From assembly GCA_001784175.1 (NCBI GenBank), contig MFPR01000035.1:1-42231 (forward strand): a stretch of 42,231 nt of DNA, read 5' to 3'. The notes below the pieces were generated by a model. The model did not search any database. It saw nothing but the letters and a program-made list of their open reading frames with translations, and was not told the origin of the DNA. Origin of the DNA: Candidatus Lindowbacteria bacterium RIFCSPLOWO2_12_FULL_62_27. GTDB lineage: Bacteria; Lindowbacteria; 2-12-FULL-62-27. Made by a program: the position numbers and the translations under genes. Below, piece by piece: positions 1 through 42,231 of the stretch (positions are counted from its first letter, which is position 1; each line of letters begins with the position of its first letter).

Positions 1-708
1 AATATGCTCAATCCTTTTATCTGATTGTAAATTTCGATGCCCCACGTGACGAATCCGCGTGAAGCATCCGAATTTTCTCGACCAAACGTCAGACTCGGGA
101 AATATAGAATTTTATCTGCCCTGTCTGAAAAAAAATTTCTTTTTTGTAAAAACCTTTCCGGGCGCGCTTCAGAATCGGCAAACACGGGTGGCGGCCCGTC
201 CGAGATTTCAGAATCGGGAATAATGGTTTTATATCGGGGTATCCTCAGGTTTTTAATCATATCTTTCTATCGAACCTCCGGTCATGTCAGCTAACGACCA
301 TGGGTTCCCGCACCCGCGACCCCCGATGACAAGTCGCGGGTGAGGGCGGCGAATGCCGCCCGCCGGGAACCCAAAGTTAGACGACGTCCGATCCCCCCGC
401 TCCATTTCTGATTTTATCTGAAGTTTAATAGCCATGTTTTTACCTGCCAGTCCTATGATTTTAAATATATGTTTCTCTCAATCCTATAGACTCCAGATCA
501 ACCGCTCACGTTTCATCGAAACGGCAGGAGATGACGATCAGGGTAAATATGAATTTTATCTCCTATGTCAGAAAAAAATTTCTTTTTGTAAAAATCTTCG
601 GGCCGCGCGTCGAAAGCTCCTGTGAACTCGGCAGCCGCTCCGAAACCATCATCTCGCCACCCCCTGGTCGGAAAATCTGAATTTTACTCAAAAAATCTAT
701 TTTTATTT
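1..708. other. Non-coding repeat-rich stretch
   Basis: No gene is supported here. The open frames present are short, lack ribosome binding sites and cross the repeats. The stretch consists of two diverged tandem units containing AT-rich blocks and the structured repeats listed separately. Confidence 0.6.
291..382. repeat. Structured repeat copy 1 (three-way junction, attC-like ends)
   Basis: The outer stem pairs CTAAC (291-295) with GTTAG (376-380) and GGGTTCCCG (302-310) with CGGGAACCC (364-372). Two hairpins sit inside: CACCCGCGAC/GTCGCGGGTG (311-320 with 333-342) and GGGCGGC/GCCGCCC (344-350 with 355-361, GAAT loop). The right end GTTAGAC fits the integron core consensus GTTRRRY. The left end AGCTAAC matches RYYYAAC at all but one position. 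A second copy lies at 762-845. The DNA fold is seen directly; whether it acts as a recombination site, an RNA or a REP-like element is not known. Confidence 0.7.
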
Positions 709-768
709 TCATAAACTCAAAAACTCAAAATCTCCAGGGGGGTGCGGGGGGATCGGATGTCGTCTAAC
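376..768. repeat. 25-bp inverted repeat pair enclosing AT-rich DNA
   Basis: Positions 376-400 and 744-768 are inverted copies matching at 24 of 25 bases; both begin or end at the GTTAGAC/GTCTAAC core of the structured repeats. The enclosed segment is AT-rich and non-coding, and carries a block at about 544-608 that is repeated directly at about 100-165 (AAATAT, GAATTTTATCT, then an A-run, TTTCTTTTT and GTAAAAA). So 1-382 and roughly 434-845 look like two diverged copies of a unit of about 450 bp. Confidence 0.6.
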
Positions 769-2406
769 GACCAGCCGTTCCCGCACCCGCGCCCCCAGAT
801 GATCAGGCGCGGGTGAGGGCGGCGAATGCCGCCCGCCGTTTAGACACACCTTGCGCTTGCCTACATCGTCGCGTGTGATCCACGTGCTCAAATCCATGAG
901 TGATTGATATTTGCTGTTGACTATGACGGGCTGCGTCCCACCCTCGTTTGGAGGAGCATCTTTTGCTCCTATAACTAGAAAATCAATGAGACGTTGAAAC
1001 AATTCAGATAACGCTTTGGCATCGCTCGGGTCGGCGTTTTGTACGAGCTCAGCAAGACGCGCCGCGACCACCGATGCATCGATCTCATTTTGCTGATGAT
1101 TTTCCAGTAACTTGATATCGCGTTCAATACCTTTCAACCGCTCTTCGATATTCTTTATCCTCTGTCTAATCTCCTCCCGGGAGAGATCCGAGAGTGGTGT
1201 CAAAGGCAGTTTATCCGTCGTCACGGGTACGAGTTCATCGTGTGCAGCCTTAAGAAGCTTCTTAACGCCATCTCGCTCCGCTTTCGCACCTTCCAGTCTC
1301 TCCGCATTGATGCTTGCGGCTAGGTTGCGACGGACTTCGGCAAGCAGTGATAGGAAACGCTCTGGTACTGAAAAGACTCTCAAGAACCCCAGCAACAATT
1401 CGAGAATGGGTCGCGCAGGGAGGGTATTGTTGCATTCCCTCCGCCGATCTGGATCACGGTGTCTAAATGTCCCGTGCTTGCTTTTGTTTCTATGCAGTTG
1501 CAGTGCATTACCACACTCGCCGCACCGAACCTTGATCCCCCTCAGAGGAGATGGCGGGCGAGTGCGTGGCTGGCGCGCGCCAGAGCGGTCTGCGCCACGC
1601 TGGCGGCGCACACGACATGCTTCTGCGGTTTCTTCATCGATAAGGGCAGTGTGGGCATTACGGCAGATAATCATTATCTCCTTCTTGCGGTATCCAGTGG
1701 CGATGTGGCCGCAGGAGGTTGCGAGCGCTGTCTCAGTCGTCCAGTCCTTCATGCGATGCTGCTTAATATGAATCCCACGATCATGGAAGTTTCCCGCAAT
1801 GCTACTGATCAACTCGCTGTGGGCGTATCTATAATAGAACTCTGCTTTTATCGGCGCTGTGACTGGGTTTGGCTCAAGGTGTTTCGTTTCCTTGCTCTTG
1901 TTGAAACCGTAAGGTGCAGCGCCGTTCGTCCACTTCCCCATGTCCCTTTCGCTACGCTTACCCCGTTGAATGTCTTCACCCCGTTCGTCGTTCTCTATTT
2001 CCGCCTCTGAGAATTTCTCCTTCAGCAGTTTTCGGTCATCAATTGTGTTAAGAAATATCTTGCGTGGTGTGGCGATAAATGCAATTTTTTCTTTCTTGAG
2101 AAGGTAAACGATTGTTTCGCCTTCCAGCCCATTGCGCGCCAATCGATTTGGTTTCCACGTCCACAGCCCGACGGGGCTTTTGCTGAGTTTTATTTCCTCG
2201 ACCATCGCATTGAATTCGTCCCGCTCATAGGGCTCTTTCGCGCGTTTTTCGTCCCTGAAAAACTTGTCGATTTTTTTGCTGTGCCGCTCCGACAAATCAC
2301 ACAACTCTTTTTCCTGCGCTGGAATACTGCTGACTTGTCTGTCTTCTTGCGTTTTCGATTTTCGGAGGTATCCGAGGTTTAGTTCCACATAGGGCAAATC
2401 TTGCAT
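709..2406 (-). CDS. Large serine recombinase
   Basis: This 565-aa protein is a site-specific recombinase of the large serine (resolvase/invertase) family, which integrates and excises phages and integrative elements. The N-terminal catalytic domain has the nucleophile motif GYLRKSKTQED (Ser17) and the arginine motif RLARNGLEGE. A recombinase domain follows, then a zinc ribbon (CGECGNAL, later ECNNTL) and a coiled-coil-like Lys/Glu-rich region, in the usual family order. The start at 2406 is chosen because catalytic homology begins just after it and because ATG overlaps the stop of the upstream gene by one base (TGATG). The final 40 or so residues, after KRKVCLNGG, are encoded by the structured repeat at 762-845 and its flank and are rich in Pro, Arg and His. 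They are probably not native, so the gene end may have been replaced by a repeat insertion. Confidence 0.9.
   Translation of the reverse strand: MQDLPYVELNLGYLRKSKTQEDRQVSSIPAQEKELCDLSERHSKKIDKFFRDEKRAKEPYERDEFNAMVEEIKLSKSPVGLWTWKPNRLARNGLEGETIVYLLKKEKIAFIATPRKIFLNTIDDRKLLKEKFSEAEIENDERGEDIQRGKRSERDMGKWTNGAAPYGFNKSKETKHLEPNPVTAPIKAEFYYRYAHSELISSIAGNFHDRGIHIKQHRMKDWTTETALATSCGHIATGYRKKEIMIICRNAHTALIDEETAEACRVRRQRGADRSGARQPRTRPPSPLRGIKVRCGECGNALQLHRNKSKHGTFRHRDPDRRRECNNTLPARPILELLLGFLRVFSVPERFLSLLAEVRRNLAASINAERLEGAKAERDGVKKLLKAAHDELVPVTTDKLPLTPLSDLSREEIRQRIKNIEERLKGIERDIKLLENHQQNEIDASVVAARLAELVQNADPSDAKALSELFQRLIDFLVIGAKDAPPNEGGTQPVIVNSKYQSLMDLSTWITRDDVGKRKVCLNGGRHSPPSPAPDHLGARVRERLVVRRHPIPPHPPGDFEFLSL
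762..845. repeat. Structured repeat copy 2 (inside the recombinase 3' end)
   Basis: GTCTAAC (762-768) pairs through GTCTAA with TTAGAC (840-845). The inner hairpins are CACCCGCGCC/GGCGCGGGTG (784-793 with 806-815) and GGGCGGC/GCCGCCC (817-823 with 828-834). Relative to copy 1 the first hairpin has changed at two positions per arm-end pair, AC/GT to CC/GG, with pairing kept, which is a compensatory change. About ten bases of the right outer stem are missing compared with copy 1. The repeat is read through by the last codons of the serine recombinase. Confidence 0.7.
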
Positions 2407-2657
2407 CAGCGCCGCCCCCGTTCCGAAGGAAATAGCACGTCGGCAATCAGCGCCGCCGGAACTTCCGGCGACGACGGTGCCGCCGGCTTCGCATTTTTGA
2501 ATGCGGGGCACGAGCGGAGCAGATGGTAGTGGTCAGCTACGCTAATTTCGCGCCGCAGCTCGGCGCGCTCCGCTGGCGTCAGGTAGTCCATGAATCGTTG
2601 TGCGCTCACTTGGGACTCGTGATATTTCTTATCCCATTTCTCCCAATTAATGACCAC
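2406..2657 (-). CDS. Small protein coupled to the serine recombinase
   Basis: This 83-aa protein is not recognised. It starts MVINWEKWDKKYHESQ, is strongly charged, and ends in an Ala/Pro-rich tail. Its TGA shares one base with the ATG of the recombinase, so translation is probably coupled. Small proteins coupled to large serine recombinases sometimes act as directionality or DNA-binding factors, but nothing in this sequence shows that. No clear helix-turn-helix is visible. Confidence 0.6.
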   Translation of the reverse strand: MVINWEKWDKKYHESQVSAQRFMDYLTPAERAELRREISVADHYHLLRSCPAFKNAKPAAPSSPEVPAALIADVLFPSERGRR

Positions 2658-3339
2658 TGCATCCTCCCTCGCCCAACGGCGTTTGAATTCTTCCGCCGAG
2701 CCTCATCACAATATTGCGGATCGAAATGCGCGTGCGCAAGTTTTGCAGCGAATTGATGCGTAATATATACGACCATATCCGGTAACATAATGAGCAGAAA
2801 AAACAGAATGCAATACTCTGCAATACTCTGCAACAAGAGGCATATTTTGCCACATCGGACCCCCAAAAATTCATGCCAATATTCTAACAATGTAGGGATT
2901 ACGCGAGTATCAGGGCTCTTTCATCATCTCGAACTGGCATGGTAGCCCAACATTACACTACAAGATAGATGGTCCATGAATGCCAATCCTAACCAGACAC
3001 CATATAACCTCCGCATTTTAGATGCCGGTAGCCTCCGACGGGAACGCCCAAATAGGATTGCCATGGAGGACCCGACCTATGCCGCCAGTTTGGAAGAAAC
3101 GGGATACGCCCTCCAAGTGAACATTCTCGCTGAACCGGCCCGTCTATTCTATAGGAGAGAGGCACGGATTTTACCAATAACCGCAAAGCCGCCCGGTCCC
3201 GACATCGGCTGGCCGTCTGCGGCGTCTTGTTTTGCCCATATGTCTCTGTTTTTTTCCTCTCTTTGCGCACAGCTTGCCCCTTTGGTTATGTTGCCGGGAG
3301 TGTCATTCGACCTCAAATTCTAGATTTTATGTTGGCAAA
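2658..3339. other. Intergenic stretch without a supported gene
   Basis: About 680 bp lie between the recombinase pair and the TraG-like gene. Short open frames exist on both strands but none has a ribosome binding site or recognisable content. A 10-bp direct repeat TGCAATACTC occurs twice in tandem with a further half copy (2809-2833). It lies upstream of the recombinase operon and could bind a regulator. Confidence 0.5.
2809..2833. repeat. 10-bp tandem direct repeat, two and a half copies
   Basis: TGCAATACTC is at 2809-2818 and 2819-2828 and is followed by TGCAA. The period of one helical turn puts the copies on the same DNA face. It lies about 150 bp upstream of the 83-aa/recombinase operon, so an operator role is possible but unproven. 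Confidence 0.4.
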
Positions 3340-5493
3340 TCAGCATAATACGCGTCCCGGTAGCCGATCCTGCTCGTAGTGCCTGACCAACTCCATTTTC
3401 AGCGGCCCCACGACATTGGAGCCGTCGCTACCTTTGCAGATCGCGCTGAATGCCGCGAGACTCATGAAGTCCGACGGTTTGAAGCTGGAATCCTCTGACA
3501 ACTTGCATGTCCTGGATGCTTCGGCCGCCGAATACGGGCACTCCAATCTGGTCCAGATTTTGTTCTGAAGGCACGACAAAATGTTGAAGACGACGTCGGG
3601 CCGAAGTTTCTGCAATAAAGAAGTGTAGTCCTGAAACGCCACGATATTGATGCACTTCGACTCCCGGGCTCTGTCATAAAACGTGTTATCCGATTTCATG
3701 CTACCCATCCCTCCGCCCGACACAAAACTTTGATACTCATCACAGACGAAGAACGTCGGCCGGCGGCGATTGAGAACGCCTTGAACGCCGGCACAGGCAT
3801 TCTGGCGCTTGAGCCACTCCTCACAGGTGGCTTGGATACGATTCCAACACTCATCCCGCTCCTGATACCCAGCACCTGAGAGAATGCCATTCGCGTCTTG
3901 CTCAGACAATTTTGTGAAGCGCTCCAGAACTACGAGTTTTGCATCGTTTACAATTATTTCCAGCACGGCCTTCCGCCGAACACTTTTTTGGCTCTCGAAC
4001 GATTTTCGTATCTTCATGGCATTGTCGATCAGCGCCATCTTTTCAGTGATTTCATTTTGGCTCAGGCGCGGCGCCCCCGCCCGTGTGGCATTCAACGCCC
4101 TATACTGGCCTTCGAGATTCTTTGTATCCGTCTGTGCCAGCGTCAGCTCTTGATAGAGTCGAAGGATTCGGCCTTCGTTTTCTGTGGATACCCGGCGCAA
4201 CACTGTGTCAAAATACGCCAGCTTCAGGAGGGTCGCAACCGAAGCGGATGGATTCCCGAATTCGGATGGAGGCATCATCAGATATACAATTTGCCCCTTG
4301 TTGATGGCGTCCTCAAAGCCGGCGAACGAAACATCCTTCTGCGCAGGGCAGAAAGTTTTTCGAAACTCTTTCATAGACACGAAGAGGTTGGCGAATTGTG
4401 TCATCTCCCCAACAATGTTCCCTTTCATTTTTTGCTCCATCCCGACCCACTGGGTGTACCAGAGATCCACGCCCTCCGCGTCCTCGTCGGAAACCGTTCC
4501 GGCCTCCAACTTTTTATCCAGATCCGTCATCTCCGCCGCCAAGGCTTCAGCATCCGTTGCGAATTTGAAAATATCTACCATCGTGAAATAACCCCTCGTC
4601 AGCCGACATAGTTCAACCATCCCGCGGACGGCATCCTCCGCGCTCTTGATCCAGAAAGCATCCCTGGGATCCATCCCACCGGAAAGACTGACCGTTGCCT
4701 CTGTAATGCGGGAGGCAATAAAGTCCGCTTTTCCGTTCTCGTAGAGAGGATTGTAGGTGTACTGACCGCCGGGCCGTAGAATGACCAAATCATTCTCCCG
4801 TCCGTATCGCTTACAGTAAATCTGAACCTGTTTGATGAAGTTTCCCTTGACCTCCAGAATCAGCCCACCGGGACGACTCGGATGACCGATGAGCTGATGC
4901 ATGAGCGGGAACATCACCCCCGCAGTCTTTCCGGTCCCGGGACTCCCAATTGTACAGAACCCTTGATAGCACCCGGGTTCAGGGATGGACACCCAGTCGC
5001 CGTTTTTATCGAGTCCGACCTCCAATCGCAACGGCGCCGAATAGTCTTCTGCCGGCGGATCCTCCTCGTCGTCGGGATCGTCGTCCACCTTCTGCGGCTC
5101 AACCGGCTCCGCCTCAACTGCCAAAATGTCGGTGGTGTCTTGTCCCGCTGATTTTGCCCCGCTCTGGAGTTTCATGTCTGTTCCTGAACCCGCCACGGCG
5201 TTGGTGGCCTGTACCCTGTCCGAACTATTTGAACCTGGAGACTCGGTACGCTTATTGTTCTTCATGAGCCCTGTTTCGGTTCGAGGACGACCGCCCGCGC
5301 TCTCGAAAAAATAATCGCCGATGGATTTGCACTTCTTGACGTCCTCCGGTTCGGGTGGTTCCACCTCGCGTGGCCGCACGATCATGATCTCGCGCCTGAA
5401 CTCAACGTCATACCCCGGGCCGCAAATTTCAGACAGGATCTTCTGAATCACGTCGTAGTCGATTTCTTTTTTCTTGGAGCGCAACCGTTCCAT
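3340..5493 (-). CDS. TraG/VirD4-like coupling ATPase without membrane anchor
   Basis: This 717-aa P-loop ATPase belongs to the VirD4/TraG/TraD group, which feeds DNA or protein to type IV secretion channels. Walker A is GSPGTGKT (about residues 183-190), followed by EVKGNF and the typical YNPLYENGKAD segment. Walker B is FFVCDEYQSF near residue 585. An acidic linker rich in Asp and Glu (about 133-151) precedes the ATPase core. The start at 5493 is set by GGGAGGA six bases upstream; an in-frame upstream ATG has no such site. The N-terminus is charged and lacks the paired transmembrane helices of standard VirD4. No relaxase or mating-channel gene is visible nearby. It follows a sigma-like gene in the same operon. 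The family assignment is sound; a role in conjugation is inferred and uncertain. Confidence 0.8.
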   Translation of the reverse strand: MERLRSKKKEIDYDVIQKILSEICGPGYDVEFRREIMIVRPREVEPPEPEDVKKCKSIGDYFFESAGGRPRTETGLMKNNKRTESPGSNSSDRVQATNAVAGSGTDMKLQSGAKSAGQDTTDILAVEAEPVEPQKVDDDPDDEEDPPAEDYSAPLRLEVGLDKNGDWVSIPEPGCYQGFCTIGSPGTGKTAGVMFPLMHQLIGHPSRPGGLILEVKGNFIKQVQIYCKRYGRENDLVILRPGGQYTYNPLYENGKADFIASRITEATVSLSGGMDPRDAFWIKSAEDAVRGMVELCRLTRGYFTMVDIFKFATDAEALAAEMTDLDKKLEAGTVSDEDAEGVDLWYTQWVGMEQKMKGNIVGEMTQFANLFVSMKEFRKTFCPAQKDVSFAGFEDAINKGQIVYLMMPPSEFGNPSASVATLLKLAYFDTVLRRVSTENEGRILRLYQELTLAQTDTKNLEGQYRALNATRAGAPRLSQNEITEKMALIDNAMKIRKSFESQKSVRRKAVLEIIVNDAKLVVLERFTKLSEQDANGILSGAGYQERDECWNRIQATCEEWLKRQNACAGVQGVLNRRRPTFFVCDEYQSFVSGGGMGSMKSDNTFYDRARESKCINIVAFQDYTSLLQKLRPDVVFNILSCLQNKIWTRLECPYSAAEASRTCKLSEDSSFKPSDFMSLAAFSAICKGSDGSNVVGPLKMELVRHYEQDRLPGRVLC

Positions 5494-5639
5494 GGGTTTC
5501 CTCCCGCCGCGTATTCGATTTCTAATGGGAATACGATCACGGAAGGAGTGGACGTGACGGAATTCGAAATTTAACCGGAACATGGGCAAACCATTTCTAT
5601 ACCGCATTCCCATGGACCCGTGGATACCCCGGAACGATA

Positions 5640-6884
5640 TTACGGCGCTGCTTGGGAAACCTCCTCGGCCACAAGCTCTCTGAATACTCGGACGCGCTCG
5701 CTGTAATGGCGCCGCCGTGCGAACGACTCAGCAGGGCTGTAATGACCATTCAGGTAGTCCTGATAGAGTCGCAGCAGTGCTGGATCGTCGGGACTCTCGT
5801 TGGCCATCCGCGGCGTCGCGAATGAAAACGGCCGCTGTGTCATCGAATAGAATCCAGGCATCCGGTTGAGGACTTCGCTCCTTGTGCGATCGGATAACAC
5901 CTGTTCCAGCGTTTGCCGGAGTACTCGCGGGGCCGCATGCGCCTCCACGGTCTCCTGCACAACGGCCAGACGAGTTTCCATGCTCAGAAGCTGATCTTTC
6001 GCCAGGGAGATGAATTCGTCGATCTTCTCCGTCGGCAAATAACCGATGCTTCCGATCTCTTCCTCGGCGAGGAAATTGTTGACGGCCTCCCTGAAATCCG
6101 GGTTATTCTGAAATTGGGCTGCTGTGGACTTTGTGAATCGTTCCATTCTCTTCCGCAGATTCTCCGCAGAATAGAACAGTCGCATACGGTCAAGGCCGTT
6201 ATCCGTAGCCCCTTCAAAGATCGTGTTCAACCGCCTTGCGATATCCTCGTAGGTCATCCGTCCAAAAAATCTCAAAATCCACAGAAAGGTCACGTCAGCC
6301 GGGGACAAATCAAAAAGCGCGTTCATAGCCGTGCGCAGCGCATCCGATGCGTTGATTTTTCTATTCAGGATGTCGTCAGACCTATCAGACGACAGCGGAA
6401 ATACGATCCGGGCACGTCCGACGTCCTGAGAATCAGACTTGGGGGGCAGACCCGTCGCTGGCTTCTTTGAACTGGACTTGCGTCCGCTCTTGCACCGGAG
6501 CCCGAGTTGCTGGCGGAACGCATCGTGGACGGAGTTCCGCAACACTTTACGAAGGTATGGCACGAAGGGCCGGCGCCGGTCCCATTTCCTCAATGCGTTC
6601 AAAAAGGCGCGGTTGATATCCGAACCGCTGTCATGAAGTTCGAGAACTAGTTTCCCACCGACGGCACCAGGAGACATGCTTCCATCGACATAACGAAACA
6701 GGCTCATTTCATACAGCACTTTGAGAGCAGAATCATACTCCGATCGAAGCGATTCCGGGTCCGTTCCATTTGATGACGGTGACTGTAGCTTGTCATGGAG
6801 CCGTGAAACCTGAAGCGCCGCTTCGTCGATGTGGCTTCGCGTGACCGACTTGACGTTTCTAATCAACAGGGCATTATTGGACAT
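5640..6884 (-). CDS. Sigma-70-like protein with long C-terminal extension
   Basis: This 414-aa protein has a sigma region-2-like stretch (about 90-130: INRAFLNALRKWD, then RPFVPYLRKVLRN) that resembles the core-RNAP-binding helices of ECF-type factors. A region-4-like helix-turn-helix follows (LSPADVTFLWILRFFGRMTYE, residues about 195-220, with EDIARRLN). The remaining ~190 residues are helical and not recognised. ECF factors are normally about 190 aa, so this is twice the usual length. GAGGAGGAGA lies upstream of ATG 6884. The gene sits 19 nt after the winged-helix regulator and before the TraG-like gene. The sigma function is inferred from motif resemblance. Confidence 0.6.
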   Translation of the reverse strand: MSNNALLIRNVKSVTRSHIDEAALQVSRLHDKLQSPSSNGTDPESLRSEYDSALKVLYEMSLFRYVDGSMSPGAVGGKLVLELHDSGSDINRAFLNALRKWDRRRPFVPYLRKVLRNSVHDAFRQQLGLRCKSGRKSSSKKPATGLPPKSDSQDVGRARIVFPLSSDRSDDILNRKINASDALRTAMNALFDLSPADVTFLWILRFFGRMTYEDIARRLNTIFEGATDNGLDRMRLFYSAENLRKRMERFTKSTAAQFQNNPDFREAVNNFLAEEEIGSIGYLPTEKIDEFISLAKDQLLSMETRLAVVQETVEAHAAPRVLRQTLEQVLSDRTRSEVLNRMPGFYSMTQRPFSFATPRMANESPDDPALLRLYQDYLNGHYSPAESFARRRHYSERVRVFRELVAEEVSQAAP

Positions 6885-6903
6885 GATCCAGTCTCCTCCT
6901 CAA

Positions 6904-7701
6904 CTATTTTGAGCCATGGTTTTTGGACAAGTCGGGAGGCTTGTCCATGACACGCCGAAACGATTCCTCGGACATATCGAGAAGAAAACCCCACTTCCTG
7001 ATCAGCGATGGCGTATTCTTCTCGGCCATTACCTTTTCAGCACGATTTTCGGTTGGAAGATAATGCTTTGGTTGAGTCCGACGTCGATCCCGGAACTCCT
7101 TGGCCCTCGCCCTGAGATTCGGTTGGCCGAAGAGTTTTCCGGCCACATCCAGCAACATTCCCAAACTGTGCCGAACGTCGTGGCGGTTTGCTTCAGAGCG
7201 CAGAAGAGTCCAGTCCAATCTGGCCGATACCTGCGCAAGGAAGCACGGCAGGACACGCAGTACCGTGGCTTCTCTGTGGGACAAGATGACGGCACTTGCA
7301 ATAGTGGCCTCCAGAGGCATCAGCTTGCCTGCCGTCATATTTCCGGCTCGGCGGATAGGGGCGCCATATTCAGCCAATGCAGCCACAACGGCATCCCTGT
7401 CTTTCACCTGCATTCGGGACTCGCGCCGGAATGAACATTTTCTCAGGAGATCGGCCAAGCATCGCATGACAGGCTGATCCCAGGCTGCTTCGTGATGTCC
7501 CGCGGCCGCATGACGGCGGCGATGGACAAACCCCATTCTGACCAGCCGCTCCAACTCACGCGCCACCGGGAAATAGGCCAACCCAACGCGCTTGGCCAGT
7601 GCCCTGGCGCTGCCTGAAAACTTGTGAAGGAGCAATTCGTTGAGGACGACCGCTCTGACCCGACTGCCCAACAGTTCCGCCGCGACGCTCATATTATCCA
7701 T
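6904..7701 (-). CDS. Winged-helix DNA-binding protein, probable autoregulator
   Basis: This 265-aa protein has an N-terminal winged helix (about residues 5-65): LGSRVRAVVLNELLLHKFSG, then ARALAKRVGLAYFPVARELE as the helix-turn-helix, then LVRMGFVHRRR as the wing. This is the fold seen in small nucleotidyltransferase-associated and MarR/ArsR-like regulators. The C-terminal ~190 residues are not confidently assigned. It is the first gene of the operon leading to the sigma-like and TraG-like genes. The start has no Shine-Dalgarno site. A TTGACA/TATTAT promoter places the transcript start at or next to the ATG, so the mRNA is probably leaderless. An inverted repeat covers the -10 box and the first codons, which suggests autorepression. 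Confidence 0.7.
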   Translation of the reverse strand: MDNMSVAAELLGSRVRAVVLNELLLHKFSGSARALAKRVGLAYFPVARELERLVRMGFVHRRRHAAAGHHEAAWDQPVMRCLADLLRKCSFRRESRMQVKDRDAVVAALAEYGAPIRRAGNMTAGKLMPLEATIASAVILSHREATVLRVLPCFLAQVSARLDWTLLRSEANRHDVRHSLGMLLDVAGKLFGQPNLRARAKEFRDRRRTQPKHYLPTENRAEKVMAEKNTPSLIRKWGFLLDMSEESFRRVMDKPPDLSKNHGSK

Positions 7702-7714
7702 ATTTTAGATAATA
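7692..7714. promoter_or_regulatory. Inverted-repeat operator over -10 box and start codon
   Basis: Arms TATTATC (7692-7698) and GATAATA (7708-7714) are exact inverted copies with a 9-base spacer. The site overlaps the -10 hexamer and codons 1-3 of the winged-helix gene. A homodimeric wHTH protein bound here would block RNA polymerase. Confidence 0.55.
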
Positions 7715-7737
7715 CTATTTTATGCCGAATTTGTCAA
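7709..7737 (-). promoter_or_regulatory. Near-consensus sigma-70 promoter, probably leaderless
   Basis: On the minus strand TTGACA (7737-7732) is followed by exactly 17 bases and TATTAT (7714-7709). The ATG at 7701-7699 starts 7 bases after the -10 box, so the predicted transcript begins at or one or two bases before the start codon, and no ribosome binding site exists. Confidence 0.7.
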
Positions 7738-7769
7738 CAAGAATAATACATTTCCCTGCCCACCCCTAT

Positions 7770-8318
7770 TTAATGGCCGGCGCCCCTCCAACCGCGTTTG
7801 TCGATTTTGCGGACATCGGGGACGTCCTTGATCGACATCAGATACTTGCAGAGTCGGCGCAGTTCGTCGTCCACCTCCGACCCATCGAACGGCTTCACGT
7901 ATATCGCGTTGCCATAATTCCTCGATACGTTGGCCATCGTGTCCTCAACGATCAGGATCTTCTCCAACGGGTGTCCCGGTTGTTTGACTTTCCTCAAATT
8001 CTTGACGGCGACTTCCTCCATGGTCTCCGGATCCATCTGCATCCTGCAACGGCTCCGGCTCCAGACGAATTTCAGATTCTCCAGCGCCGGAAAAATCCTG
8101 GCCACAATGACATTCACATAATCCTCACTGCCGGCCGACCAGACCGCCATGTCGAAGTGCTCCCCGAGCACCCGGATCATTTCTTCGGCGAACGGCCGCT
8201 GATAGACATGATACGTCTCGAACATAAAATCGGCGGGGCGGTCGAGCTGCGACAGCGATGTATGGATCAACGTCTCGTCGAGGTCGAATATCAGGAGTTT
8301 GTCACACGGCATCGTCAT
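7770..8318 (-). CDS. HAD-superfamily phosphatase, FCP1/SCP (NIF-domain) type
   Basis: This 182-aa protein begins with the catalytic motif LIFDLDETLIHTS (DxDxT), where the first Asp is the phosphorylated nucleophile. It continues with MAVWSAGSEDYVNVIVAR (motif II Ser region) and LIVEDTMANV (motif IV acidic region), the order of FCP1/SCP-like phosphatases. In eukaryotes the family dephosphorylates RNA polymerase II tails; bacterial members have mostly unknown substrates. Its start ATG overlaps the stop of a 37-codon frame upstream as ATGA. A second in-frame ATG lies at 8312. It closes a cluster with two metallophosphoesterases. Confidence 0.85.
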   Translation of the reverse strand: MTMPCDKLLIFDLDETLIHTSLSQLDRPADFMFETYHVYQRPFAEEMIRVLGEHFDMAVWSAGSEDYVNVIVARIFPALENLKFVWSRSRCRMQMDPETMEEVAVKNLRKVKQPGHPLEKILIVEDTMANVSRNYGNAIYVKPFDGSEVDDELRRLCKYLMSIKDVPDVRKIDKRGWRGAGH

Positions 8319-8428
8319 GGCCTTTTTTGAGAATCCTTCGAATCGATACTCGGCCGCTCATCGTCGAGGAATATTTCTATGGTCTGAATTATCGAGTCCC
8401 TTTCCTGAGCACCTGTTTGGTCACGCAT
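8315..8428 (-). CDS. Possible 37-aa protein between two phosphoesterases
   Basis: The frame MRDQTGAQERDSIIQTIEIF and onward fills the gap between the metallophosphoesterase stop (8445) and the HAD start (8318). Its TGA overlaps the HAD ATG as ATGA, and its ATG lies 16 bases after the upstream stop. It is highly charged with no recognisable domain. There is no strong ribosome binding site, so it may depend on re-initiation. The tight fit is the main support. Confidence 0.4.
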   Translation of the reverse strand: MRDQTGAQERDSIIQTIEIFLDDERPSIDSKDSQKRP

Positions 8429-8444
8429 GGCATTTGCGGCGCTT

Positions 8445-9077
8445 TCAAAGATCCAAGACGATCGGACTGTTGGCGAGATCGTACTCCACGCTCAGAACCG
8501 ATGCGTTCACGAAGATCGTCGACATGCCATCGCGTCTGTGAACTCCGTAGCCCTCATGTATGTGGCCAAACACATGCAACCGCGGTTTGACGCGACGCAC
8601 GGCTTCCAGGAGATCCGCACACCCCGTATTCTCTCCCCGATCAGTCAGATCGCCGATCCCGCGCGGGGGGCCGTGGGTAATGAGTATATCCGTGTCCGCA
8701 GAAATCAAGTTCCACTTTTTCCGGAGTGGCTCTCCCCTGTTTAAGTTGAAGGCCCAGTCATTGAACCACGGTGACCACGGAGTCCCGTAGATCTTCAGCC
8801 CGCCGATGACGGCCGCTTCGTCCTGCAGGTACACGATTCCCCGCACCATCTGCCGGGCCTGATCGTTGTTCAGCTCAAAGAGCCAGTCATGGTTGCCGGC
8901 CACGAGAATCTTGTGCCGATGGGGAAGCTTACGGAACCAAGCCAGAAAATCCTCGACCTGCGATGTCGTTCCGGAACCGGACATGTCTCCGGCATGGATA
9001 ATCATGTCGCCGTCCGGAATTTTGACGTTCCAGTGTTGGTTGTGGGTGTCTGCGATCAGAACTATTTTCATGCTCAT
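8445..9077 (-). CDS. Metallophosphoesterase (calcineurin-like, MPPED/239FB type)
   Basis: This 210-aa protein carries the complete metal-binding set in order: VLIADTHNQHW, IIHAGDMSGSG, VAGNHDW, ITHGPPRGIGD and VFGHIHEGYG. The short length and THGPP motif match the MPPED1/239FB group. Family members hydrolyse phosphodiesters, including cyclic nucleotides, with two metal ions; the substrate here is unknown. GGA lies close upstream of the ATG. It lies 55 bp downstream of the DBR1-like gene on the same strand and is probably in the same operon. Confidence 0.88.
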   Translation of the reverse strand: MSMKIVLIADTHNQHWNVKIPDGDMIIHAGDMSGSGTTSQVEDFLAWFRKLPHRHKILVAGNHDWLFELNNDQARQMVRGIVYLQDEAAVIGGLKIYGTPWSPWFNDWAFNLNRGEPLRKKWNLISADTDILITHGPPRGIGDLTDRGENTGCADLLEAVRRVKPRLHVFGHIHEGYGVHRRDGMSTIFVNASVLSVEYDLANSPIVLDL

Positions 9078-9132
9078 GATATTCCAATACGTGGAGGCGG
9101 CGTGGAGTGTGACAGGTTCCGGCTATTTTGGA

Positions 9133-10143
9133 TCAAAAAAACCTAGTCTGCCGCTTCCGCGGATTCCACGGGTCGAATTCCAGCGGCGCCGTCGAGATGG
9201 GGTTCAGGCCCATGTCCAAAAAAGTCTGGTCGGTGATCTCCTCACCGGCCCGGAACTTCCGCATGATCTTCGCCATTTTCTCGTTGTAATCATGCGGGAA
9301 CTTGTGGCGGATAGTTGCGAGGGGGCTGCAGACGCCGGGATCCGGCTCGTATTTCTGCGGAACGTCAATGATACAGCACGCGTCGGCACCGGATGAGATT
9401 ATCCCGAGGCAGACGATTCTCGTCCGTCCGATCCGCCCCTCAAATCGCCGATGATTGTGCCCGCAAAAATGGTAGGTAGGCCGGACGGCATCCACTATCT
9501 CGCGAATGGGATCCTTGCCGTACGAAAGTATCTGCGGGGCACCTACCCGCCACAGGGATGCCAGGCGCTTGGCTTCTTCCTCGGAGACCAGTCCTGCTGG
9601 CCATTCATGGCTAAGAAAAATATCAACCTGTCGGTTCCGGCACGCCTTGATCAGGCTCTGCACTTCATCGCGCCGAAAATGAGAATTCTCCCTTGATGCC
9701 CGCCAGCCAGTCGCGTCTCCGCGCCGCCGGCGGCGAGCGCTCGGCTCATCATAATCAGCTTCGGAAAAATTTCCCGAGAGACCGGCCACCGTAATGCCGT
9801 TATAAAGGGTGATGACACCCCACCGGCCGAGAAACTGTAAATTCGGGATGAGATACGGATACAATTTTCTCCCTGGATCATGATCCTCGAGTTGTCCGAA
9901 CACATCATGATTGCCTCCGACGAAAATCGTTGGCGTGGGAATTTCCTTCTCTCCGCTCCAGTAAGCCGGAAAACTTTTCACGCGGCGATATTTCGCCGGC
10001 GCCTGGAGTTGCAGCAAATCCTCCTCATCACGGACGGGTTCCAGATCGCCAACCTGCAGACAAAGGTCGGGCTGGTGGGCTTCCATCAGCTGAACCATCG
10101 CGTCGAAATCTCCGTGCACGTCGCCGATCGCCAGGATTTTCAT
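9133..10143 (-). CDS. DBR1-like metallophosphoesterase
   Basis: This 336-aa protein has two-metal phosphoesterase motifs: MKILAIGDVHGDFD, LQVGDLEP, FVGGNHDV, IFLSHEWPAG and HFCGHNHRRFEG. The DIFLSHEWP block and the AGLSGNF segment resemble eukaryotic lariat-debranching enzyme DBR1, which cleaves 2'-5' phosphodiester bonds. Bacterial relatives are known but poorly characterised. The start at 10143 is chosen because ATG overlaps the upstream stop as ATGA and GGAGGGAAGG lies just upstream. Translation is thus coupled to the 149-aa gene. Substrates could be branched or 2'-5' RNA, but that is inference. Confidence 0.8.
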   Translation of the reverse strand: MKILAIGDVHGDFDAMVQLMEAHQPDLCLQVGDLEPVRDEEDLLQLQAPAKYRRVKSFPAYWSGEKEIPTPTIFVGGNHDVFGQLEDHDPGRKLYPYLIPNLQFLGRWGVITLYNGITVAGLSGNFSEADYDEPSARRRRRGDATGWRASRENSHFRRDEVQSLIKACRNRQVDIFLSHEWPAGLVSEEEAKRLASLWRVGAPQILSYGKDPIREIVDAVRPTYHFCGHNHRRFEGRIGRTRIVCLGIISSGADACCIIDVPQKYEPDPGVCSPLATIRHKFPHDYNEKMAKIMRKFRAGEEITDQTFLDMGLNPISTAPLEFDPWNPRKRQTRFF

Positions 10144-10589
10144 TGTCCTGCCTTCCCTCCACCAGCTGCTGTCCCCAAGCCATCCACGATCATTTTCGCG
10201 ATCAATCTCGACGTCCGGCGGCACTCTTGCGCAGCGGGATCGATGTCGCAGATGTCAACCGGTGTAACCGAGGAGCCGAGTAAGAGTCGATGCAGGACGT
10301 CGTTGCAAACGCGGCACTGATCTGCCAGCTTCTCCATCGACTTGGACAAGCCCTGCTCCGCCGTCAGGGCATCGATTTTTTTCAGGATTGAGCCCAGCGC
10401 GCTCACGTTGGCATGCTTGTAGAGTGCAGTCCGGCCGTCATGAAGAGCAAAATGAATATTCCGGTAGGCATCCGCGTAGTAGGAATGGTCGGAGAGGTAC
10501 AGAGACTGGGCAGCGTGGTCGGCCAGTTCTTTTGCGTCAATCAACTCTTTCAGTATCCGAGCGATAATTCCGGCGTCGTCGTTGGACAT
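10140..10589 (-). CDS. Hypothetical helical protein coupled to DBR1-like enzyme
   Basis: This 149-aa protein is not recognised. It reads MSNDDAGIIARILKELIDAK and continues as an amphipathic, probably all-helical protein with a CRVCNDVLHRLLLG segment. The start at 10589 is set by GGAGGTGG six bases upstream. Its TGA overlaps the ATG of the DBR1-like gene (ATGA), suggesting a stoichiometric partner. It is the first gene of the phosphoesterase operon, reading away from the divergent gene at 10702. Confidence 0.7.
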   Translation of the reverse strand: MSNDDAGIIARILKELIDAKELADHAAQSLYLSDHSYYADAYRNIHFALHDGRTALYKHANVSALGSILKKIDALTAEQGLSKSMEKLADQCRVCNDVLHRLLLGSSVTPVDICDIDPAAQECRRTSRLIAKMIVDGLGTAAGGGKAGQ

Positions 10590-10701
10590 GGGAGCCACCT
10601 CCAAAATGATTACGGAAGTAGCATGGCCGTACGTGACCGGTGTTTGAAGATGTCACGGGTCTCACCCCTCTGCACGTATACGGTTGCAGGAGGTGGCACC
10701 G

Positions 10702-10938
10702 ATGAAACTTTTTCTCAGCGATATCGTACGTGCGCGTTCCTACGCACGACGGCGCTTGGCGGGCTCACGCAAGCGCCTCGGCTCCGACCATGAGAAATTT
10801 ATATGGGTACTTGCTTGGGCGGACCTGGCGCCGCGCGCGACGGGGGAGAGCCGGCGAATCGTGATCGAACAGATGAGAGCCGTGCTGCGGAGCGTCGTCG
10901 CCGCGGAGACCCGACAAGTCGACGGGAAAACCAAGTGA
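10702..10938 (+). CDS. Small basic protein, first of a coupled pair
   Basis: This 78-aa protein starts MKLFLSDIVRARSYARRR and is Arg-rich. AGGAGGTGG lies six bases upstream of ATG 10702. Its TGA overlaps the GTG start of the next gene (GTGA). It diverges from the phosphoesterase operon, and both divergent genes have the same GGAGGTGGC leader, in mirror orientation. No family is recognised; the charge suggests nucleic-acid contact. Confidence 0.55.
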   Translation: MKLFLSDIVRARSYARRRLAGSRKRLGSDHEKFIWVLAWADLAPRATGESRRIVIEQMRAVLRSVVAAETRQVDGKTK

Positions 10939-11099
10939 CGATTCTGGACAAGGCGTTCGCGGTTGTGAAGGTCACGGAAAACGACGTGACGGTGGAGAGC
11001 GACAAGCTCATTTCAAAACAGTGGGACCGGTCGTACATCACGCTGAACGTGGATTTTGCGATTCTGTATAAGGATGCGCGGGTGGTGGTGCAGATTTAG
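10935..11099 (+). CDS. 54-aa protein, translationally coupled (GTG start)
   Basis: The frame MTILDKAFAVVKVTENDVTV, then KLISKQWDRSYITLNVDFAIL, ends at TAG 11099. It begins with GTG overlapping the upstream TGA as GTGA. The alternating hydrophobic pattern suggests a small beta-rich fold. It is not recognised. Its end abuts the decayed region, so it may be 3'-truncated. Confidence 0.5.
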   Translation: MTILDKAFAVVKVTENDVTVESDKLISKQWDRSYITLNVDFAILYKDARVVVQI

Positions 11100-11190
11100 G
11101 TCACCTCGTCTACTTCGCCCCTCGTCATATACACGATTGCGCCGCGCGCGGCGCCCAGCGCGGCAAGATAATCCTTCATCTTCGGACGTG
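11097..11190 (-). pseudogene. C-terminal scrap of a RecB/Cas4-type nuclease
   Basis: Read on the minus strand, one frame gives PKMKDYLAALGAARGAIVYM followed by TRGEVDEVT and a stop. This resembles the last strand-helix part of RecB/Cas4-like exonuclease domains. It overlaps the end of the helicase scrap in another frame. No upstream domain is present, so it is a relic. Confidence 0.4.
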
Positions 11191-11445
11191 GACGGTTTCG
11201 TCCTTTCGATCGAAGATGATGCCGGCGCCATTGTGCGACTCCGACATCGCGTTGATAGGGATGACGACCGGCCATTCGAGGCCCTTGGCGCTGTGAAAGG
11301 TGATGATCTGCACCGCGTCGGTTTCGGAGTCGATCCGGCCTTCCTCCTGCCTTTCCCCCTCTGCCCAGCGCTCCATCATGGCGCGCGCGAACGCCCGCAT
11401 CCCGCGGACGGCGTAAGGACGCGCCATCTCGAGGAAGATGTCCAC
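11176..11445 (-). pseudogene. UvrD/RecB-type helicase fragment
   Basis: The 89-codon frame contains AVQIITFHSAKGLEWPVVIP, a clear superfamily-1 helicase motif V of the UvrD/RecB/AddA group. No Walker A, Walker B or motif VI accompanies it. It is an isolated fragment unrelated in frame to the intact addA-like gene 4 kb away, which has VYQAKGLEYPVVVLAN at the same place. Confidence 0.7.
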
Positions 11446-11449
11446 ATTG

Positions 11450-11790
11450 ACATCCTGATGGACAAGTCCATTCCTTCGGGCGCCGGCGGTTCGATTAAAA
11501 TACCTCAGACATCCAAACGGATCGATTTTATCATCATCAGAAAGGACAGGAGCAGGAACGACACGGCGGTGATTGTCGAACTGAAACAGTGGACGGATGT
11601 TGAAGCGACGGATTGCCGGGGTGACAACGTTTATCGGAGGCGGACGGCGGGAGTGTGAGCATCCGTCCTATCAGACATGGACGTACGCCGCGCTTCCTCA
11701 GGACTACAACGAGACGGTTCAGCTCGAACAGATCGATATCGGCCAGCACAACCGAAAAACGCAGGCGATGTGTGTCTGTTCTGGAACAGA
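11450..11790 (+). pseudogene. Frameshifted N-terminal fragment of a DUF2075-type helicase
   Basis: One plus frame reads IPQTSKRIDFIIIRKD and AVIVELKQW. A second frame continues with TFIGGGRRECEHPSYQTWTY and NETVQLEQI. Together they match the N-terminal nuclease-like region of DUF2075 helicases, in which the same blocks occur in this order. The switch of frame near 11600-11640 and the absence of the helicase domain make it a relic. Confidence 0.65.
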
Positions 11791-11801
11791 CACGCATCGC
11801 C
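11764..11801. repeat. 38-bp palindrome with 18-bp arms
   Basis: The arms at 11764-11781 and 11784-11801 pair at 17 of 18 positions (the odd pair is a G-T) around a 2-base TG centre; the inner part is GTGTCTGTTC/GAACAGACAC. No T-run follows on either side, so a standard terminator is unlikely. It lies 200 bp upstream of the GmrSD-like gene, at the edge of the DUF2075 relic. Confidence 0.75.
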
Positions 11802-12001
11802 TACGAGAAACATTGCTTATCGCTCGATTTCGGTCTATATTCACGTCAAGGAATGGCCAAGCTCGAAAAGCAATTTTGGGAAAGTATTTCATGCTTCCTT
11901 CGGCAGCGAAATATCACTCCACGACGCGGAGACATACTCGATTTGTATTCTGCGGCCTGTCCACCTGTAGAGGACAATAGAGGATGTAAGGGGGAGTTTC
12001 T

Positions 12002-14884
12002 ATGACATGGAACGGTGGGCGCGAAATCTCCGTGGCGGAAGTGCAGGAGCTGGCCTCGCAGTTGGGCATTCCGCACTTCCAGCGAGGGCTGGTCTGGGGA
12101 CCTGACTCCATCTCCGCACTTCTTGAGTCCCTGTTCTACCAAACCCCATGCGGGAGCTTTGTGTTCTGGAAGACCGCGGAGAAGACCGCAAACGGGACAC
12201 ATCTCCTCGGCAACGAGACGAAGGACATCTCTTACTTCGTCGTGGATGGGCAACAGAGAATTCGCAGCCTCTACAGCGTGGAACAGAACGAGGCGGTTTG
12301 GGAATCAGAAAGCGCCGATGATGCCAGCGAACCCGAGCAGTCCGACAGCCCAAAAGCGGCAAAGGTGTGGTGCATTAACCTGACCCGCGTCAAAGGATTC
12401 AGAGATATTCTGCGACCTCACGGCAAGGAGTACTCTATGTTCCTCTTTGCCGTGGACCCTACCAAGGCGGACAAACGATCACCAATTCGTACGAACATCC
12501 TACCACTCCATCAGATCGAGCACCACTCGAGCTGGGATGACCTCAAGTACTACCACGCGTGTATGTCGTGGAAGACCGATCGCTCGGTGGCCGATGCCGA
12601 ATTGGCCAAGCAATACCTAGCCTTGCGGGAGCGCGTCCTCGGCATGAAGCAGGAGAGTTTCTTCGTCTCGACCATCGAGACGAATCACGTCGCCGACGTG
12701 GTCGCTCTCTACAACCGCATCAACTCGGGTGGTAAGCGCGTTGAGACGGAAGAGCGGGCATTCGCTAAGCTTGTCGCGCTCCAGCCATCCACTTGGCCGA
12801 GTCTGGCGGAGACGTTCGCCGCTGTTCATCAACCGGACGAGTCGTCGAAGGCTGTCAGGACAGTCCACAGGGACGACGTCCTTAAACGGGGGCGGGAACG
12901 CAGCTTCGGTTTCAAATTGTTCATCCGCGTCTTCCTGCAAGTGTGCCATCACCACTTCGGGTACTCGCTCGGCAAGAGCACATTCTCCTTCGACATTGCC
13001 AAGAAGGAGAGCTTTCTCCATCGGCTTCGAGACCTGACTGATGCGCAAGCGAAGTCGCTCTGGGACGAGACGCAGGAGGTGCTGACACTTGTGAGCAACC
13101 TGCTCCGGTCCCCGCTTTGCTGCGACGACTTCCGGTTCCTACCCGACACCCAAAATCTGATGCTGGTCTTCCAGCTACTCATTTCTTACCCCAGGCTGCG
13201 CGAGACGAAGTTTCACCCGATCATGGCCACGTTGATCCTGAGGCTCTTTCTCGCACAGATCAACGGGAAGACACTCGCCCATGCCGTGGCAGACGCGGCC
13301 GACCCGGACAAGAACGCGTTCGATGTCATCCCTCCGCTCATTGAGGTTGCAGACAGGCAAATCGGCAAGGAACTAGCGCGTGGACTCGAAGGCGCTTCTT
13401 CGATTCAGGATCGCTACGTTCTGCTGCTCTACTGGCTGGTGCGTCGCAACGGCGCCCGCGACTTCTCGTACCTCAACGTCCCTGAGTCACGGTGCCCGAC
13501 ACACTCGGAAGTCCCCATTGACGCCAAGGCCAAACCCGAGAAGCAGCACATGGTACCCTTCTCTCGATTGGTCAAGGCGTTGAACGACAAGGACGCTCAG
13601 CGAGGCGGTACCCACCCATTCAACAATATTGGAAACTTGACCTACATTTCCAGGGAGATGAACAGCTTCGAGACGGGCCTTGGCGACATCATGGCACCGC
13701 TCTTGAAAGAGCCGATCGCGAATCGAAGGGCCCACCTGCTCTGGGAAGACGGCGCAGACTCGGTCAGCGCTGCGGCGTACCGGGAGTTGTTGTCCACGCT
13801 GGCCGACTCAGACACGCCGGCTAACGAGGGCAAGGTCTACCGAGCCTTCAACCGATTCTGTGAAGACCGCAGAGCACGGATTGGCGAAGCGTTCCGCAAC
13901 TGGCTGGACGACATGGACCGCTCTGCTTGTGAGACCTTGGGACTCAAGTCGCTCGCACAGTTGTCGGGATTGGCGAAGGCGAAAGACCGCGTCGAGCCTC
14001 AGCGACCCAAGTTCGTGGATACGATGAGGCTTCCGACGAGTCACATCATCCGCGGCCTTGATTTGGACAACGACGTGGAATCTGTCCTGATTCGATTGGG
14101 GAGCCGGGGCCGGAAGGGATTTCAGTTCAAATCGGGCGTACTCAGGATTCTACTCACCAAAGGAAGCGCGGTTTGCCTTCATGCTTCTACTGACCGCCTC
14201 GTGCTGACTATGGACAACCGCATGGCCCCGGAGCATCGCGCTTTCATCTCAAACTTTCTCGGGTGCGTCTCGCCGGATTCGCCTCTGGTTGGCGAAGGAC
14301 GCGTGCAGCTGGAAGCGATCGAAAAACTGCCCGCCCTGGCCGATGTGTTGGTGGAGATGGAGGAGAAGATCTGCGCCGGCATCGACGCCAGGAAGGGCGG
14401 AAAAATAAAGCGGTCGAGAGAATCGGGGAGCCAGAATCGGAAGTGGACTGAGGACGAGTTCCTTGCGTCGGTCGATGCAAAGGATGGCACGGGAAAGTCC
14501 ACCCGGAAGCTCGTGGAGGACCTATTGAAGTTCGGTCGCTCCTTTGAGACCGGATCGGACCCGTTCCGTTCGAGATCAAAAGAGGGAAGTGCCATCTTCG
14601 GGATTGGCGAGATCGGCCTGTTTACGCTCTACCCCGAGGATCTGTACATTCGAGTCCTCAGAAATATCAAAAAGCCCGGGGCTCCTTCCTCGGAGGCGGA
14701 ATGGGATGTGGTGATTCAGAACCTCAACTCCTGCGGACTCGGTACTTTCGGAAGACGCGATCTGGGCCACGCGCGCATCGTCGAAAAGAGATTAAAGGGA
14801 ATAACCGAAGATGACGTGGTCCGGTTCAAGTCGTTTGTCTCGTGGTTTGCAGATTCAGTGAAGAGCCGTACCGCCGGGTTGTAA
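12002..14884 (+). CDS. GmrSD-like restriction protein (DUF262 + DUF1524)
   Basis: This 960-aa protein begins at once with a DUF262 domain: IPHFQRGLVW near residue 25 and YFVVDGQQRIRSLYS near 80, the ParB-like nucleotide-binding and hydrolysis motifs of GmrS. A DUF1524 HNH-like nuclease region lies near residues 515-550 (EKQHMVPFSR, then NNIGNLTYISREMN). GmrSD enzymes are type IV restriction systems that cut modified phage DNA in an NTP-dependent way. The last ~280 residues form an extra basic domain of unknown function. GGGGGAG five bases before ATG 12002 fixes the start. It stands alone on the plus strand, convergent with the addA-like gene, and has no methyltransferase beside it, as expected for type IV. 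Confidence 0.85.
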   Translation: MTWNGGREISVAEVQELASQLGIPHFQRGLVWGPDSISALLESLFYQTPCGSFVFWKTAEKTANGTHLLGNETKDISYFVVDGQQRIRSLYSVEQNEAVWESESADDASEPEQSDSPKAAKVWCINLTRVKGFRDILRPHGKEYSMFLFAVDPTKADKRSPIRTNILPLHQIEHHSSWDDLKYYHACMSWKTDRSVADAELAKQYLALRERVLGMKQESFFVSTIETNHVADVVALYNRINSGGKRVETEERAFAKLVALQPSTWPSLAETFAAVHQPDESSKAVRTVHRDDVLKRGRERSFGFKLFIRVFLQVCHHHFGYSLGKSTFSFDIAKKESFLHRLRDLTDAQAKSLWDETQEVLTLVSNLLRSPLCCDDFRFLPDTQNLMLVFQLLISYPRLRETKFHPIMATLILRLFLAQINGKTLAHAVADAADPDKNAFDVIPPLIEVADRQIGKELARGLEGASSIQDRYVLLLYWLVRRNGARDFSYLNVPESRCPTHSEVPIDAKAKPEKQHMVPFSRLVKALNDKDAQRGGTHPFNNIGNLTYISREMNSFETGLGDIMAPLLKEPIANRRAHLLWEDGADSVSAAAYRELLSTLADSDTPANEGKVYRAFNRFCEDRRARIGEAFRNWLDDMDRSACETLGLKSLAQLSGLAKAKDRVEPQRPKFVDTMRLPTSHIIRGLDLDNDVESVLIRLGSRGRKGFQFKSGVLRILLTKGSAVCLHASTDRLVLTMDNRMAPEHRAFISNFLGCVSPDSPLVGEGRVQLEAIEKLPALADVLVEMEEKICAGIDARKGGKIKRSRESGSQNRKWTEDEFLASVDAKDGTGKSTRKLVEDLLKFGRSFETGSDPFRSRSKEGSAIFGIGEIGLFTLYPEDLYIRVLRNIKKPGAPSSEAEWDVVIQNLNSCGLGTFGRRDLGHARIVEKRLKGITEDDVVRFKSFVSWFADSVKSRTAGL

Positions 14885-15033
14885 ACGGAGGCGATAACTC
14901 AGTCCAGCTACGCGACAAGTAGCATACGACGTTGGGGAAGGCGATCTTGAAGCCAATGGTATGGATTTGCTTTTCCAGCTTGGCCGCTCCATAAAGGCCG
15001 AGAAAGTCAGTAGTCGGGCTCGCCACATCCGGA

Positions 15034-18000
15034 TTACATGCTGACGATCTCGCCGGTGGCCGTGTACAGCAAACCCGCGCGAATGGATCGGGGTGTGAAA
15101 ATCCTGGAGTCGTTCAGGATGCCGACGTATGCGCGGAGTTGTTCGACGTACATGGGCGAAGGCTTGGCTGATTTGCCCTGGGGAGGCGTATCTGTTTTGA
15201 AGTCGAGAACCCAGATTTCAGAAGGGCCGATGCACAACAAGTCGATGTAGCCGATGTCCAGATGGCCCGCGGCGCTTGGGGCGGATACCGGGAATTCCGC
15301 TATTTTGTCGCCGGGTATTTTTGAGAGCTCTGACCATGTGCGTTCGACATCGGCTACAGCCTCGGGGAGATGTTCGGTGAGACCGCATTCCTGAGCGCAT
15401 TGAAACACGATTTCCTGAACTGGACGGGAAGCACCCGACACCAGCATCTGGAGGGCGCGGTGGACGGCTATGCCGAACGTCGCCCCGTAACGCCCCGCGG
15501 ATTTGGCTTTCCGCAACTCTTCCGCCAAATCCATGTCGGTTTCGACCCTGCGGCGTGCGAGAGATGTGATAGCACGTGGAGCAGCCTCCGGCCTGAGCGC
15601 TGTCGCCAGACCGGCCGCCCACTTCTTTTCGCACATTTCGGTTGAAACCTCAGGCGACGGACGAAACTTCGGTTGCTCCTTCGCGGATTTTGCCCACTTT
15701 GGCAAGCGGCCGATGATGAATGGTTCGATGGTCTGAACAGTCTTGGCGTCTCCGGTCATGAGTGGTTGAGAGAGATACGATTTGCTTCCGCCGTACGAAG
15801 GTTGGAACAGGATGAACAGGTCCCGGGCGCGGGTGACGGCGACGTAGGCCAGGCGCGTCATCTCGGCATCTCCGAACGCCTTCTCGCGGTCACGCAGACC
15901 GGCATCTCTTGGCACCTCGCCCTTCACTTCGGCCAGCCGGATGACACCCTCGGCCCGGCCGCCCTCATTGCTCACCAACCACGATTTCGAATTCTGGCGA
16001 GCGCTGGATTGGAACGCATTGGCCAAAACGACGACTGGGTATTCAAGGCCTTTTGCCTGATAGACCGTCGTGAACCGCACGACATCGCCGGTGACCGGTT
16101 CCGGGGCGTCCTGTTGAGGCGGGTGATCGATCCACGCGCGTAATTTCAGCGTGACGGCATCGAAGTCCAGTCCACTCCGTGAATCCGCGTCCAGAATATT
16201 CAACAACTCCTGAATCTTCGACAATGTCTGCGAGCCGTTGGGACTGCCCCGCACGGCCGAAACGCAGCGTGTGAGTTCCAGAAGATCGCGGGCGGTGTCG
16301 ACTGCGGGCCGCGAAAGTCTGCGCATACGCAGGTCGGCAAGCAATTTTTCCGCCTGCTGAAAAGGCACAGTTTTGCCGAGGATGTCGTCCATAGAAAGAA
16401 TCCAGAACGGCGGACGGTAATATTGGGCGATGGCCGGGCCGTCATCGGGATCGGCAATCGATCGGAGGGCCAGAATAAATGCGCGGATGGCGGGGTCACT
16501 CCCGAACACCGAGCCTCCGCGGGCGGCATAGGGGATTCCGAAACGGTCGAACTCGGCGAATATCCCTCTCCAACACGGCGTTGTCAGACTCAGCACCGCG
16601 ATATCCCGCCAGCGCATGGGTCTTTCGGTTTCGGTCTCCGCATCGCGTATCATGAAATTCGAGGACTTGAGATGCAACAGATAGCGCGCAATCGCCTCAG
16701 CTTCGATCCCCCGACCAATCTCTGCCTTCAGTTTGACGTCGTCCCCGGCTGAAATGGGAATCAGATGAACGGCGGCTTTCTTGCCCGGAACAAATTCGGC
16801 CAGAGGCTCGTAAAAGACCGCGCCGTTTTCCGAATCGAAGATTCTCCCGTCTTTGACCAGTCCCATCATTTCTTGAAACCGCGCATTGGCATACTGGACC
16901 AGCGGCGCGGCGCTTCGGAAGTTTGTCGTGAGCGAACGGGTCAGCGCGCCATGCTTTTCAAGCCAGCCGCGAAATTTCTCATACGCCGAAATGTCCGCGC
17001 GGCGGAAACGGTAGATGGACTGTTTGGCGTCGCCGACGATGGTGATGGAGCCGTGGCGCGGCTTGCCGCCGGCTTTTTCGCTGACCAGGAGCCGGATGAT
17101 ATCGGCCTGAACCGGATCCGTGTCCTGGAACTCATCGACAAAGATGTGGCGGAACAATCCGGCGTAGAACGTCCGATGCGCCTCCTTACCCAGAACATCT
17201 CGAAGTTTGAGAAGCAGATCCAACTGGTCAACGACTTCATGCTCGCGTTTGATCTTCTCGTAAATGCCGCATATCGCCGGAACCAGCCGGACGAGTCTGC
17301 CGCACATCCACCGCGATACGGGATCGGCAATCGCGGGGGTGGTGGTATCGCGCAGACTCTTCGTCAGCTCCCAGCCTTCCTTTTCATCCGCAAAATCCCG
17401 TTTCTTCTGCAAGTCGGCGAAATTGAATCTCTGCAACTGTCGGACAGCTTTTAATACCGCCTGTTCACCCTTGGCGGTCGCGACACGATCCAAGTCCAAC
17501 GCCAGTCGCTTGAGTTTCCCAGTCCCCGAACTTTCTGATTTGAGAGCGCGGATTGACTGGGCGGCCTTCAGCGCCATCCGGGACACCTCGGTGAAATCCG
17601 GCCGGGCCGGCGGCCTGAAATTGGGCCTGACATCGCGGCTGCCGATCATTGCGGCGACGAGCGAATCAAGCCCGAGAGTCTGCGCGAATGTCCCTCCGGT
17701 CGTTTCAATCGCGTATCCGGCACCGACGTAATCATTGACGGTCTCTTCGAGTTCTCTGGCCAGCCCGGCATTGATGCCGGCTTCCGCGGCCAGGTTGTGT
17801 TCCTCGGCCGCCCGGCGAAGCCTGTCGAAAGTAATGGATACCAACTCGTCAGTATTTTCTTCGATGCCATACGCGGGACTCAATTCAGCCTCCGTCGGGC
17901 GCAGTTTCAACAGCCGGTCGGCGAAACTATGGATGGTCCCGATGAACGCATTGTCGAGTCCGGTCAACGCGGCCTGGAGCAAATCGCGCCGGACATTTTT

Positions 18001-18255
18001 CAGGCCACCGCTTTCCAGTGTGACCAGGATTTTCTCACGGATGCGATATCGAAGCTCGCCCGCCGCGCGGCGCGTGAACGTGATGGCCGCCAGTTGGCCG
18101 ATAGGCGCGGCGTCACGGCCGTCCGGCGGAGCCAGCAGATTCAGAAACCGGTCTACGACGATGGTGGTTTTGCCGGTACCCGCGCCCGCATCGATGACGA
18201 CGTTTTTACGCCGCTCAACGCGGATCTCCTCGCGCGCCCTGTCGTCAGCCAGCAC
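15034..18255 (-). CDS. addA: AddA-like helicase-nuclease
   Basis: This 1073-aa protein is a UvrD-family helicase with a C-terminal RecB-type nuclease, acting in double-strand break end resection. Motifs in order: VVIDAGAGTGKTTIVVDRFL (Walker A), AAITFTRRAAGEL (Ia), IFVDEFQDTDPVQ (II), GDAKQSIYRFRRADI (III), TTNFRSAAPLV (IV), VYQAKGLEYPVVVLANAF (V), YVAVTRARDLF (VI) and the PD-(D/E)XK set DIGYIDLLC/IWVLDFKTD with VEQLRAYVG. The GTG start at 18255 overlaps the end of the addB-like gene by 11 nt. The alphaproteobacterial-type AddA is similar in size. It could serve general recombination repair, but its setting among defence-like genes allows a role in degrading invading DNA. Confidence 0.9.
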   Translation of the reverse strand: MLADDRAREEIRVERRKNVVIDAGAGTGKTTIVVDRFLNLLAPPDGRDAAPIGQLAAITFTRRAAGELRYRIREKILVTLESGGLKNVRRDLLQAALTGLDNAFIGTIHSFADRLLKLRPTEAELSPAYGIEENTDELVSITFDRLRRAAEEHNLAAEAGINAGLARELEETVNDYVGAGYAIETTGGTFAQTLGLDSLVAAMIGSRDVRPNFRPPARPDFTEVSRMALKAAQSIRALKSESSGTGKLKRLALDLDRVATAKGEQAVLKAVRQLQRFNFADLQKKRDFADEKEGWELTKSLRDTTTPAIADPVSRWMCGRLVRLVPAICGIYEKIKREHEVVDQLDLLLKLRDVLGKEAHRTFYAGLFRHIFVDEFQDTDPVQADIIRLLVSEKAGGKPRHGSITIVGDAKQSIYRFRRADISAYEKFRGWLEKHGALTRSLTTNFRSAAPLVQYANARFQEMMGLVKDGRIFDSENGAVFYEPLAEFVPGKKAAVHLIPISAGDDVKLKAEIGRGIEAEAIARYLLHLKSSNFMIRDAETETERPMRWRDIAVLSLTTPCWRGIFAEFDRFGIPYAARGGSVFGSDPAIRAFILALRSIADPDDGPAIAQYYRPPFWILSMDDILGKTVPFQQAEKLLADLRMRRLSRPAVDTARDLLELTRCVSAVRGSPNGSQTLSKIQELLNILDADSRSGLDFDAVTLKLRAWIDHPPQQDAPEPVTGDVVRFTTVYQAKGLEYPVVVLANAFQSSARQNSKSWLVSNEGGRAEGVIRLAEVKGEVPRDAGLRDREKAFGDAEMTRLAYVAVTRARDLFILFQPSYGGSKSYLSQPLMTGDAKTVQTIEPFIIGRLPKWAKSAKEQPKFRPSPEVSTEMCEKKWAAGLATALRPEAAPRAITSLARRRVETDMDLAEELRKAKSAGRYGATFGIAVHRALQMLVSGASRPVQEIVFQCAQECGLTEHLPEAVADVERTWSELSKIPGDKIAEFPVSAPSAAGHLDIGYIDLLCIGPSEIWVLDFKTDTPPQGKSAKPSPMYVEQLRAYVGILNDSRIFTPRSIRAGLLYTATGEIVSM

Positions 18256-21200
18256 GCCGGGTCACCCGCTTTTTGGATTTGGGGGTGGACGCATTCCGAG
18301 CGGGCATCGCCTCTGACTCCTCGTCGAGGACATCGGCTTCTGGCGGTCTTTTCAAAGAAAGGAATTTCGCAGCCGACCCGCCAGCCGCTTCCAGCTTCTT
18401 TTCATTTAGGGAGAAGAAATTCTCTCCACAGACCGGCCTGAAAGCACAATACTGGCAATCATCTTTATCGGGAGTCCGGGGGAATGAATTCTCATCCAAC
18501 AGGCCTGCGGCCAGGGAGAGCCATTCCCGTCCATGTTTCAACAGCGCGGCGAAGTCTTCCCGCAAAAAAGCGCGTGAAGCGGCCCCGCGCGGGTAGAAGT
18601 ATTCGGCGCCCGCCGGCGACGGGATGCCTTTCTCCTTCGCCAGTTTAGTCAGCGCCAGAGAATACACGGCCAATTGCACGTCCCTGACCGGATCGGGCGG
18701 CTCATTCTCCTTGCGGACATGCGCCCGGCCCGTCTTGAAGTCGCGTACAAAAGATTTTCCATCGACGATGTCGACGCGGTCGATGTAGCCCTTGAACGGA
18801 AGGCCCGCCAAATCCAGTGCGTGGTCGGCACCGAATGGTTCTTCGATGCAAGCGATACGGACTTGCGGCTCACGCTCCCATTCGTAGCGAATGATAGAGT
18901 CGATATCGGCGTCGAGCCTCTCGCGCTGGGCCATCCTGAAATCTTTGCCGACGAGGGGGTAAAACCGGATGAGTTCCTCAAACTGTCGATGGCCCTCTTG
19001 CTGGGCGGTGGTGATCCACATCTTCAGCGTCTGACGATGCGCATAAAAATCCTCGCCGTTCTTCGTGAAAAACGATTCCATGACGGAGTGAAAGAGTTTG
19101 CCGAAGGTAAGCGCGTCCAGCGCATTCGTTTCGGGCAGGGTTGGCGGTTCCTCCCATCCAAGCAACTTTTCATAAAGGAACTTGTGCGGACAGGTCAGCA
19201 GAGTTCCCAGAGACGAAGCGGACATTTTTTTGGGTCTGGGGCATTTTTCGCGCAGTAATCCATCGAGCGGGCCGGGGCGGGTTGATGCATCCGCATCCAG
19301 AAATTCTCCAATATCTTTGGACGATGGCCTTGCGACCAGCATTTTGAAACCTTCTGCGCGCTCCAACATGCCGGGGCCGAAATAATCCCGCCGCACGGAC
19401 GATGCGCGCAGGTATTTGGGATCAAATTTGCCGGTCTCGACATTCGGCCGGCGCAGTGCCGCAGCGATATCCAGGAACAGACTGGACGGCTCATGGACAG
19501 TCCCATCCAGCGTCTGCCGGGGGGCGCTGAACGACACGTGCACTCCAGCGTGATTGACGTTGCGATGGATGTTCTGAATGGAAATGCGCGGGAGATGGGC
19601 AGACAGGCGTATCGGGCGGTCGAGGAGTTCTCGATCTGTGTCCGGCAGAAGCGGATCGTCCGAGGCCGCACCTCCGACCGCGCCTTCCGCCAAACCCATG
19701 ATACGGACAGCGTCAAAGGGAATCCCGGCGGCTCGGTCCGGCGTTCCGATAAAAATATTCGCCTCGCCAAATCGCCCGACCGCCCGCCTGAGCGATTCAA
19801 GCCTACGCCGGATGACTTTGAGCGCGTCATATCCCTGCCGGTCAAGCGAAAGAAAAGGGCGGAGCGATTCATCGAGGTCACCCAGCGCGTCCGAATCGTC
19901 ATAGACAATGACGTGTTGTTCCCAGAATGTTTTCATGGCCGTCCAGATGAGACCCAGCGGTTCTTCGCGGGAGACTTGTATCGCAAGGCCAGTCAGCGCG
20001 CGGACAGCAGGGAGAACCGCCTTCATCGAGTCGCAGTAACGCTCGGCCTCCCGCGCTTCATGCTGTTGTCGATCCGGCACATCCTTGAGACCGACATATT
20101 TCTCCAAATGCGCGATGCGGCGTTCGAATCCTGGTGCCCATTCGGCGGCGCTTTCGGGGCGGACAGGCGAACCGCCAAGCGTTCCACAGACCCAGACAAT
20201 ATCCCGGGATTCAGCGTGGGACAGATGGCGGCGTTCGAACTTGCCGACTGGCCTGTCGAATTTGAGGAACGGCAGGACGTGAAAGAATTCATCAACGCGC
20301 AAACCAGTGGTGAGAGCATCGATCAATGTCTTCATCCGGCGGCCAAACGGCATGTCGATAACGGGTAAACCTCCTGCGACATGAACGGGAATTTCAGAAC
20401 CGGGCCATGGCAGACGGGCAAGACGACCGTGGAGCATGGCGGCCAGCGGGTCGGATTCGGGCACAATGATGGCGATCCGTTCTAGAGGAACACCGGCAAC
20501 GATCCGGTCGCTCACCCAATCGACCGCCGCCTCGATCTCCTCCGCGACGCCCGAGTGCAATTCCGTCTGGACCGTGCCGTCAGATCCTCTGGAAACGGGC
20601 CGGCCGGAACGCGCAAGTTCCCTGGGATCGGCGAAAAGATAACGTTTGAGAATTGATATCTCATCCCGCTTGGAATCCTCTTTTTGCAGGTCCCCGGCCG
20701 GGAGACCGCCGAGGCGCCGGGCCAATTGCTCTATGCGCGCCTCATCCTCCGGGTATCGCGGGTTGGCGGTAAGGAACGCCGCATTTATATTCGGAAGGGA
20801 AGACAAGAACTCCAGCTCCGATTCCTCCGGCTCGCGAAGGAGACACGCGAATACGCTTCCGGCTGACGAGGCTGCGACTTTCCCCGCTTTGCGGAGAATC
20901 TTGTGGCGGTCGGCATATGGATGTTTGAGGGCGTCGAGAACGGTTGCGAGGTCGAGAAATCTGCCGCGGGATATCTGATCCGGTGCGGACTTGGCCGCGG
21001 CCCGGAGGGCGGAGCTGTCTATTCCCGCGGAACGTAGATCGTCAAACGTCCTCGCGAACGCATCCGCGAATCCCGCACCGGTGCGAAGTTGTTCGATATC
21101 GAAATATTTCAATTTGCCTTCAAGGGTGGAACCGTCGAAAAGTTCCTCCAGCATGACAGGCTCGACGTCCTCGGCGCCCGGTCGAGCCGGATTTCCAGCG

Positions 21201-21415
21201 AGAAGCAGCATATCCGCCGCGAGGCCAACAGGGCACACGAATCGCGTGCCGATGAGGAGATTGCGCCAATCTGGGTTGGCCGCGATCTCGCGCCGAAACG
21301 CCTGGGTGATGCGTTCAGCCGGCACAAGGACAGTTCTAACCGGCGAGGCCGATTTCAGCGCGATGCCGGCCCAGGTTCGAACCATTTCATGGAAACGGGT
21401 TACGAGATACAGCAT
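18245..21415 (-). CDS. addB: AddB-like exonuclease subunit with Fe-S nuclease
   Basis: This 1056-aa protein has the AddB layout: a degenerate helicase-like N-terminus without an intact Walker A (MLYLVTRFHEMVRTWAGIAL) and a C-terminal PD-(D/E)XK nuclease (FKGYIDRVDIV, FVRDFKTGRA, VQLAVYSLAL). A cysteine from LLTCPHKF and three from DCQYCAFRPVCGEN are the four-cysteine iron-sulphur staple typical of AddB. It pairs with AddA in a RecBCD-like complex. The start at 21415 has GAGGTGAT with a 6-base gap to ATG. It overlaps addA by 11 nt, so the subunits are co-translated. Confidence 0.88.
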   Translation of the reverse strand: MLYLVTRFHEMVRTWAGIALKSASPVRTVLVPAERITQAFRREIAANPDWRNLLIGTRFVCPVGLAADMLLLAGNPARPGAEDVEPVMLEELFDGSTLEGKLKYFDIEQLRTGAGFADAFARTFDDLRSAGIDSSALRAAAKSAPDQISRGRFLDLATVLDALKHPYADRHKILRKAGKVAASSAGSVFACLLREPEESELEFLSSLPNINAAFLTANPRYPEDEARIEQLARRLGGLPAGDLQKEDSKRDEISILKRYLFADPRELARSGRPVSRGSDGTVQTELHSGVAEEIEAAVDWVSDRIVAGVPLERIAIIVPESDPLAAMLHGRLARLPWPGSEIPVHVAGGLPVIDMPFGRRMKTLIDALTTGLRVDEFFHVLPFLKFDRPVGKFERRHLSHAESRDIVWVCGTLGGSPVRPESAAEWAPGFERRIAHLEKYVGLKDVPDRQQHEAREAERYCDSMKAVLPAVRALTGLAIQVSREEPLGLIWTAMKTFWEQHVIVYDDSDALGDLDESLRPFLSLDRQGYDALKVIRRRLESLRRAVGRFGEANIFIGTPDRAAGIPFDAVRIMGLAEGAVGGAASDDPLLPDTDRELLDRPIRLSAHLPRISIQNIHRNVNHAGVHVSFSAPRQTLDGTVHEPSSLFLDIAAALRRPNVETGKFDPKYLRASSVRRDYFGPGMLERAEGFKMLVARPSSKDIGEFLDADASTRPGPLDGLLREKCPRPKKMSASSLGTLLTCPHKFLYEKLLGWEEPPTLPETNALDALTFGKLFHSVMESFFTKNGEDFYAHRQTLKMWITTAQQEGHRQFEELIRFYPLVGKDFRMAQRERLDADIDSIIRYEWEREPQVRIACIEEPFGADHALDLAGLPFKGYIDRVDIVDGKSFVRDFKTGRAHVRKENEPPDPVRDVQLAVYSLALTKLAKEKGIPSPAGAEYFYPRGAASRAFLREDFAALLKHGREWLSLAAGLLDENSFPRTPDKDDCQYCAFRPVCGENFFSLNEKKLEAAGGSAAKFLSLKRPPEADVLDEESEAMPARNASTPKSKKRVTRRAG

Positions 21416-21422
21416 ATCGGCA

Positions 21423-21494
21423 TCACCTCAACACTCCTTCCCGGATGGCTTCCACCAGTGCATGGATATATATCATTGCCGACTCGTAGGGCAC
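21423..21494 (-). pseudogene. 23-codon mosaic relic ahead of addB
   Basis: The frame MPYESAMIYIHALVEAIREG, then VLR and stop, begins with GTG two bases after the stop of the 77-aa gene. Its 5' part (21440-21476) matches 28173-28209 at 36 of 37 bases, the end region of the 136-aa gene. Its 3' part (21419-21439) matches 25610-25630 at 20 of 21 bases, the end of the IS-split nuclease gene. It looks like a fusion scar left after duplication and internal deletion of a neighbouring block. Confidence 0.5.
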
Positions 21495-21496
21495 CT

Positions 21497-21730
21497 TTAT
21501 TCATCGTCTGCTTCGGCGTCTTCGCTGTCTGCCTTCTTCCACGCGTCCGGGTATTCCATAATCCGGGTCTTAGATTCCTTGGAAAGAAAATCCATATATG
21601 CCTTCTCTGACTGTGCACGGTCCTTCTTCGTCTCAATGTGCGCTTTGATCTCCTTTTGATTGCTCTTCAGGCGCGCATTCCCGGATTTGATGTTGGTTGT
21701 GTTCCTTTTCCGTTGTGGTTGACGCGCCAT
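21497..21730 (-). CDS. Small, highly charged protein
   Basis: This 77-aa protein (MARQPQRKRNTTNIKSGNAR at the start, acidic EDAEADDE at the end) is basic at the N-terminus and acidic at the C-terminus, probably with a long helix in between. GGGGGAG lies seven bases upstream of ATG 21730. No family is recognised. It belongs to a run of three small genes between the nuclease-RAMA gene and addB. Confidence 0.6.
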   Translation of the reverse strand: MARQPQRKRNTTNIKSGNARLKSNQKEIKAHIETKKDRAQSEKAYMDFLSKESKTRIMEYPDAWKKADSEDAEADDE

Positions 21731-21744
21731 CCTTGCTCCCCCCT

Positions 21745-22032
21745 TTATGCGTTCGGTTGTGCCCGGAACCGGCGGGAAAGATCATGGAATATCTCCCCTT
21801 TTTTGATCTTTGCATCGACAAGCCGTCGAACGGTTTTCAAATCGCCGGCGGTTGTGACATCGTCGGGGTGGATGCGATAAACGGTCACGCGGGGCATATT
21901 ATTCTTCGTCCATTCCAATTCATGAACGAACGCTATCAAGCTGTTCCCCATCGCCCGCTTCAGGTCGTGAATCTCAATACCATGACCCAATCCCTGAGGA
22001 ACGGCTTCCCACTCAACCCATTCGATTTTCAA
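21745..22032 (-). CDS. Hypothetical 95-aa protein, TTG start
   Basis: The frame begins TTG AAA ATC GAA (MKIEWVEWEAVPQGLGHGIE) with AGGGGTGA eight bases upstream; no ATG is available before homologous-looking sequence begins. The middle FVHELEWTKNNMPRVTVYRI suggests a small alpha/beta fold. It is not recognised. Spacing to the next gene is 14 nt, which supports one operon. Confidence 0.6.
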   Translation of the reverse strand: MKIEWVEWEAVPQGLGHGIEIHDLKRAMGNSLIAFVHELEWTKNNMPRVTVYRIHPDDVTTAGDLKTVRRLVDAKIKKGEIFHDLSRRFRAQPNA

Positions 22033-22084
22033 GATTCAGTCACCCCTTTGAATTCATGAAGCATAATCATCGTTGATAACTCGC

Positions 22085-22345
22085 TTAGTCGTATATCGTG
22101 GCCAGATCATCAACCAGTCCCTTCGTCATCCTTAGAATCCCCCGCTTTTCATTTTTCGGGGTACTTACCTTAATCGCCTTGAGCACATCGATGACATCCA
22201 TGCGATCCTTGGTCTCCAATCGGTCTATTCTGAGATTATCCCACTCCGACACGGTTATCTTTCCTTTGAGTACGTCGGGTAGATTCATCTCGGAATTCTT
22301 TGTGACCATTTTATAGGATGCCAGCCAGGCGATTCTCGCGGGCAT
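22085..22345 (-). CDS. Hypothetical 86-aa protein, start uncertain
   Basis: The C-terminal two thirds look like a real protein (ITVSEWDNLRIDRLETKD, then VLKAIKVSTPKNEKRGILRM). No ribosome binding site precedes either possible ATG (22345 or 22309), and coding-like sequence extends upstream without a start codon toward the stop of the nuclease-RAMA gene. It may be the remains of a longer gene. No family is recognised. Confidence 0.45.
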   Translation of the reverse strand: MPARIAWLASYKMVTKNSEMNLPDVLKGKITVSEWDNLRIDRLETKDRMDVIDVLKAIKVSTPKNEKRGILRMTKGLVDDLATIYD

Positions 22346-22387
22346 GGCGTGAACGTTTGGCGAGAATACGTTGATACGTAAATGTCA

Positions 22388-24109
22388 TCACGTTGCCCGT
22401 TCACCTCTTTTTTTCCTCACCGTTTCGTTCAAATCGTGTAGGCGCTTCCCACTCTTCGTTTGCCAGTAGAGCGGCCCCGCCACCCCATGCTCGTCTGTCT
22501 TAAGCCCATGTTTCATTAAAAGCCTTTTCGCAAGCTCGGAAATTGAATAATCCTTCCCCTCGTATCTGAGGCGATTGGACTTGGAAACGATATTTGCCTG
22601 CTCTTGTTCGAATTTCTTCTTGTGGAAGAAATATAGTGGCTCGCCGTCGAAAATAAGCCCCAGTTCCACGAGTTCGCTTAACGTGACTACTCTGCCGCGC
22701 CCAGAGATTAATGGTATCGCGAAGTCTTCAATATGCTCGGCTTGAATGACCTCCTCAATAACCTTGAAAGTTTCTCTGTGAGCTTTTAAAACCGCCTTGG
22801 CAAGAGCAATAAATTTTCCGTCAGGTGCGGTGGAGGGATTTGCGAGGGCTGAGTCTGCAGTCGTCGAACGAAATTTCTCTCTCAACTCAAGAAGCGTTCT
22901 ATTGTAACTATCGGAATCGGGAGTATTTACTTTGAACCTGTCCCATCCACGACATACCCGCCCCCCCAATATCTCCTTCGCCGCGGATGAAGGAGCCTCA
23001 AAAACATGTTCATTGACTTTTATCCCACCGTCCACAACTTCGACCTCCTTTTCGACATCTCCTCTCTTGTAGATAAGGCGGTCGCCCACACGAAGCAATT
23101 TGGCGTCAATTAAATCAATGATGGAAACCAGAGATGTACCATGGGCTTCAACACTACTTTTCGGTGCGTCCTCACCGTCTACTCTGATTTGAGTAAGCAG
23201 GTTCAGAGGCGATATTTTATATTGCTTCTTATAATGCTCCTCCTTGCGCATAATTTCCTCCACCCATTTGCTTTCAGCGGGAGATATAGCAATCCTCCCG
23301 AATCCGGCATCACTTGGCGACGAAGCGAGATTACGAAGAAACTCTTGGATGATTTCACTTCCTTGGGACGAGAGAGACGGGTGCATGGCACAGGGCTTAA
23401 GCAGCTCATCTACGAGTTGTTGATAACTGAACGTTATGAAATCAGGCGACATGGCCCGGCGCCCTTGGGATTCTTTTCCTTCGGCATCGGGGCTCAAAAA
23501 TAGGAGCGCCCGGTACAATTTGTCTGCCCGACTACATTCGGGTTCGTCGAACAGACGTCCATCTCGGGAATCTTTGTGCTTATCCTCCAAGACATATTCT
23601 GCGTACTTGATTGTCTGATCTTTGGACTCTTTAGCTTTCACCTTGTTTTCACAAATGAAAAGTAGCCTTGAATGCTCGTTGTTCATTTCCATTTCTGCGG
23701 CGATGCAAACGTCGAAGCTCAGTTTGTTATTTCGCGTGTTTGAGAGATGCACAGTCAATTCACTCTGTTGTTCGGTACTTTGAGAGTCTGGCCACACCCG
23801 GCATCGGATAAGTTTCGCCTCGACGATGTATTCCAAGGGGGGAAGATGGATCCGCGCGCGCTTCTGTATGTCATCTCCATCATCCAATGACATGGCAATA
23901 AGCAACTGCCGAAAAGGGAAATCGCCAAGTTTGTGGCTGCCTTGGGGATTTAACAACCATGCGAGAAATGCAGAATGCCAGCGTTCCAAGTGTGTTGTGC
24001 CGAGGATCGAAAGAAATCCCGTAGACTTTAGATTATTCTCGATTGAGAGAAATGCCGGGTCGACCAAGAGGTCGCAGAGCTGTTTGATGTTTCTGATTTC
24101 TTCGTCCAT
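22388..24109 (-). CDS. PD-(D/E)XK nuclease with RAMA domain
   Basis: This 573-aa protein starts with a PD-(D/E)XK nuclease fold of the PDDEXK_4 kind: HLERWHSAFLAWLLNP near residue 40, LSFDVCIAAEME and LLFICENKVKAKES near 130-165 (catalytic D and ExK), and TIKYAEYV. Near residues 355-395 GGIKVNEHVFEAPSSAAKEI and RGWDRFKV match the RAMA domain found in restriction and modification proteins, thought to read DNA modification. A restriction-like effector acting on modified DNA fits, but is inferred. GAGGTGAT with a 7-base gap supports ATG 24109. It lies in a run with a HAD phosphatase and AddAB. Confidence 0.75.
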   Translation of the reverse strand: MDEEIRNIKQLCDLLVDPAFLSIENNLKSTGFLSILGTTHLERWHSAFLAWLLNPQGSHKLGDFPFRQLLIAMSLDDGDDIQKRARIHLPPLEYIVEAKLIRCRVWPDSQSTEQQSELTVHLSNTRNNKLSFDVCIAAEMEMNNEHSRLLFICENKVKAKESKDQTIKYAEYVLEDKHKDSRDGRLFDEPECSRADKLYRALLFLSPDAEGKESQGRRAMSPDFITFSYQQLVDELLKPCAMHPSLSSQGSEIIQEFLRNLASSPSDAGFGRIAISPAESKWVEEIMRKEEHYKKQYKISPLNLLTQIRVDGEDAPKSSVEAHGTSLVSIIDLIDAKLLRVGDRLIYKRGDVEKEVEVVDGGIKVNEHVFEAPSSAAKEILGGRVCRGWDRFKVNTPDSDSYNRTLLELREKFRSTTADSALANPSTAPDGKFIALAKAVLKAHRETFKVIEEVIQAEHIEDFAIPLISGRGRVVTLSELVELGLIFDGEPLYFFHKKKFEQEQANIVSKSNRLRYEGKDYSISELAKRLLMKHGLKTDEHGVAGPLYWQTKSGKRLHDLNETVRKKRGERAT

Positions 24110-24184
24110 GGTTTATATCACCTCAATGTGTATTCGACTTCGAACTACCAATGCAATTTACCTGATACCATCCGGCGATGGCGC

Positions 24185-24676
24185 TTATAAGGGGGATGAT
24201 ATCCGTTCCCGCAGTATAGCCATCGCCCGGAGAAGATCGTCGGGTCGTTCTCTCGTGTTCACCTCAATCCATCTGTCCAGGAGTCCGTGTTCTGTCAGCC
24301 ATGCCTTCTCGGCTGCAATGGGCGCATCGTCCAGCCAGAAGAAATCTCCAAACAACGCCTCCGTCTTGAGGGTCACAAACCTCGTCGGGCGTATTTTCGA
24401 AAGCATCCCGAGTACGTCATCGGCGCCGTACGGACGGATAAGATCCACAACCGCTGAGGCAATCCCTTGGCAATGCGTGGTCAGCCAGTAGCATTCAAAG
24501 TTGGTGAGCGCAAACTCGAGAAACTCCCGAACGTGTTTCGCCCGAACGACCTCCGCCGAATGGGTGTCGCATTTGCCCAACAAAACGCCGTCCACGTCCA
24601 GAAACAGGTTCCATCGCCGAGGCTCCGGTTTCACGCCGGATAATATGTTTTGACAGTCAGAGTCGCTATCCGTCAT
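24185..24676 (-). CDS. HAD-like phosphatase of the RNA-repair-associated type
   Basis: This 163-aa protein has NLFLDVDGVLLGKC as HAD motif I and FFWLDDAPIAAEK as the motif IV acidic pair, with a short cap. This layout resembles small HAD domains found with RNA-repair enzymes that remove terminal phosphates; that link is family knowledge, not proof. The start at 24676 is chosen because GGAGAGGA stands six bases upstream, while the longer in-frame start lacks one. It lies 57 bp after the DUF3553-like gene in the same run. Confidence 0.75.
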   Translation of the reverse strand: MTDSDSDCQNILSGVKPEPRRWNLFLDVDGVLLGKCDTHSAEVVRAKHVREFLEFALTNFECYWLTTHCQGIASAVVDLIRPYGADDVLGMLSKIRPTRFVTLKTEALFGDFFWLDDAPIAAEKAWLTEHGLLDRWIEVNTRERPDDLLRAMAILRERISSPL

Positions 24677-24732
24677 TGGTTTCCTCTCCATCACCCGACT
24701 CCAACCGAGGTTATGATTTCACTTGCTTGCTG

Positions 24733-25614
24733 TCAGTATGTATCGTCCCCAGTCACCCATATGTAAGATTGTATATCGATCATATCGCGTGGGTTCAGTC
24801 CGGCTGAGACGAGTTCATCTTTGACGATTCGCGCGAATTTTAGAAGACAACTGTACGTCAGCCAGTTCGGCTCAGACTTATAATTCAGCTGATAGCCGCG
24901 CCGTTCTGCCGCTTGGTTTGTCACCTCCGGTTTCAAAAATAGATGGTTGCCGGGCATGGCGATGAAAGGGAAAAATGTTTGGATGGGCCATTTGACGGTG
25001 GAGGATTTGGGCTGCGGAAGTGCCTCCAGAGTGCCGGTGAAACGGTCGAATCTATTCTCAAATCCATCATCTCCATAGATCAAATCATACAGTCCTCGAC
25101 AGAACGTCTTGGCGGCCGCAGACGTCTTCAGGGCATCCCGCAACGGCATCTTTTCGTACGGGGAAAGAAGATTGGTTTTTGCCTCAACGGCAAGGGCGCG
25201 GACGACTATTTCTTCCCACTCCTCATTAGAAAGCAACCGGGTGTACTCCTCACGATTGAGAGAATCATTCCATAGACAATGTGCAGTCCATTTATAATCT
25301 CTTTCCTTTGAGGTGTATGAGGGAGCGTCAAACCCGTCCTTAAAAATATTCCGAAATTTTTGCATGGCGGCCGGTGCGGTCAGGTGGTCTTTCCTCCGCG
25401 CCAACTCCAAGTCCAGATTCACAAGCCACGCAGGTGCCTCGGATTCGTGAATCAACTCCATATGTACCTTGTCCGTTGATATTTTTTTCCTGGGTCGATC
25501 CACATCATCGGAGAAGAAGACTTCCACAATGTTGTGATGCGGAACACTCAATATCTTGCCAACTCCCAGCTTGGAATGCCGCACGAAGTGACCCGGTTGA
25601 TACCTGACAGGCAT
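24733..25614 (-). CDS. DUF3553/CarD-like N-terminus with uncharacterised C-terminus
   Basis: This 293-aa protein begins MPVRYQPGHFVRHSKLGVGK and has VEVFFSDDVDRPRKKIST, a Tudor-like fold seen in CarD, TRCF and DUF3553 proteins that bind RNA polymerase or DNA. The remaining ~230 residues, ending with a WLTYSCLLKFARIVKDEL block, are not recognised. ATG 25614 follows the stop of the split nuclease gene within two bases (TGAGGTGATG), so the two were a coupled pair. The intact pair suggests the DUF3553 protein partners the nuclease now broken by the IS. Confidence 0.6.
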   Translation of the reverse strand: MPVRYQPGHFVRHSKLGVGKILSVPHHNIVEVFFSDDVDRPRKKISTDKVHMELIHESEAPAWLVNLDLELARRKDHLTAPAAMQKFRNIFKDGFDAPSYTSKERDYKWTAHCLWNDSLNREEYTRLLSNEEWEEIVVRALAVEAKTNLLSPYEKMPLRDALKTSAAAKTFCRGLYDLIYGDDGFENRFDRFTGTLEALPQPKSSTVKWPIQTFFPFIAMPGNHLFLKPEVTNQAAERRGYQLNYKSEPNWLTYSCLLKFARIVKDELVSAGLNPRDMIDIQSYIWVTGDDTY

Positions 25615-25618
25615 CACC

Positions 25619-26158
25619 TCAGCACTCCTTGCCGCTATTGGCTGTCGCACCGGTCTCTACAATTTCACCCATCAATGTTGATAAAAAAGAAAACAGACGA
25701 TGTTTTTTTTCTTTGTCTCCGAATAATGTTAGGTTCGTAGATGGGTATTGATCTTTCTTCGATGTCAGCTTTAGCCCGAGAATATGTTCCAGCCTACTGC
25801 GTACTTCTGTAATCCGTCTTTCGTCCCAGCCTAATTTTTTCAACGCAATTAGGTAGAACCAGGCCCGGTCAGTAACATGGAGTATGGATTCTTCCGACCC
25901 CTTGAGATCAATCATCATTGTCTTCGAGCCAAACCTAATCTTGCACAGTCCCTTCCCCTCAATTTCCTGTGCCCAATTCAGAAATGATTGCCGAATTGAT
26001 TTCAATGGTTCGTCGTCTACTAAATTAATCCATTCGTCCGCGTTGATACTTGCCCGTTGACTTTCTGAAAGGGTTTGCATGAGGCAAGCAGCTTTGACAT
26101 TACCACATGCGTAAATATCTCTTCCGAAGTCATATCGCCGCACTTCGACACAGGCCAT
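25619..26158 (-). pseudogene. C-terminal half of IS-interrupted PD-(D/E)XK protein
   Basis: The reading frame MACVEVRRYDFGRDIYACGN to the end (179 codons) continues the protein whose first half lies at 27549-28103. Removing the IS (26171-27557) and one copy of the 9-bp target duplication joins RRNKF directly to PMACVEV in frame, giving 362 codons. The C-terminal part is not a recognised domain; a helical DRAWFYLIALKKLGWDERRI stretch is visible. ATG 26158 is internal and has no ribosome binding site, so this half is probably silent. Confidence 0.8.
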
Positions 26159-26161
26159 TGG

Positions 26162-26170
26162 GAATTTATT
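26162..26170. repeat. Target-site duplication, left copy
   Basis: GAATTTATT adjoins the IS256-family element on the left and is identical to 27558-27566. Confidence 0.9.
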
Positions 26171-27557
26171 GAGAAATTGTCAAATGTTGTGGATCGCATG
26201 ATCAAGCGGCGATCCTTTCTTGCTCCTGAAATTGAACTCCATCTATGAAACGAATACCGTCCCGAACGAGTGCAACGAGTTCGGGTGCGTGAACTTTGGA
26301 CCAGCGTTTCTGCGCCGACTCCAACAACTTGAAGGCCATCATCAGCCCGGCGGTCCGGGATCCGGCGCCTTTCGTCACGCGCGTGCGGAGTTTGACGGTG
26401 GCGAAGGCCGACTCGATGGGATTGGTCGTCCGCAGATGTTTCCAGTGCGCGGCCGGGAAATCGAAATGCACGGCCAGGGCCTTACGATCCTTGAGCAGAC
26501 ACTCGGTGGCCTTGGGATATTTCGCCTGATACTCGGCCTCGAAGCGATTTGTTTCCTTGCTGAAAGTTTCCCGATCCGGCGCGTTCATAATTTCATGCAA
26601 CAAACGCTTGGCTTGGGGCTGGAGACGTTTTGGAAGTTTGTCCAGGACGTTGGCGATTTTATGTACCCAGCAGCGGCTTTCTTTGGTCTGCGGCCAAACA
26701 TTGCGGACCGCGGCCCAGAAGCCGAGCGCGCCGTCGCCGACGGCCAAGACCGGTGCTTTCATGCGGCGGCGTTTCAAATCCCGCAACACGCTTGCCCAAG
26801 ACTCCGTTGATTCGCGATAGCCGTCTTCGATTGCGACCACTTCCTTGTCTCCTTCCCTCGTCACACCGACAATCACCAGAAGACAGAGATTTTCTTCTTC
26901 GAGGCGGATCGACAGATGAACGCCGTCAGCCCAGAGATAGACATAATCTTTCTGCGACAAATCGCGCCGGCGGAATGCTTCATATTCCGCCTCCCAGACT
27001 TTTTTCAGCCGCGTGATCGTGGTCGCCGACAGTCCTTTCGCCTCATCGCCGAACAGGGCGCTCAGCGCCTCTCCGAAAGCTCCGGTTGACAGACCTTTCA
27101 AATACAACAGCGGCAAGACCTCCGTGACGTTTGCCGATTTCCGCAGATACGGCGGTAACACCACGCTTCGGAATCGTTTTCCTTCTCGCCCGTCGACGAC
27201 ACGCGGCGCCTCAATCACCACTTCACCCGACCCCACCAGCACTTTCCGCGGGCGGCCATATCCGTTGCGGGTCACCAGCGCGCGGTCTTTTGCGTCGCGA
27301 TATTCCTTCAGTCGCTGGACGTATTCATCCGTCTCGGCCTCCAACGCCTCGACGATCATCCGGCGAGCACCGCACCGGGCCAGATCATCCAAACTGACTT
27401 GCACCTCTGGCGTTTCTTTCTTCCACGTTGTAACTTTGAACATCGGCGTTCCTCCTTCGCCCGGTTCGAGCCGGGTTTTTGATTTGACACTCCGGTCAAA
27501 TCGGAAGGATACGCCGCTTTTTTGTATCACTCAATCCACAACTTTCGGTTATATCTC
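26171..27557 (-). mobile_element. IS256-family insertion sequence with 9-bp target duplication
   Basis: The element is 1387 bp. Both ends read inward from GAGA and share GTTGTGGAT, TGAT and AAGCGGCG at matching places (imperfect terminal repeats of about 50 bp). It is flanked by the exact duplication GAATTTATT (26162-26170 and 27558-27566). It encodes one transposase. A small inverted repeat GATTTGAC/GTCAAATC lies at 27481-27502, upstream of the transposase start, and may limit read-through transcription. The perfect duplication implies a recent insertion. Confidence 0.92.
26202..27443 (-). CDS. IS256-family (Mutator-type) transposase
   Basis: This 413-aa protein has the full IS256 catalytic set: VYLWADGVHLSIR (first Asp), VLAVGDGALGFWAA (second Asp), the CWVHKIANVLDKLPK C-x-x-H block, and RTTNPIESAFATVKLR (Glu). 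AAGGAGGA six bases before ATG 27443 gives the start. Length and motifs look intact, so the element is probably active. Confidence 0.95.
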   Translation of the reverse strand: MFKVTTWKKETPEVQVSLDDLARCGARRMIVEALEAETDEYVQRLKEYRDAKDRALVTRNGYGRPRKVLVGSGEVVIEAPRVVDGREGKRFRSVVLPPYLRKSANVTEVLPLLYLKGLSTGAFGEALSALFGDEAKGLSATTITRLKKVWEAEYEAFRRRDLSQKDYVYLWADGVHLSIRLEEENLCLLVIVGVTREGDKEVVAIEDGYRESTESWASVLRDLKRRRMKAPVLAVGDGALGFWAAVRNVWPQTKESRCWVHKIANVLDKLPKRLQPQAKRLLHEIMNAPDRETFSKETNRFEAEYQAKYPKATECLLKDRKALAVHFDFPAAHWKHLRTTNPIESAFATVKLRTRVTKGAGSRTAGLMMAFKLLESAQKRWSKVHAPELVALVRDGIRFIDGVQFQEQERIAA

Positions 27558-28103
27558 GAATTTATTCCGTCTAAGATAATCAACAAGAACAAGTGCACGT
27601 TCCTCGAAACGATTGGCCGCAACAATCAATATCGGTCCTCTTAAGTGGTTTCTTTCGATTCTACGTTTTATGGTTTTTTCCTCTATCTGTGCGTCTTGGG
27701 AAATTTTCGCCATTTTATAGGCATTTTTGAAAAGGTGGAACCAGCTTATCAACCCCGTTTGCTTGGCATGCTCATCTGCAATTTCAAGTATTCTCGAAGC
27801 GTTCCAACGACTTGTTATAAACGAGGCATATTCCTGTAACTGTGCAACGACCTCTCTCCTCTGCTCTGGATTCTGAACCAATTTACATTCTACGATCAAC
27901 AGGGTACCTGTATCGTCAAGAAAGAGAAGATCAAGCGATCCAATCCCCGCCAAGGGTACTTGCCTGCCGATGGGTACCGCGATCTGCGCCTTGGGGTTTA
28001 TGTCAGCTATGGGAATGACCGTGGGAGTTGATTCGATTAATTGTTCAAACTGCTCTTCTTCCCCACTCGTAAAAGGTTTTTCCTTTTCATGGAGTGTTGT
28101 CAT
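27549..28103 (-). pseudogene. N-terminal half of IS-interrupted PD-(D/E)XK protein
   Basis: This 184-codon frame holds a RecB-like nuclease core: GSLDLLFLDDTGTLLIVECK (D and ExK) followed by EVVAQLQEYASFI. The last codons and the TAA come from the IS end (GAGATATAA), so the native frame runs to RRNKF and then into 26158 and onward. ATG 28103 overlaps the end of the 136-aa gene by 17 nt, and AGGAGG lies upstream. A truncated nuclease may still be made. The intact protein would join an N-terminal nuclease to an unrecognised C-terminal half, next to a DUF3553-like partner. Confidence 0.82.
27558..27566. repeat. Target-site duplication, right copy
   Basis: GAATTTATT adjoins the IS256-family element on the right and is identical to 26162-26170. 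Confidence 0.9.
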
Positions 28104-28497
28104 ATCCGCCTCCTGTCGATAACCCCTCGATTTTCACAGCCCAATCCACTGATCCCACCGTTCCGGACATTCCCCGGATGGCTTCCACCAGTGCATGGAT
28201 GTATATCATGGACGGTTCGTCAGGCTCTACACCGAAATGCTGCCAGCGCCGCTGTTCGAAAAACAGCGCGGTGCGAAGGTCGGTCAGAGAGTCGGGCAGG
28301 CTACCGTCATCCAGATATGCCCCCAGAATCCGGTTCGCGATTTCTCCGCACTTTTCGCACGATTCCCAATGGTGGAAACCTCGAAAGGAGTACGCGAATG
28401 GCTCTATCTCCTCCCAGTGCGCCGTCGGGCCGGGGACGTCAGCCGACGTAAGTTCTGCATCGAAGATGTGCTCCCACCTTTTTTTATCCCAGTCCAT
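28087..28497 (-). CDS. Hypothetical 136-aa protein
   Basis: The start at 28497 (MDWDKKRWEHIFDAELTS) is set by AAAGGAGAGG just upstream; a longer in-frame start has none. The protein has a single CEKC-type pair (SCEKCGEIANRI), a helical middle, and MIYIHALVEAIRG near the end. It is not recognised. Part of its 3' end is repeated at 21440-21476. It overlaps the nuclease gene by 17 nt and follows the 207-aa gene by 14 nt, so it is in the same operon. Confidence 0.6.
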   Translation of the reverse strand: MDWDKKRWEHIFDAELTSADVPGPTAHWEEIEPFAYSFRGFHHWESCEKCGEIANRILGAYLDDGSLPDSLTDLRTALFFEQRRWQHFGVEPDEPSMIYIHALVEAIRGMSGTVGSVDWAVKIEGLSTGGGYDNTP

Positions 28498-28511
28498 TCG
28501 CCTCTCCTTTC

Positions 28512-29135
28512 TCAATGCTTTTCTTTTCGCTCGTAGTTCGCAATTCCCCTCTTCGCTATTCGAATCGACAATTCAACAAACGTGCATTTGTCCGCTCTGA
28601 AGATTGCGTTCAGGCCGATTTCGGACTCGCGCGTTTTGGCGGCGGCGAAATACTGTTCATCTTCGAATGCGTACAGCAGGGTGGACAGTGCCTCCTGATT
28701 GCGTTTGTGGATATCGATCATGACGCTATATTCGCCACGGATGCAGAATACCGCGCCTGCGTATTCGCTCATGTCGACCACGATGCGGATCAGTTCCGAT
28801 ACGCTGTCCGGCTGGATGGCCTTCTGGGCGCATGTCCTTTTCACGCCAGCGGCTGATGCTGAGATCAACTCGAACAGGCGGTACCAGTACATGCCGTCGT
28901 CATAGAGGTGGTGGGTCAGAAAATACTCGCGGTTTTTTTGTACAAGTTTGAGACCATCCCGGGACAATGACAACAGCTCGTCGAAAAGTCTCCCGTCAGG
29001 CCGTTCGACGGTACTCCATGGCGAATCCTCCTTCCGCGAAAGGTACGCCTTTTCAAGAGCCTGCAATCTGGCCCGGACATCGGCGAAATCCTTTTCCGCG
29101 GGGATCGGGATCAGAGGCATGAGGGAGTCATCCAT
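28512..29135 (-). CDS. Hypothetical 207-aa helical protein
   Basis: The protein starts MDDSLMPLIPIPAEKDFADV and appears mostly helical, with a WYRLFELISASAAG block. No family is recognised. Its ATG overlaps the stop of the 315-aa gene by 8 nt, so the two are translated together. It is downstream of the HslV-like peptidase and may be part of that system. Confidence 0.6.
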   Translation of the reverse strand: MDDSLMPLIPIPAEKDFADVRARLQALEKAYLSRKEDSPWSTVERPDGRLFDELLSLSRDGLKLVQKNREYFLTHHLYDDGMYWYRLFELISASAAGVKRTCAQKAIQPDSVSELIRIVVDMSEYAGAVFCIRGEYSVMIDIHKRNQEALSTLLYAFEDEQYFAAAKTRESEIGLNAIFRADKCTFVELSIRIAKRGIANYERKEKH

Positions 29136-30075
29136 TCATCGTCGCCAGCCCGATGATCTCGTCGGCGGTGCGGAGGCGGGCGTCGGGGGAGTCGATGTCC
29201 CTGTCGAGGAGCGGGTCGATGTCGGGGATTTCAGCTTCGTCGTCAAAATCGAGAATGGCTTGTTCCAAGCCACCGAGATTCGTGGGGTCGGAGGGATCCG
29301 GTTTCTCACCCTGCCGCGCGTAACCCAGCCGCACGAACGCCTTCAAGTGCTCGATCAGCCGCAGGCGGGCCGGTCGATCCATGCCGATGGGCGGCAAGGG
29401 CTCGACTTTGATGCGTCCATCGTGCCAGACCGTCATGAAAACGCCGGATGCGGCGGCGACGTTAACCGCGTCGGGAATGGCGATTTGGACATCCAATCCG
29501 GCCGCTTTCAAGTTGCGATACAGTTGTTTGAGCCATTCGTGATCCAGATCCTCCTCGCGACTGACCAGAGCGTCGAAGTCAGGCTGATCGAACAGGGAGC
29601 GATTGAAGCGAGCGACACGGCCGTCCTTCAGCACGGCTTCGTACCACGCTCGCTCCGGCGTTTCGACAGCCACAATCCGCGTTGCCCGATTCTTGATCCA
29701 CGGCTCGTAGATGACAAACGCGATCATGAACTCGCGGATCCGCAGCGATTCGGCCACTGGATCCCTTGACGGAAGCCCTCCGTAGGGGAAGCGAAAAAAT
29801 AGATGGCCCCAGTCGTCGGCGCGGATGTAATAAAAGGTCCCCGCCCCGTCGCCGCTCCGCCCAAATCCAGTCAGGAGATACCCGTTCGGCGCCCTGCGCA
29901 GAAACTCCTCCGGATCGCCTGCTCGAAAGCGCGGATTCTCGCGCGCGGCGGCAGTTCCATAGATCGCCGTTCCGGGCGCAAGACGCACAAGGTCGAAGTC
30001 GTCGACCAACTGCCACGGGAATGCCCACGCCAGCTCATCGGCGAAGAGACGCTCAAGCTCGGAGGTGTCAGCCAT
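29128..30075 (-). CDS. Hypothetical 315-aa protein next to HslV-like peptidase
   Basis: The first ~110 residues (FRRAPNGYLLTGFGRSGDG-type segment, then TFYYIRADDWGHLFFRFPYG) have the aromatic, Gly-rich pattern of SUKH/SMI1-like sensor domains, but the match is weak. The C-terminal half is acidic and unassigned, ending DIDPLLDRDIDSPDARLRTA. It starts 24 nt after the peptidase gene. A substrate-binding or immunity role is a guess. Confidence 0.55.
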   Translation of the reverse strand: MADTSELERLFADELAWAFPWQLVDDFDLVRLAPGTAIYGTAAARENPRFRAGDPEEFLRRAPNGYLLTGFGRSGDGAGTFYYIRADDWGHLFFRFPYGGLPSRDPVAESLRIREFMIAFVIYEPWIKNRATRIVAVETPERAWYEAVLKDGRVARFNRSLFDQPDFDALVSREEDLDHEWLKQLYRNLKAAGLDVQIAIPDAVNVAAASGVFMTVWHDGRIKVEPLPPIGMDRPARLRLIEHLKAFVRLGYARQGEKPDPSDPTNLGGLEQAILDFDDEAEIPDIDPLLDRDIDSPDARLRTADEIIGLATMNG

Positions 30076-30098
30076 CCGTCAGGTCCTCGCGGCAACTT

Positions 30099-30764
30099 TC
30101 ATCGTGCCGTGGTTCTCGCAACCCGGCGGCGGCCATGATTGGACTCGACACCGGCGGCTCCATTGTTTCTCTGCGTGTTTGAACGGCCGGCATTCGATAT
30201 TTCACGTGAGACATGACGAAGTTCCATTTTTCCGCCGCAACTACGGTGGAAAAAGCAAACGGTGTTGAATGTCTGTCTCAAAATCTCGGATGCCTTCTCC
30301 AGGCGCGGATATAAAGAGTGAATGGCACCCAAGGCGATTTCATTACCGCTTCCGATGGCCGCAAAATTATCAAAAACGCAAATATCCCGGCTTGCCGCGA
30401 CTTCAAACATTCGCCGCGATGTCGCGACCATGAACGACGCGTCGCTGAGTTTCGAAATTTCATTCTCCTTTGCCGAACCGAGCGAATACCGCTCTTTGAC
30501 AAAGGCATAGACGTGCTGAAAAAAATCGGTCACATCGTGTTCGTTATCGAAAGCGCTCTCATACATATCCCTTTTCCTATCCGCGAAGTAACGCAGGACA
30601 TTTTGAAACAGGACGTTGCCTGAGCAACCTATTAACGCGTTTTTGAAACGCGTGATTTTTGTTACATCTGACCTGTCCGTACGGACAATCCACCCCCAAG
30701 CGGTCAGGCTGTCCGCCATCATCCACATCTCGCCGTTCTTTTTTACTGCCGCAATGACTGTCAT
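30099..30764 (-). CDS. HslV/proteasome-beta-like Ntn peptidase
   Basis: This 221-aa protein begins MTVIAAVKKNGEMWMMADSL: removal of Met would expose Thr1 as nucleophile, Asp of MMADS corresponds to Asp17, and Lys of DVTKI to Lys33. FAAIGSGNEIALGAIHSLY is the conserved GSG segment. It thus has the catalytic set of 20S-type peptidases such as HslV, which form stacked rings fed by an AAA+ unfoldase. The last ~30 residues are Asn/Arg-rich and unusual. It lies in the same operon as a ClpX-like unfoldase fusion and 26 nt after the small TGHxH protein. A truncated second copy of its N-terminus lies at 33939-34064. Confidence 0.8.
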   Translation of the reverse strand: MTVIAAVKKNGEMWMMADSLTAWGWIVRTDRSDVTKITRFKNALIGCSGNVLFQNVLRYFADRKRDMYESAFDNEHDVTDFFQHVYAFVKERYSLGSAKENEISKLSDASFMVATSRRMFEVAASRDICVFDNFAAIGSGNEIALGAIHSLYPRLEKASEILRQTFNTVCFFHRSCGGKMELRHVSREISNAGRSNTQRNNGAAGVESNHGRRRVARTTAR

Positions 30765-30789
30765 ACGAACCGCCCTGTGTTGGTCACTC

Positions 30790-31098
30790 TCAATCCTCCA
30801 CCCGCTTGATCTCGCCGGGTGTGTACTCCCGCTGGCGGCGGATGCGGTAGATGCCGGGTGTGATCGTGATGGCCGCATGCTCTTCGTGGACTAGCGACGT
30901 GTCGCCGGTGACTTCGGCGTAGATATCGCCGTCGGGCGCGTCGAAGAGGGCGACCGCCGATTCGTCGCTGAAGCGATGCCGGTGTCCGGTCGCCTCGCCG
31001 TAGGCTACTGTCAGGTCGGTTCGCGCTTTGAGTTTGTCCGGCATCGGGGATCCGGTTTTTATGATTAAAACGTCGCCCTGTCGGTACTGCTCGCTCAT
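30790..31098 (-). CDS. Small DUF6745-associated protein with TGHxH and HEEH motifs
   Basis: This 102-aa protein reads MSEQYRQGDVLIIKTG, AYGEATGHRHRF, SLVHEEHAAI and YRIRRQREYTPGE. It is beta-rich and two His clusters could bind metal, as in a small jelly-roll or cupin. I recall similar small proteins beside DUF6745 genes in other bacteria, and here it follows the DUF6745 fusion gene by 45 nt. The function is unknown. Confidence 0.7.
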   Translation of the reverse strand: MSEQYRQGDVLIIKTGSPMPDKLKARTDLTVAYGEATGHRHRFSDESAVALFDAPDGDIYAEVTGDTSLVHEEHAAITITPGIYRIRRQREYTPGEIKRVED

Positions 31099-31143
31099 CG
31101 TTTTCCTCCGTACAAATCGGATGTGAGGCCGCGATGCGGCCGG

Positions 31144-33942
31144 TCAAGTCTCCAATACCGGGACGTACTCTTCAGGTTTGAATCCAAATGTCCATGCGGC
31201 GGCGTGGGTGCAGGTTTTCATCTCACCTCCCGCATCCTCCCAGAGTGATTCCTCGCGATCATCCCATTTTCCGCCCGCCGCGCGTCTCGCATCGCCCCGC
31301 CCGGGCGGGACGCGAAGGAACACATCGGCCGCAAGACCCAGACGCACTTTCGCCGGATCGATCACATGCAAAATCACCATGGGCTCGTCGTCCTGCAAAT
31401 AGATACGATAGAGTTTTCGCGGATTGCCCGCCGTATCCCGGTCTTCGTCCAGAACCGCCGGGGACGCCTCGCGAATGAACGAAGCCAGACCCTTGCGCGC
31501 GATCATCAGCCGCCGTACTTCAGCGTTCTTCTCGTTCAGGATTGTCTCGGCCGAGAGAGATTGCGGATCGTTGATCACGACGGGAGGCACAACCACCCCC
31601 CGGTATCGATAAATCTCAAGTCCGTCGCTCAATACCGCGGCCGGTCCGCTTTCTGAATGCAGACGATTCCCGGTCTGATCCACATCAATCTGTTTTGGGC
31701 GCGTCACGATGAAAACGGTCTTCTCCAATGCAAGAAATGTCCATCCTCCGCTTGCGTAGAACTGCTTCATAAAAGCCGCCTCTTTGCTGATTCGCTCAAG
31801 CTCGGCCTGCAAGGCGGCATCGCAGGGATCGGTTGATTGAAAATGCCGGGCGGCCAGGACCGAAAATATGATGTGATTGGACATCACGCGTTTGAGATCC
31901 CAGTAGCAGAAGAATTTTTGGGCGGATGTCAAATTCGGCGTGTCAGCGGTGGTAACCGGAACGTTGCTGTTAAAATGCATTGTGTTCATAATTTTGCCGA
32001 GCGCTTCGTTAACGGATTTCAGAAAAAGATCGCTGTCGTGAACCTGGCTGCAGATTCGTCTCAACCCGCCGGCCAGCATCGGATCAATGAAGATCGCGTC
32101 GTTTAATGCGTGGAGGGATTGCACGCAGGGATGCCTGCTCAACGCGTCCGTGACATGCCGGCCCAACGCCGTGAGGTACATTTGGGACGATTCTCTGCCA
32201 AATGTCGAATAGAGCGCCCGGGCCGGCGCTCCCGAGAATCCGATTTGGGCAAGAAGGTTGTAATTCTCCATTTTCACTTGATCGGACGACGGATGATCTC
32301 GTCCGCAAGCGCCCTCGCGCGTGTGCGACTGCTGGAAGTCCCGGGCGACTTCTGCGGCGATGAGGGGCGCGGCCGGGTGCGAGCAATAGACGATGTCGGC
32401 AGGCAGGCGTTTGCCGTGGATTTCGTAAAAATCGGAGATGGCGTCGAACAGCGCCACTTCATCCACGGCGGCTTGGGAGAGCAGGTCCGTCCAGTCCGAC
32501 ACAACGGAATTGACCATCCCGGTGTCCTCTTCAAACCACAATCGTGCCGGAGATGCGGCGGCACGCGGTTCGGATTGAACGGGACGACGAATCGTTCCAT
32601 CGTGCGATTGAACGGGCACGTTATTCGGGATTTCGTGCCGGCATAGGACGAAACATTTCCGGAAATATTCGGGGACATAAGCGTTGACCAGATTAAAAAA
32701 CGGGCGACGCAGTTCGAGCGAACGAACTTCGAAGATGATTTCAGAATAATATTTCTCCCCGAGCCTTGCCAATTCTTCTTCAAATGCGATTTTTTCCGGC
32801 GCGGATGAAAACTCGATGATGCCCGCGCCATTTACTGTCTGAATATTGCGGAGCAGGGCATTCTCCTGTTTGTCCGACAACGAAACAACCTGCAATATGC
32901 CGTTCTTGCCCTGAAGGCCGGAACAAATGGACGGTGCAAGCGCCCGGCGAACAGCCCCGAGGGAATCAGTCCCATCGGACCGCACAAAGGCGTCCAGAAT
33001 GGTCAGGGTGTCAACAATGGGAATGCGTTCCGACAACAGATCTTGAAACAGCGCGTGTATCTGGTCGAGCCCGAACTTATTGACCGCCATACCTACCATC
33101 AGCTCGTCATCTGCTTTTGCCTTGTCCAAGAGCAACTGTGTCTGGTCCATTGAGAAAAGGGACGCTGCGTGTCGAGCCGCGAATTCAAACAAATGGGAGG
33201 ACATTACCACCGCCGGCTCCGACAGATAATAACCGGATTTCTCGGCGAGTTCCCGCTGGTCGGGCTTGATCCAAATGGCCGGAGCATGAAACAGCCGCTC
33301 GACATACGGAATCCCCTCGATCTCATGCCCTCCCCCGTCGGTTTTCACGGCCAGTACTCTCTCCGGTTCAACGGTGCCGGATTCGATCTGCCTGCCCTTC
33401 AGGAGAAGGGTATATTCCTTTGGCCGAAGTTTCAGGTCATCCCGGATACGGACGGACGGCAGGGTCACACCGAATTCATTGGCGAACCGGGTTCGGACGT
33501 TGCTCACTGCATCAAGGAATCCGTCGGGCCCCGATTGTTCACGATCTACAAGGGGAATCAGATGGTAGGCGATATTGACTTCGAGCTGTTCGACGGATTT
33601 GGGGGTGATCTCATTATAGAAATAGGTCCGCGCCGGCCGATCGATTCGATAGATGAACGCCAGCACCTCGGCCACTGGCTGATAATATTCGGATGGTATC
33701 TCCTCATCAACTTTGACCTTTCTGCATAGAAGGTGCGCGAGGCCCGCATATTCATAATTCGGCAGACCGATTCGCTCTGCGAGCCGAATGACATGCTTGG
33801 CGGTCCTGCCTGACCACTTCCCAATGACACGCGGAGTTTTATCCTGTTCGGGTCGATATGAAATCGCGACCGCCGGACCAGTCCCGCCAAAAATGAGAAC
33901 GTCGGAATCGTTCTTTGGTTGAATTCGAACGTCCATCGTCAC
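31144..33942 (-). CDS. FlhB_C - FlhA_C - DUF6745 fusion protein
   Basis: This 932-aa soluble protein has three parts. Residues ~13-105 resemble the FlhB/YscU cytoplasmic switch domain (VAISYRPEQDKTPRVIGKW, HLLCRKVKVDEEIP, AEVLAFIYRID). Residues ~145-345 resemble the FlhA cytoplasmic (FHIPEP) domain (TLPSVRIRDDLKLRPKEY, GIPYVERLFHAPAIWI, FQDLLSERIPIVDTLTILDA). Residues ~490-932 are DUF6745 (GNRLHSESGPA, NAEVRRLMI, WTFGFKPEEYVP). In flagella these gate domains bind export substrates and chaperones at the membrane; here no transmembrane helix and no NPTH autocleavage site exist. A GTG start at 33942 is favoured by GGGGA upstream; ATG 33936 is the alternative. It lies between the ClpX-like fusion and the HslV-like peptidase. 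Confidence 0.78.
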   Translation of the reverse strand: MTMDVRIQPKNDSDVLIFGGTGPAVAISYRPEQDKTPRVIGKWSGRTAKHVIRLAERIGLPNYEYAGLAHLLCRKVKVDEEIPSEYYQPVAEVLAFIYRIDRPARTYFYNEITPKSVEQLEVNIAYHLIPLVDREQSGPDGFLDAVSNVRTRFANEFGVTLPSVRIRDDLKLRPKEYTLLLKGRQIESGTVEPERVLAVKTDGGGHEIEGIPYVERLFHAPAIWIKPDQRELAEKSGYYLSEPAVVMSSHLFEFAARHAASLFSMDQTQLLLDKAKADDELMVGMAVNKFGLDQIHALFQDLLSERIPIVDTLTILDAFVRSDGTDSLGAVRRALAPSICSGLQGKNGILQVVSLSDKQENALLRNIQTVNGAGIIEFSSAPEKIAFEEELARLGEKYYSEIIFEVRSLELRRPFFNLVNAYVPEYFRKCFVLCRHEIPNNVPVQSHDGTIRRPVQSEPRAAASPARLWFEEDTGMVNSVVSDWTDLLSQAAVDEVALFDAISDFYEIHGKRLPADIVYCSHPAAPLIAAEVARDFQQSHTREGACGRDHPSSDQVKMENYNLLAQIGFSGAPARALYSTFGRESSQMYLTALGRHVTDALSRHPCVQSLHALNDAIFIDPMLAGGLRRICSQVHDSDLFLKSVNEALGKIMNTMHFNSNVPVTTADTPNLTSAQKFFCYWDLKRVMSNHIIFSVLAARHFQSTDPCDAALQAELERISKEAAFMKQFYASGGWTFLALEKTVFIVTRPKQIDVDQTGNRLHSESGPAAVLSDGLEIYRYRGVVVPPVVINDPQSLSAETILNEKNAEVRRLMIARKGLASFIREASPAVLDEDRDTAGNPRKLYRIYLQDDEPMVILHVIDPAKVRLGLAADVFLRVPPGRGDARRAAGGKWDDREESLWEDAGGEMKTCTHAAAWTFGFKPEEYVPVLET

Positions 33943-34064
33943 ACCAGTTCCCCTTTCCGCTGGGGATCAGATCGATCAGTGCTGGAAACCCATCCCCAGG
34001 ACGTTAGGCCGGCCGCCATCATCCACATCTGATTGTTCTTATTCAGAGCGGCTATAACGGTCAC
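33939..34064 (-). pseudogene. Truncated HslV-like N-terminus coupled to ClpX-like gene
   Basis: A frame starting with GTG that overlaps the ClpX-like stop (GTGA) reads MTVIAALNKNNQMWMMAAGL and TSWGWVSSTDRSD, matching the start of the intact peptidase over 33 codons (about 70 percent of bases, many third-position changes). It ends soon after, before the Lys33 equivalent, at a TGA just before the next gene. The Asp17 equivalent is Ala. It is a remnant of a second, diverged subunit once coupled to the unfoldase. Confidence 0.7.
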
Positions 34065-36595
34065 TTCGAACCCCCATCAAAATCTTTTCGATACATCTTT
34101 TCGGTCACGATTCGGTGCCCTGCCGACAACGAAAGCCACACATCGACTTCAGATTCCGACAGGACCGCGATGCCGTCATTCTCCGGCGATAGAATCTCAT
34201 AAATGGCCCGGCGGGTTGTTGGTGGAGCGATTATAACCGGCCGCCGGCCGACAGATTTTGTGGCGGCGATGCTCTCGGCGAAAAACGACTTTGCTTGCTC
34301 CGCAGCCTCCGGCGAACTCATCTCCGCCTGCGTTGCGACACCGGCTTCAATTGCATGGAGAACTCCATCTGTGCCGGCCAGGCGGTCGCAGATGATGGGC
34401 GCCAACACGTGCCGCACCCGCTCGACCATCTCCGAGAGGGGCGCGTTTGAATCGAGCGATAGGAGTGTGTCCAATATAAGTGTGATGTCCTTGATGGGCA
34501 CATGTTCACGCACCAATTCCCGCAAAACGGATGTGACTTTCCTGGCTCCGATGCCTTTTTCGACCTCCTCCGCGAGCCTGGCGCACTTGTCTTTGACGAT
34601 ATCAAGAAGGCTTTCGGTGTGCTCTCGCGAAACGAGCAACCAGGCATTTTGGCGCAACGCGTGCTCCAAGTGTTTTGCGATGACTGTAGGAGGGTCGTAG
34701 ACGGTACAACCGGCTTGGAACGCCCTGACAGCATCATCTGGATCGATCCAAATCCCAGACTGCCCGCTGACCGGCTCCCGCACCACGTCACCTCGAAACT
34801 GCGTTGTCGCGGGGCCGATCGCCATCAGCCGATCTGGCCGTAACTCACCCCGGCCTCGCCGCATGCCTCTGATCAGAATCTCGTAATAACGGGGCGGTAG
34901 GGAGTGAGATACTCTTGTTTCAACTTGCGGAAGGATCAGGCCAAACTCGTTCGCTAAACGAAATCGAATTTGGGCGGACACATCGGCGAAGAACATAGGC
35001 TCAAGTTCATATTCGGTCAGAATATGGACATCTGTCTGAGCAACACTTTCCTCAATTTCCGTCCCTCTCTCACGCCAAATCTTGGGATCAGGCCGCCCGT
35101 GAGCCCTGTCGAAGGCGAGCGCATCCCGATAAACGTCATTTAAGGGCCCACGAAGTGCCGGTTGAACCATCTGGTCTTCGATACAATTATTCCACAACGC
35201 TGTCATCAGGATTTCGTCCGATTTGACGATTTTACGATATTTTCGGGCCCGTTCGATGAGTTTGTCCGCTTTGGCACCGGTCCATTTGGCCTTGCAGACA
35301 GGTTGGACGACACGCAGAGGCTCCATTCGTTCGAGTATGCTGCCGGCTTCGGATGCCTGAGGACACAACTCATAATCGACAGCGACGACTCGCCGGTTCG
35401 AAGTAATCAAGAACTTGAAAGATAATTTCCTGACCTCAGCGGCACTGTCCTCATCAAGCGAATCCGCCTCCAGTTCGGTTTCCTGGGCGCCTGACCCGGC
35501 CGACTCGGGAACACATCTAACGCGACCCTCCTCGAGTTTGACGTTGACAACTGTCGAAGACTTTACAGGCAGAAGGTCGTACATCACAGGTTCGAGTTCT
35601 TTGGCGAGGAGTTGCTGGAGCCCACGCGCGCCTATTTGTGTCTTCACAGCAGTGTGGACGAAGTGGCTGAATACCGCCGGCTCGATGTTCAGCTGCAAGC
35701 CATCTTTTGCAAACTCCGCCGCCGCATGTTTCGATGCCTCCGACTGGACGATGGCAAGCAACGTCTGTTCATCGAGCGGGTCAAACGTGACGACGCGCCG
35801 GAACCGTGCGATCAATTCCGGCATAAACCCGAATTTCTTAAAATGCTCGATGTTATCGATCTCCTCTTCGGTAAAAGCTGCGGCAATCTGTTCGGAGTCG
35901 GATTTGTCCGCAGCACCTAAAAATCCGATGTTCGGCCCGCCATGAATGGAGCGTACGGCAGTCTTGAATCCAGAGAACGCCCCACATGCGATAAATGAAA
36001 TGTGGGATGTCGACATTTGAAAGGACGGATCGTCGTGCCCTTCAGGTACATCGACGCGAGCGCCGTCGAGCATCTTTAGAAGCTCCCGCTGGACACCGTA
36101 TCCGCTGACATCCTGATATTCGCTGCGTTTCCCGGCAGTCTTGTCGAACTCATCCAAGCAGACGACACCACACTCGGCCTTGAAGCGGTTCCCATCAGCC
36201 ACGGTTATCAGGCTCTTCAGAATCTTGATTACATCCATACCGTGATAGCCTGTCTGTGAATAATTGGTCATATCAGCGATGAACACCGGGACTTTGAGAA
36301 TTTTAACAAACAGCAGATCCACCAGATGGGTCTTCCCGCTGCCCGTGGGTCCCATCATGAGGTAATTGAGTTTCGGCGGGCCGACGACCGCATGTCCAGC
36401 ATCTTGATTGGCGGCCGCATATTGCTTGATGCGCTTGATATGCCGGTGCGCCATGAGACACAAAGCCCGGCGGGCCCGCACCTGCCCTCGATACCCCAGT
36501 GACTCCAGTTTATCGAACAATTCTTTCGGTGAAGGCACGACCAACTTCCTCGCCCATTCCCTGAAGGTTTCCCTGTCCTCGTCTTCGTCAGCCAC
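34061..36595 (-). CDS. ClpX-type AAA+ unfoldase fused to FlhB_C and FlhA_C domains
   Basis: This 844-aa protein (GTG start at 36595, AGGGGTGA eight bases upstream; a TTG at 36625 is possible) begins with a ClpX-type AAA+ module: Walker A GPTGSGKT (82-89), pore loop GYHG (116-119), Walker B VVCLDEFD (144-151), an IGF tripeptide at the position of the ClpP-docking loop (223-225) and sensor-2 GARGL (322-326). The ClpX zinc domain is absent. Residues ~398-505 resemble FlhB_C (VCKAKWTGAKADKLIERARK) without NPTH. Residues ~535-745 resemble FlhA_C (LANEFGLILPQVETRVSH, LRELVREHVPIKDITLILDT). It probably unfolds proteins for the HslV-like peptidase in the same operon, with gate domains as receptors; this is inferred. 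Confidence 0.8.
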   Translation of the reverse strand: MADEDEDRETFREWARKLVVPSPKELFDKLESLGYRGQVRARRALCLMAHRHIKRIKQYAAANQDAGHAVVGPPKLNYLMMGPTGSGKTHLVDLLFVKILKVPVFIADMTNYSQTGYHGMDVIKILKSLITVADGNRFKAECGVVCLDEFDKTAGKRSEYQDVSGYGVQRELLKMLDGARVDVPEGHDDPSFQMSTSHISFIACGAFSGFKTAVRSIHGGPNIGFLGAADKSDSEQIAAAFTEEEIDNIEHFKKFGFMPELIARFRRVVTFDPLDEQTLLAIVQSEASKHAAAEFAKDGLQLNIEPAVFSHFVHTAVKTQIGARGLQQLLAKELEPVMYDLLPVKSSTVVNVKLEEGRVRCVPESAGSGAQETELEADSLDEDSAAEVRKLSFKFLITSNRRVVAVDYELCPQASEAGSILERMEPLRVVQPVCKAKWTGAKADKLIERARKYRKIVKSDEILMTALWNNCIEDQMVQPALRGPLNDVYRDALAFDRAHGRPDPKIWRERGTEIEESVAQTDVHILTEYELEPMFFADVSAQIRFRLANEFGLILPQVETRVSHSLPPRYYEILIRGMRRGRGELRPDRLMAIGPATTQFRGDVVREPVSGQSGIWIDPDDAVRAFQAGCTVYDPPTVIAKHLEHALRQNAWLLVSREHTESLLDIVKDKCARLAEEVEKGIGARKVTSVLRELVREHVPIKDITLILDTLLSLDSNAPLSEMVERVRHVLAPIICDRLAGTDGVLHAIEAGVATQAEMSSPEAAEQAKSFFAESIAATKSVGRRPVIIAPPTTRRAIYEILSPENDGIAVLSESEVDVWLSLSAGHRIVTEKMYRKDFDGGSK

Positions 36596-36743
36596 GAAAG
36601 ATTTCACCCCTTTCCGAATAACCAATGTGCATCGCGCAGGCCCATCGGTTCCACCACACCTGATACAAATGCGGTTTTTTTTCGGATTTCTGTTTTTTGA
36701 AGAAAATTTATTGATATGGCTGGGGACGGTATGGAGCGGCGGG

Positions 36744-39173
36744 TTACCCCTGGTTGAACACGGCTTCTCTCACTGGCTCGTCTATGCTCTCGAACCGGGA
36801 TGAACTCAATATTTCGGCGACTGCGCTCCTCGGTTTCGGATATCGCGGCGATGCGCCGAACGGCGATATTCGAATCACGTCCTTTGGTGGCGGCTCAAGC
36901 CATACAACCCAGTCATCAGCGAGTTTCCTTTGCGACATCAATCCGGCAGCCTCATCGAACAAGGCACGGTAAATCCTGGCGCGCCGGGCATCTTTCATCG
37001 CTTCGTATGCCAGCGACAGGCCACGGTGGGGATGAGCGTTGGAAGGATCGTCGGCGAGCGCGCGGTGGAAGCATTTAGCGGCATCGTGGTTCTCTCCCGC
37101 GCGAAGGTGGACTCCGCCGAGCAACATCCAGACATAGCTTGCGAATGATGAGCGAATTCCACCTCTCTTGCCCCGGCTCTTTTCAACATCCGATCGTGTC
37201 AGAAGCGGCCAGCGCTCGAAGACCGGCCGCATGGGCCGGGGTGACCTGGCGATTTCGGCGAGAACCTGATCAAGGCGGATTCTGGCATCGGCATCCCGTC
37301 CACGGAAAATCGCGATCTCCGCCAAGTACAGCCACGTGCGGACTTCATCGACCTTGACGTCCAGTGCACGTTGCGCGGCGCGCTCGGCCTGATCATACCT
37401 GCCCAGCAAGATGCAGAGCCGGACGATCCGGCGGATGTTGTGGACATCCGACGGATTGACCTTGCATCCGATATCCGCCCATTTAACAGCCTGTTCGTAC
37501 AGCCCCCGGTTGCGGAACGAATCCGATACCCATCCAATGGTAAATGAATTGCTCGGGTCGATCCGATAGGCCTTCATGAGGACCTTGTCGGCGCGACCGT
37601 TGTCGCCGACGTCACGCAAGACACGCGCAAGACGTTGAAGGGTGCGGACATTGCGGGGGTCGAGCCGGTGCGCCTTTTCCATCCATTCAAGTGCTTTGGT
37701 GTATTTTTTCATGCCTCGATAAACATAGGCGATCTGCCTGACCGCCCACTGATTTTTTGGGATAATCTGATGGCACTTCATGAACCACTGGATCGATTCA
37801 TCCCAGGCGCGCATATCGCGGCAAATATATCCCATCTGCGCTATTGTGCTCGCGTTGTCGGGGTCGATTTCGAGTGCGCGCTTAAGCCACTCCTTGGCCC
37901 GGGTGAAATCGTTTCTTTCACGCTCAAGGAACGACATTTCATTGAGATTGCCGACGTCACGGGGGTCAAGCAGATACGCCCTTTGGAGCCAACGAACGGC
38001 TTCGTCGAACCGGCCGAGTTTGCGGTTGACCTCGCCAACCTTTGCGTAACCGACAGGATCGGCCGGCTGGAGGGCGATGGATTTTTCCAGGAAGCGGAGG
38101 GCGAGTTTTTCGTCCACTCGCCACATTTCGATCGCGGCGATACGGTAGACATACGGATCCTTGGACCTGAGATTGCCGAGCAACCGCGCTTCGCGCCGCG
38201 CCTCATCCAGCCGCCCGCTTCGCCGGAGGATTTTGACAAGAAGCAGTCTGGCGAACACGGCTGTCAGCCTGTCCTCGATACATTCGCGGACCATTTCCTC
38301 CATCTTGCGGTCGGGGTTCAAAGTACCTTGCAGAGTCGCCATGCCCCAAGCGACCTTCCATATTTTTTGTCTCGGAAATTTCTCCGCGAATAATTTGTAC
38401 TGACCGATGACCGACGGCATTCCGAGTTCCTGGCGACATCGAATGTCCATCCATATCGCCGGAAGATAGGTGGGATGCGATTTGAGAACCCGGTCCAGTA
38501 AGAAAAGCGCGTAATCACTGTCGTATGCGTCAAATTTCCTGGCGGCCAGCCGGAAATAATAATCGTCTTTCGCTTCTTTTGCACGAGGAGCCGACGGGTC
38601 CAGAGAAAGATACTGGCCGACGATCGCTGTCCGCGCCTTGCGCTCGCCAATTCCTGAAATCCGCGCCACGGCCGGCGCCGCCAATGACGAAAACCTTAGA
38701 AACTCGTCCAACCTGCGCTGATGAATTTCCGGATCGATCAGTGCGATGGGGGGGCCCATTCTGGTCGAATCGACATTCCCGGCGTCTATGGCAGATCCCC
38801 CGCGGTCCAGGTAAGCCGTAACCTGACGCATGGCTGATGCGTGAACCGTCCCGTGGAATCTGTGTTCCAAGGAGAGAAGCGTTTCCGTCAGCATCGGGAG
38901 TTCAGCCCAGCATTCGACAGCCATCGGGATGTCAAGATCATTCTCTGCCGGGGGGATGCGAATATCACCGGGCGCAAGTTTATCCAGCCGGATTGTCACT
39001 GGGACGAGCCGGAAGGCGGGACCATCCGCCGAGCCATCTGCGCACACGGCGTGCGTCACGACAAAACTCAAGAGGTCCCGGCCGGACTTGACCGACCAAA
39101 ACTGTCCGGGCCGTATTGCGTCCGGTTCTGTTTCGGTCTTGGCCATCCGCCTCAACGTGTTTTTCGTGGTCAT
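36744..39173 (-). CDS. TPR-repeat protein with unique N-terminal domain
   Basis: This protein of about 809 aa has an N-terminal beta-rich domain (RPGQFWSVKSG, then FRLVPVTIRLDKLAPGDIRI) followed by at least ten tetratricopeptide repeats between about residues 220 and 720. Typical units are GRFDEAVRWLQRAYLLDPRD, DFTRAKEWLKRALEIDPDN and KYTKALEWMEKAHRLDPRN. TPRs bind protein partners, so this is a likely scaffold or substrate adaptor. ATG 39173 is preferred because GGAAGTGAT stands six bases upstream; ATG 39230 lacks a site. It lies between the sigma-like gene and the ClpX-like fusion. Confidence 0.8.
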   Translation of the reverse strand: MTTKNTLRRMAKTETEPDAIRPGQFWSVKSGRDLLSFVVTHAVCADGSADGPAFRLVPVTIRLDKLAPGDIRIPPAENDLDIPMAVECWAELPMLTETLLSLEHRFHGTVHASAMRQVTAYLDRGGSAIDAGNVDSTRMGPPIALIDPEIHQRRLDEFLRFSSLAAPAVARISGIGERKARTAIVGQYLSLDPSAPRAKEAKDDYYFRLAARKFDAYDSDYALFLLDRVLKSHPTYLPAIWMDIRCRQELGMPSVIGQYKLFAEKFPRQKIWKVAWGMATLQGTLNPDRKMEEMVRECIEDRLTAVFARLLLVKILRRSGRLDEARREARLLGNLRSKDPYVYRIAAIEMWRVDEKLALRFLEKSIALQPADPVGYAKVGEVNRKLGRFDEAVRWLQRAYLLDPRDVGNLNEMSFLERERNDFTRAKEWLKRALEIDPDNASTIAQMGYICRDMRAWDESIQWFMKCHQIIPKNQWAVRQIAYVYRGMKKYTKALEWMEKAHRLDPRNVRTLQRLARVLRDVGDNGRADKVLMKAYRIDPSNSFTIGWVSDSFRNRGLYEQAVKWADIGCKVNPSDVHNIRRIVRLCILLGRYDQAERAAQRALDVKVDEVRTWLYLAEIAIFRGRDADARIRLDQVLAEIARSPRPMRPVFERWPLLTRSDVEKSRGKRGGIRSSFASYVWMLLGGVHLRAGENHDAAKCFHRALADDPSNAHPHRGLSLAYEAMKDARRARIYRALFDEAAGLMSQRKLADDWVVWLEPPPKDVIRISPFGASPRYPKPRSAVAEILSSSRFESIDEPVREAVFNQG

Positions 39174-39236
39174 GGTGTTATCACTTCCATTGAGCGCGGC
39201 GCCGTTCAGACGGTACCGGCTGTTCTCCATCCATCA

Positions 39237-40412
39237 TTATGAATGTCCTTTTCCCGTAATATTCTGATACTCGTAGCAAATCCTGCAAAAATCACCGACC
39301 AGCAATTCCCGATACCTGTCATAGTATTGAGCGCCTCCACGCTCAATGCCGAGAACATTTCGAAGTTGTTCCATCGCGTTCCGGCGTTCCACGGTGGCTT
39401 GGGCATTCTGCAGACCCACGGTGATACCCAGACGCCGGGCAGACACCTTTTTCACACGCCCCGTCTTGGGATCGTGGTGCAAAGCCATAATCTCGATTTG
39501 TCGGGGCGTCAGGAAATTACCCGAGTGGACCAATCGTTCCAAGTATTCGACATGCCGCTTGTAGTCGACTGCGTCCTGAAGATCAAACGGATCCGCTTCA
39601 AGATCGAGCAAATTCACTTTTTTGGCCGGGTCGTCCGGATCCGGCCGTTCGGCCGGTACGAACGCCGGGTGGCGTTCGTCGAACAGACCCTTGATGATAT
39701 TGCAAAGTGTAGATGTACCAAGGCCGACATTCTTCCGCTCGTAGATATTGCCCGCAACGTCAAACGCTGCCTTGACGATTTCGGCGGCGTATCTCGGACG
39801 AAATTCCCGTATCCGGCTTGCTTGAAACCACGCATCCAGCCCCCGGACGAGGCAGGCACGCGCATTGGAATCCATGGGGACGAGCGGCATTCGGACTCTG
39901 GAGGCCAGAACATACATGCGGTCGGACGCTCCATGCAGGTCCACCGACCCGCTGACGGGGATCAGTTCCCCCTTGGAGGCGGCCATCTTGAAGGCTGTGG
40001 CAATCGGTTTATAGACCCTTTGATTCTTTCGATGAGAACCTTTCATGCAGCGCTCGGCCACCGTCTCCAGCGTCATCACGAACCGGCCCGCTCGGGTCTG
40101 CCCCCGACGCCGGTATTCAGGCGCGATTTTTCTGTTGCGGCCCTTGTAGCCCCTGTAAAGAACCTCCTGTGCGGCGTCAAGGACGTCCTCGTCGGTCGGA
40201 CCGTATACCTGAACATCATCTCTTTGAAACCGCCGCCAGATGCGTCTGACGGTCTCACGGTGCAATTGAACAAACCACGGAGTCGAAAAATCGGCGGCAT
40301 CCGCACTCTTAAAATACTCCTCCACCAATTCCTCGAACTGAGTGTTCGGTATCCGAGACCATCGATGTAGTCGTTGTGCTATTCGTTGGCCGCCTCCTGC
40401 CATCGTCTGCAT
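39237..40412 (-). CDS. Sigma-like DNA-binding protein heading the ClpX-like operon
   Basis: This 391-aa protein has an N-terminal helical stretch like sigma region 2 (DEDVLDAAQEVLYRGYKGRN) and a C-terminal region-4-like helix-turn-helix (NFLTPRQIEIMALHH, then KKVSARRLGITVGLQNAQAT). The middle ~150 residues are unassigned. It is about twice the length of an ECF factor and parallels the sigma-like gene at 5640-6884, which also heads an ATPase operon. The start is uncertain: ATG 40412 or 40403, neither with a clear ribosome binding site. It would control expression of the TPR and protease genes; inferred. Confidence 0.55.
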   Translation of the reverse strand: MQTMAGGGQRIAQRLHRWSRIPNTQFEELVEEYFKSADAADFSTPWFVQLHRETVRRIWRRFQRDDVQVYGPTDEDVLDAAQEVLYRGYKGRNRKIAPEYRRRGQTRAGRFVMTLETVAERCMKGSHRKNQRVYKPIATAFKMAASKGELIPVSGSVDLHGASDRMYVLASRVRMPLVPMDSNARACLVRGLDAWFQASRIREFRPRYAAEIVKAAFDVAGNIYERKNVGLGTSTLCNIIKGLFDERHPAFVPAERPDPDDPAKKVNLLDLEADPFDLQDAVDYKRHVEYLERLVHSGNFLTPRQIEIMALHHDPKTGRVKKVSARRLGITVGLQNAQATVERRNAMEQLRNVLGIERGGAQYYDRYRELLVGDFCRICYEYQNITGKGHS

Positions 40413-40491
40413 AGAACAGGGACATTATTACGGAAACACTCAACTATCAAACCCGTGCAACTCTCTCATTCCGTTTTACCCGTGCGGCGTT

Positions 40492-41194
40492 CTACCTCTT
40501 TCCTCCGCCACCGTCCCGCGAAGCATTCCTCATGGCAGAGATGTCTTCCGCCATCAAATCCAAATAAACTCCAGGGGCGTATTTATCCGGCATTTTCAAT
40601 AACAGCCAATCGAACAGCCGCTCGGCTTTCAAATATTTGCCCAGTTCACAATAGCTGGCGAGGATTCCTCTCAATGTGGCGTGGGCTTCAAAGTCTGAAC
40701 AATCAGCCTTTGATGGTGGGCGATGTGTCTCCCACAACTCAAGCGCGCGTTTGAGTGTCACCTCGGCCAGAGCGAGCTTGCGCTGCTTAAAATAGATGAA
40801 TCCGAGGTCCGTCAGTTCATGGCGGTGTTCCTCGCCAGACCCAACAGTCTGGCTATTTTTTGATCTTCAGCGGGCGCGCACTCATCACCAAAATCAAATT
40901 GGCTTGACCCGGTTGAACCATCTCCGTCGTTTCCCCTTCCCGAGGCTCCTTCAATGGCACCACTTTGGAAAACGATGTACCTCCTGCCTGCTGGATATCC
41001 ACGATCGTCTCTCCCCTTTCGGAAGACAGTGGGAGGGGGTCAGTTTCAAATTGCCACAACACCCACTTTTCGGGAGCGTTCCAGGAAAATCTCGAATTGT
41101 CCACGTTTTCCACACTTTCCACTCCCCCCTCCTGCACCTCCCCCCTTCGAATGCTGCTGGTTCGCGCAGCTCTCAAACCCTTAAAACCAGCCAC
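40492..41194 (-). pseudogene. TPR-like gene broken at a run of six A
   Basis: The downstream frame (40492 to about 40868) reads HRHELTDLGFIYFKQRKLAL and TLKRALELWETHRPPSKAD, a TPR-like protein, but has no start codon before TPR coding begins (only a GTG at 40761 inside a helix). The upstream frame (40853-41194) ends ILVMSARPLKIKK at a TAG within AAAAAATAG. Removing one A joins the two frames. The gene is therefore a one-base indel mutant, or a sequencing or assembly error at the homopolymer. The upstream end runs through GGGGTCAG repeats and may not be native. Confidence 0.5.
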
Positions 41195-41233
41195 AGAGGG
41201 GGTCAGATTCGATTGACGAAAGGGGTCAGTTTC
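41036..41233. repeat. Three copies of GGGGTCAG(T/A)TTC
   Basis: GGGGTCAGTTTC occurs at 41036-41047 and 41222-41233, and GGGGTCAGATTC at 41199-41210, all on the plus strand. The spacing is irregular. They mark the boundary between the minus-strand operon and the plus-strand genes and look like remnants of a mobile element or its ends. Confidence 0.55.
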
Positions 41234-41235
41234 AC

Positions 41236-41436
41236 ATGGACGATGACACCTGGTTGCTCCGCCTCTACGAGGGTACCGGCGATTCGGCCAAAGTCGCCGA
41301 GCTGTACAAACACAAAAACCTCAGCGCCACTCCGCCGACCGACACCTCCGCCCAGCCGTACCGCGAGGCCTTGCTGGCCGGCCCAGAATCGCCGGCGCCG
41401 ACCGGGCAGGCGGTGCAGGGACGGCTGATGCCATGA
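41236..41436 (+). CDS. Possible 66-aa protein or gene remnant
   Basis: The frame MDDDTWLLRLYEGTGDSAKV and onward begins two bases after a GGGGTCAGTTTC repeat. There is no ribosome binding site. The helical N-terminus and Pro/Ala-rich end could be the tail of a repeat protein cut by the repeat. It is not recognised. Confidence 0.3.
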   Translation: MDDDTWLLRLYEGTGDSAKVAELYKHKNLSATPPTDTSAQPYREALLAGPESPAPTGQAVQGRLMP

Positions 41437-41559
41437 TCAATTCATCGGCGAAACCCCGAATATCCGAATTTCATGTTCGGTTCCGGCCCGGCTCTCCGTT
41501 TACATCAATGGAAGGCAATCCGGTCTTCCCGGACAACAGGGTCCTCAAGGAGCCCCGCG

Positions 41560-41697
41560 ATGTGGAAGGTACTTGGATTTCTCGTGATGCTGTGCGCTTA
41601 CGTCGTCGCCGGACTGTTATGGTTCGGGCTGTATGTGTACGTCTTTCCATTGATCGGGTTTGTGTGGGCCTGTCTCACGGTGCGTCTGCCCCGCTGA
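41560..41697 (+). CDS. 45-aa membrane protein
   Basis: AAGGAG eight bases upstream of ATG 41560 leads into MWKVLGFLVMLCAYVVAGLL followed by a second hydrophobic segment (YVYVFPLIGFVWACLTV), so one or two membrane helices. It ends RLPR. It is the first of a series of small plus-strand genes leading to the Hsp70-like gene. The function is unknown. Confidence 0.55.
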   Translation: MWKVLGFLVMLCAYVVAGLLWFGLYVYVFPLIGFVWACLTVRLPR

Positions 41698-41725
41698 GCC
41701 GGAAAAAACGAGGAGGTGAACGACC

Positions 41726-41944
41726 ATGGGCTTTTTCAGCAGTCTGTTCGGTCTGTTGGCCGGCGGCAATCCGCCCGACGACGAGGACATCCCGAAGGGC
41801 CAACTCTACGACGGCGACATCAAGCAGGCTTTCTGGAAACTGAGCAAGGAAGAATACGGCGGCAAGAGCGCCTATTTTCAGCACATGAAGCAGGACATGG
41901 ACCACTACGACGAGGACTCAAGGGAGGAGGACGAGGAGCCGTAA
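41726..41944 (+). CDS. 72-aa acidic protein upstream of Hsp70-like gene
   Basis: GAGGAGGTGA is followed by ATG 41726. The protein has a hydrophobic N-terminus (MGFFSSLFGLLAGG) and a charged, acidic remainder ending DEDSREEDEEP. No family is recognised. It lies 28 nt after the 45-aa membrane protein and 92 nt before the Hsp70-like gene on the same strand. Confidence 0.65.
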   Translation: MGFFSSLFGLLAGGNPPDDEDIPKGQLYDGDIKQAFWKLSKEEYGGKSAYFQHMKQDMDHYDEDSREEDEEP

Positions 41945-42036
41945 TTTTTACGGCCGGCATGTTCGGTTTTTCGCTTCCCGTTCGTTTTCCTTAATAAGAA
42001 GGGCAACAGAGCCCAAAACGAAAGGGAGGTGGCGAC

Positions 42037-42231
42037 ATGCTGTTTTTCAAACCCAAAAATCAGAAGGCGATCGGGATCGATCTTGGCACATCACGGTCCG
42101 GAATTGCGGCGGCGACGGTGGACAAGGAAAAGGGGTTGGACGTTCAAGCGCTTGCCGTCGGCGAGGGCAGTTCAGGCGGGGAGTCGTATCGGATCCCTTC
42201 CGTCGTCGTGTGCAGTAAAACCACGGGGAAA
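42037..42231 (+). CDS. DnaK/Hsp70-like protein, N-terminal part (runs off window)
   Basis: AAGGGAGGTGG precedes ATG 42037. The 65 visible codons read MLFFKPKNQKAIGIDLGTSR and SGIAAATVDK, the phosphate-1 loop of the actin-like ATPase domain of Hsp70 proteins, and then YRIPSVVVC, as in DnaK TPSVV. The gene continues beyond the window. The N-terminal FFKPKN extension differs from housekeeping DnaK, so a specialised Hsp70 is likely. A chaperone near the ClpX-like system would fit a protein-handling island. Confidence 0.8.
   Translation, partial: MLFFKPKNQKAIGIDLGTSRSGIAAATVDKEKGLDVQALAVGEGSSGGESYRIPSVVVCSKTTGK

Follow-up and report, generated by a model that had tools for sequence, protein, structure and literature searches.

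The window analysed here is a stretch of 42,231 nucleotides from the genome of Candidatus Lindowbacteria bacterium RIFCSPLOWO2_12_FULL_62_27 (GCA_001784175.1, contig MFPR01000035.1; genome G000), and it contains a cluster of genes that all lie on the minus strand between positions 28087 and 40412 (Table 1). A preliminary description of this DNA had listed same-strand genes for a regulator, a TPR scaffold, a ClpX-FlhBA unfoldase, an HslV-like peptidase and an FlhBA-DUF6745 fusion with a TGHxH small protein, separated by overlaps or tiny gaps. The gene list and the common strand stand, but the order differs, as the peptidase gene follows those for FlhBA-DUF6745 and TGHxH, giving ClpX-FlhBA, FlhBA-DUF6745, TGHxH, peptidase. 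Most junctions are as tight as described; the exceptions are gaps of about 118 bases each between the TPR and ClpX genes and between the ClpX fusion and the next fusion, the second of which is the site of a peptidase-gene fossil. Promoter and terminator scans gave signals at chance level. Also present in the window are a GmrSD-type gene, a RAMA-PDDEXK gene and genes for a recombinase and a transposase, the last of them next door to the cluster. Two further genomes are referred to below: G001, an independent assembly from another genus (88% complete), and G002 (81% complete).

Table 1. Features of the cluster, in the order of the minus strand, with a possible small gene ahead of it.
Feature	Position	Strand	Evidence
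Possible small first gene	40492..40761	-	89 aa; about 80 bases upstream of regulator; PPR E 0.11, below cut-off
Regulator-like protein, first cluster gene ("sigma-like")	39237..40412	-	391 aa; no Pfam family, E up to 10
MazF/PemK-fold domain (about residues 37-150), then TPR repeats	36744..39230	-	828 aa; Pfam TPR, AF2 model
ClpX-like AAA+ unfoldase with FlhB-like and FlhA cytoplasmic domains	34061..36625	-	TTG start as listed; profiles, motifs
Peptidase-gene fossil, 41-codon ORF	33939..34064	-	Similarity to intact peptidase, protein and DNA
FlhB-C, FlhA-C and DUF6745 fusion	31144..33942	-	932 aa; Pfam; 59%-identical orthologue in G001
TGHxH small protein	30790..31098	-	102 aa; phrog_27831 2.8e-17
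Proteasome-like (BPH/HslV-type) Ntn peptidase	30099..30764	-	221 aa; Thr at residue 2 after Met
315-aa protein	29128..30075	-	C-terminal part common to TPR protein of G001 cluster (33% over 150 aa, E 5e-16)
207-aa protein	28512..29135	-	Counterpart beside FlhBA genes in G001 (L028:3436-4104; 47.9% over 188 aa)
142-aa protein, overlaps 207-aa gene	28087..28515	-	No family (Pfam, NCBIfam, PHROG)

The HslV-like peptidase is supported by matches to the PHROG 'peptidase HslV family' (phrog_1040, 9.5e-15) and, in the PDB, to BPH (5ovs, 1.4e-12), to which it is far closer than to HslV (0.08); its match to Pfam Proteasome (2.5e-4, 21.2 bits) falls just under the cut-off of 22.4. We placed the protein by these PDB, PHROG and Pfam matches, leaving aside the published Anbu/HslV/BPH scheme with its 22 new families. 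The family features that we tested, an N-terminal Thr nucleophile, Asp17 and Lys33, are all kept in the alignment to 5ovs, where Thr2 falls on Thr1, ADsLT on ADTLT and tKitR on EKIIR. The fossil is similar to the intact peptidase (63% over 35 aa, E 5e-9), and at the DNA level the likeness to the start of the intact gene begins about 10 bases before the start codon. Because the start of the fossil overlaps the stop codon of the ClpX-FlhBA gene (GTGA), it suggests that unfoldase and peptidase genes were once translationally coupled; its other end shares a GTGA overlap with the start of the FlhBA-DUF6745 gene. Decay of the locus is another possible meaning of the fossil. At five loci with BPH-like homologues from elsewhere (L089-L093) we found no ClpX-like neighbour, one of them (L091) being a 7.7-kb contig whose homologue had been missed by ORF calling, and the HslUV control locus (L094) does have one. 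No BPH-like peptidase was detected in G001 at E 1e-3 in a genome that is 88% complete, so that the protease component varies between the two genomes.

The ClpX-FlhBA fusion is likewise borne out by library profiles (Pfam AAA_2 1.4e-16 and FHIPEP 1.7e-48; NCBIfam ClpX 1.9e-62). Its FlhB part has a weak library match (NCBIfam TIGR00789, E 0.031) and is identified mainly by alignment with FlhBA-DUF6745 (27.7% over 329 residues, 6e-25). Compared with 14 other ClpX or ClpX-like proteins, the fusion has kept Walker A, the GYHG pore loop, the Walker B DE, the IGF loop, the arginine finger and the sensor-2 GARGL. The start of the gene is uncertain, as the frame stays open for 48 codons further upstream (902 versus 854 codons), a stretch that holds no ATG, GTG or TTG. 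There is no CxxC...CxxC of the ClpX N-terminal zinc-binding domain in the protein as called; inspection by eye shows a single CxxC in the open frame ahead of the listed start. Zinc-domain-less ClpX variants at two other loci (L080 and L103) have no BPH-like neighbour, and ClpX-FlhBA itself was seen once only in the genomes searched here. The kept IGF loop could mean that the predicted unfoldase docks on the housekeeping ClpP and not on a BPH-like ring.

For the second fusion, Pfam recovers each of the proposed parts (Bac_export_2 1.1e-17, FHIPEP 2.5e-52, DUF6745 3.6e-28), and since the orthologue comes from an independent assembly, the joining of these domains is beyond chance. The TGHxH protein was also correctly described, with copies 67% (L076) and 48% (L079) identical elsewhere. 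DUF6745 and TGHxH form an independent module, occurring together on 19 of the 26 viral contigs that hold TGHxH; a literature search returned no publication on DUF6745. Library profiles find both FlhA and FlhB cytoplasmic domains in the fusions, domains that to our knowledge are known only as parts of secretion machines. The matches to FHIPEP start at position 329 or 357 of the 657-position profile, leaving the fusions without the transmembrane part, and the FlhB autocleavage motif NPTH, present in the canonical FlhB of L026, L031 and L130, is absent from the three FlhB modules compared; export function therefore looks lost. Of the FlhA positions that we take to be the chaperone-binding residues, 456 is acidic in all seven soluble copies, and Phe459 and Thr490 are each kept in one of seven. 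With this partial conservation, a role of the FlhA modules as substrate receptors is putative.

Fused FlhB and FlhA modules were found in two of 386 genomes, both of the window's family, in a search that scored at most four candidates per genome and could miss remote relatives. These two genomes contain seven soluble FlhA-domain genes (three in G000 and four in G001), six of which are either fused to a predicted unfoldase or protease or found in a cluster with one. Besides the two fusions in the window, these six comprise an FlhA-FlhB protein on contig C30 of G000, two metallopeptidase-FlhBA fusions in G001 and the FlhBA-DUF6745 orthologue. The C30 protein has the permuted order FlhA then FlhB and lies with two Lon-like proteins and an AAA protein; the Lon assignment is weak in the libraries (Pfam 0.059, PDB 0.65), and across four Lon-like domains a Ser and a Lys are invariant at the places expected for the Lon dyad. 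The G001 metallopeptidases are recognised by a HELAH motif, with Pfam reaching only E 0.11-0.12. The preliminary description would have been undermined by fusion genes lying consistently apart from the peptidase or next to complete flagellar operons, and half of the first condition applies: in G001 the BPH-like peptidase was not detected at E 1e-3, a metallopeptidase stands in place of ClpX, and the FlhBA-DUF6745 orthologue lies beside one of the metallopeptidase-FlhBA fusions instead. The FlhBA genes of G001 adjoin PLD-like and SNF2-like genes, and several of the cluster's gene families are common to the two genera. The seventh soluble FlhA gene (G001:C343) has no protease in sight and is placed with the FlhA of the lineage itself (support 83/88) in an FlhA tree whose long branches make the joining of the soluble copies unsafe. 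As first described, no flagellar structural gene accompanies the cluster: neither fusion adjoins a flagellar operon, and the canonical full-length FlhA of G000 is on another contig. G002 has a canonical FlhA and no soluble copy in its 81% complete assembly.

Outside the lineage, no FlhBA relative was found among viral contigs from 15 and 47 pattern matches, or in GTDB r220 among the 20 contigs retrieved with a single sequence; a two-sequence alignment gave 48 contigs, of which a single one holds a relative, and this was G001's own record. Plasmids yielded 131 records; among the best 10 of 131, both domains are covered in just two, and there by flagellar-type FlhA and FlhB/SctU encoded in separate genes. 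Literature searches found no publication joining FlhA, ClpX, fusion and HslV, none on a fusion among the FlhA and ClpX matches listed, and nothing linking three of the four terms proteasome homologue, ClpX-like, unfoldase and type III secretion.

Upstream of the unfoldase lies a head module formed by the regulator and the MazF-fold/TPR protein. The description of the regulator as sigma-like could not be confirmed: neither Pfam (E up to 10) nor NCBIfam (E up to 0.1) gives it any family, a region 2 or region 4 profile of sigma-70/ECF factors included, the AF2 model is unusable (pLDDT 36.6), and the only pattern is a helix-turn-helix-like series of helices at 303-353. A homologue holds the same position on contig C28 of G000 (L102; E 1.2e-4 over 60 residues). 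The regulators of C30 and C84 show no detectable relation to that of the window and have no blastp match with it, and the window's regulator was found in one of 98 genomes, its own, and on no plasmid. The TPR repeats of the 828-aa protein are matched by Pfam, and its paralogue in L102 is 30% identical over 756 aa. For its N-terminal part, an AF2 model (pLDDT 60) predicts a MazF fold, MazF being named in 50 of the 50 Foldseek matches listed (best E 2.1e-5), and VIA-align gave Z 9.3 with 3.2 A over 102 residues; no MazF/PemK sequence family appeared among the Pfam matches of five members at E up to 10. The head module occurs at five loci in three genomes with different downstream parts behind it, at three of them a soluble FlhA-domain gene lies no more than about 5 kb away, and at two there is none in the stretch fetched. 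No MazF-fold/Lon-like protein was found on plasmids.

Overall, the proteolytic half of the preliminary reading is supported by the kept Thr, Asp and Lys of the peptidase, the conservation of every AAA+ motif checked, the coupling of the genes through the fossil and the paralogous clusters with other proteases. The cluster suggests a protein-degrading machine of a kind not recognised before. Our preferred interpretation, to which we give a little under an even chance, is that it encodes a modular proteolysis system specific to Candidatus Lindowbacteria, in which soluble FlhB/FlhA domains may be the part that ATP-dependent and other proteases use to receive substrates or to assemble. A ClpX-like AAA+ ring, bearing an FlhB-FlhA module, would unfold substrates and feed them into the BPH/HslV-like peptidase; FlhBA-DUF6745 and TGHxH would form a second part, for reception or target recognition, linked through the common gate domains; and the regulator and MazF-fold/TPR protein, with their toxin-antitoxin-like two-gene order, may sense a trigger or control expression. 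The fusions, the intact catalytic and AAA+ motifs, the former translational coupling of the unfoldase and peptidase genes and the repeated use of the head module and the gate domains alongside other proteases can be read directly from the sequences. We infer from them that the products would form one complex, that it would degrade protein, that the gate domains would bind substrate and what the nature of the trigger may be.

An alternative that we consider unlikely is defence or abortive infection by a conflict system with interchangeable effectors, in which the MazF-fold/TPR protein and regulator would sense an invader and the unfoldase-peptidase degrade host or invader proteins. The varied parts behind the head module at five loci, the predicted toxin-family fold, the GmrSD-type, RAMA-PDDEXK, recombinase and transposase genes of the window and the PLD-like and SNF2-like genes in G001 are consistent with it. 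Neighbourhood alone is weak evidence, however, such genes being context only; the FlhBA searches gave no viral relative and, on plasmids, listed matches to flagellar genes or unannotated places; and PADLOC gave no informative match for the nine core genes, eight having none at E 0.01 and the TPR protein matching through its repeats only. Flagellar quality control, in which soluble FlhB/FlhA modules would compete for or collect flagellar chaperones and export substrates and deliver these to proteases, thereby tuning flagellar assembly, appears improbable. G000 does have a canonical full-length FlhA, a soluble FlhA groups with the lineage's own, and published work places substrate docking on FlhA, but no flagellar gene lies near the fusions, the canonical FlhA is on another contig, G002 (81% complete) has a canonical FlhA and no soluble copy, the dimple residues are mostly changed and NPTH is lost. 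Least probable is a reading of the FlhB-FlhA module as nothing more than a tag for ring formation or oligomerisation that was domesticated a single time and then copied, its neighbours having a mobile region in common but no one mechanism: FlhA-C forms nonameric rings, the modules sit on proteins of varied kinds and in one case permuted, DUF6745-TGHxH is independent, a transposase is next door and for two of five head modules the stretch fetched contains no FlhA gene, but six of seven soluble copies go with proteolysis-related domains, the fossil shows coupling to the peptidase and several gene families are common to two genera.

If the modular proteolysis system exists as proposed, it would show that evolution can turn an export gate to use as a gate for degradation. 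The question of a BPH unfoldase also becomes testable through a BPH-like gene once coupled to a ClpX-like gene, the available text of PMC5777263 and PMC8665760 giving no partner unfoldase. A wider reading, possible but rather doubtful, is a class of modular, triggered degradation machines that use a domesticated type III export gate as protease intake, give a BPH-type proteasome homologue its first AAA+ partner, exchange parts (ClpX and BPH-like, Lon-like and AAA, metallopeptidase) under a common MazF-fold head and possibly act as an immune system.

Among known systems, the EACC/TPR/ECF-sigma conflict systems of Kaur and colleagues are similarly modular operons with TPR proteins, theirs with ECF sigma factors (PMC8195603); the available text of PMC8195603 and PMC7159879 mentions neither FlhA nor MazF, and that of PMC7159879 also lacks ClpX, proteasome and unfoldase. 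The N-terminal domain of the TPR protein resembles MazF/PemK toxins in its predicted fold, but has no Pfam match and is fused to TPR and elsewhere to a Lon-like domain. With the flagellar/type III export gate the fusions share the C-terminal domains of both FlhA and FlhB, but here both are in one chain without the transmembrane part, NPTH is lost and no flagellar genes are nearby. Like ClpXP, the cluster has a ClpX-like AAA+ part with an IGF loop and a GYxG pore loop; unlike ClpX, the protein as called lacks the zinc domain and is fused to FlhB/FlhA modules, and the host ClpP is elsewhere, beside a canonical ClpX at G000:C20. The peptidase, with BPH (5ovs) as its best PDB match and a ClpX-family AAA+ ATPase in the same operon, invites comparison with HslUV and BPH. 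HslU is of another AAA+ type than the ClpX-like unfoldase of the cluster, and whereas the available text of PMC5777263 and PMC8665760 knows of no unfoldase for BPH and no AAA+ protein co-occurring with the new homologues, the cluster has a ClpX-like gene.

A minus-strand gene run extends from 40412 down to 28087 in the ORF listing of the window, which forms part of contig C35 in a genome (G000) of 4.39 Mb and 94% completeness; its features are collected below with the families common to it and a cluster in G001, a Lindowbacteria genome of another genus. The TGHxH protein and three other small genes matched no Pfam family at E 0.001, and we could not confirm the preliminary description of the first gene as sigma-like; we refer to it as the regulator. 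Beside the cluster (709-27530) lie a serine recombinase, a GmrSD-type gene, an AddAB-like UvrD/PD-(D/E)XK pair, a RAMA-PDDEXK gene and a Mutator-family transposase, and at 3340-6884 an ECF-type sigma factor gene (TIGR02937, 1.6e-8) is followed by a P-loop ATPase that is TraG/VirD4-like by eye.

Features of the cluster in the window, and identity of families common to the window and G001 clusters
Feature	Position	Strand	Source of match	Identity
TPR protein	36744-39230	-	Pfam, NCBIfam	
AAA+/ClpX-like protein with FlhA C-terminal domain (ClpX-FlhBA)	34061-36625	-	Pfam, NCBIfam	
FlhB-C + FlhA-C + DUF6745 protein (FlhBA-DUF6745)	31144-33942	-	Pfam, NCBIfam	59%
TGHxH protein	30790-31098	-		67%
Proteasome-family match, weak	30099-30764	-	Pfam	
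207-aa gene				48%
315-aa gene, C-terminus				33%
169-aa gene	24185			41%
184-aa gene	27549			35%
86-aa gene	22085			51%

ClpX-FlhBA carries PDB sequence matches to both ClpX (2e-45) and FlhA-C (3e-28) in a single protein; its FlhB segment has a weak library match but falls inside a 329-residue alignment to FlhBA-DUF6745 (6e-25). Compared with 14 other ClpX or ClpX-like proteins, the AAA+ part retains Walker A, the GYHG pore loop, Walker B, the IGF loop, the arginine finger and sensor 2, and the protein lacks the zinc domain. Its closest relatives are zinc-domain-less ClpX-like genes at L080:8095-9234 (44%) and L103:8445-9584 (42%), whose host genomes share only their domain of life with the window genome and whose neighbourhoods yielded no BPH-like peptidase. 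Upstream of the listed TTG, the ClpX-FlhBA frame is open for 48 codons (36625-36769, minus strand) with one CxxC and no ATG, GTG or TTG, possibly a zinc-domain remnant or an unusual start.

The 221-aa peptidase of the cluster matches BPH, a proteasome-like Ntn peptidase (5ovs), at 1.4e-12 versus just 0.08 for HslV, and retains the Thr, Asp and Lys positions in an alignment to 5ovs. Between the ClpX-FlhBA and FlhBA-DUF6745 genes sits a 41-codon ORF (33939-34064) sharing 63% identity with the first 35 peptidase residues and overlapping the stop of the former and the start of the latter, each by GTGA; DNA similarity to the peptidase gene starts ~10 bases 5' of the start codon. With this fossil on the ClpX-FlhBA stop, the place directly 3' of ClpX-FlhBA was therefore formerly taken by the peptidase gene itself or by a copy. 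An additional proteasome-family gene, unlinked to the FlhBA clusters, is found in both G000 (C43, locus L133) and G001 (C60, L132).

To 386 genomes we applied a profile of the FlhB+FlhA module (E 1e-20; at most four candidates scored per genome), which matched 168. Among the matches listed, only five span both parts, two in G000 and three in G001; the remainder are FlhA-type, none starting before profile position 84, and mostly lie in ~700-codon open frames. A search of GTDB r220 contigs by two short peptide patterns gave the G001 copy, JAHFCY010000048.1 from a Candidatus Lindowbacteria MAG, as the sole relative, and no spread was seen in viral contigs or plasmids. G001 and a further genome, G002, are assigned to the window genome's family; each of the three has one canonical FlhA (split across two contigs in G001), accompanied by three soluble FlhA domains, without the membrane part, in G000, four in G001 and none in G002. 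Features of export have been lost: NPTH, the FlhB autocleavage motif, occurs in the canonical FlhB of an E. coli record and in that of two Lindowbacteria genomes, and is missing from all three FlhB modules compared. At what we take to be the chaperone-binding positions of FlhA, the soluble copies keep the acidic residue in 7/7, Phe459 in 1/7 and Thr490 in 1/7. In the FlhA tree the G001:C343 copy groups with the lineage's own FlhA (83/88), and the branches of the other soluble copies are too long for placement.

Of the seven soluble FlhA-domain genes, six either form part of a fusion with a predicted unfoldase or protease or share a cluster with one; the exception, G001:C343, lies beside HEAT-repeat genes. 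G001 has two HELAH metallopeptidase-like fusions to FlhB-FlhA, mutually 84% identical, one of them directly 5' of the FlhBA-DUF6745 orthologue, the place of ClpX-FlhBA in the window. One strand of G000:C30 carries genes for a regulator, a protein of MazF fold, a pair of Lon-like proteins, an FlhA-FlhB protein whose domains are in reverse order and whose start looks twin-arginine-like by eye, and an AAA protein. One Ser and one Lys are invariant in four Lon-like domains from three genomes, aligned without canonical Lon, and on our own reading may be Lon's dyad. Twin-arginine-like starts were noted by eye on soluble FlhA proteins at L025:9227-10441 (SRRGFFQ) and L029:6735-8036 (SRRRFLQ); such signals would put the FlhA cytoplasmic domain outside the cytoplasm. 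A small protein adjoins FlhA-domain genes in both genera (L030:945-1166 and L025:11988-12308, 52% identity).

The N-terminal part of the TPR protein, one member of a small family (alignment A7), gave an AF2 model (pLDDT 60) with which Foldseek returned MazF toxins in all of the best 50 of 271 rows, as did a second structural aligner in nearly all rows (best Z 9.3, 3.2 A, 102 residues), suggesting a MazF fold; since Pfam gives no MazF/PemK match, the claim extends to the fold alone. Profile A6 recovered four places in three genomes and not the window copy, which is linked through the G000:C28 TPR protein (30% identity, 756 aa); a regulator followed by a MazF-fold protein is thus found at five loci. 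At three of these (window, G000:C30, G001:C84) a soluble FlhA gene lies within ~5 kb, and none was that near in the stretches fetched for the other two. In the G000:C28 stretch (L102), two paired direct repeats of ~85% identity (129-563/5256-5789 and 560-943/5852-6235) flank the region 3' of a third regulator/MazF-TPR pair.

DUF6745 is present in 4/372 genomes, and we found no mention of it in the literature available. In one of the further genomes (G332) it adjoins TGHxH without FlhA domains or protease (by eye), and it is near TGHxH in 19 of 26 viral-collection contigs (L104-L129), none of which has a BPH-like peptidase. DUF6745-TGHxH is a widespread pair of genes that forms a module by itself, and FlhB-FlhA joined it in the Lindowbacteria lineage. 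Because the families given an identity in the table are common to two genera and the BPH-like peptidase has no G001 match at E 1e-3, the recognition-like part is stable and the proteolytic part variable.

The motifs, fusions and fossil are there in the genes; we infer that the products may form a complex that degrades a substrate upon a trigger. Our tentative reading, with slightly less than an even chance, is that the cluster would be a degradation machine whose FlhB-FlhA modules serve proteases as a receptor or assembly part. The cluster may instead serve in defence; PADLOC defence models gave no informative match to the core genes. According to PMC5777263, BPH lacks a known unfoldase, and according to PMC8665760 the new proteasome homologues have no co-occurring AAA+ partner. 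Literature on FlhA with ClpX or proteasome homologues, in the parts accessible, contained no such fusion. We regard the fusion architecture as categorically new and offer the mechanism as a hypothesis.

Follow-up and report, generated by a model that had tools for sequence, protein, structure and literature searches.

A soluble fusion of the cytosolic FlhB and FlhA domains with a DUF6745 protein in Candidatus Lindowbacteria

To our knowledge, the C-terminal parts of FlhA and FlhB (FlhA_C and FlhB_C) have been studied solely as membrane export-gate components. ClpX-type AAA+ proteins assemble into hexameric rings, and the BPH-type proteasome homologue is a 14-subunit double ring. In the export gate FlhA_C forms nonamers, the ring being stabilised by Glu-351, Trp-354 and Asp-356 of the FlhA linker, and carries a chaperone dimple made up of Asp-456, Phe-459 and Thr-490 (PMC8166844), while FlhB has an export-signal pocket (PMC8983047). 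For BPH, PMC5777263 and PMC8665760 report no known AAA+ partner. The effector-associated domains of prokaryotic conflict systems are small non-catalytic modules common to neighbouring genes with different effectors; homotypic coupling has been proposed for them, and homotypic adaptor domains were inferred from such a pattern (PMC7159879, PMC8195603). The main text of these two papers contains none of the terms FlhA, FHIPEP or flagell.

The window analysed here, a 42,231-nucleotide stretch of the genome of Candidatus Lindowbacteria bacterium RIFCSPLOWO2_12_FULL_62_27 (G000, 4.39 Mb), contains a gene run in which parts of the export gate are found on two neighbouring soluble proteins. Its genes are listed below together with an additional gene, several of them having relatives in Candidatus Lindowbacteria isolate nzgw232 (G001).

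39237..40412, minus strand: opens the run, 391-aa product without a family match
36744..39230, minus strand: P0002, from an upstream gene of this run, 'PGQxW' domain at the N-terminus and a TPR array
34061..36625, minus strand: P0003, ClpX-like AAA+ module (residues 30-356), decayed FlhB_C (about 435-500) and FlhA_C (550-828)
33939..34064, minus strand: truncated BPH-type copy of 41 codons, between P0003 (upstream) and P0001 (downstream)
31144..33942, minus strand: P0001, GTG start, 932 aa, FlhB_C (11-97), FlhA_C (116-442) and full-length DUF6745-type part (about 452-932)
30790..31098, minus strand: GEVTGH partner of DUF6745 (E 8.5e-27 with the partner-gene profile), 102 aa, phrog_27831
30099..30764, minus strand: P0006, BPH-type proteasome homologue (5ovs, E 1.4e-12)
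29128..30075, minus strand: 315-aa protein of no recognised family, downstream in the run
28512..29135, minus strand: 207-aa protein of no recognised family, homologue in G001 (E 3.5e-52)
27549-28103: 184-aa gene, match to a gene on G001 contig C148 (E 4e-15)

The minus strand of 31144-33942 is open for 932 codons, the plus strand being interrupted by stops. Residues 11-97 of P0001 match positions 249-335 of the 335-position Pfam profile Bac_export_2 (FlhB_C; E 1.1e-17, 64.7 bits against a curated cut-off of 24.4), and residues 116-442 match positions 329-656 of 657 in FHIPEP (FlhA_C; E 2.5e-52, 178.7 bits against 29.1). By these profile ranges, P0001 retains nothing of FlhB or FlhA beyond their cytosolic ends; the N-terminal membrane domain of FlhA is missing, since the FHIPEP match begins at profile position 329. 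NCBIfam agrees on both families, with equivalog scores far below those of the full proteins (187 of 772 bits for FlhA), and a sequence search of the PDB returned FlhA_C (3myd, E 3.6e-34) and FlhB_C (3b1s, E 1.9e-10). DUF6745 (PF20530) matches residues 709-889 (E 3.6e-28, 98.7 bits against a gathering cut-off of 27). A sequence-only reading of the window had given the correct coordinates for this protein, placed FlhB_C and FlhA_C in its N-terminal 345 residues and joined them to DUF6745. The Pfam and PDB matches bear out both domains and their attachment, but the module is longer than proposed: a DUF6745 protein of G001 without FlhAB aligns to residues 452-932, so the DUF6745-type part exceeds the Pfam domain and the FlhB/FlhA module ends near residue 450, not 345. 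P0001 joins FlhB_C and FlhA_C, without membrane parts, to a DUF6745 protein in a soluble fusion. As in FlhA/SctV and FlhB/SctU of type III export gates, FlhA_C is complete and FlhB_C, located after the cleavage site, is present, but the membrane domains and the NPTH motif are absent. Unlike the export gate, P0001 is one soluble chain, FlhB_C preceding FlhA_C, encoded at a distance from flagellar genes.

The position of the NPTH cleavage motif reads GGTG in P0001, and the motif is missing from all five soluble modules aligned, while it is intact in the flagellar FlhB of the host. When the FlhB_C parts of five soluble proteins are aligned with host FlhB (six rows, P0003 left out), eight columns are invariant, including P37, A91 and L94 of P0001. 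Residues 12-102 align gap-free to Salmonella FlhB 262-352, placing these three at positions 287, 341 and 344, whose columns we take to belong to the export-signal pocket.

P0003 is the neighbouring carrier. The same module had been read on this AAA+ protein; FlhA_C is indeed clear (Pfam, E 1.7e-48), but FlhB_C is decayed, giving no Pfam match and an hhalign probability of 82 (E 1e-5 over 56 columns). The modules of P0001 and P0003 align with a BLASTP E of 1e-28 at 28% identity, and the view of P0001 as a second carrier is upheld, the same kind of pairing recurring in G001. The ClpX likeness of P0003 lies in its AAA+ module, in intact ATPase motifs (Walker A GPTGSGKT, DEFDK Walker B, a GY-type pore loop and GARG) and in a retained IGF-type, ClpP-binding loop. 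In contrast to the two ClpX proteins aligned with it, the zinc-binding N-domain is missing and the RKH loop is lost, while a FlhB/FlhA cassette is carried at the C-terminus; with 211.5 of 359 and 184 of 370.75 bits, P0003 falls short of both ClpX equivalog cut-offs. The sole separator of the two carriers is the 41-codon ORF, coupled to both by 4-nt overlaps. It matches residues 1-35 of P0006 with 63% identity over 35 residues (E 5e-9), is the nearest parallel of P0006 in the genome and has Ala at the catalytic Asp-17 position.

P0006 itself resembles BPH (5ovs) both in overall sequence and in its active-site residues. It starts MTVIAAV, with Thr directly after Met, and keeps Asp-17 and the active-site Lys, when compared with the reference residues of PMC5777263. 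A match to P0006 is missing in 188 of the 192 genomes searched, G001 included. The two papers cited above report no AAA+ partner for BPH, whereas the P0006 gene lies beside an AAA+ gene, which makes P0003 a candidate partner for a BPH-type peptidase.

The host genome encodes one full FlhA, a full-length FlhB and three soluble FlhA_C proteins: P0001, P0003 and P0004, the last encoded on another contig, Tat-like at its start and with FlhA_C preceding FlhB_C. Four more are encoded in G001, on contigs C245 (two), C84 and C343. The seven proteins of these two genomes show four kinds of partner, namely AAA+, DUF6745, a metallopeptidase-like HExxH region and a Tat-like N-terminus. Pfam recognises FlhB_C in five of the seven; in P0003 it is found by hhalign only, and it was not found in the C343 protein. 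When 386 genomes were searched with the cassette alignment, 175 gave some match; among the matches listed, the fused FlhB_C-FlhA_C pair occurs only in G000 and G001, and the rest are ordinary FlhA-type frames. A genome-contig scan with P0001 alone confirmed none of 29 pattern stretches, one with alignment A3 recovered a single relative, the G001 contig, and viral scans with P0003 and with alignment A2 gave no relative. A 478-aa FlhA frame of G080 that looked detached was rejected as a fragment at the end of a contig, next to frames that resemble FlhF and sigma factors by eye.

P0001 has an orthologue in G001 of the same FlhB_C-FlhA_C-DUF6745 architecture, 58% identical and split over two contigs: residues 1-408 match a frame at the end of C245 (E 2e-153) and residues 343-911 a frame at the end of C148 (E 2e-215). 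The two contig ends have 204 bases in common, 200 of them identical, which suggests one gene, perhaps assembled from two strains. The stretch RP(A/S)RTYFY is common to P0001 and the orthologue. The latter starts 2 nt downstream of a gene whose product combines an HExxH motif with FlhB_C and the initial portion of FlhA_C, and just upstream of this HExxH-FlhB_C-FlhA_C gene lies the homologue of the 28512-29135 product. The HExxH region matches Peptidase_MA_2 below threshold (Pfam, E 0.11) and has no PDB match. AAA+ and BPH genes were not found at the G001 loci seen. In a tree of FlhA_C modules, from which four of the nine chosen outside FlhA loci (L050, L051, L052 and L055) were left out on failing the motif filter, branches are long and the only supported pairs are P0001 with its orthologue and the two HExxH proteins.

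The DUF6745 part of P0001 belongs to an older two-gene unit with GEVTGH. The sequence-only reading, in which DUF6745 may be a sensor or effector, overlooked this conserved partner gene and the BPH-type genes. On plasmids of Streptomyces (two records), Methylobacterium (one) and Deinococcus (two) DUF6745 lies beside STM4011-STM4015 genes, neighbours that are absent from the DUF6745 genes of Nostoc, Mycolicibacterium and Nocardia (one record each); in all, eight of 11 records were covered. A gene of about 100 aa precedes DUF6745 in all five plasmid records, and its profile matches the window gene 31098..30790 (E 8.5e-27) as well as the G001 copies. Among 82 viral DUF6745 frames from IMG/VR loci found with alignment A5 (the best 80 of 98 confirmed), the partner gene lies within 1.2 kb of 50 of the 56 complete frames and of four of the 26 at contig edges. 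PF20530 occurs in four of the 386 genomes, two of them outside the family, which have the partner gene and no FlhA_C/FlhB_C match. DUF6745 genes fused to FlhB_C-FlhA_C, for which the sequence-only reading suggested a survey, are present in G000 and G001; a FlhA_C or FlhB_C match was found at none of the 80 viral loci or the plasmid loci read. P0001 resembles the viral and plasmid units in its full-length DUF6745-type part and adjacent GEVTGH gene, and differs from them in its FlhB/FlhA cassette and in a window without recognised STM4011-STM4015 genes. No neighbour family is shared by more than six viral DUF6745 loci.

The GEVTGH partner matches phrog_27831, to which no function is assigned, and keeps the histidines of its TGHxH and HxEH motifs, with a C-terminal Asp in all 38 aligned rows. 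Its predicted model is all beta (pLDDT 86.5), with no PDB match for the fold; a protein of a Caudovirales phage is similar to it (E 3.5e-6), and proteins from rod-shaped viruses of archaea are weakly so (E 0.005 and 0.019). The DUF6745 model (pLDDT 71) is good from about position 230 on and poor at about 95-228; it too gave no PDB match, a result that does not show a new fold. An 'ET' C-terminus, seen in six of seven rows of alignment A4, was dropped as a DUF6745 rule at 16 of 48 rows. A full-text search of the open-access literature found no papers on DUF6745.

What goes beyond this architecture we infer from sequence comparison, and the reading ranked most likely, above the four alternatives below, is that the P0001 cassette is a portable docking cassette, derived from the flagellar export gate, linking a proteolytic machine with DUF6745-GEVTGH; we hold it tentatively, at somewhat less than an even chance. 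The same large non-catalytic cassette stands on neighbours with different partners, and partners are swapped between genomes while FlhBA-DUF6745 stays constant, a pattern that favours docking. Support also comes from the placement of both carriers in one run with 4-nt overlaps, from the FlhB pocket columns invariant in all six rows, from the motifs kept in P0003 and P0006 and from the recurrent DUF6745-GEVTGH pair. The cassette would tie the components of a single complex to one another, either by binding other cassettes or through a shared ligand. P0003 would act as an unfoldase in which the cassette has taken the place of the ClpX N-domain and whose peptidase is ClpP or the neighbouring BPH-type protein. 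P0001, as adaptor or receptor, would present DUF6745-GEVTGH, or a ligand of that pair, to the proteolytic machine. The parallel with effector-associated domains has a limit in size, those being small and the export-gate cassette of P0001 spanning about 450 residues. Against docking it counts that the cassette was listed in only two genomes and that the G001 peptidase is recognised by an HExxH motif and a sub-threshold match. The decay of FlhB_C in P0003 and the loss of its dimple speak against an identical ligand for both cassettes, and competition of the two carriers for one substrate, put forward in the sequence-only reading, draws no support from the dimple residues given below. Since AAA+ and BPH genes are missing at the G001 loci seen, proteolysis by P0003 and P0006 cannot be the conserved function. 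Rather doubtful is a wider picture, in which the gate's cytosolic half turned in Candidatus Lindowbacteria into an independent cassette for recognition and assembly, of about 450 residues, that was passed among an unfoldase of ClpX type, a peptidase with HExxH and the phage-borne DUF6745-GEVTGH pair, forming a new targeted-proteolysis or conflict system with possibly the first AAA+ partner of a BPH-type peptidase.

The cassette might instead serve flagellar quality control, competing with the real gate for export substrates or chaperones that the AAA+ protein would then unfold or degrade. The genome does encode full-length FlhA and FlhB, and P0001 retains Phe at the 459 position together with the FlhB pocket residues. 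The three dimple positions, which read E/F/T in host FlhA and E/F/S in P0001, are however D/R/G in the G001 orthologue, E/S/K in P0003, and E/T/S and E/S/S in the two HExxH proteins. The canonical chaperone dimple is therefore no conserved property of the cassette. Moreover, G002 has flagellar FlhA and FlhB without a soluble copy, and none of the genes in the run was recognised as flagellar, while its vicinity holds recombinase, IS256 transposase, GmrSD, RAMA/PDDEXK and AddAB-like genes. We consider this role unlikely.

The same wealth of restriction-type and mobile-element genes nearby, and a constant cassette with varying partners, would suit a decoy or guard, in which a mimic of the gate would trap an invader protein directed against the flagellar apparatus and thereby set off DUF6745, the peptidase or the AAA+ protein. 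Such a role is improbable: P0001, P0003, P0006 and GEVTGH match no PADLOC model, and the soluble modules are far from the host gate they would imitate (27-35% identity).

The sequence-only reading had also raised mixed-ring assembly. In such a ring, of nonamer type, P0001 would co-assemble through FlhA_C with P0003 (or with flagellar FlhA). P0001 keeps all of FlhA_C, which is nonameric in the export gate, but counterparts of Glu-351, Trp-354 and Asp-356 are not evident, by ungapped counting, in the short stretch preceding it. The HExxH proteins of G001 end after about FHIPEP profile position 479, the rest of FlhA_C being missing, and a hexameric ClpX-type AAA+ ring brings a symmetry mismatch, so that a shared ring is quite improbable. 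Least probable is that gene shuffling left a decaying by-product which now has no function, as the truncated BPH copy, the nearby IS256 transposase and the decayed FlhB_C of P0003 could suggest; against this stand 932 open codons, an orthologue at 58% identity with open frames though split over two contigs, and retained active-site residues in P0003 and P0006.

The soluble FlhB_C-FlhA_C fusion rests on two genomes; in the open-access literature no paper describing it was found among those on FlhA in conflict systems or with ClpX, on FlhA-FlhB fusions or on Lindowbacteria flagella. If the docking reading is true, recognition of export signals would be separable from transport and connectable to proteolysis, and a flagellated, little-known bacterium would appear to have reused a piece of its flagellum as a docking cassette. 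The P0001 module may offer a soluble construct for studies of gate recognition, and the fusion a starting point for work on the function of DUF6745, a family that together with its small partner is common on plasmids and in phage-like contigs.

At the start of the run, homology of the 39237-40412 product to genes upstream of other FlhA_C loci had been suspected by eye and gained no support on comparison; by eye only, this protein has a sigma-factor-like appearance. The next gene product, P0002, aligns with those of two genes near other FlhA_C loci (hhalign probability 76, E 2e-5).

The partner of DUF6745 in the window is GEVTGH, a protein of about 100 residues, and its gene is placed here together with those of the BPH-type proteasome homologues:

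30790-31098, minus strand: small, all-beta GEVTGH protein (phrog_27831)
30099-30764, minus strand: BPH-type proteasome homologue, near the ClpX-like AAA+ gene
33939-34064, minus strand: truncated second BPH-type copy, between both FlhBA carriers (proteins with the FlhB_C plus FlhA_C cassette)

A GEVTGH gene adjoins 50 of the 56 complete viral DUF6745 frames in the best 80 of 98 viral loci (L070-L149), and a C-terminal Asp is found in all 38 aligned GEVTGH copies. On plasmids (L056, L057, L058, L066 and L069) hosted by Streptomyces, Methylobacterium and Deinococcus the DUF6745-GEVTGH pair adjoins the radical SAM genes STM4011-STM4015. The ClpX-like AAA+ protein is a possible AAA+ partner for BPH. 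The following genes give the FlhB_C-FlhA_C-DUF6745 protein a mobile or defence-like neighbourhood:

709-2511, minus strand: serine recombinase
12002-14884, plus strand: GmrSD-type protein
22388-24109, minus strand: RAMA/PDDEXK protein
26202-27530, minus strand: IS256 transposase

The related Lindowbacteria genome G001 encodes two near-identical proteins, on different contigs, that carry FlhB_C plus the initial portion of FlhA_C behind an HExxH peptidase-like N-terminus:

L034:1226-2950, minus strand
L035:1207-3147, minus strand

Within the G001 orthologue of the DUF6745 protein, two contig ends (L034:3-1406 and L010:6708-8438, both minus) have 204 bases in common with 4 mismatches, which may reflect strain variants or a duplication.

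Near other FlhA_C loci, Lon protease (S16)-like domains retaining Ser and Lys were recognized by eye at L005:4155-6202 and L035:5893-7452 (both plus); Pfam gave no S16 match for L005:4856-6202 or L035:5893-7452. Two FlhA_C proteins, at L005:9227-10441 and L033:6735-8036 (both plus), display twin-arginine-like N-termini, SRRGFF and SRRRFL respectively, which, if these starts read by eye are true signals, would place the export-gate domain outside the cytosol.

Follow-up and report, generated by a model that had tools for sequence, protein, structure and literature searches.

The window analysed here, a whole contig (C35) of 42,231 bases from a 4.39-Mb genome bin of Candidatus Lindowbacteria, carries on its minus strand a run of genes around P0001, a protein in which a ClpX-type AAA+ module is followed in one polypeptide by domains related to the cytoplasmic parts of the flagellar export-gate proteins FlhB and FlhA (Table 1).

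Table 1. Genes and domains of the P0001 region; coordinates are those of the window.
Feature	Coordinates	Strand	Basis or remarks
TPR protein	36744..39230	-	Directly upstream of P0001, same strand (Pfam)
P0001, ClpX-type AAA+ / FlhB_C-like / FlhA_C fusion	34061..36595	-	844 aa from GTG 36595
P0001, ClpX-family AAA+ module, residues 24-372	35510..36556	-	Walker A/B, GY(H)G pore loop, IGF loop, box VII Arg, GARGL sensor 2
P0001, FlhB_C-like domain, residues 419-508	35102..35371	-	blastp against P0002, hhalign, AF2 with Foldseek; NPTH absent
P0001, FlhA_C-like domain, residues 550-828	34142..34978	-	FHIPEP, solved-structure match, Foldseek; F459/T490 replaced by S/K
BPH-like remnant, 41 codons	33939..34064	-	Between P0001 and P0002; Thr1 position kept, Asp17 to Ala
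P0002, soluble FlhB_C (11-97), FlhA_C (116-442), DUF6745 (709-889)	31144..33942	-	Pfam
RQGDV protein, 102 aa	30790..31098	-	Accompanies DUF6745 proteins; 67% identical in sister genome
Full-length BPH-like peptidase (predicted HslV/proteasome fold), 221 aa	30099..30764	-	Two genes downstream of P0002
315-aa protein	29128..30075	-	C-terminal part kept in sister island, 33%
207-aa protein	28512..29135	-	48% identical relative in sister island

The P0001 frame is uninterrupted and stays open back to a TTG at 36625, from which its residues are numbered here. The GTG at 36595, also the start taken in a sequence-only reading of this DNA, is the likelier start because the purine-rich GGAAAGGGG lies just upstream of it. 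Pfam returns AAA_2 at residues 84-276 (1.4e-16) and ClpB_D2-small at 284-352 (6.9e-8), and solved ClpX chains align with residues 29 to 356 at E values down to 2.2e-45. The motifs GPTGSGKT (at 92), GYHG (126), LDEFDK (157), IGF (233), and GARGL (332) are all intact, and the complete ClpX-like AAA+ module that the sequence-only reading had recognized, from Walker A through the GARGL motif, is thus borne out. By comparison to ClpX, the AAA+ core with Walker A/B, the IGF loop, and the GAR sensor 2 is shared, but P0001 carries GYHG in place of GYVG, has FlhB_C and FlhA_C added C-terminally, and lacks the zinc domain: the approximately 28 residues that precede the AAA+ match contain no zinc motif, hence no N-terminal C4 zinc-binding domain. 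The score of P0001 against the NCBIfam ClpX equivalog is 211.5 bits, under the cut-off of 359 bits. Based on search identities, its AAA+ module is nearest to ClpX-like proteins that stand alone in two other genomes (L006, 44%; L007, 42%), and canonical ClpX proteins reach up to 38% in most of the matches listed. The short flanks of the L006 and L007 genes contain no peptidase gene. As the same reading had stated, P0001 has no membrane segment, its maximal 19-residue hydropathy being 1.78 as opposed to 3.05 in the FlhA of the same genome. GC at the codon positions shows no step across the fusion.

The FlhA_C-like domain of P0001 is almost complete. Pfam FHIPEP matches residues 550-828 at 1.7e-48 (166 bits, cut-off 29.1), beginning only at profile position 357, so that the N-terminal transmembrane export-gate part is lacking, and among solved structures the FlhA_C of Helicobacter pylori ranks directly behind the ClpX chains (2.6e-28). 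AF2 modelling of the last 500 residues from a four-sequence alignment gave a poor result (mean pLDDT 43.8); the best 50 Foldseek matches of this model are all FlhA_C/SctV_C chains, the top one at 1.8e-14. P0001 thus resembles the cytoplasmic domain of FlhA/SctV in sequence and in fold, but it differs in that it has no membrane domain, is fused to a motor, has changed residues in the chaperone-docking dimple, and is encoded by an accessory gene outside the flagellar locus. In a tree of FlhA_C sequences with long branches, the branch of P0001 was very long (4.0), and the tree did not place the origin of the domain. The long branch indicates a fast-evolving FlhA_C, which could be decaying or serve as a scaffold only.

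A Pfam search of P0001 did not detect FlhB_C, whereas the FlhB_C of P0002 is clear in Pfam (1.1e-17). In blastp, P0001 442-759 is co-linear with P0002 37-353 through both gate domains (3.8e-23). An hhalign comparison of P0001 with a mixed FlhB_C alignment scored 34.5, against 24.7 for the best of 60 shuffles; with flagellar FlhBs only, the score of 24.1 was indistinguishable from the shuffled 23.8. Because AF2 performed poorly on the whole C-terminal half, the FlhB_C part (residues 396-512) was modelled alone, which gave a mean pLDDT of 67.7 (core about 65-85) and the element order strand-strand-strand-helix-(strand)-helix-helix. The top 34 Foldseek matches of this model are all of the SctU_C/FlhB_C type (EscU, YscU, FlhB, SpaS, and similar), with the caution that the four-row alignment behind it held FlhB_C-like relatives and may bias it toward that fold. 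Residues 419-508 are therefore best described as a diverged FlhB_C-like fold, predicted with moderate confidence. Both gate domains named in the sequence-only reading were thus recovered, and AF2 models of the C-terminal region give FlhB_C and FlhA_C folds in Foldseek. P0001 shares this fold with the cytoplasmic domain of FlhB/SctU but lacks the NPTH self-cleavage motif and continues into FlhA_C in the same chain. The motif is missing from the fused copies in general: GGTG, SETD, and SKKS are aligned there, and P0001 has NRRV near the place, where membrane FlhBs have NPTH or NPT/NPQ variants. A separate copy of FlhB_C has a known precedent in partial FlhB paralogs of the FlhX type. Unlike P0001, FlhX (named in PMC9321776) is tied to flagella.

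The gene after P0001 encodes P0002, a second soluble gate fusion in which hydropathy likewise indicates no membrane segment. Elsewhere, DUF6745 occurs in one genome with an LRR-type protein adjoining an RQGDV protein; we found nothing relevant on DUF6745 in the literature. Between P0001 and P0002 lies a short frame, VTVIAALNKNNQMWMMAAGLTSWGWVSSTDRSDPQRKGELV. Its GTG shares 4 nt (GTGA) with the P0001 stop, and its own stop shares 4 nt with the P0002 GTG. This frame is 63% identical over 35 residues (E 5e-9) to the N terminus of the full-length BPH-like protein encoded farther downstream; as a control, the next best site of the window outside both BPH loci gave 10/35 identities, compared with 22/35. 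At the DNA level, 69/105 bases agree and 12 of the 25 differing codons are synonymous, which identifies the remnant as an old duplicate. The GTGA overlaps imply a coordinated synthesis of P0001, P0002, and formerly a BPH subunit. The full-length protein starts with MTVIAAVKKNGEMWMMADS; its initiator Met is followed by a Thr, and it has Asp17 and, close to position 33, a Lys. Its best solved match is 5ovs, the BPH of Betaproteobacteria (1.4e-12), and its PHROG match is to 'peptidase HslV family'. The protein is thus predicted to adopt the HslV/proteasome fold with an N-terminal Thr nucleophile and Asp17. The sequence-only reading had named neither the second gate fusion P0002 nor the remnant nor the full-length BPH gene. 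BPH-like genes are rare, with matches at E 1e-6 in 5 of the 386 genomes searched, and in the stretches examined around BPH genes in four genomes of other phyla there was no AAA+ motor related to P0001.

Base composition sets the region apart from the flagellar genes of the same genome, whose flhB-flhA-flhF-type cluster sits on another contig (C1). GC is 0.549 in the window compared to 0.623 in the flhA region, and GC3 ranges from 0.52 to 0.68 in windows along P0001 and is 0.63 in P0002, compared to 0.86 in flhA. Other genes on the contig encode a serine recombinase, a GmrSD-type protein, a PD-(D/E)XK+RAMA protein, an AddAB-like helicase-nuclease pair, a Mutator transposase, and a VirD4-like ATPase, the last assigned from a GTGKT motif with no profile match. 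The P0001-P0002 cluster is accessory, low-GC island DNA with defence-like genes.

Within the set of genomes compared, those closest to the window genome are two from a single GTDB family, one of them the sister genome (Candidatus Lindowbacteria isolate nzgw232, JAHFCY01; 88% complete). It encodes a P0002 ortholog of 58-59% identity. The gene upstream of this ortholog, which overlaps it by 4 nt in the same manner, codes for a putative Zn-metallopeptidase that continues into FlhB_C (6e-9) and a shortened FlhA_C (2e-23). The metallopeptidase part contains HELAH...PNWLSEGLA, a pattern of metallopeptidases MA; Pfam peptidase matches reach only E 0.09-0.10, and there is no solved-structure match. 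A further copy of the metallopeptidase-gate fusion is on contig C84. Contig C148 carries the rest of the P0002 ortholog, a second DUF6745 protein, the RQGDV protein, a HAD relative (41%), and the relative of the 315-aa protein, and contig C245 carries relatives of the 207-aa protein and of a 90-aa protein (51%) of the window. Since relatives of these window genes are found on C148 and C245, the region represents a conserved multigene island. We found no BPH match in the sister genome. Two unrelated proteolysis-type modules, a ClpX AAA+ module and a putative metallopeptidase, are thus found on the same gate module.

Further soluble gate proteins in the phylum are one with FlhA_C followed by FlhB_C (G000, contig C30) and one with FlhA_C only (G001, the sister genome, contig C343), both with a Tat-like N terminus. 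A profile search across the tree covered 386 genomes; among the matches listed, fused soluble gates occurred only in G000 and G001, and the ClpX-gate fusion in one genome. Five FlhA outliers from other phyla were set aside (G326, G080, G167, G098, G258): in four, the frames are unusual or cut but belong to membrane FlhAs, and the remaining one is truncated by the start of its contig. A tblastn-confirmed scan of 84,980 GTDB genomes with narrow patterns, which excludes close relatives only, returned nothing for P0001, and the corresponding scan with a P0002-type query found only the sister MAG. Viral contigs searched with P0001 and P0002 gave no match. Plasmids had ordinary ClpX among the best matches to P0001, and in no plasmid record did a single place cover 80% of the query. 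Phage records gave partial, low-identity FlhA-like matches to P0002 in unannotated records. Regarding the same domain order in other genomes, a soluble gate fusion is therefore present in the sister MAG, but the ClpX version is a single instance. We found no published description of a ClpX-FlhB_C-FlhA_C architecture or of FlhA_C fusions, in agreement with the sequence-only reading, which knew of no described system with such an architecture.

The sequence-only reading had taken the gate domains as receptors for unfolding or degradation. The coupled BPH remnant, the full-length BPH gene, and the metallopeptidase of the sister genome argue for the link to degradation. We consider, at a probability of about one half, that P0001 is a ClpX unfoldase with the gate module as its targeting part, working together with BPH, a self-compartmentalising type of peptidase, and P0002 in protein degradation. 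The gate-derived C-terminal module would take over the role of the adaptors and N-domain of a ClpX-type unfoldase: together with co-translated P0002, which P0001 probably contacts gate to gate, it would select or hold a target. The AAA+ ring would then unfold this target, and BPH, on which the IGF loop of P0001 may dock, would degrade it. The strongest argument that the gate module directs proteolysis is that a putative peptidase replaces the unfoldase on the same module in the sister genome. The gate module is best read as the part of a proteolytic machine that provides targeting or a scaffold.

Several findings speak against this reading. The ClpX version is confined to one genome, the BPH copy that touches P0001 is a remnant, the full-length BPH gene is parted from P0001 by the P0002 and RQGDV genes, and the sister genome has no BPH match. 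The metallopeptidase assignment is weak, the FlhA_C of P0001 is on a long branch, and the ring symmetries of FlhA_C and ClpX are at odds: FlhA_C rings are nonamers (PMC8166844), and P0001 cannot form both this ring and the usual ClpX hexamer in one complex. The IGF loop is the site by which ClpX docks on ClpP, whereas HslU docks by a free C-terminal tail. Because the IGF loop is a ClpP-docking loop, ClpP instead of BPH could be the partner of P0001. HslUV is likewise an AAA+ unfoldase encoded with an HslV-fold peptidase, but the unfoldase P0001 is ClpX-like and has no I domain, and a free C-terminal tail of the HslU type is impossible because FlhB_C and FlhA_C follow the AAA+ module. In favor of BPH, ClpP is a tetradecamer that works with a hexameric unfoldase, and BPH is likewise described as a homo-tetradecamer, of HslV descent, for which no unfoldase was found (PMC5777263); a tetradecamer implies two heptameric rings, the same symmetry as in ClpP. 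The downstream gene product shares with BPH the 5ovs match and the Thr, Asp, and Lys residues. Elsewhere, BPH has no known partner unfoldase, and searches for an AAA+ gene alongside it gave none (PMC5777263; PMC8665760), whereas here one operon holds the BPH gene, the gene of a ClpX-like fusion, and a remnant coupled to the latter.

A flagellar target is conceivable. The gate domains might capture flagellar or type III substrates, chaperones, or ATPase components for unfolding or degradation, and thereby tune assembly. FlhB_C binds exactly such proteins in flagella, and so does FlhA_C: in Salmonella FlhA, the dimple residues D456, F459, and T490 dock chaperones with their substrates (PMC8166844). 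The genome also has its own flagellar cluster. However, the dimple is poorly preserved in the fusions. All 15 membrane FlhAs compared, those of Lindowbacteria included, have F or Y at the F459 position and T at the T490 position, and among the soluble gate proteins only the C343 protein keeps Y/T. P0001 has S/K at these positions, P0002 has F/S and thus keeps F459, and its ortholog has R/G; the metallopeptidase fusions show T/S and S/S, and the C30 protein shows S/H. The relaxed dimple pair and the absence of NPTH indicate that the gate domains of the fusions were freed from the constraints of chaperone-dependent export. Judged from these residues, the lack of conservation at the docking site makes the usual complexes of flagellar chaperones and substrates an improbable target. 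A receptor role in the flagellar sense is thereby not supported; the gate domains may be a receptor for something else. Together with the location outside the flagellar locus and the strongly different composition, these replacements make flagellar quality control an unlikely explanation.

Less likely still is that the locus is a conflict or defence device in which the gate domains act as an integrated decoy, so that an attack of a phage or other element on the gate, or mimicry of it, would be sensed and trigger proteolysis. The low-GC island with its GmrSD-type, PD-(D/E)XK+RAMA, helicase-nuclease, recombinase, and transposase genes is consistent with such a device, as are the relaxed export residues and a sensor-like part that stays constant as the effector varies between AAA+ and metallopeptidase. 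By contrast, PADLOC models gave no match for P0001, P0002, or the BPH-like protein, no known element attacks FlhA or FlhB in this way, and accessory genes are commonly found near defence genes.

We give a lower rank again to a remodelling chaperone without proteolysis, in which the AAA+ ring would act on P0002 or on assemblies of the FlhA_C type and BPH would be incidental or an unrelated stress gene. P0001 and P0002 have the same domain pair, and 4-nt overlaps on either side of the remnant link their genes; the BPH copy coupled to them is decayed, and the short flanks of L006 and L007 are without a peptidase gene. Yet two BPH-derived sequences in one operon are unlikely to be a coincidence for so rare a gene, and a putative peptidase is at the equivalent place of the sister genome. 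Finally, the single ClpX instance, the long branch, and the reliance on MAG data might suggest an accidental fusion, misassembly, or a decaying gene in one MAG, but this is highly improbable given the 844-codon open frame with even codon-position GC and intact motifs, and given that a fusion of this kind recurs in an independent MAG, whose related island holds a partner gene of 58% identity.

In conclusion, we report here that export-gate domains, known from membrane secretion machines, are present in a membrane-free and duplicated form on two unrelated proteolysis-type modules. This suggests that domains of a secretion gate have been put to new use in directing the destruction of proteins. 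Returning to the targeted-degradation reading, we tentatively propose a new class of targeted proteolysis, so far only in Candidatus Lindowbacteria, in which a membrane-free FlhB_C-FlhA_C unit may serve as a general module for targeting and ring assembly, with interchangeable heads (ClpX with BPH, or a Zn-metallopeptidase) and a DUF6745 gate protein as its pair; this would include the first dedicated unfoldase of BPH. Whether BPH has an unfoldase is now a directly testable question. If gate-directed proteolysis holds, it would be a categorically new kind of system. The gate module can evidently be recruited for another job, and the locus provides a system in which to ask what FlhA_C and FlhB_C do alone.

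Soluble forms of the gate domains (FlhA_C and FlhB_C, the cytoplasmic parts of the flagellar/type III export gate) also occur on two other Lindowbacteria contigs. The FlhA_C proteins of G001:C343 and G000:C30 have twin-arginine-like N termini (MTDSRRRFLQ... and MDTSRRGFFQ...), as if the soluble gate domain were exported, judging by these starts. In the G000:C30 protein FlhA_C precedes FlhB_C, and the next gene encodes an AAA ATPase. Close to soluble gate genes in both L040 and L044 lie proteins with a Lon-C/ChlI-like segment of pattern GRSxALGxxLC...GD...G, followed by DUF7664 in one of the two.

Features of the window and of stretches from other contigs (L)
Feature	Location	Remark
Lon-C/ChlI-like segment protein	L040:154-2201	
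Lon-C/ChlI-like segment protein	L044:5893-7452	
FlhA_C protein	L043:6855-8036	G001:C343; twin-arginine-like start
FlhA_C + FlhB_C protein	L040:5286-6440	G000:C30; twin-arginine-like start
Protein, ~400 aa	window 39237-40412	
Protein, ~400 aa	window 5640-6884	
R(Q/H)GDV + DUF6745 pairing	window 30790-31098 with 31144-31821; L062:3929-4234; L078:462-1884	
Calcineurin-like phosphoesterase	L062:5700-6620	sister island
Serine recombinase	window 709-2511	
Large ATPase	window 3340-5613	GTGKT motif as in conjugation coupling proteins
Defence-like block	window 12002-24109	
Mutator-family transposase	window 26202-27530	

The 100-aa R(Q/H)GDV protein repeatedly adjoins DUF6745 proteins and, in another phylum, an LRR-type DUF6745-like protein; the two genes form a module. 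A phage family, phrog_27831, exists for the small protein. Where the window carries the RQGDV and BPH genes, the sister island has the phosphoesterase gene, located between the ortholog of the window's FlhB_C-FlhA_C-DUF6745 protein and a second DUF6745 gene.

Both ~400-aa proteins are possibly regulators of the island. The one at 39237-40412, encoded immediately upstream of the TPR gene, appears sigma-like by eye and had no profile match; the one at 5640-6884 weakly resembles sigma-70 region 2 (E 0.005).

The defence-like block comprises a GmrSD N-domain protein, a UvrD-helicase/PD-(D/E)XK (AddAB-like) pair and a PD-(D/E)XK_4 + RAMA protein, the last a PADLOC PDC-S26 candidate. The transposase interrupts an otherwise co-directional gene run. 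The serine recombinase and the coupling-protein-like ATPase both lie near one end of the contig, which suggests that the contig is part of a mobile or integrative element.
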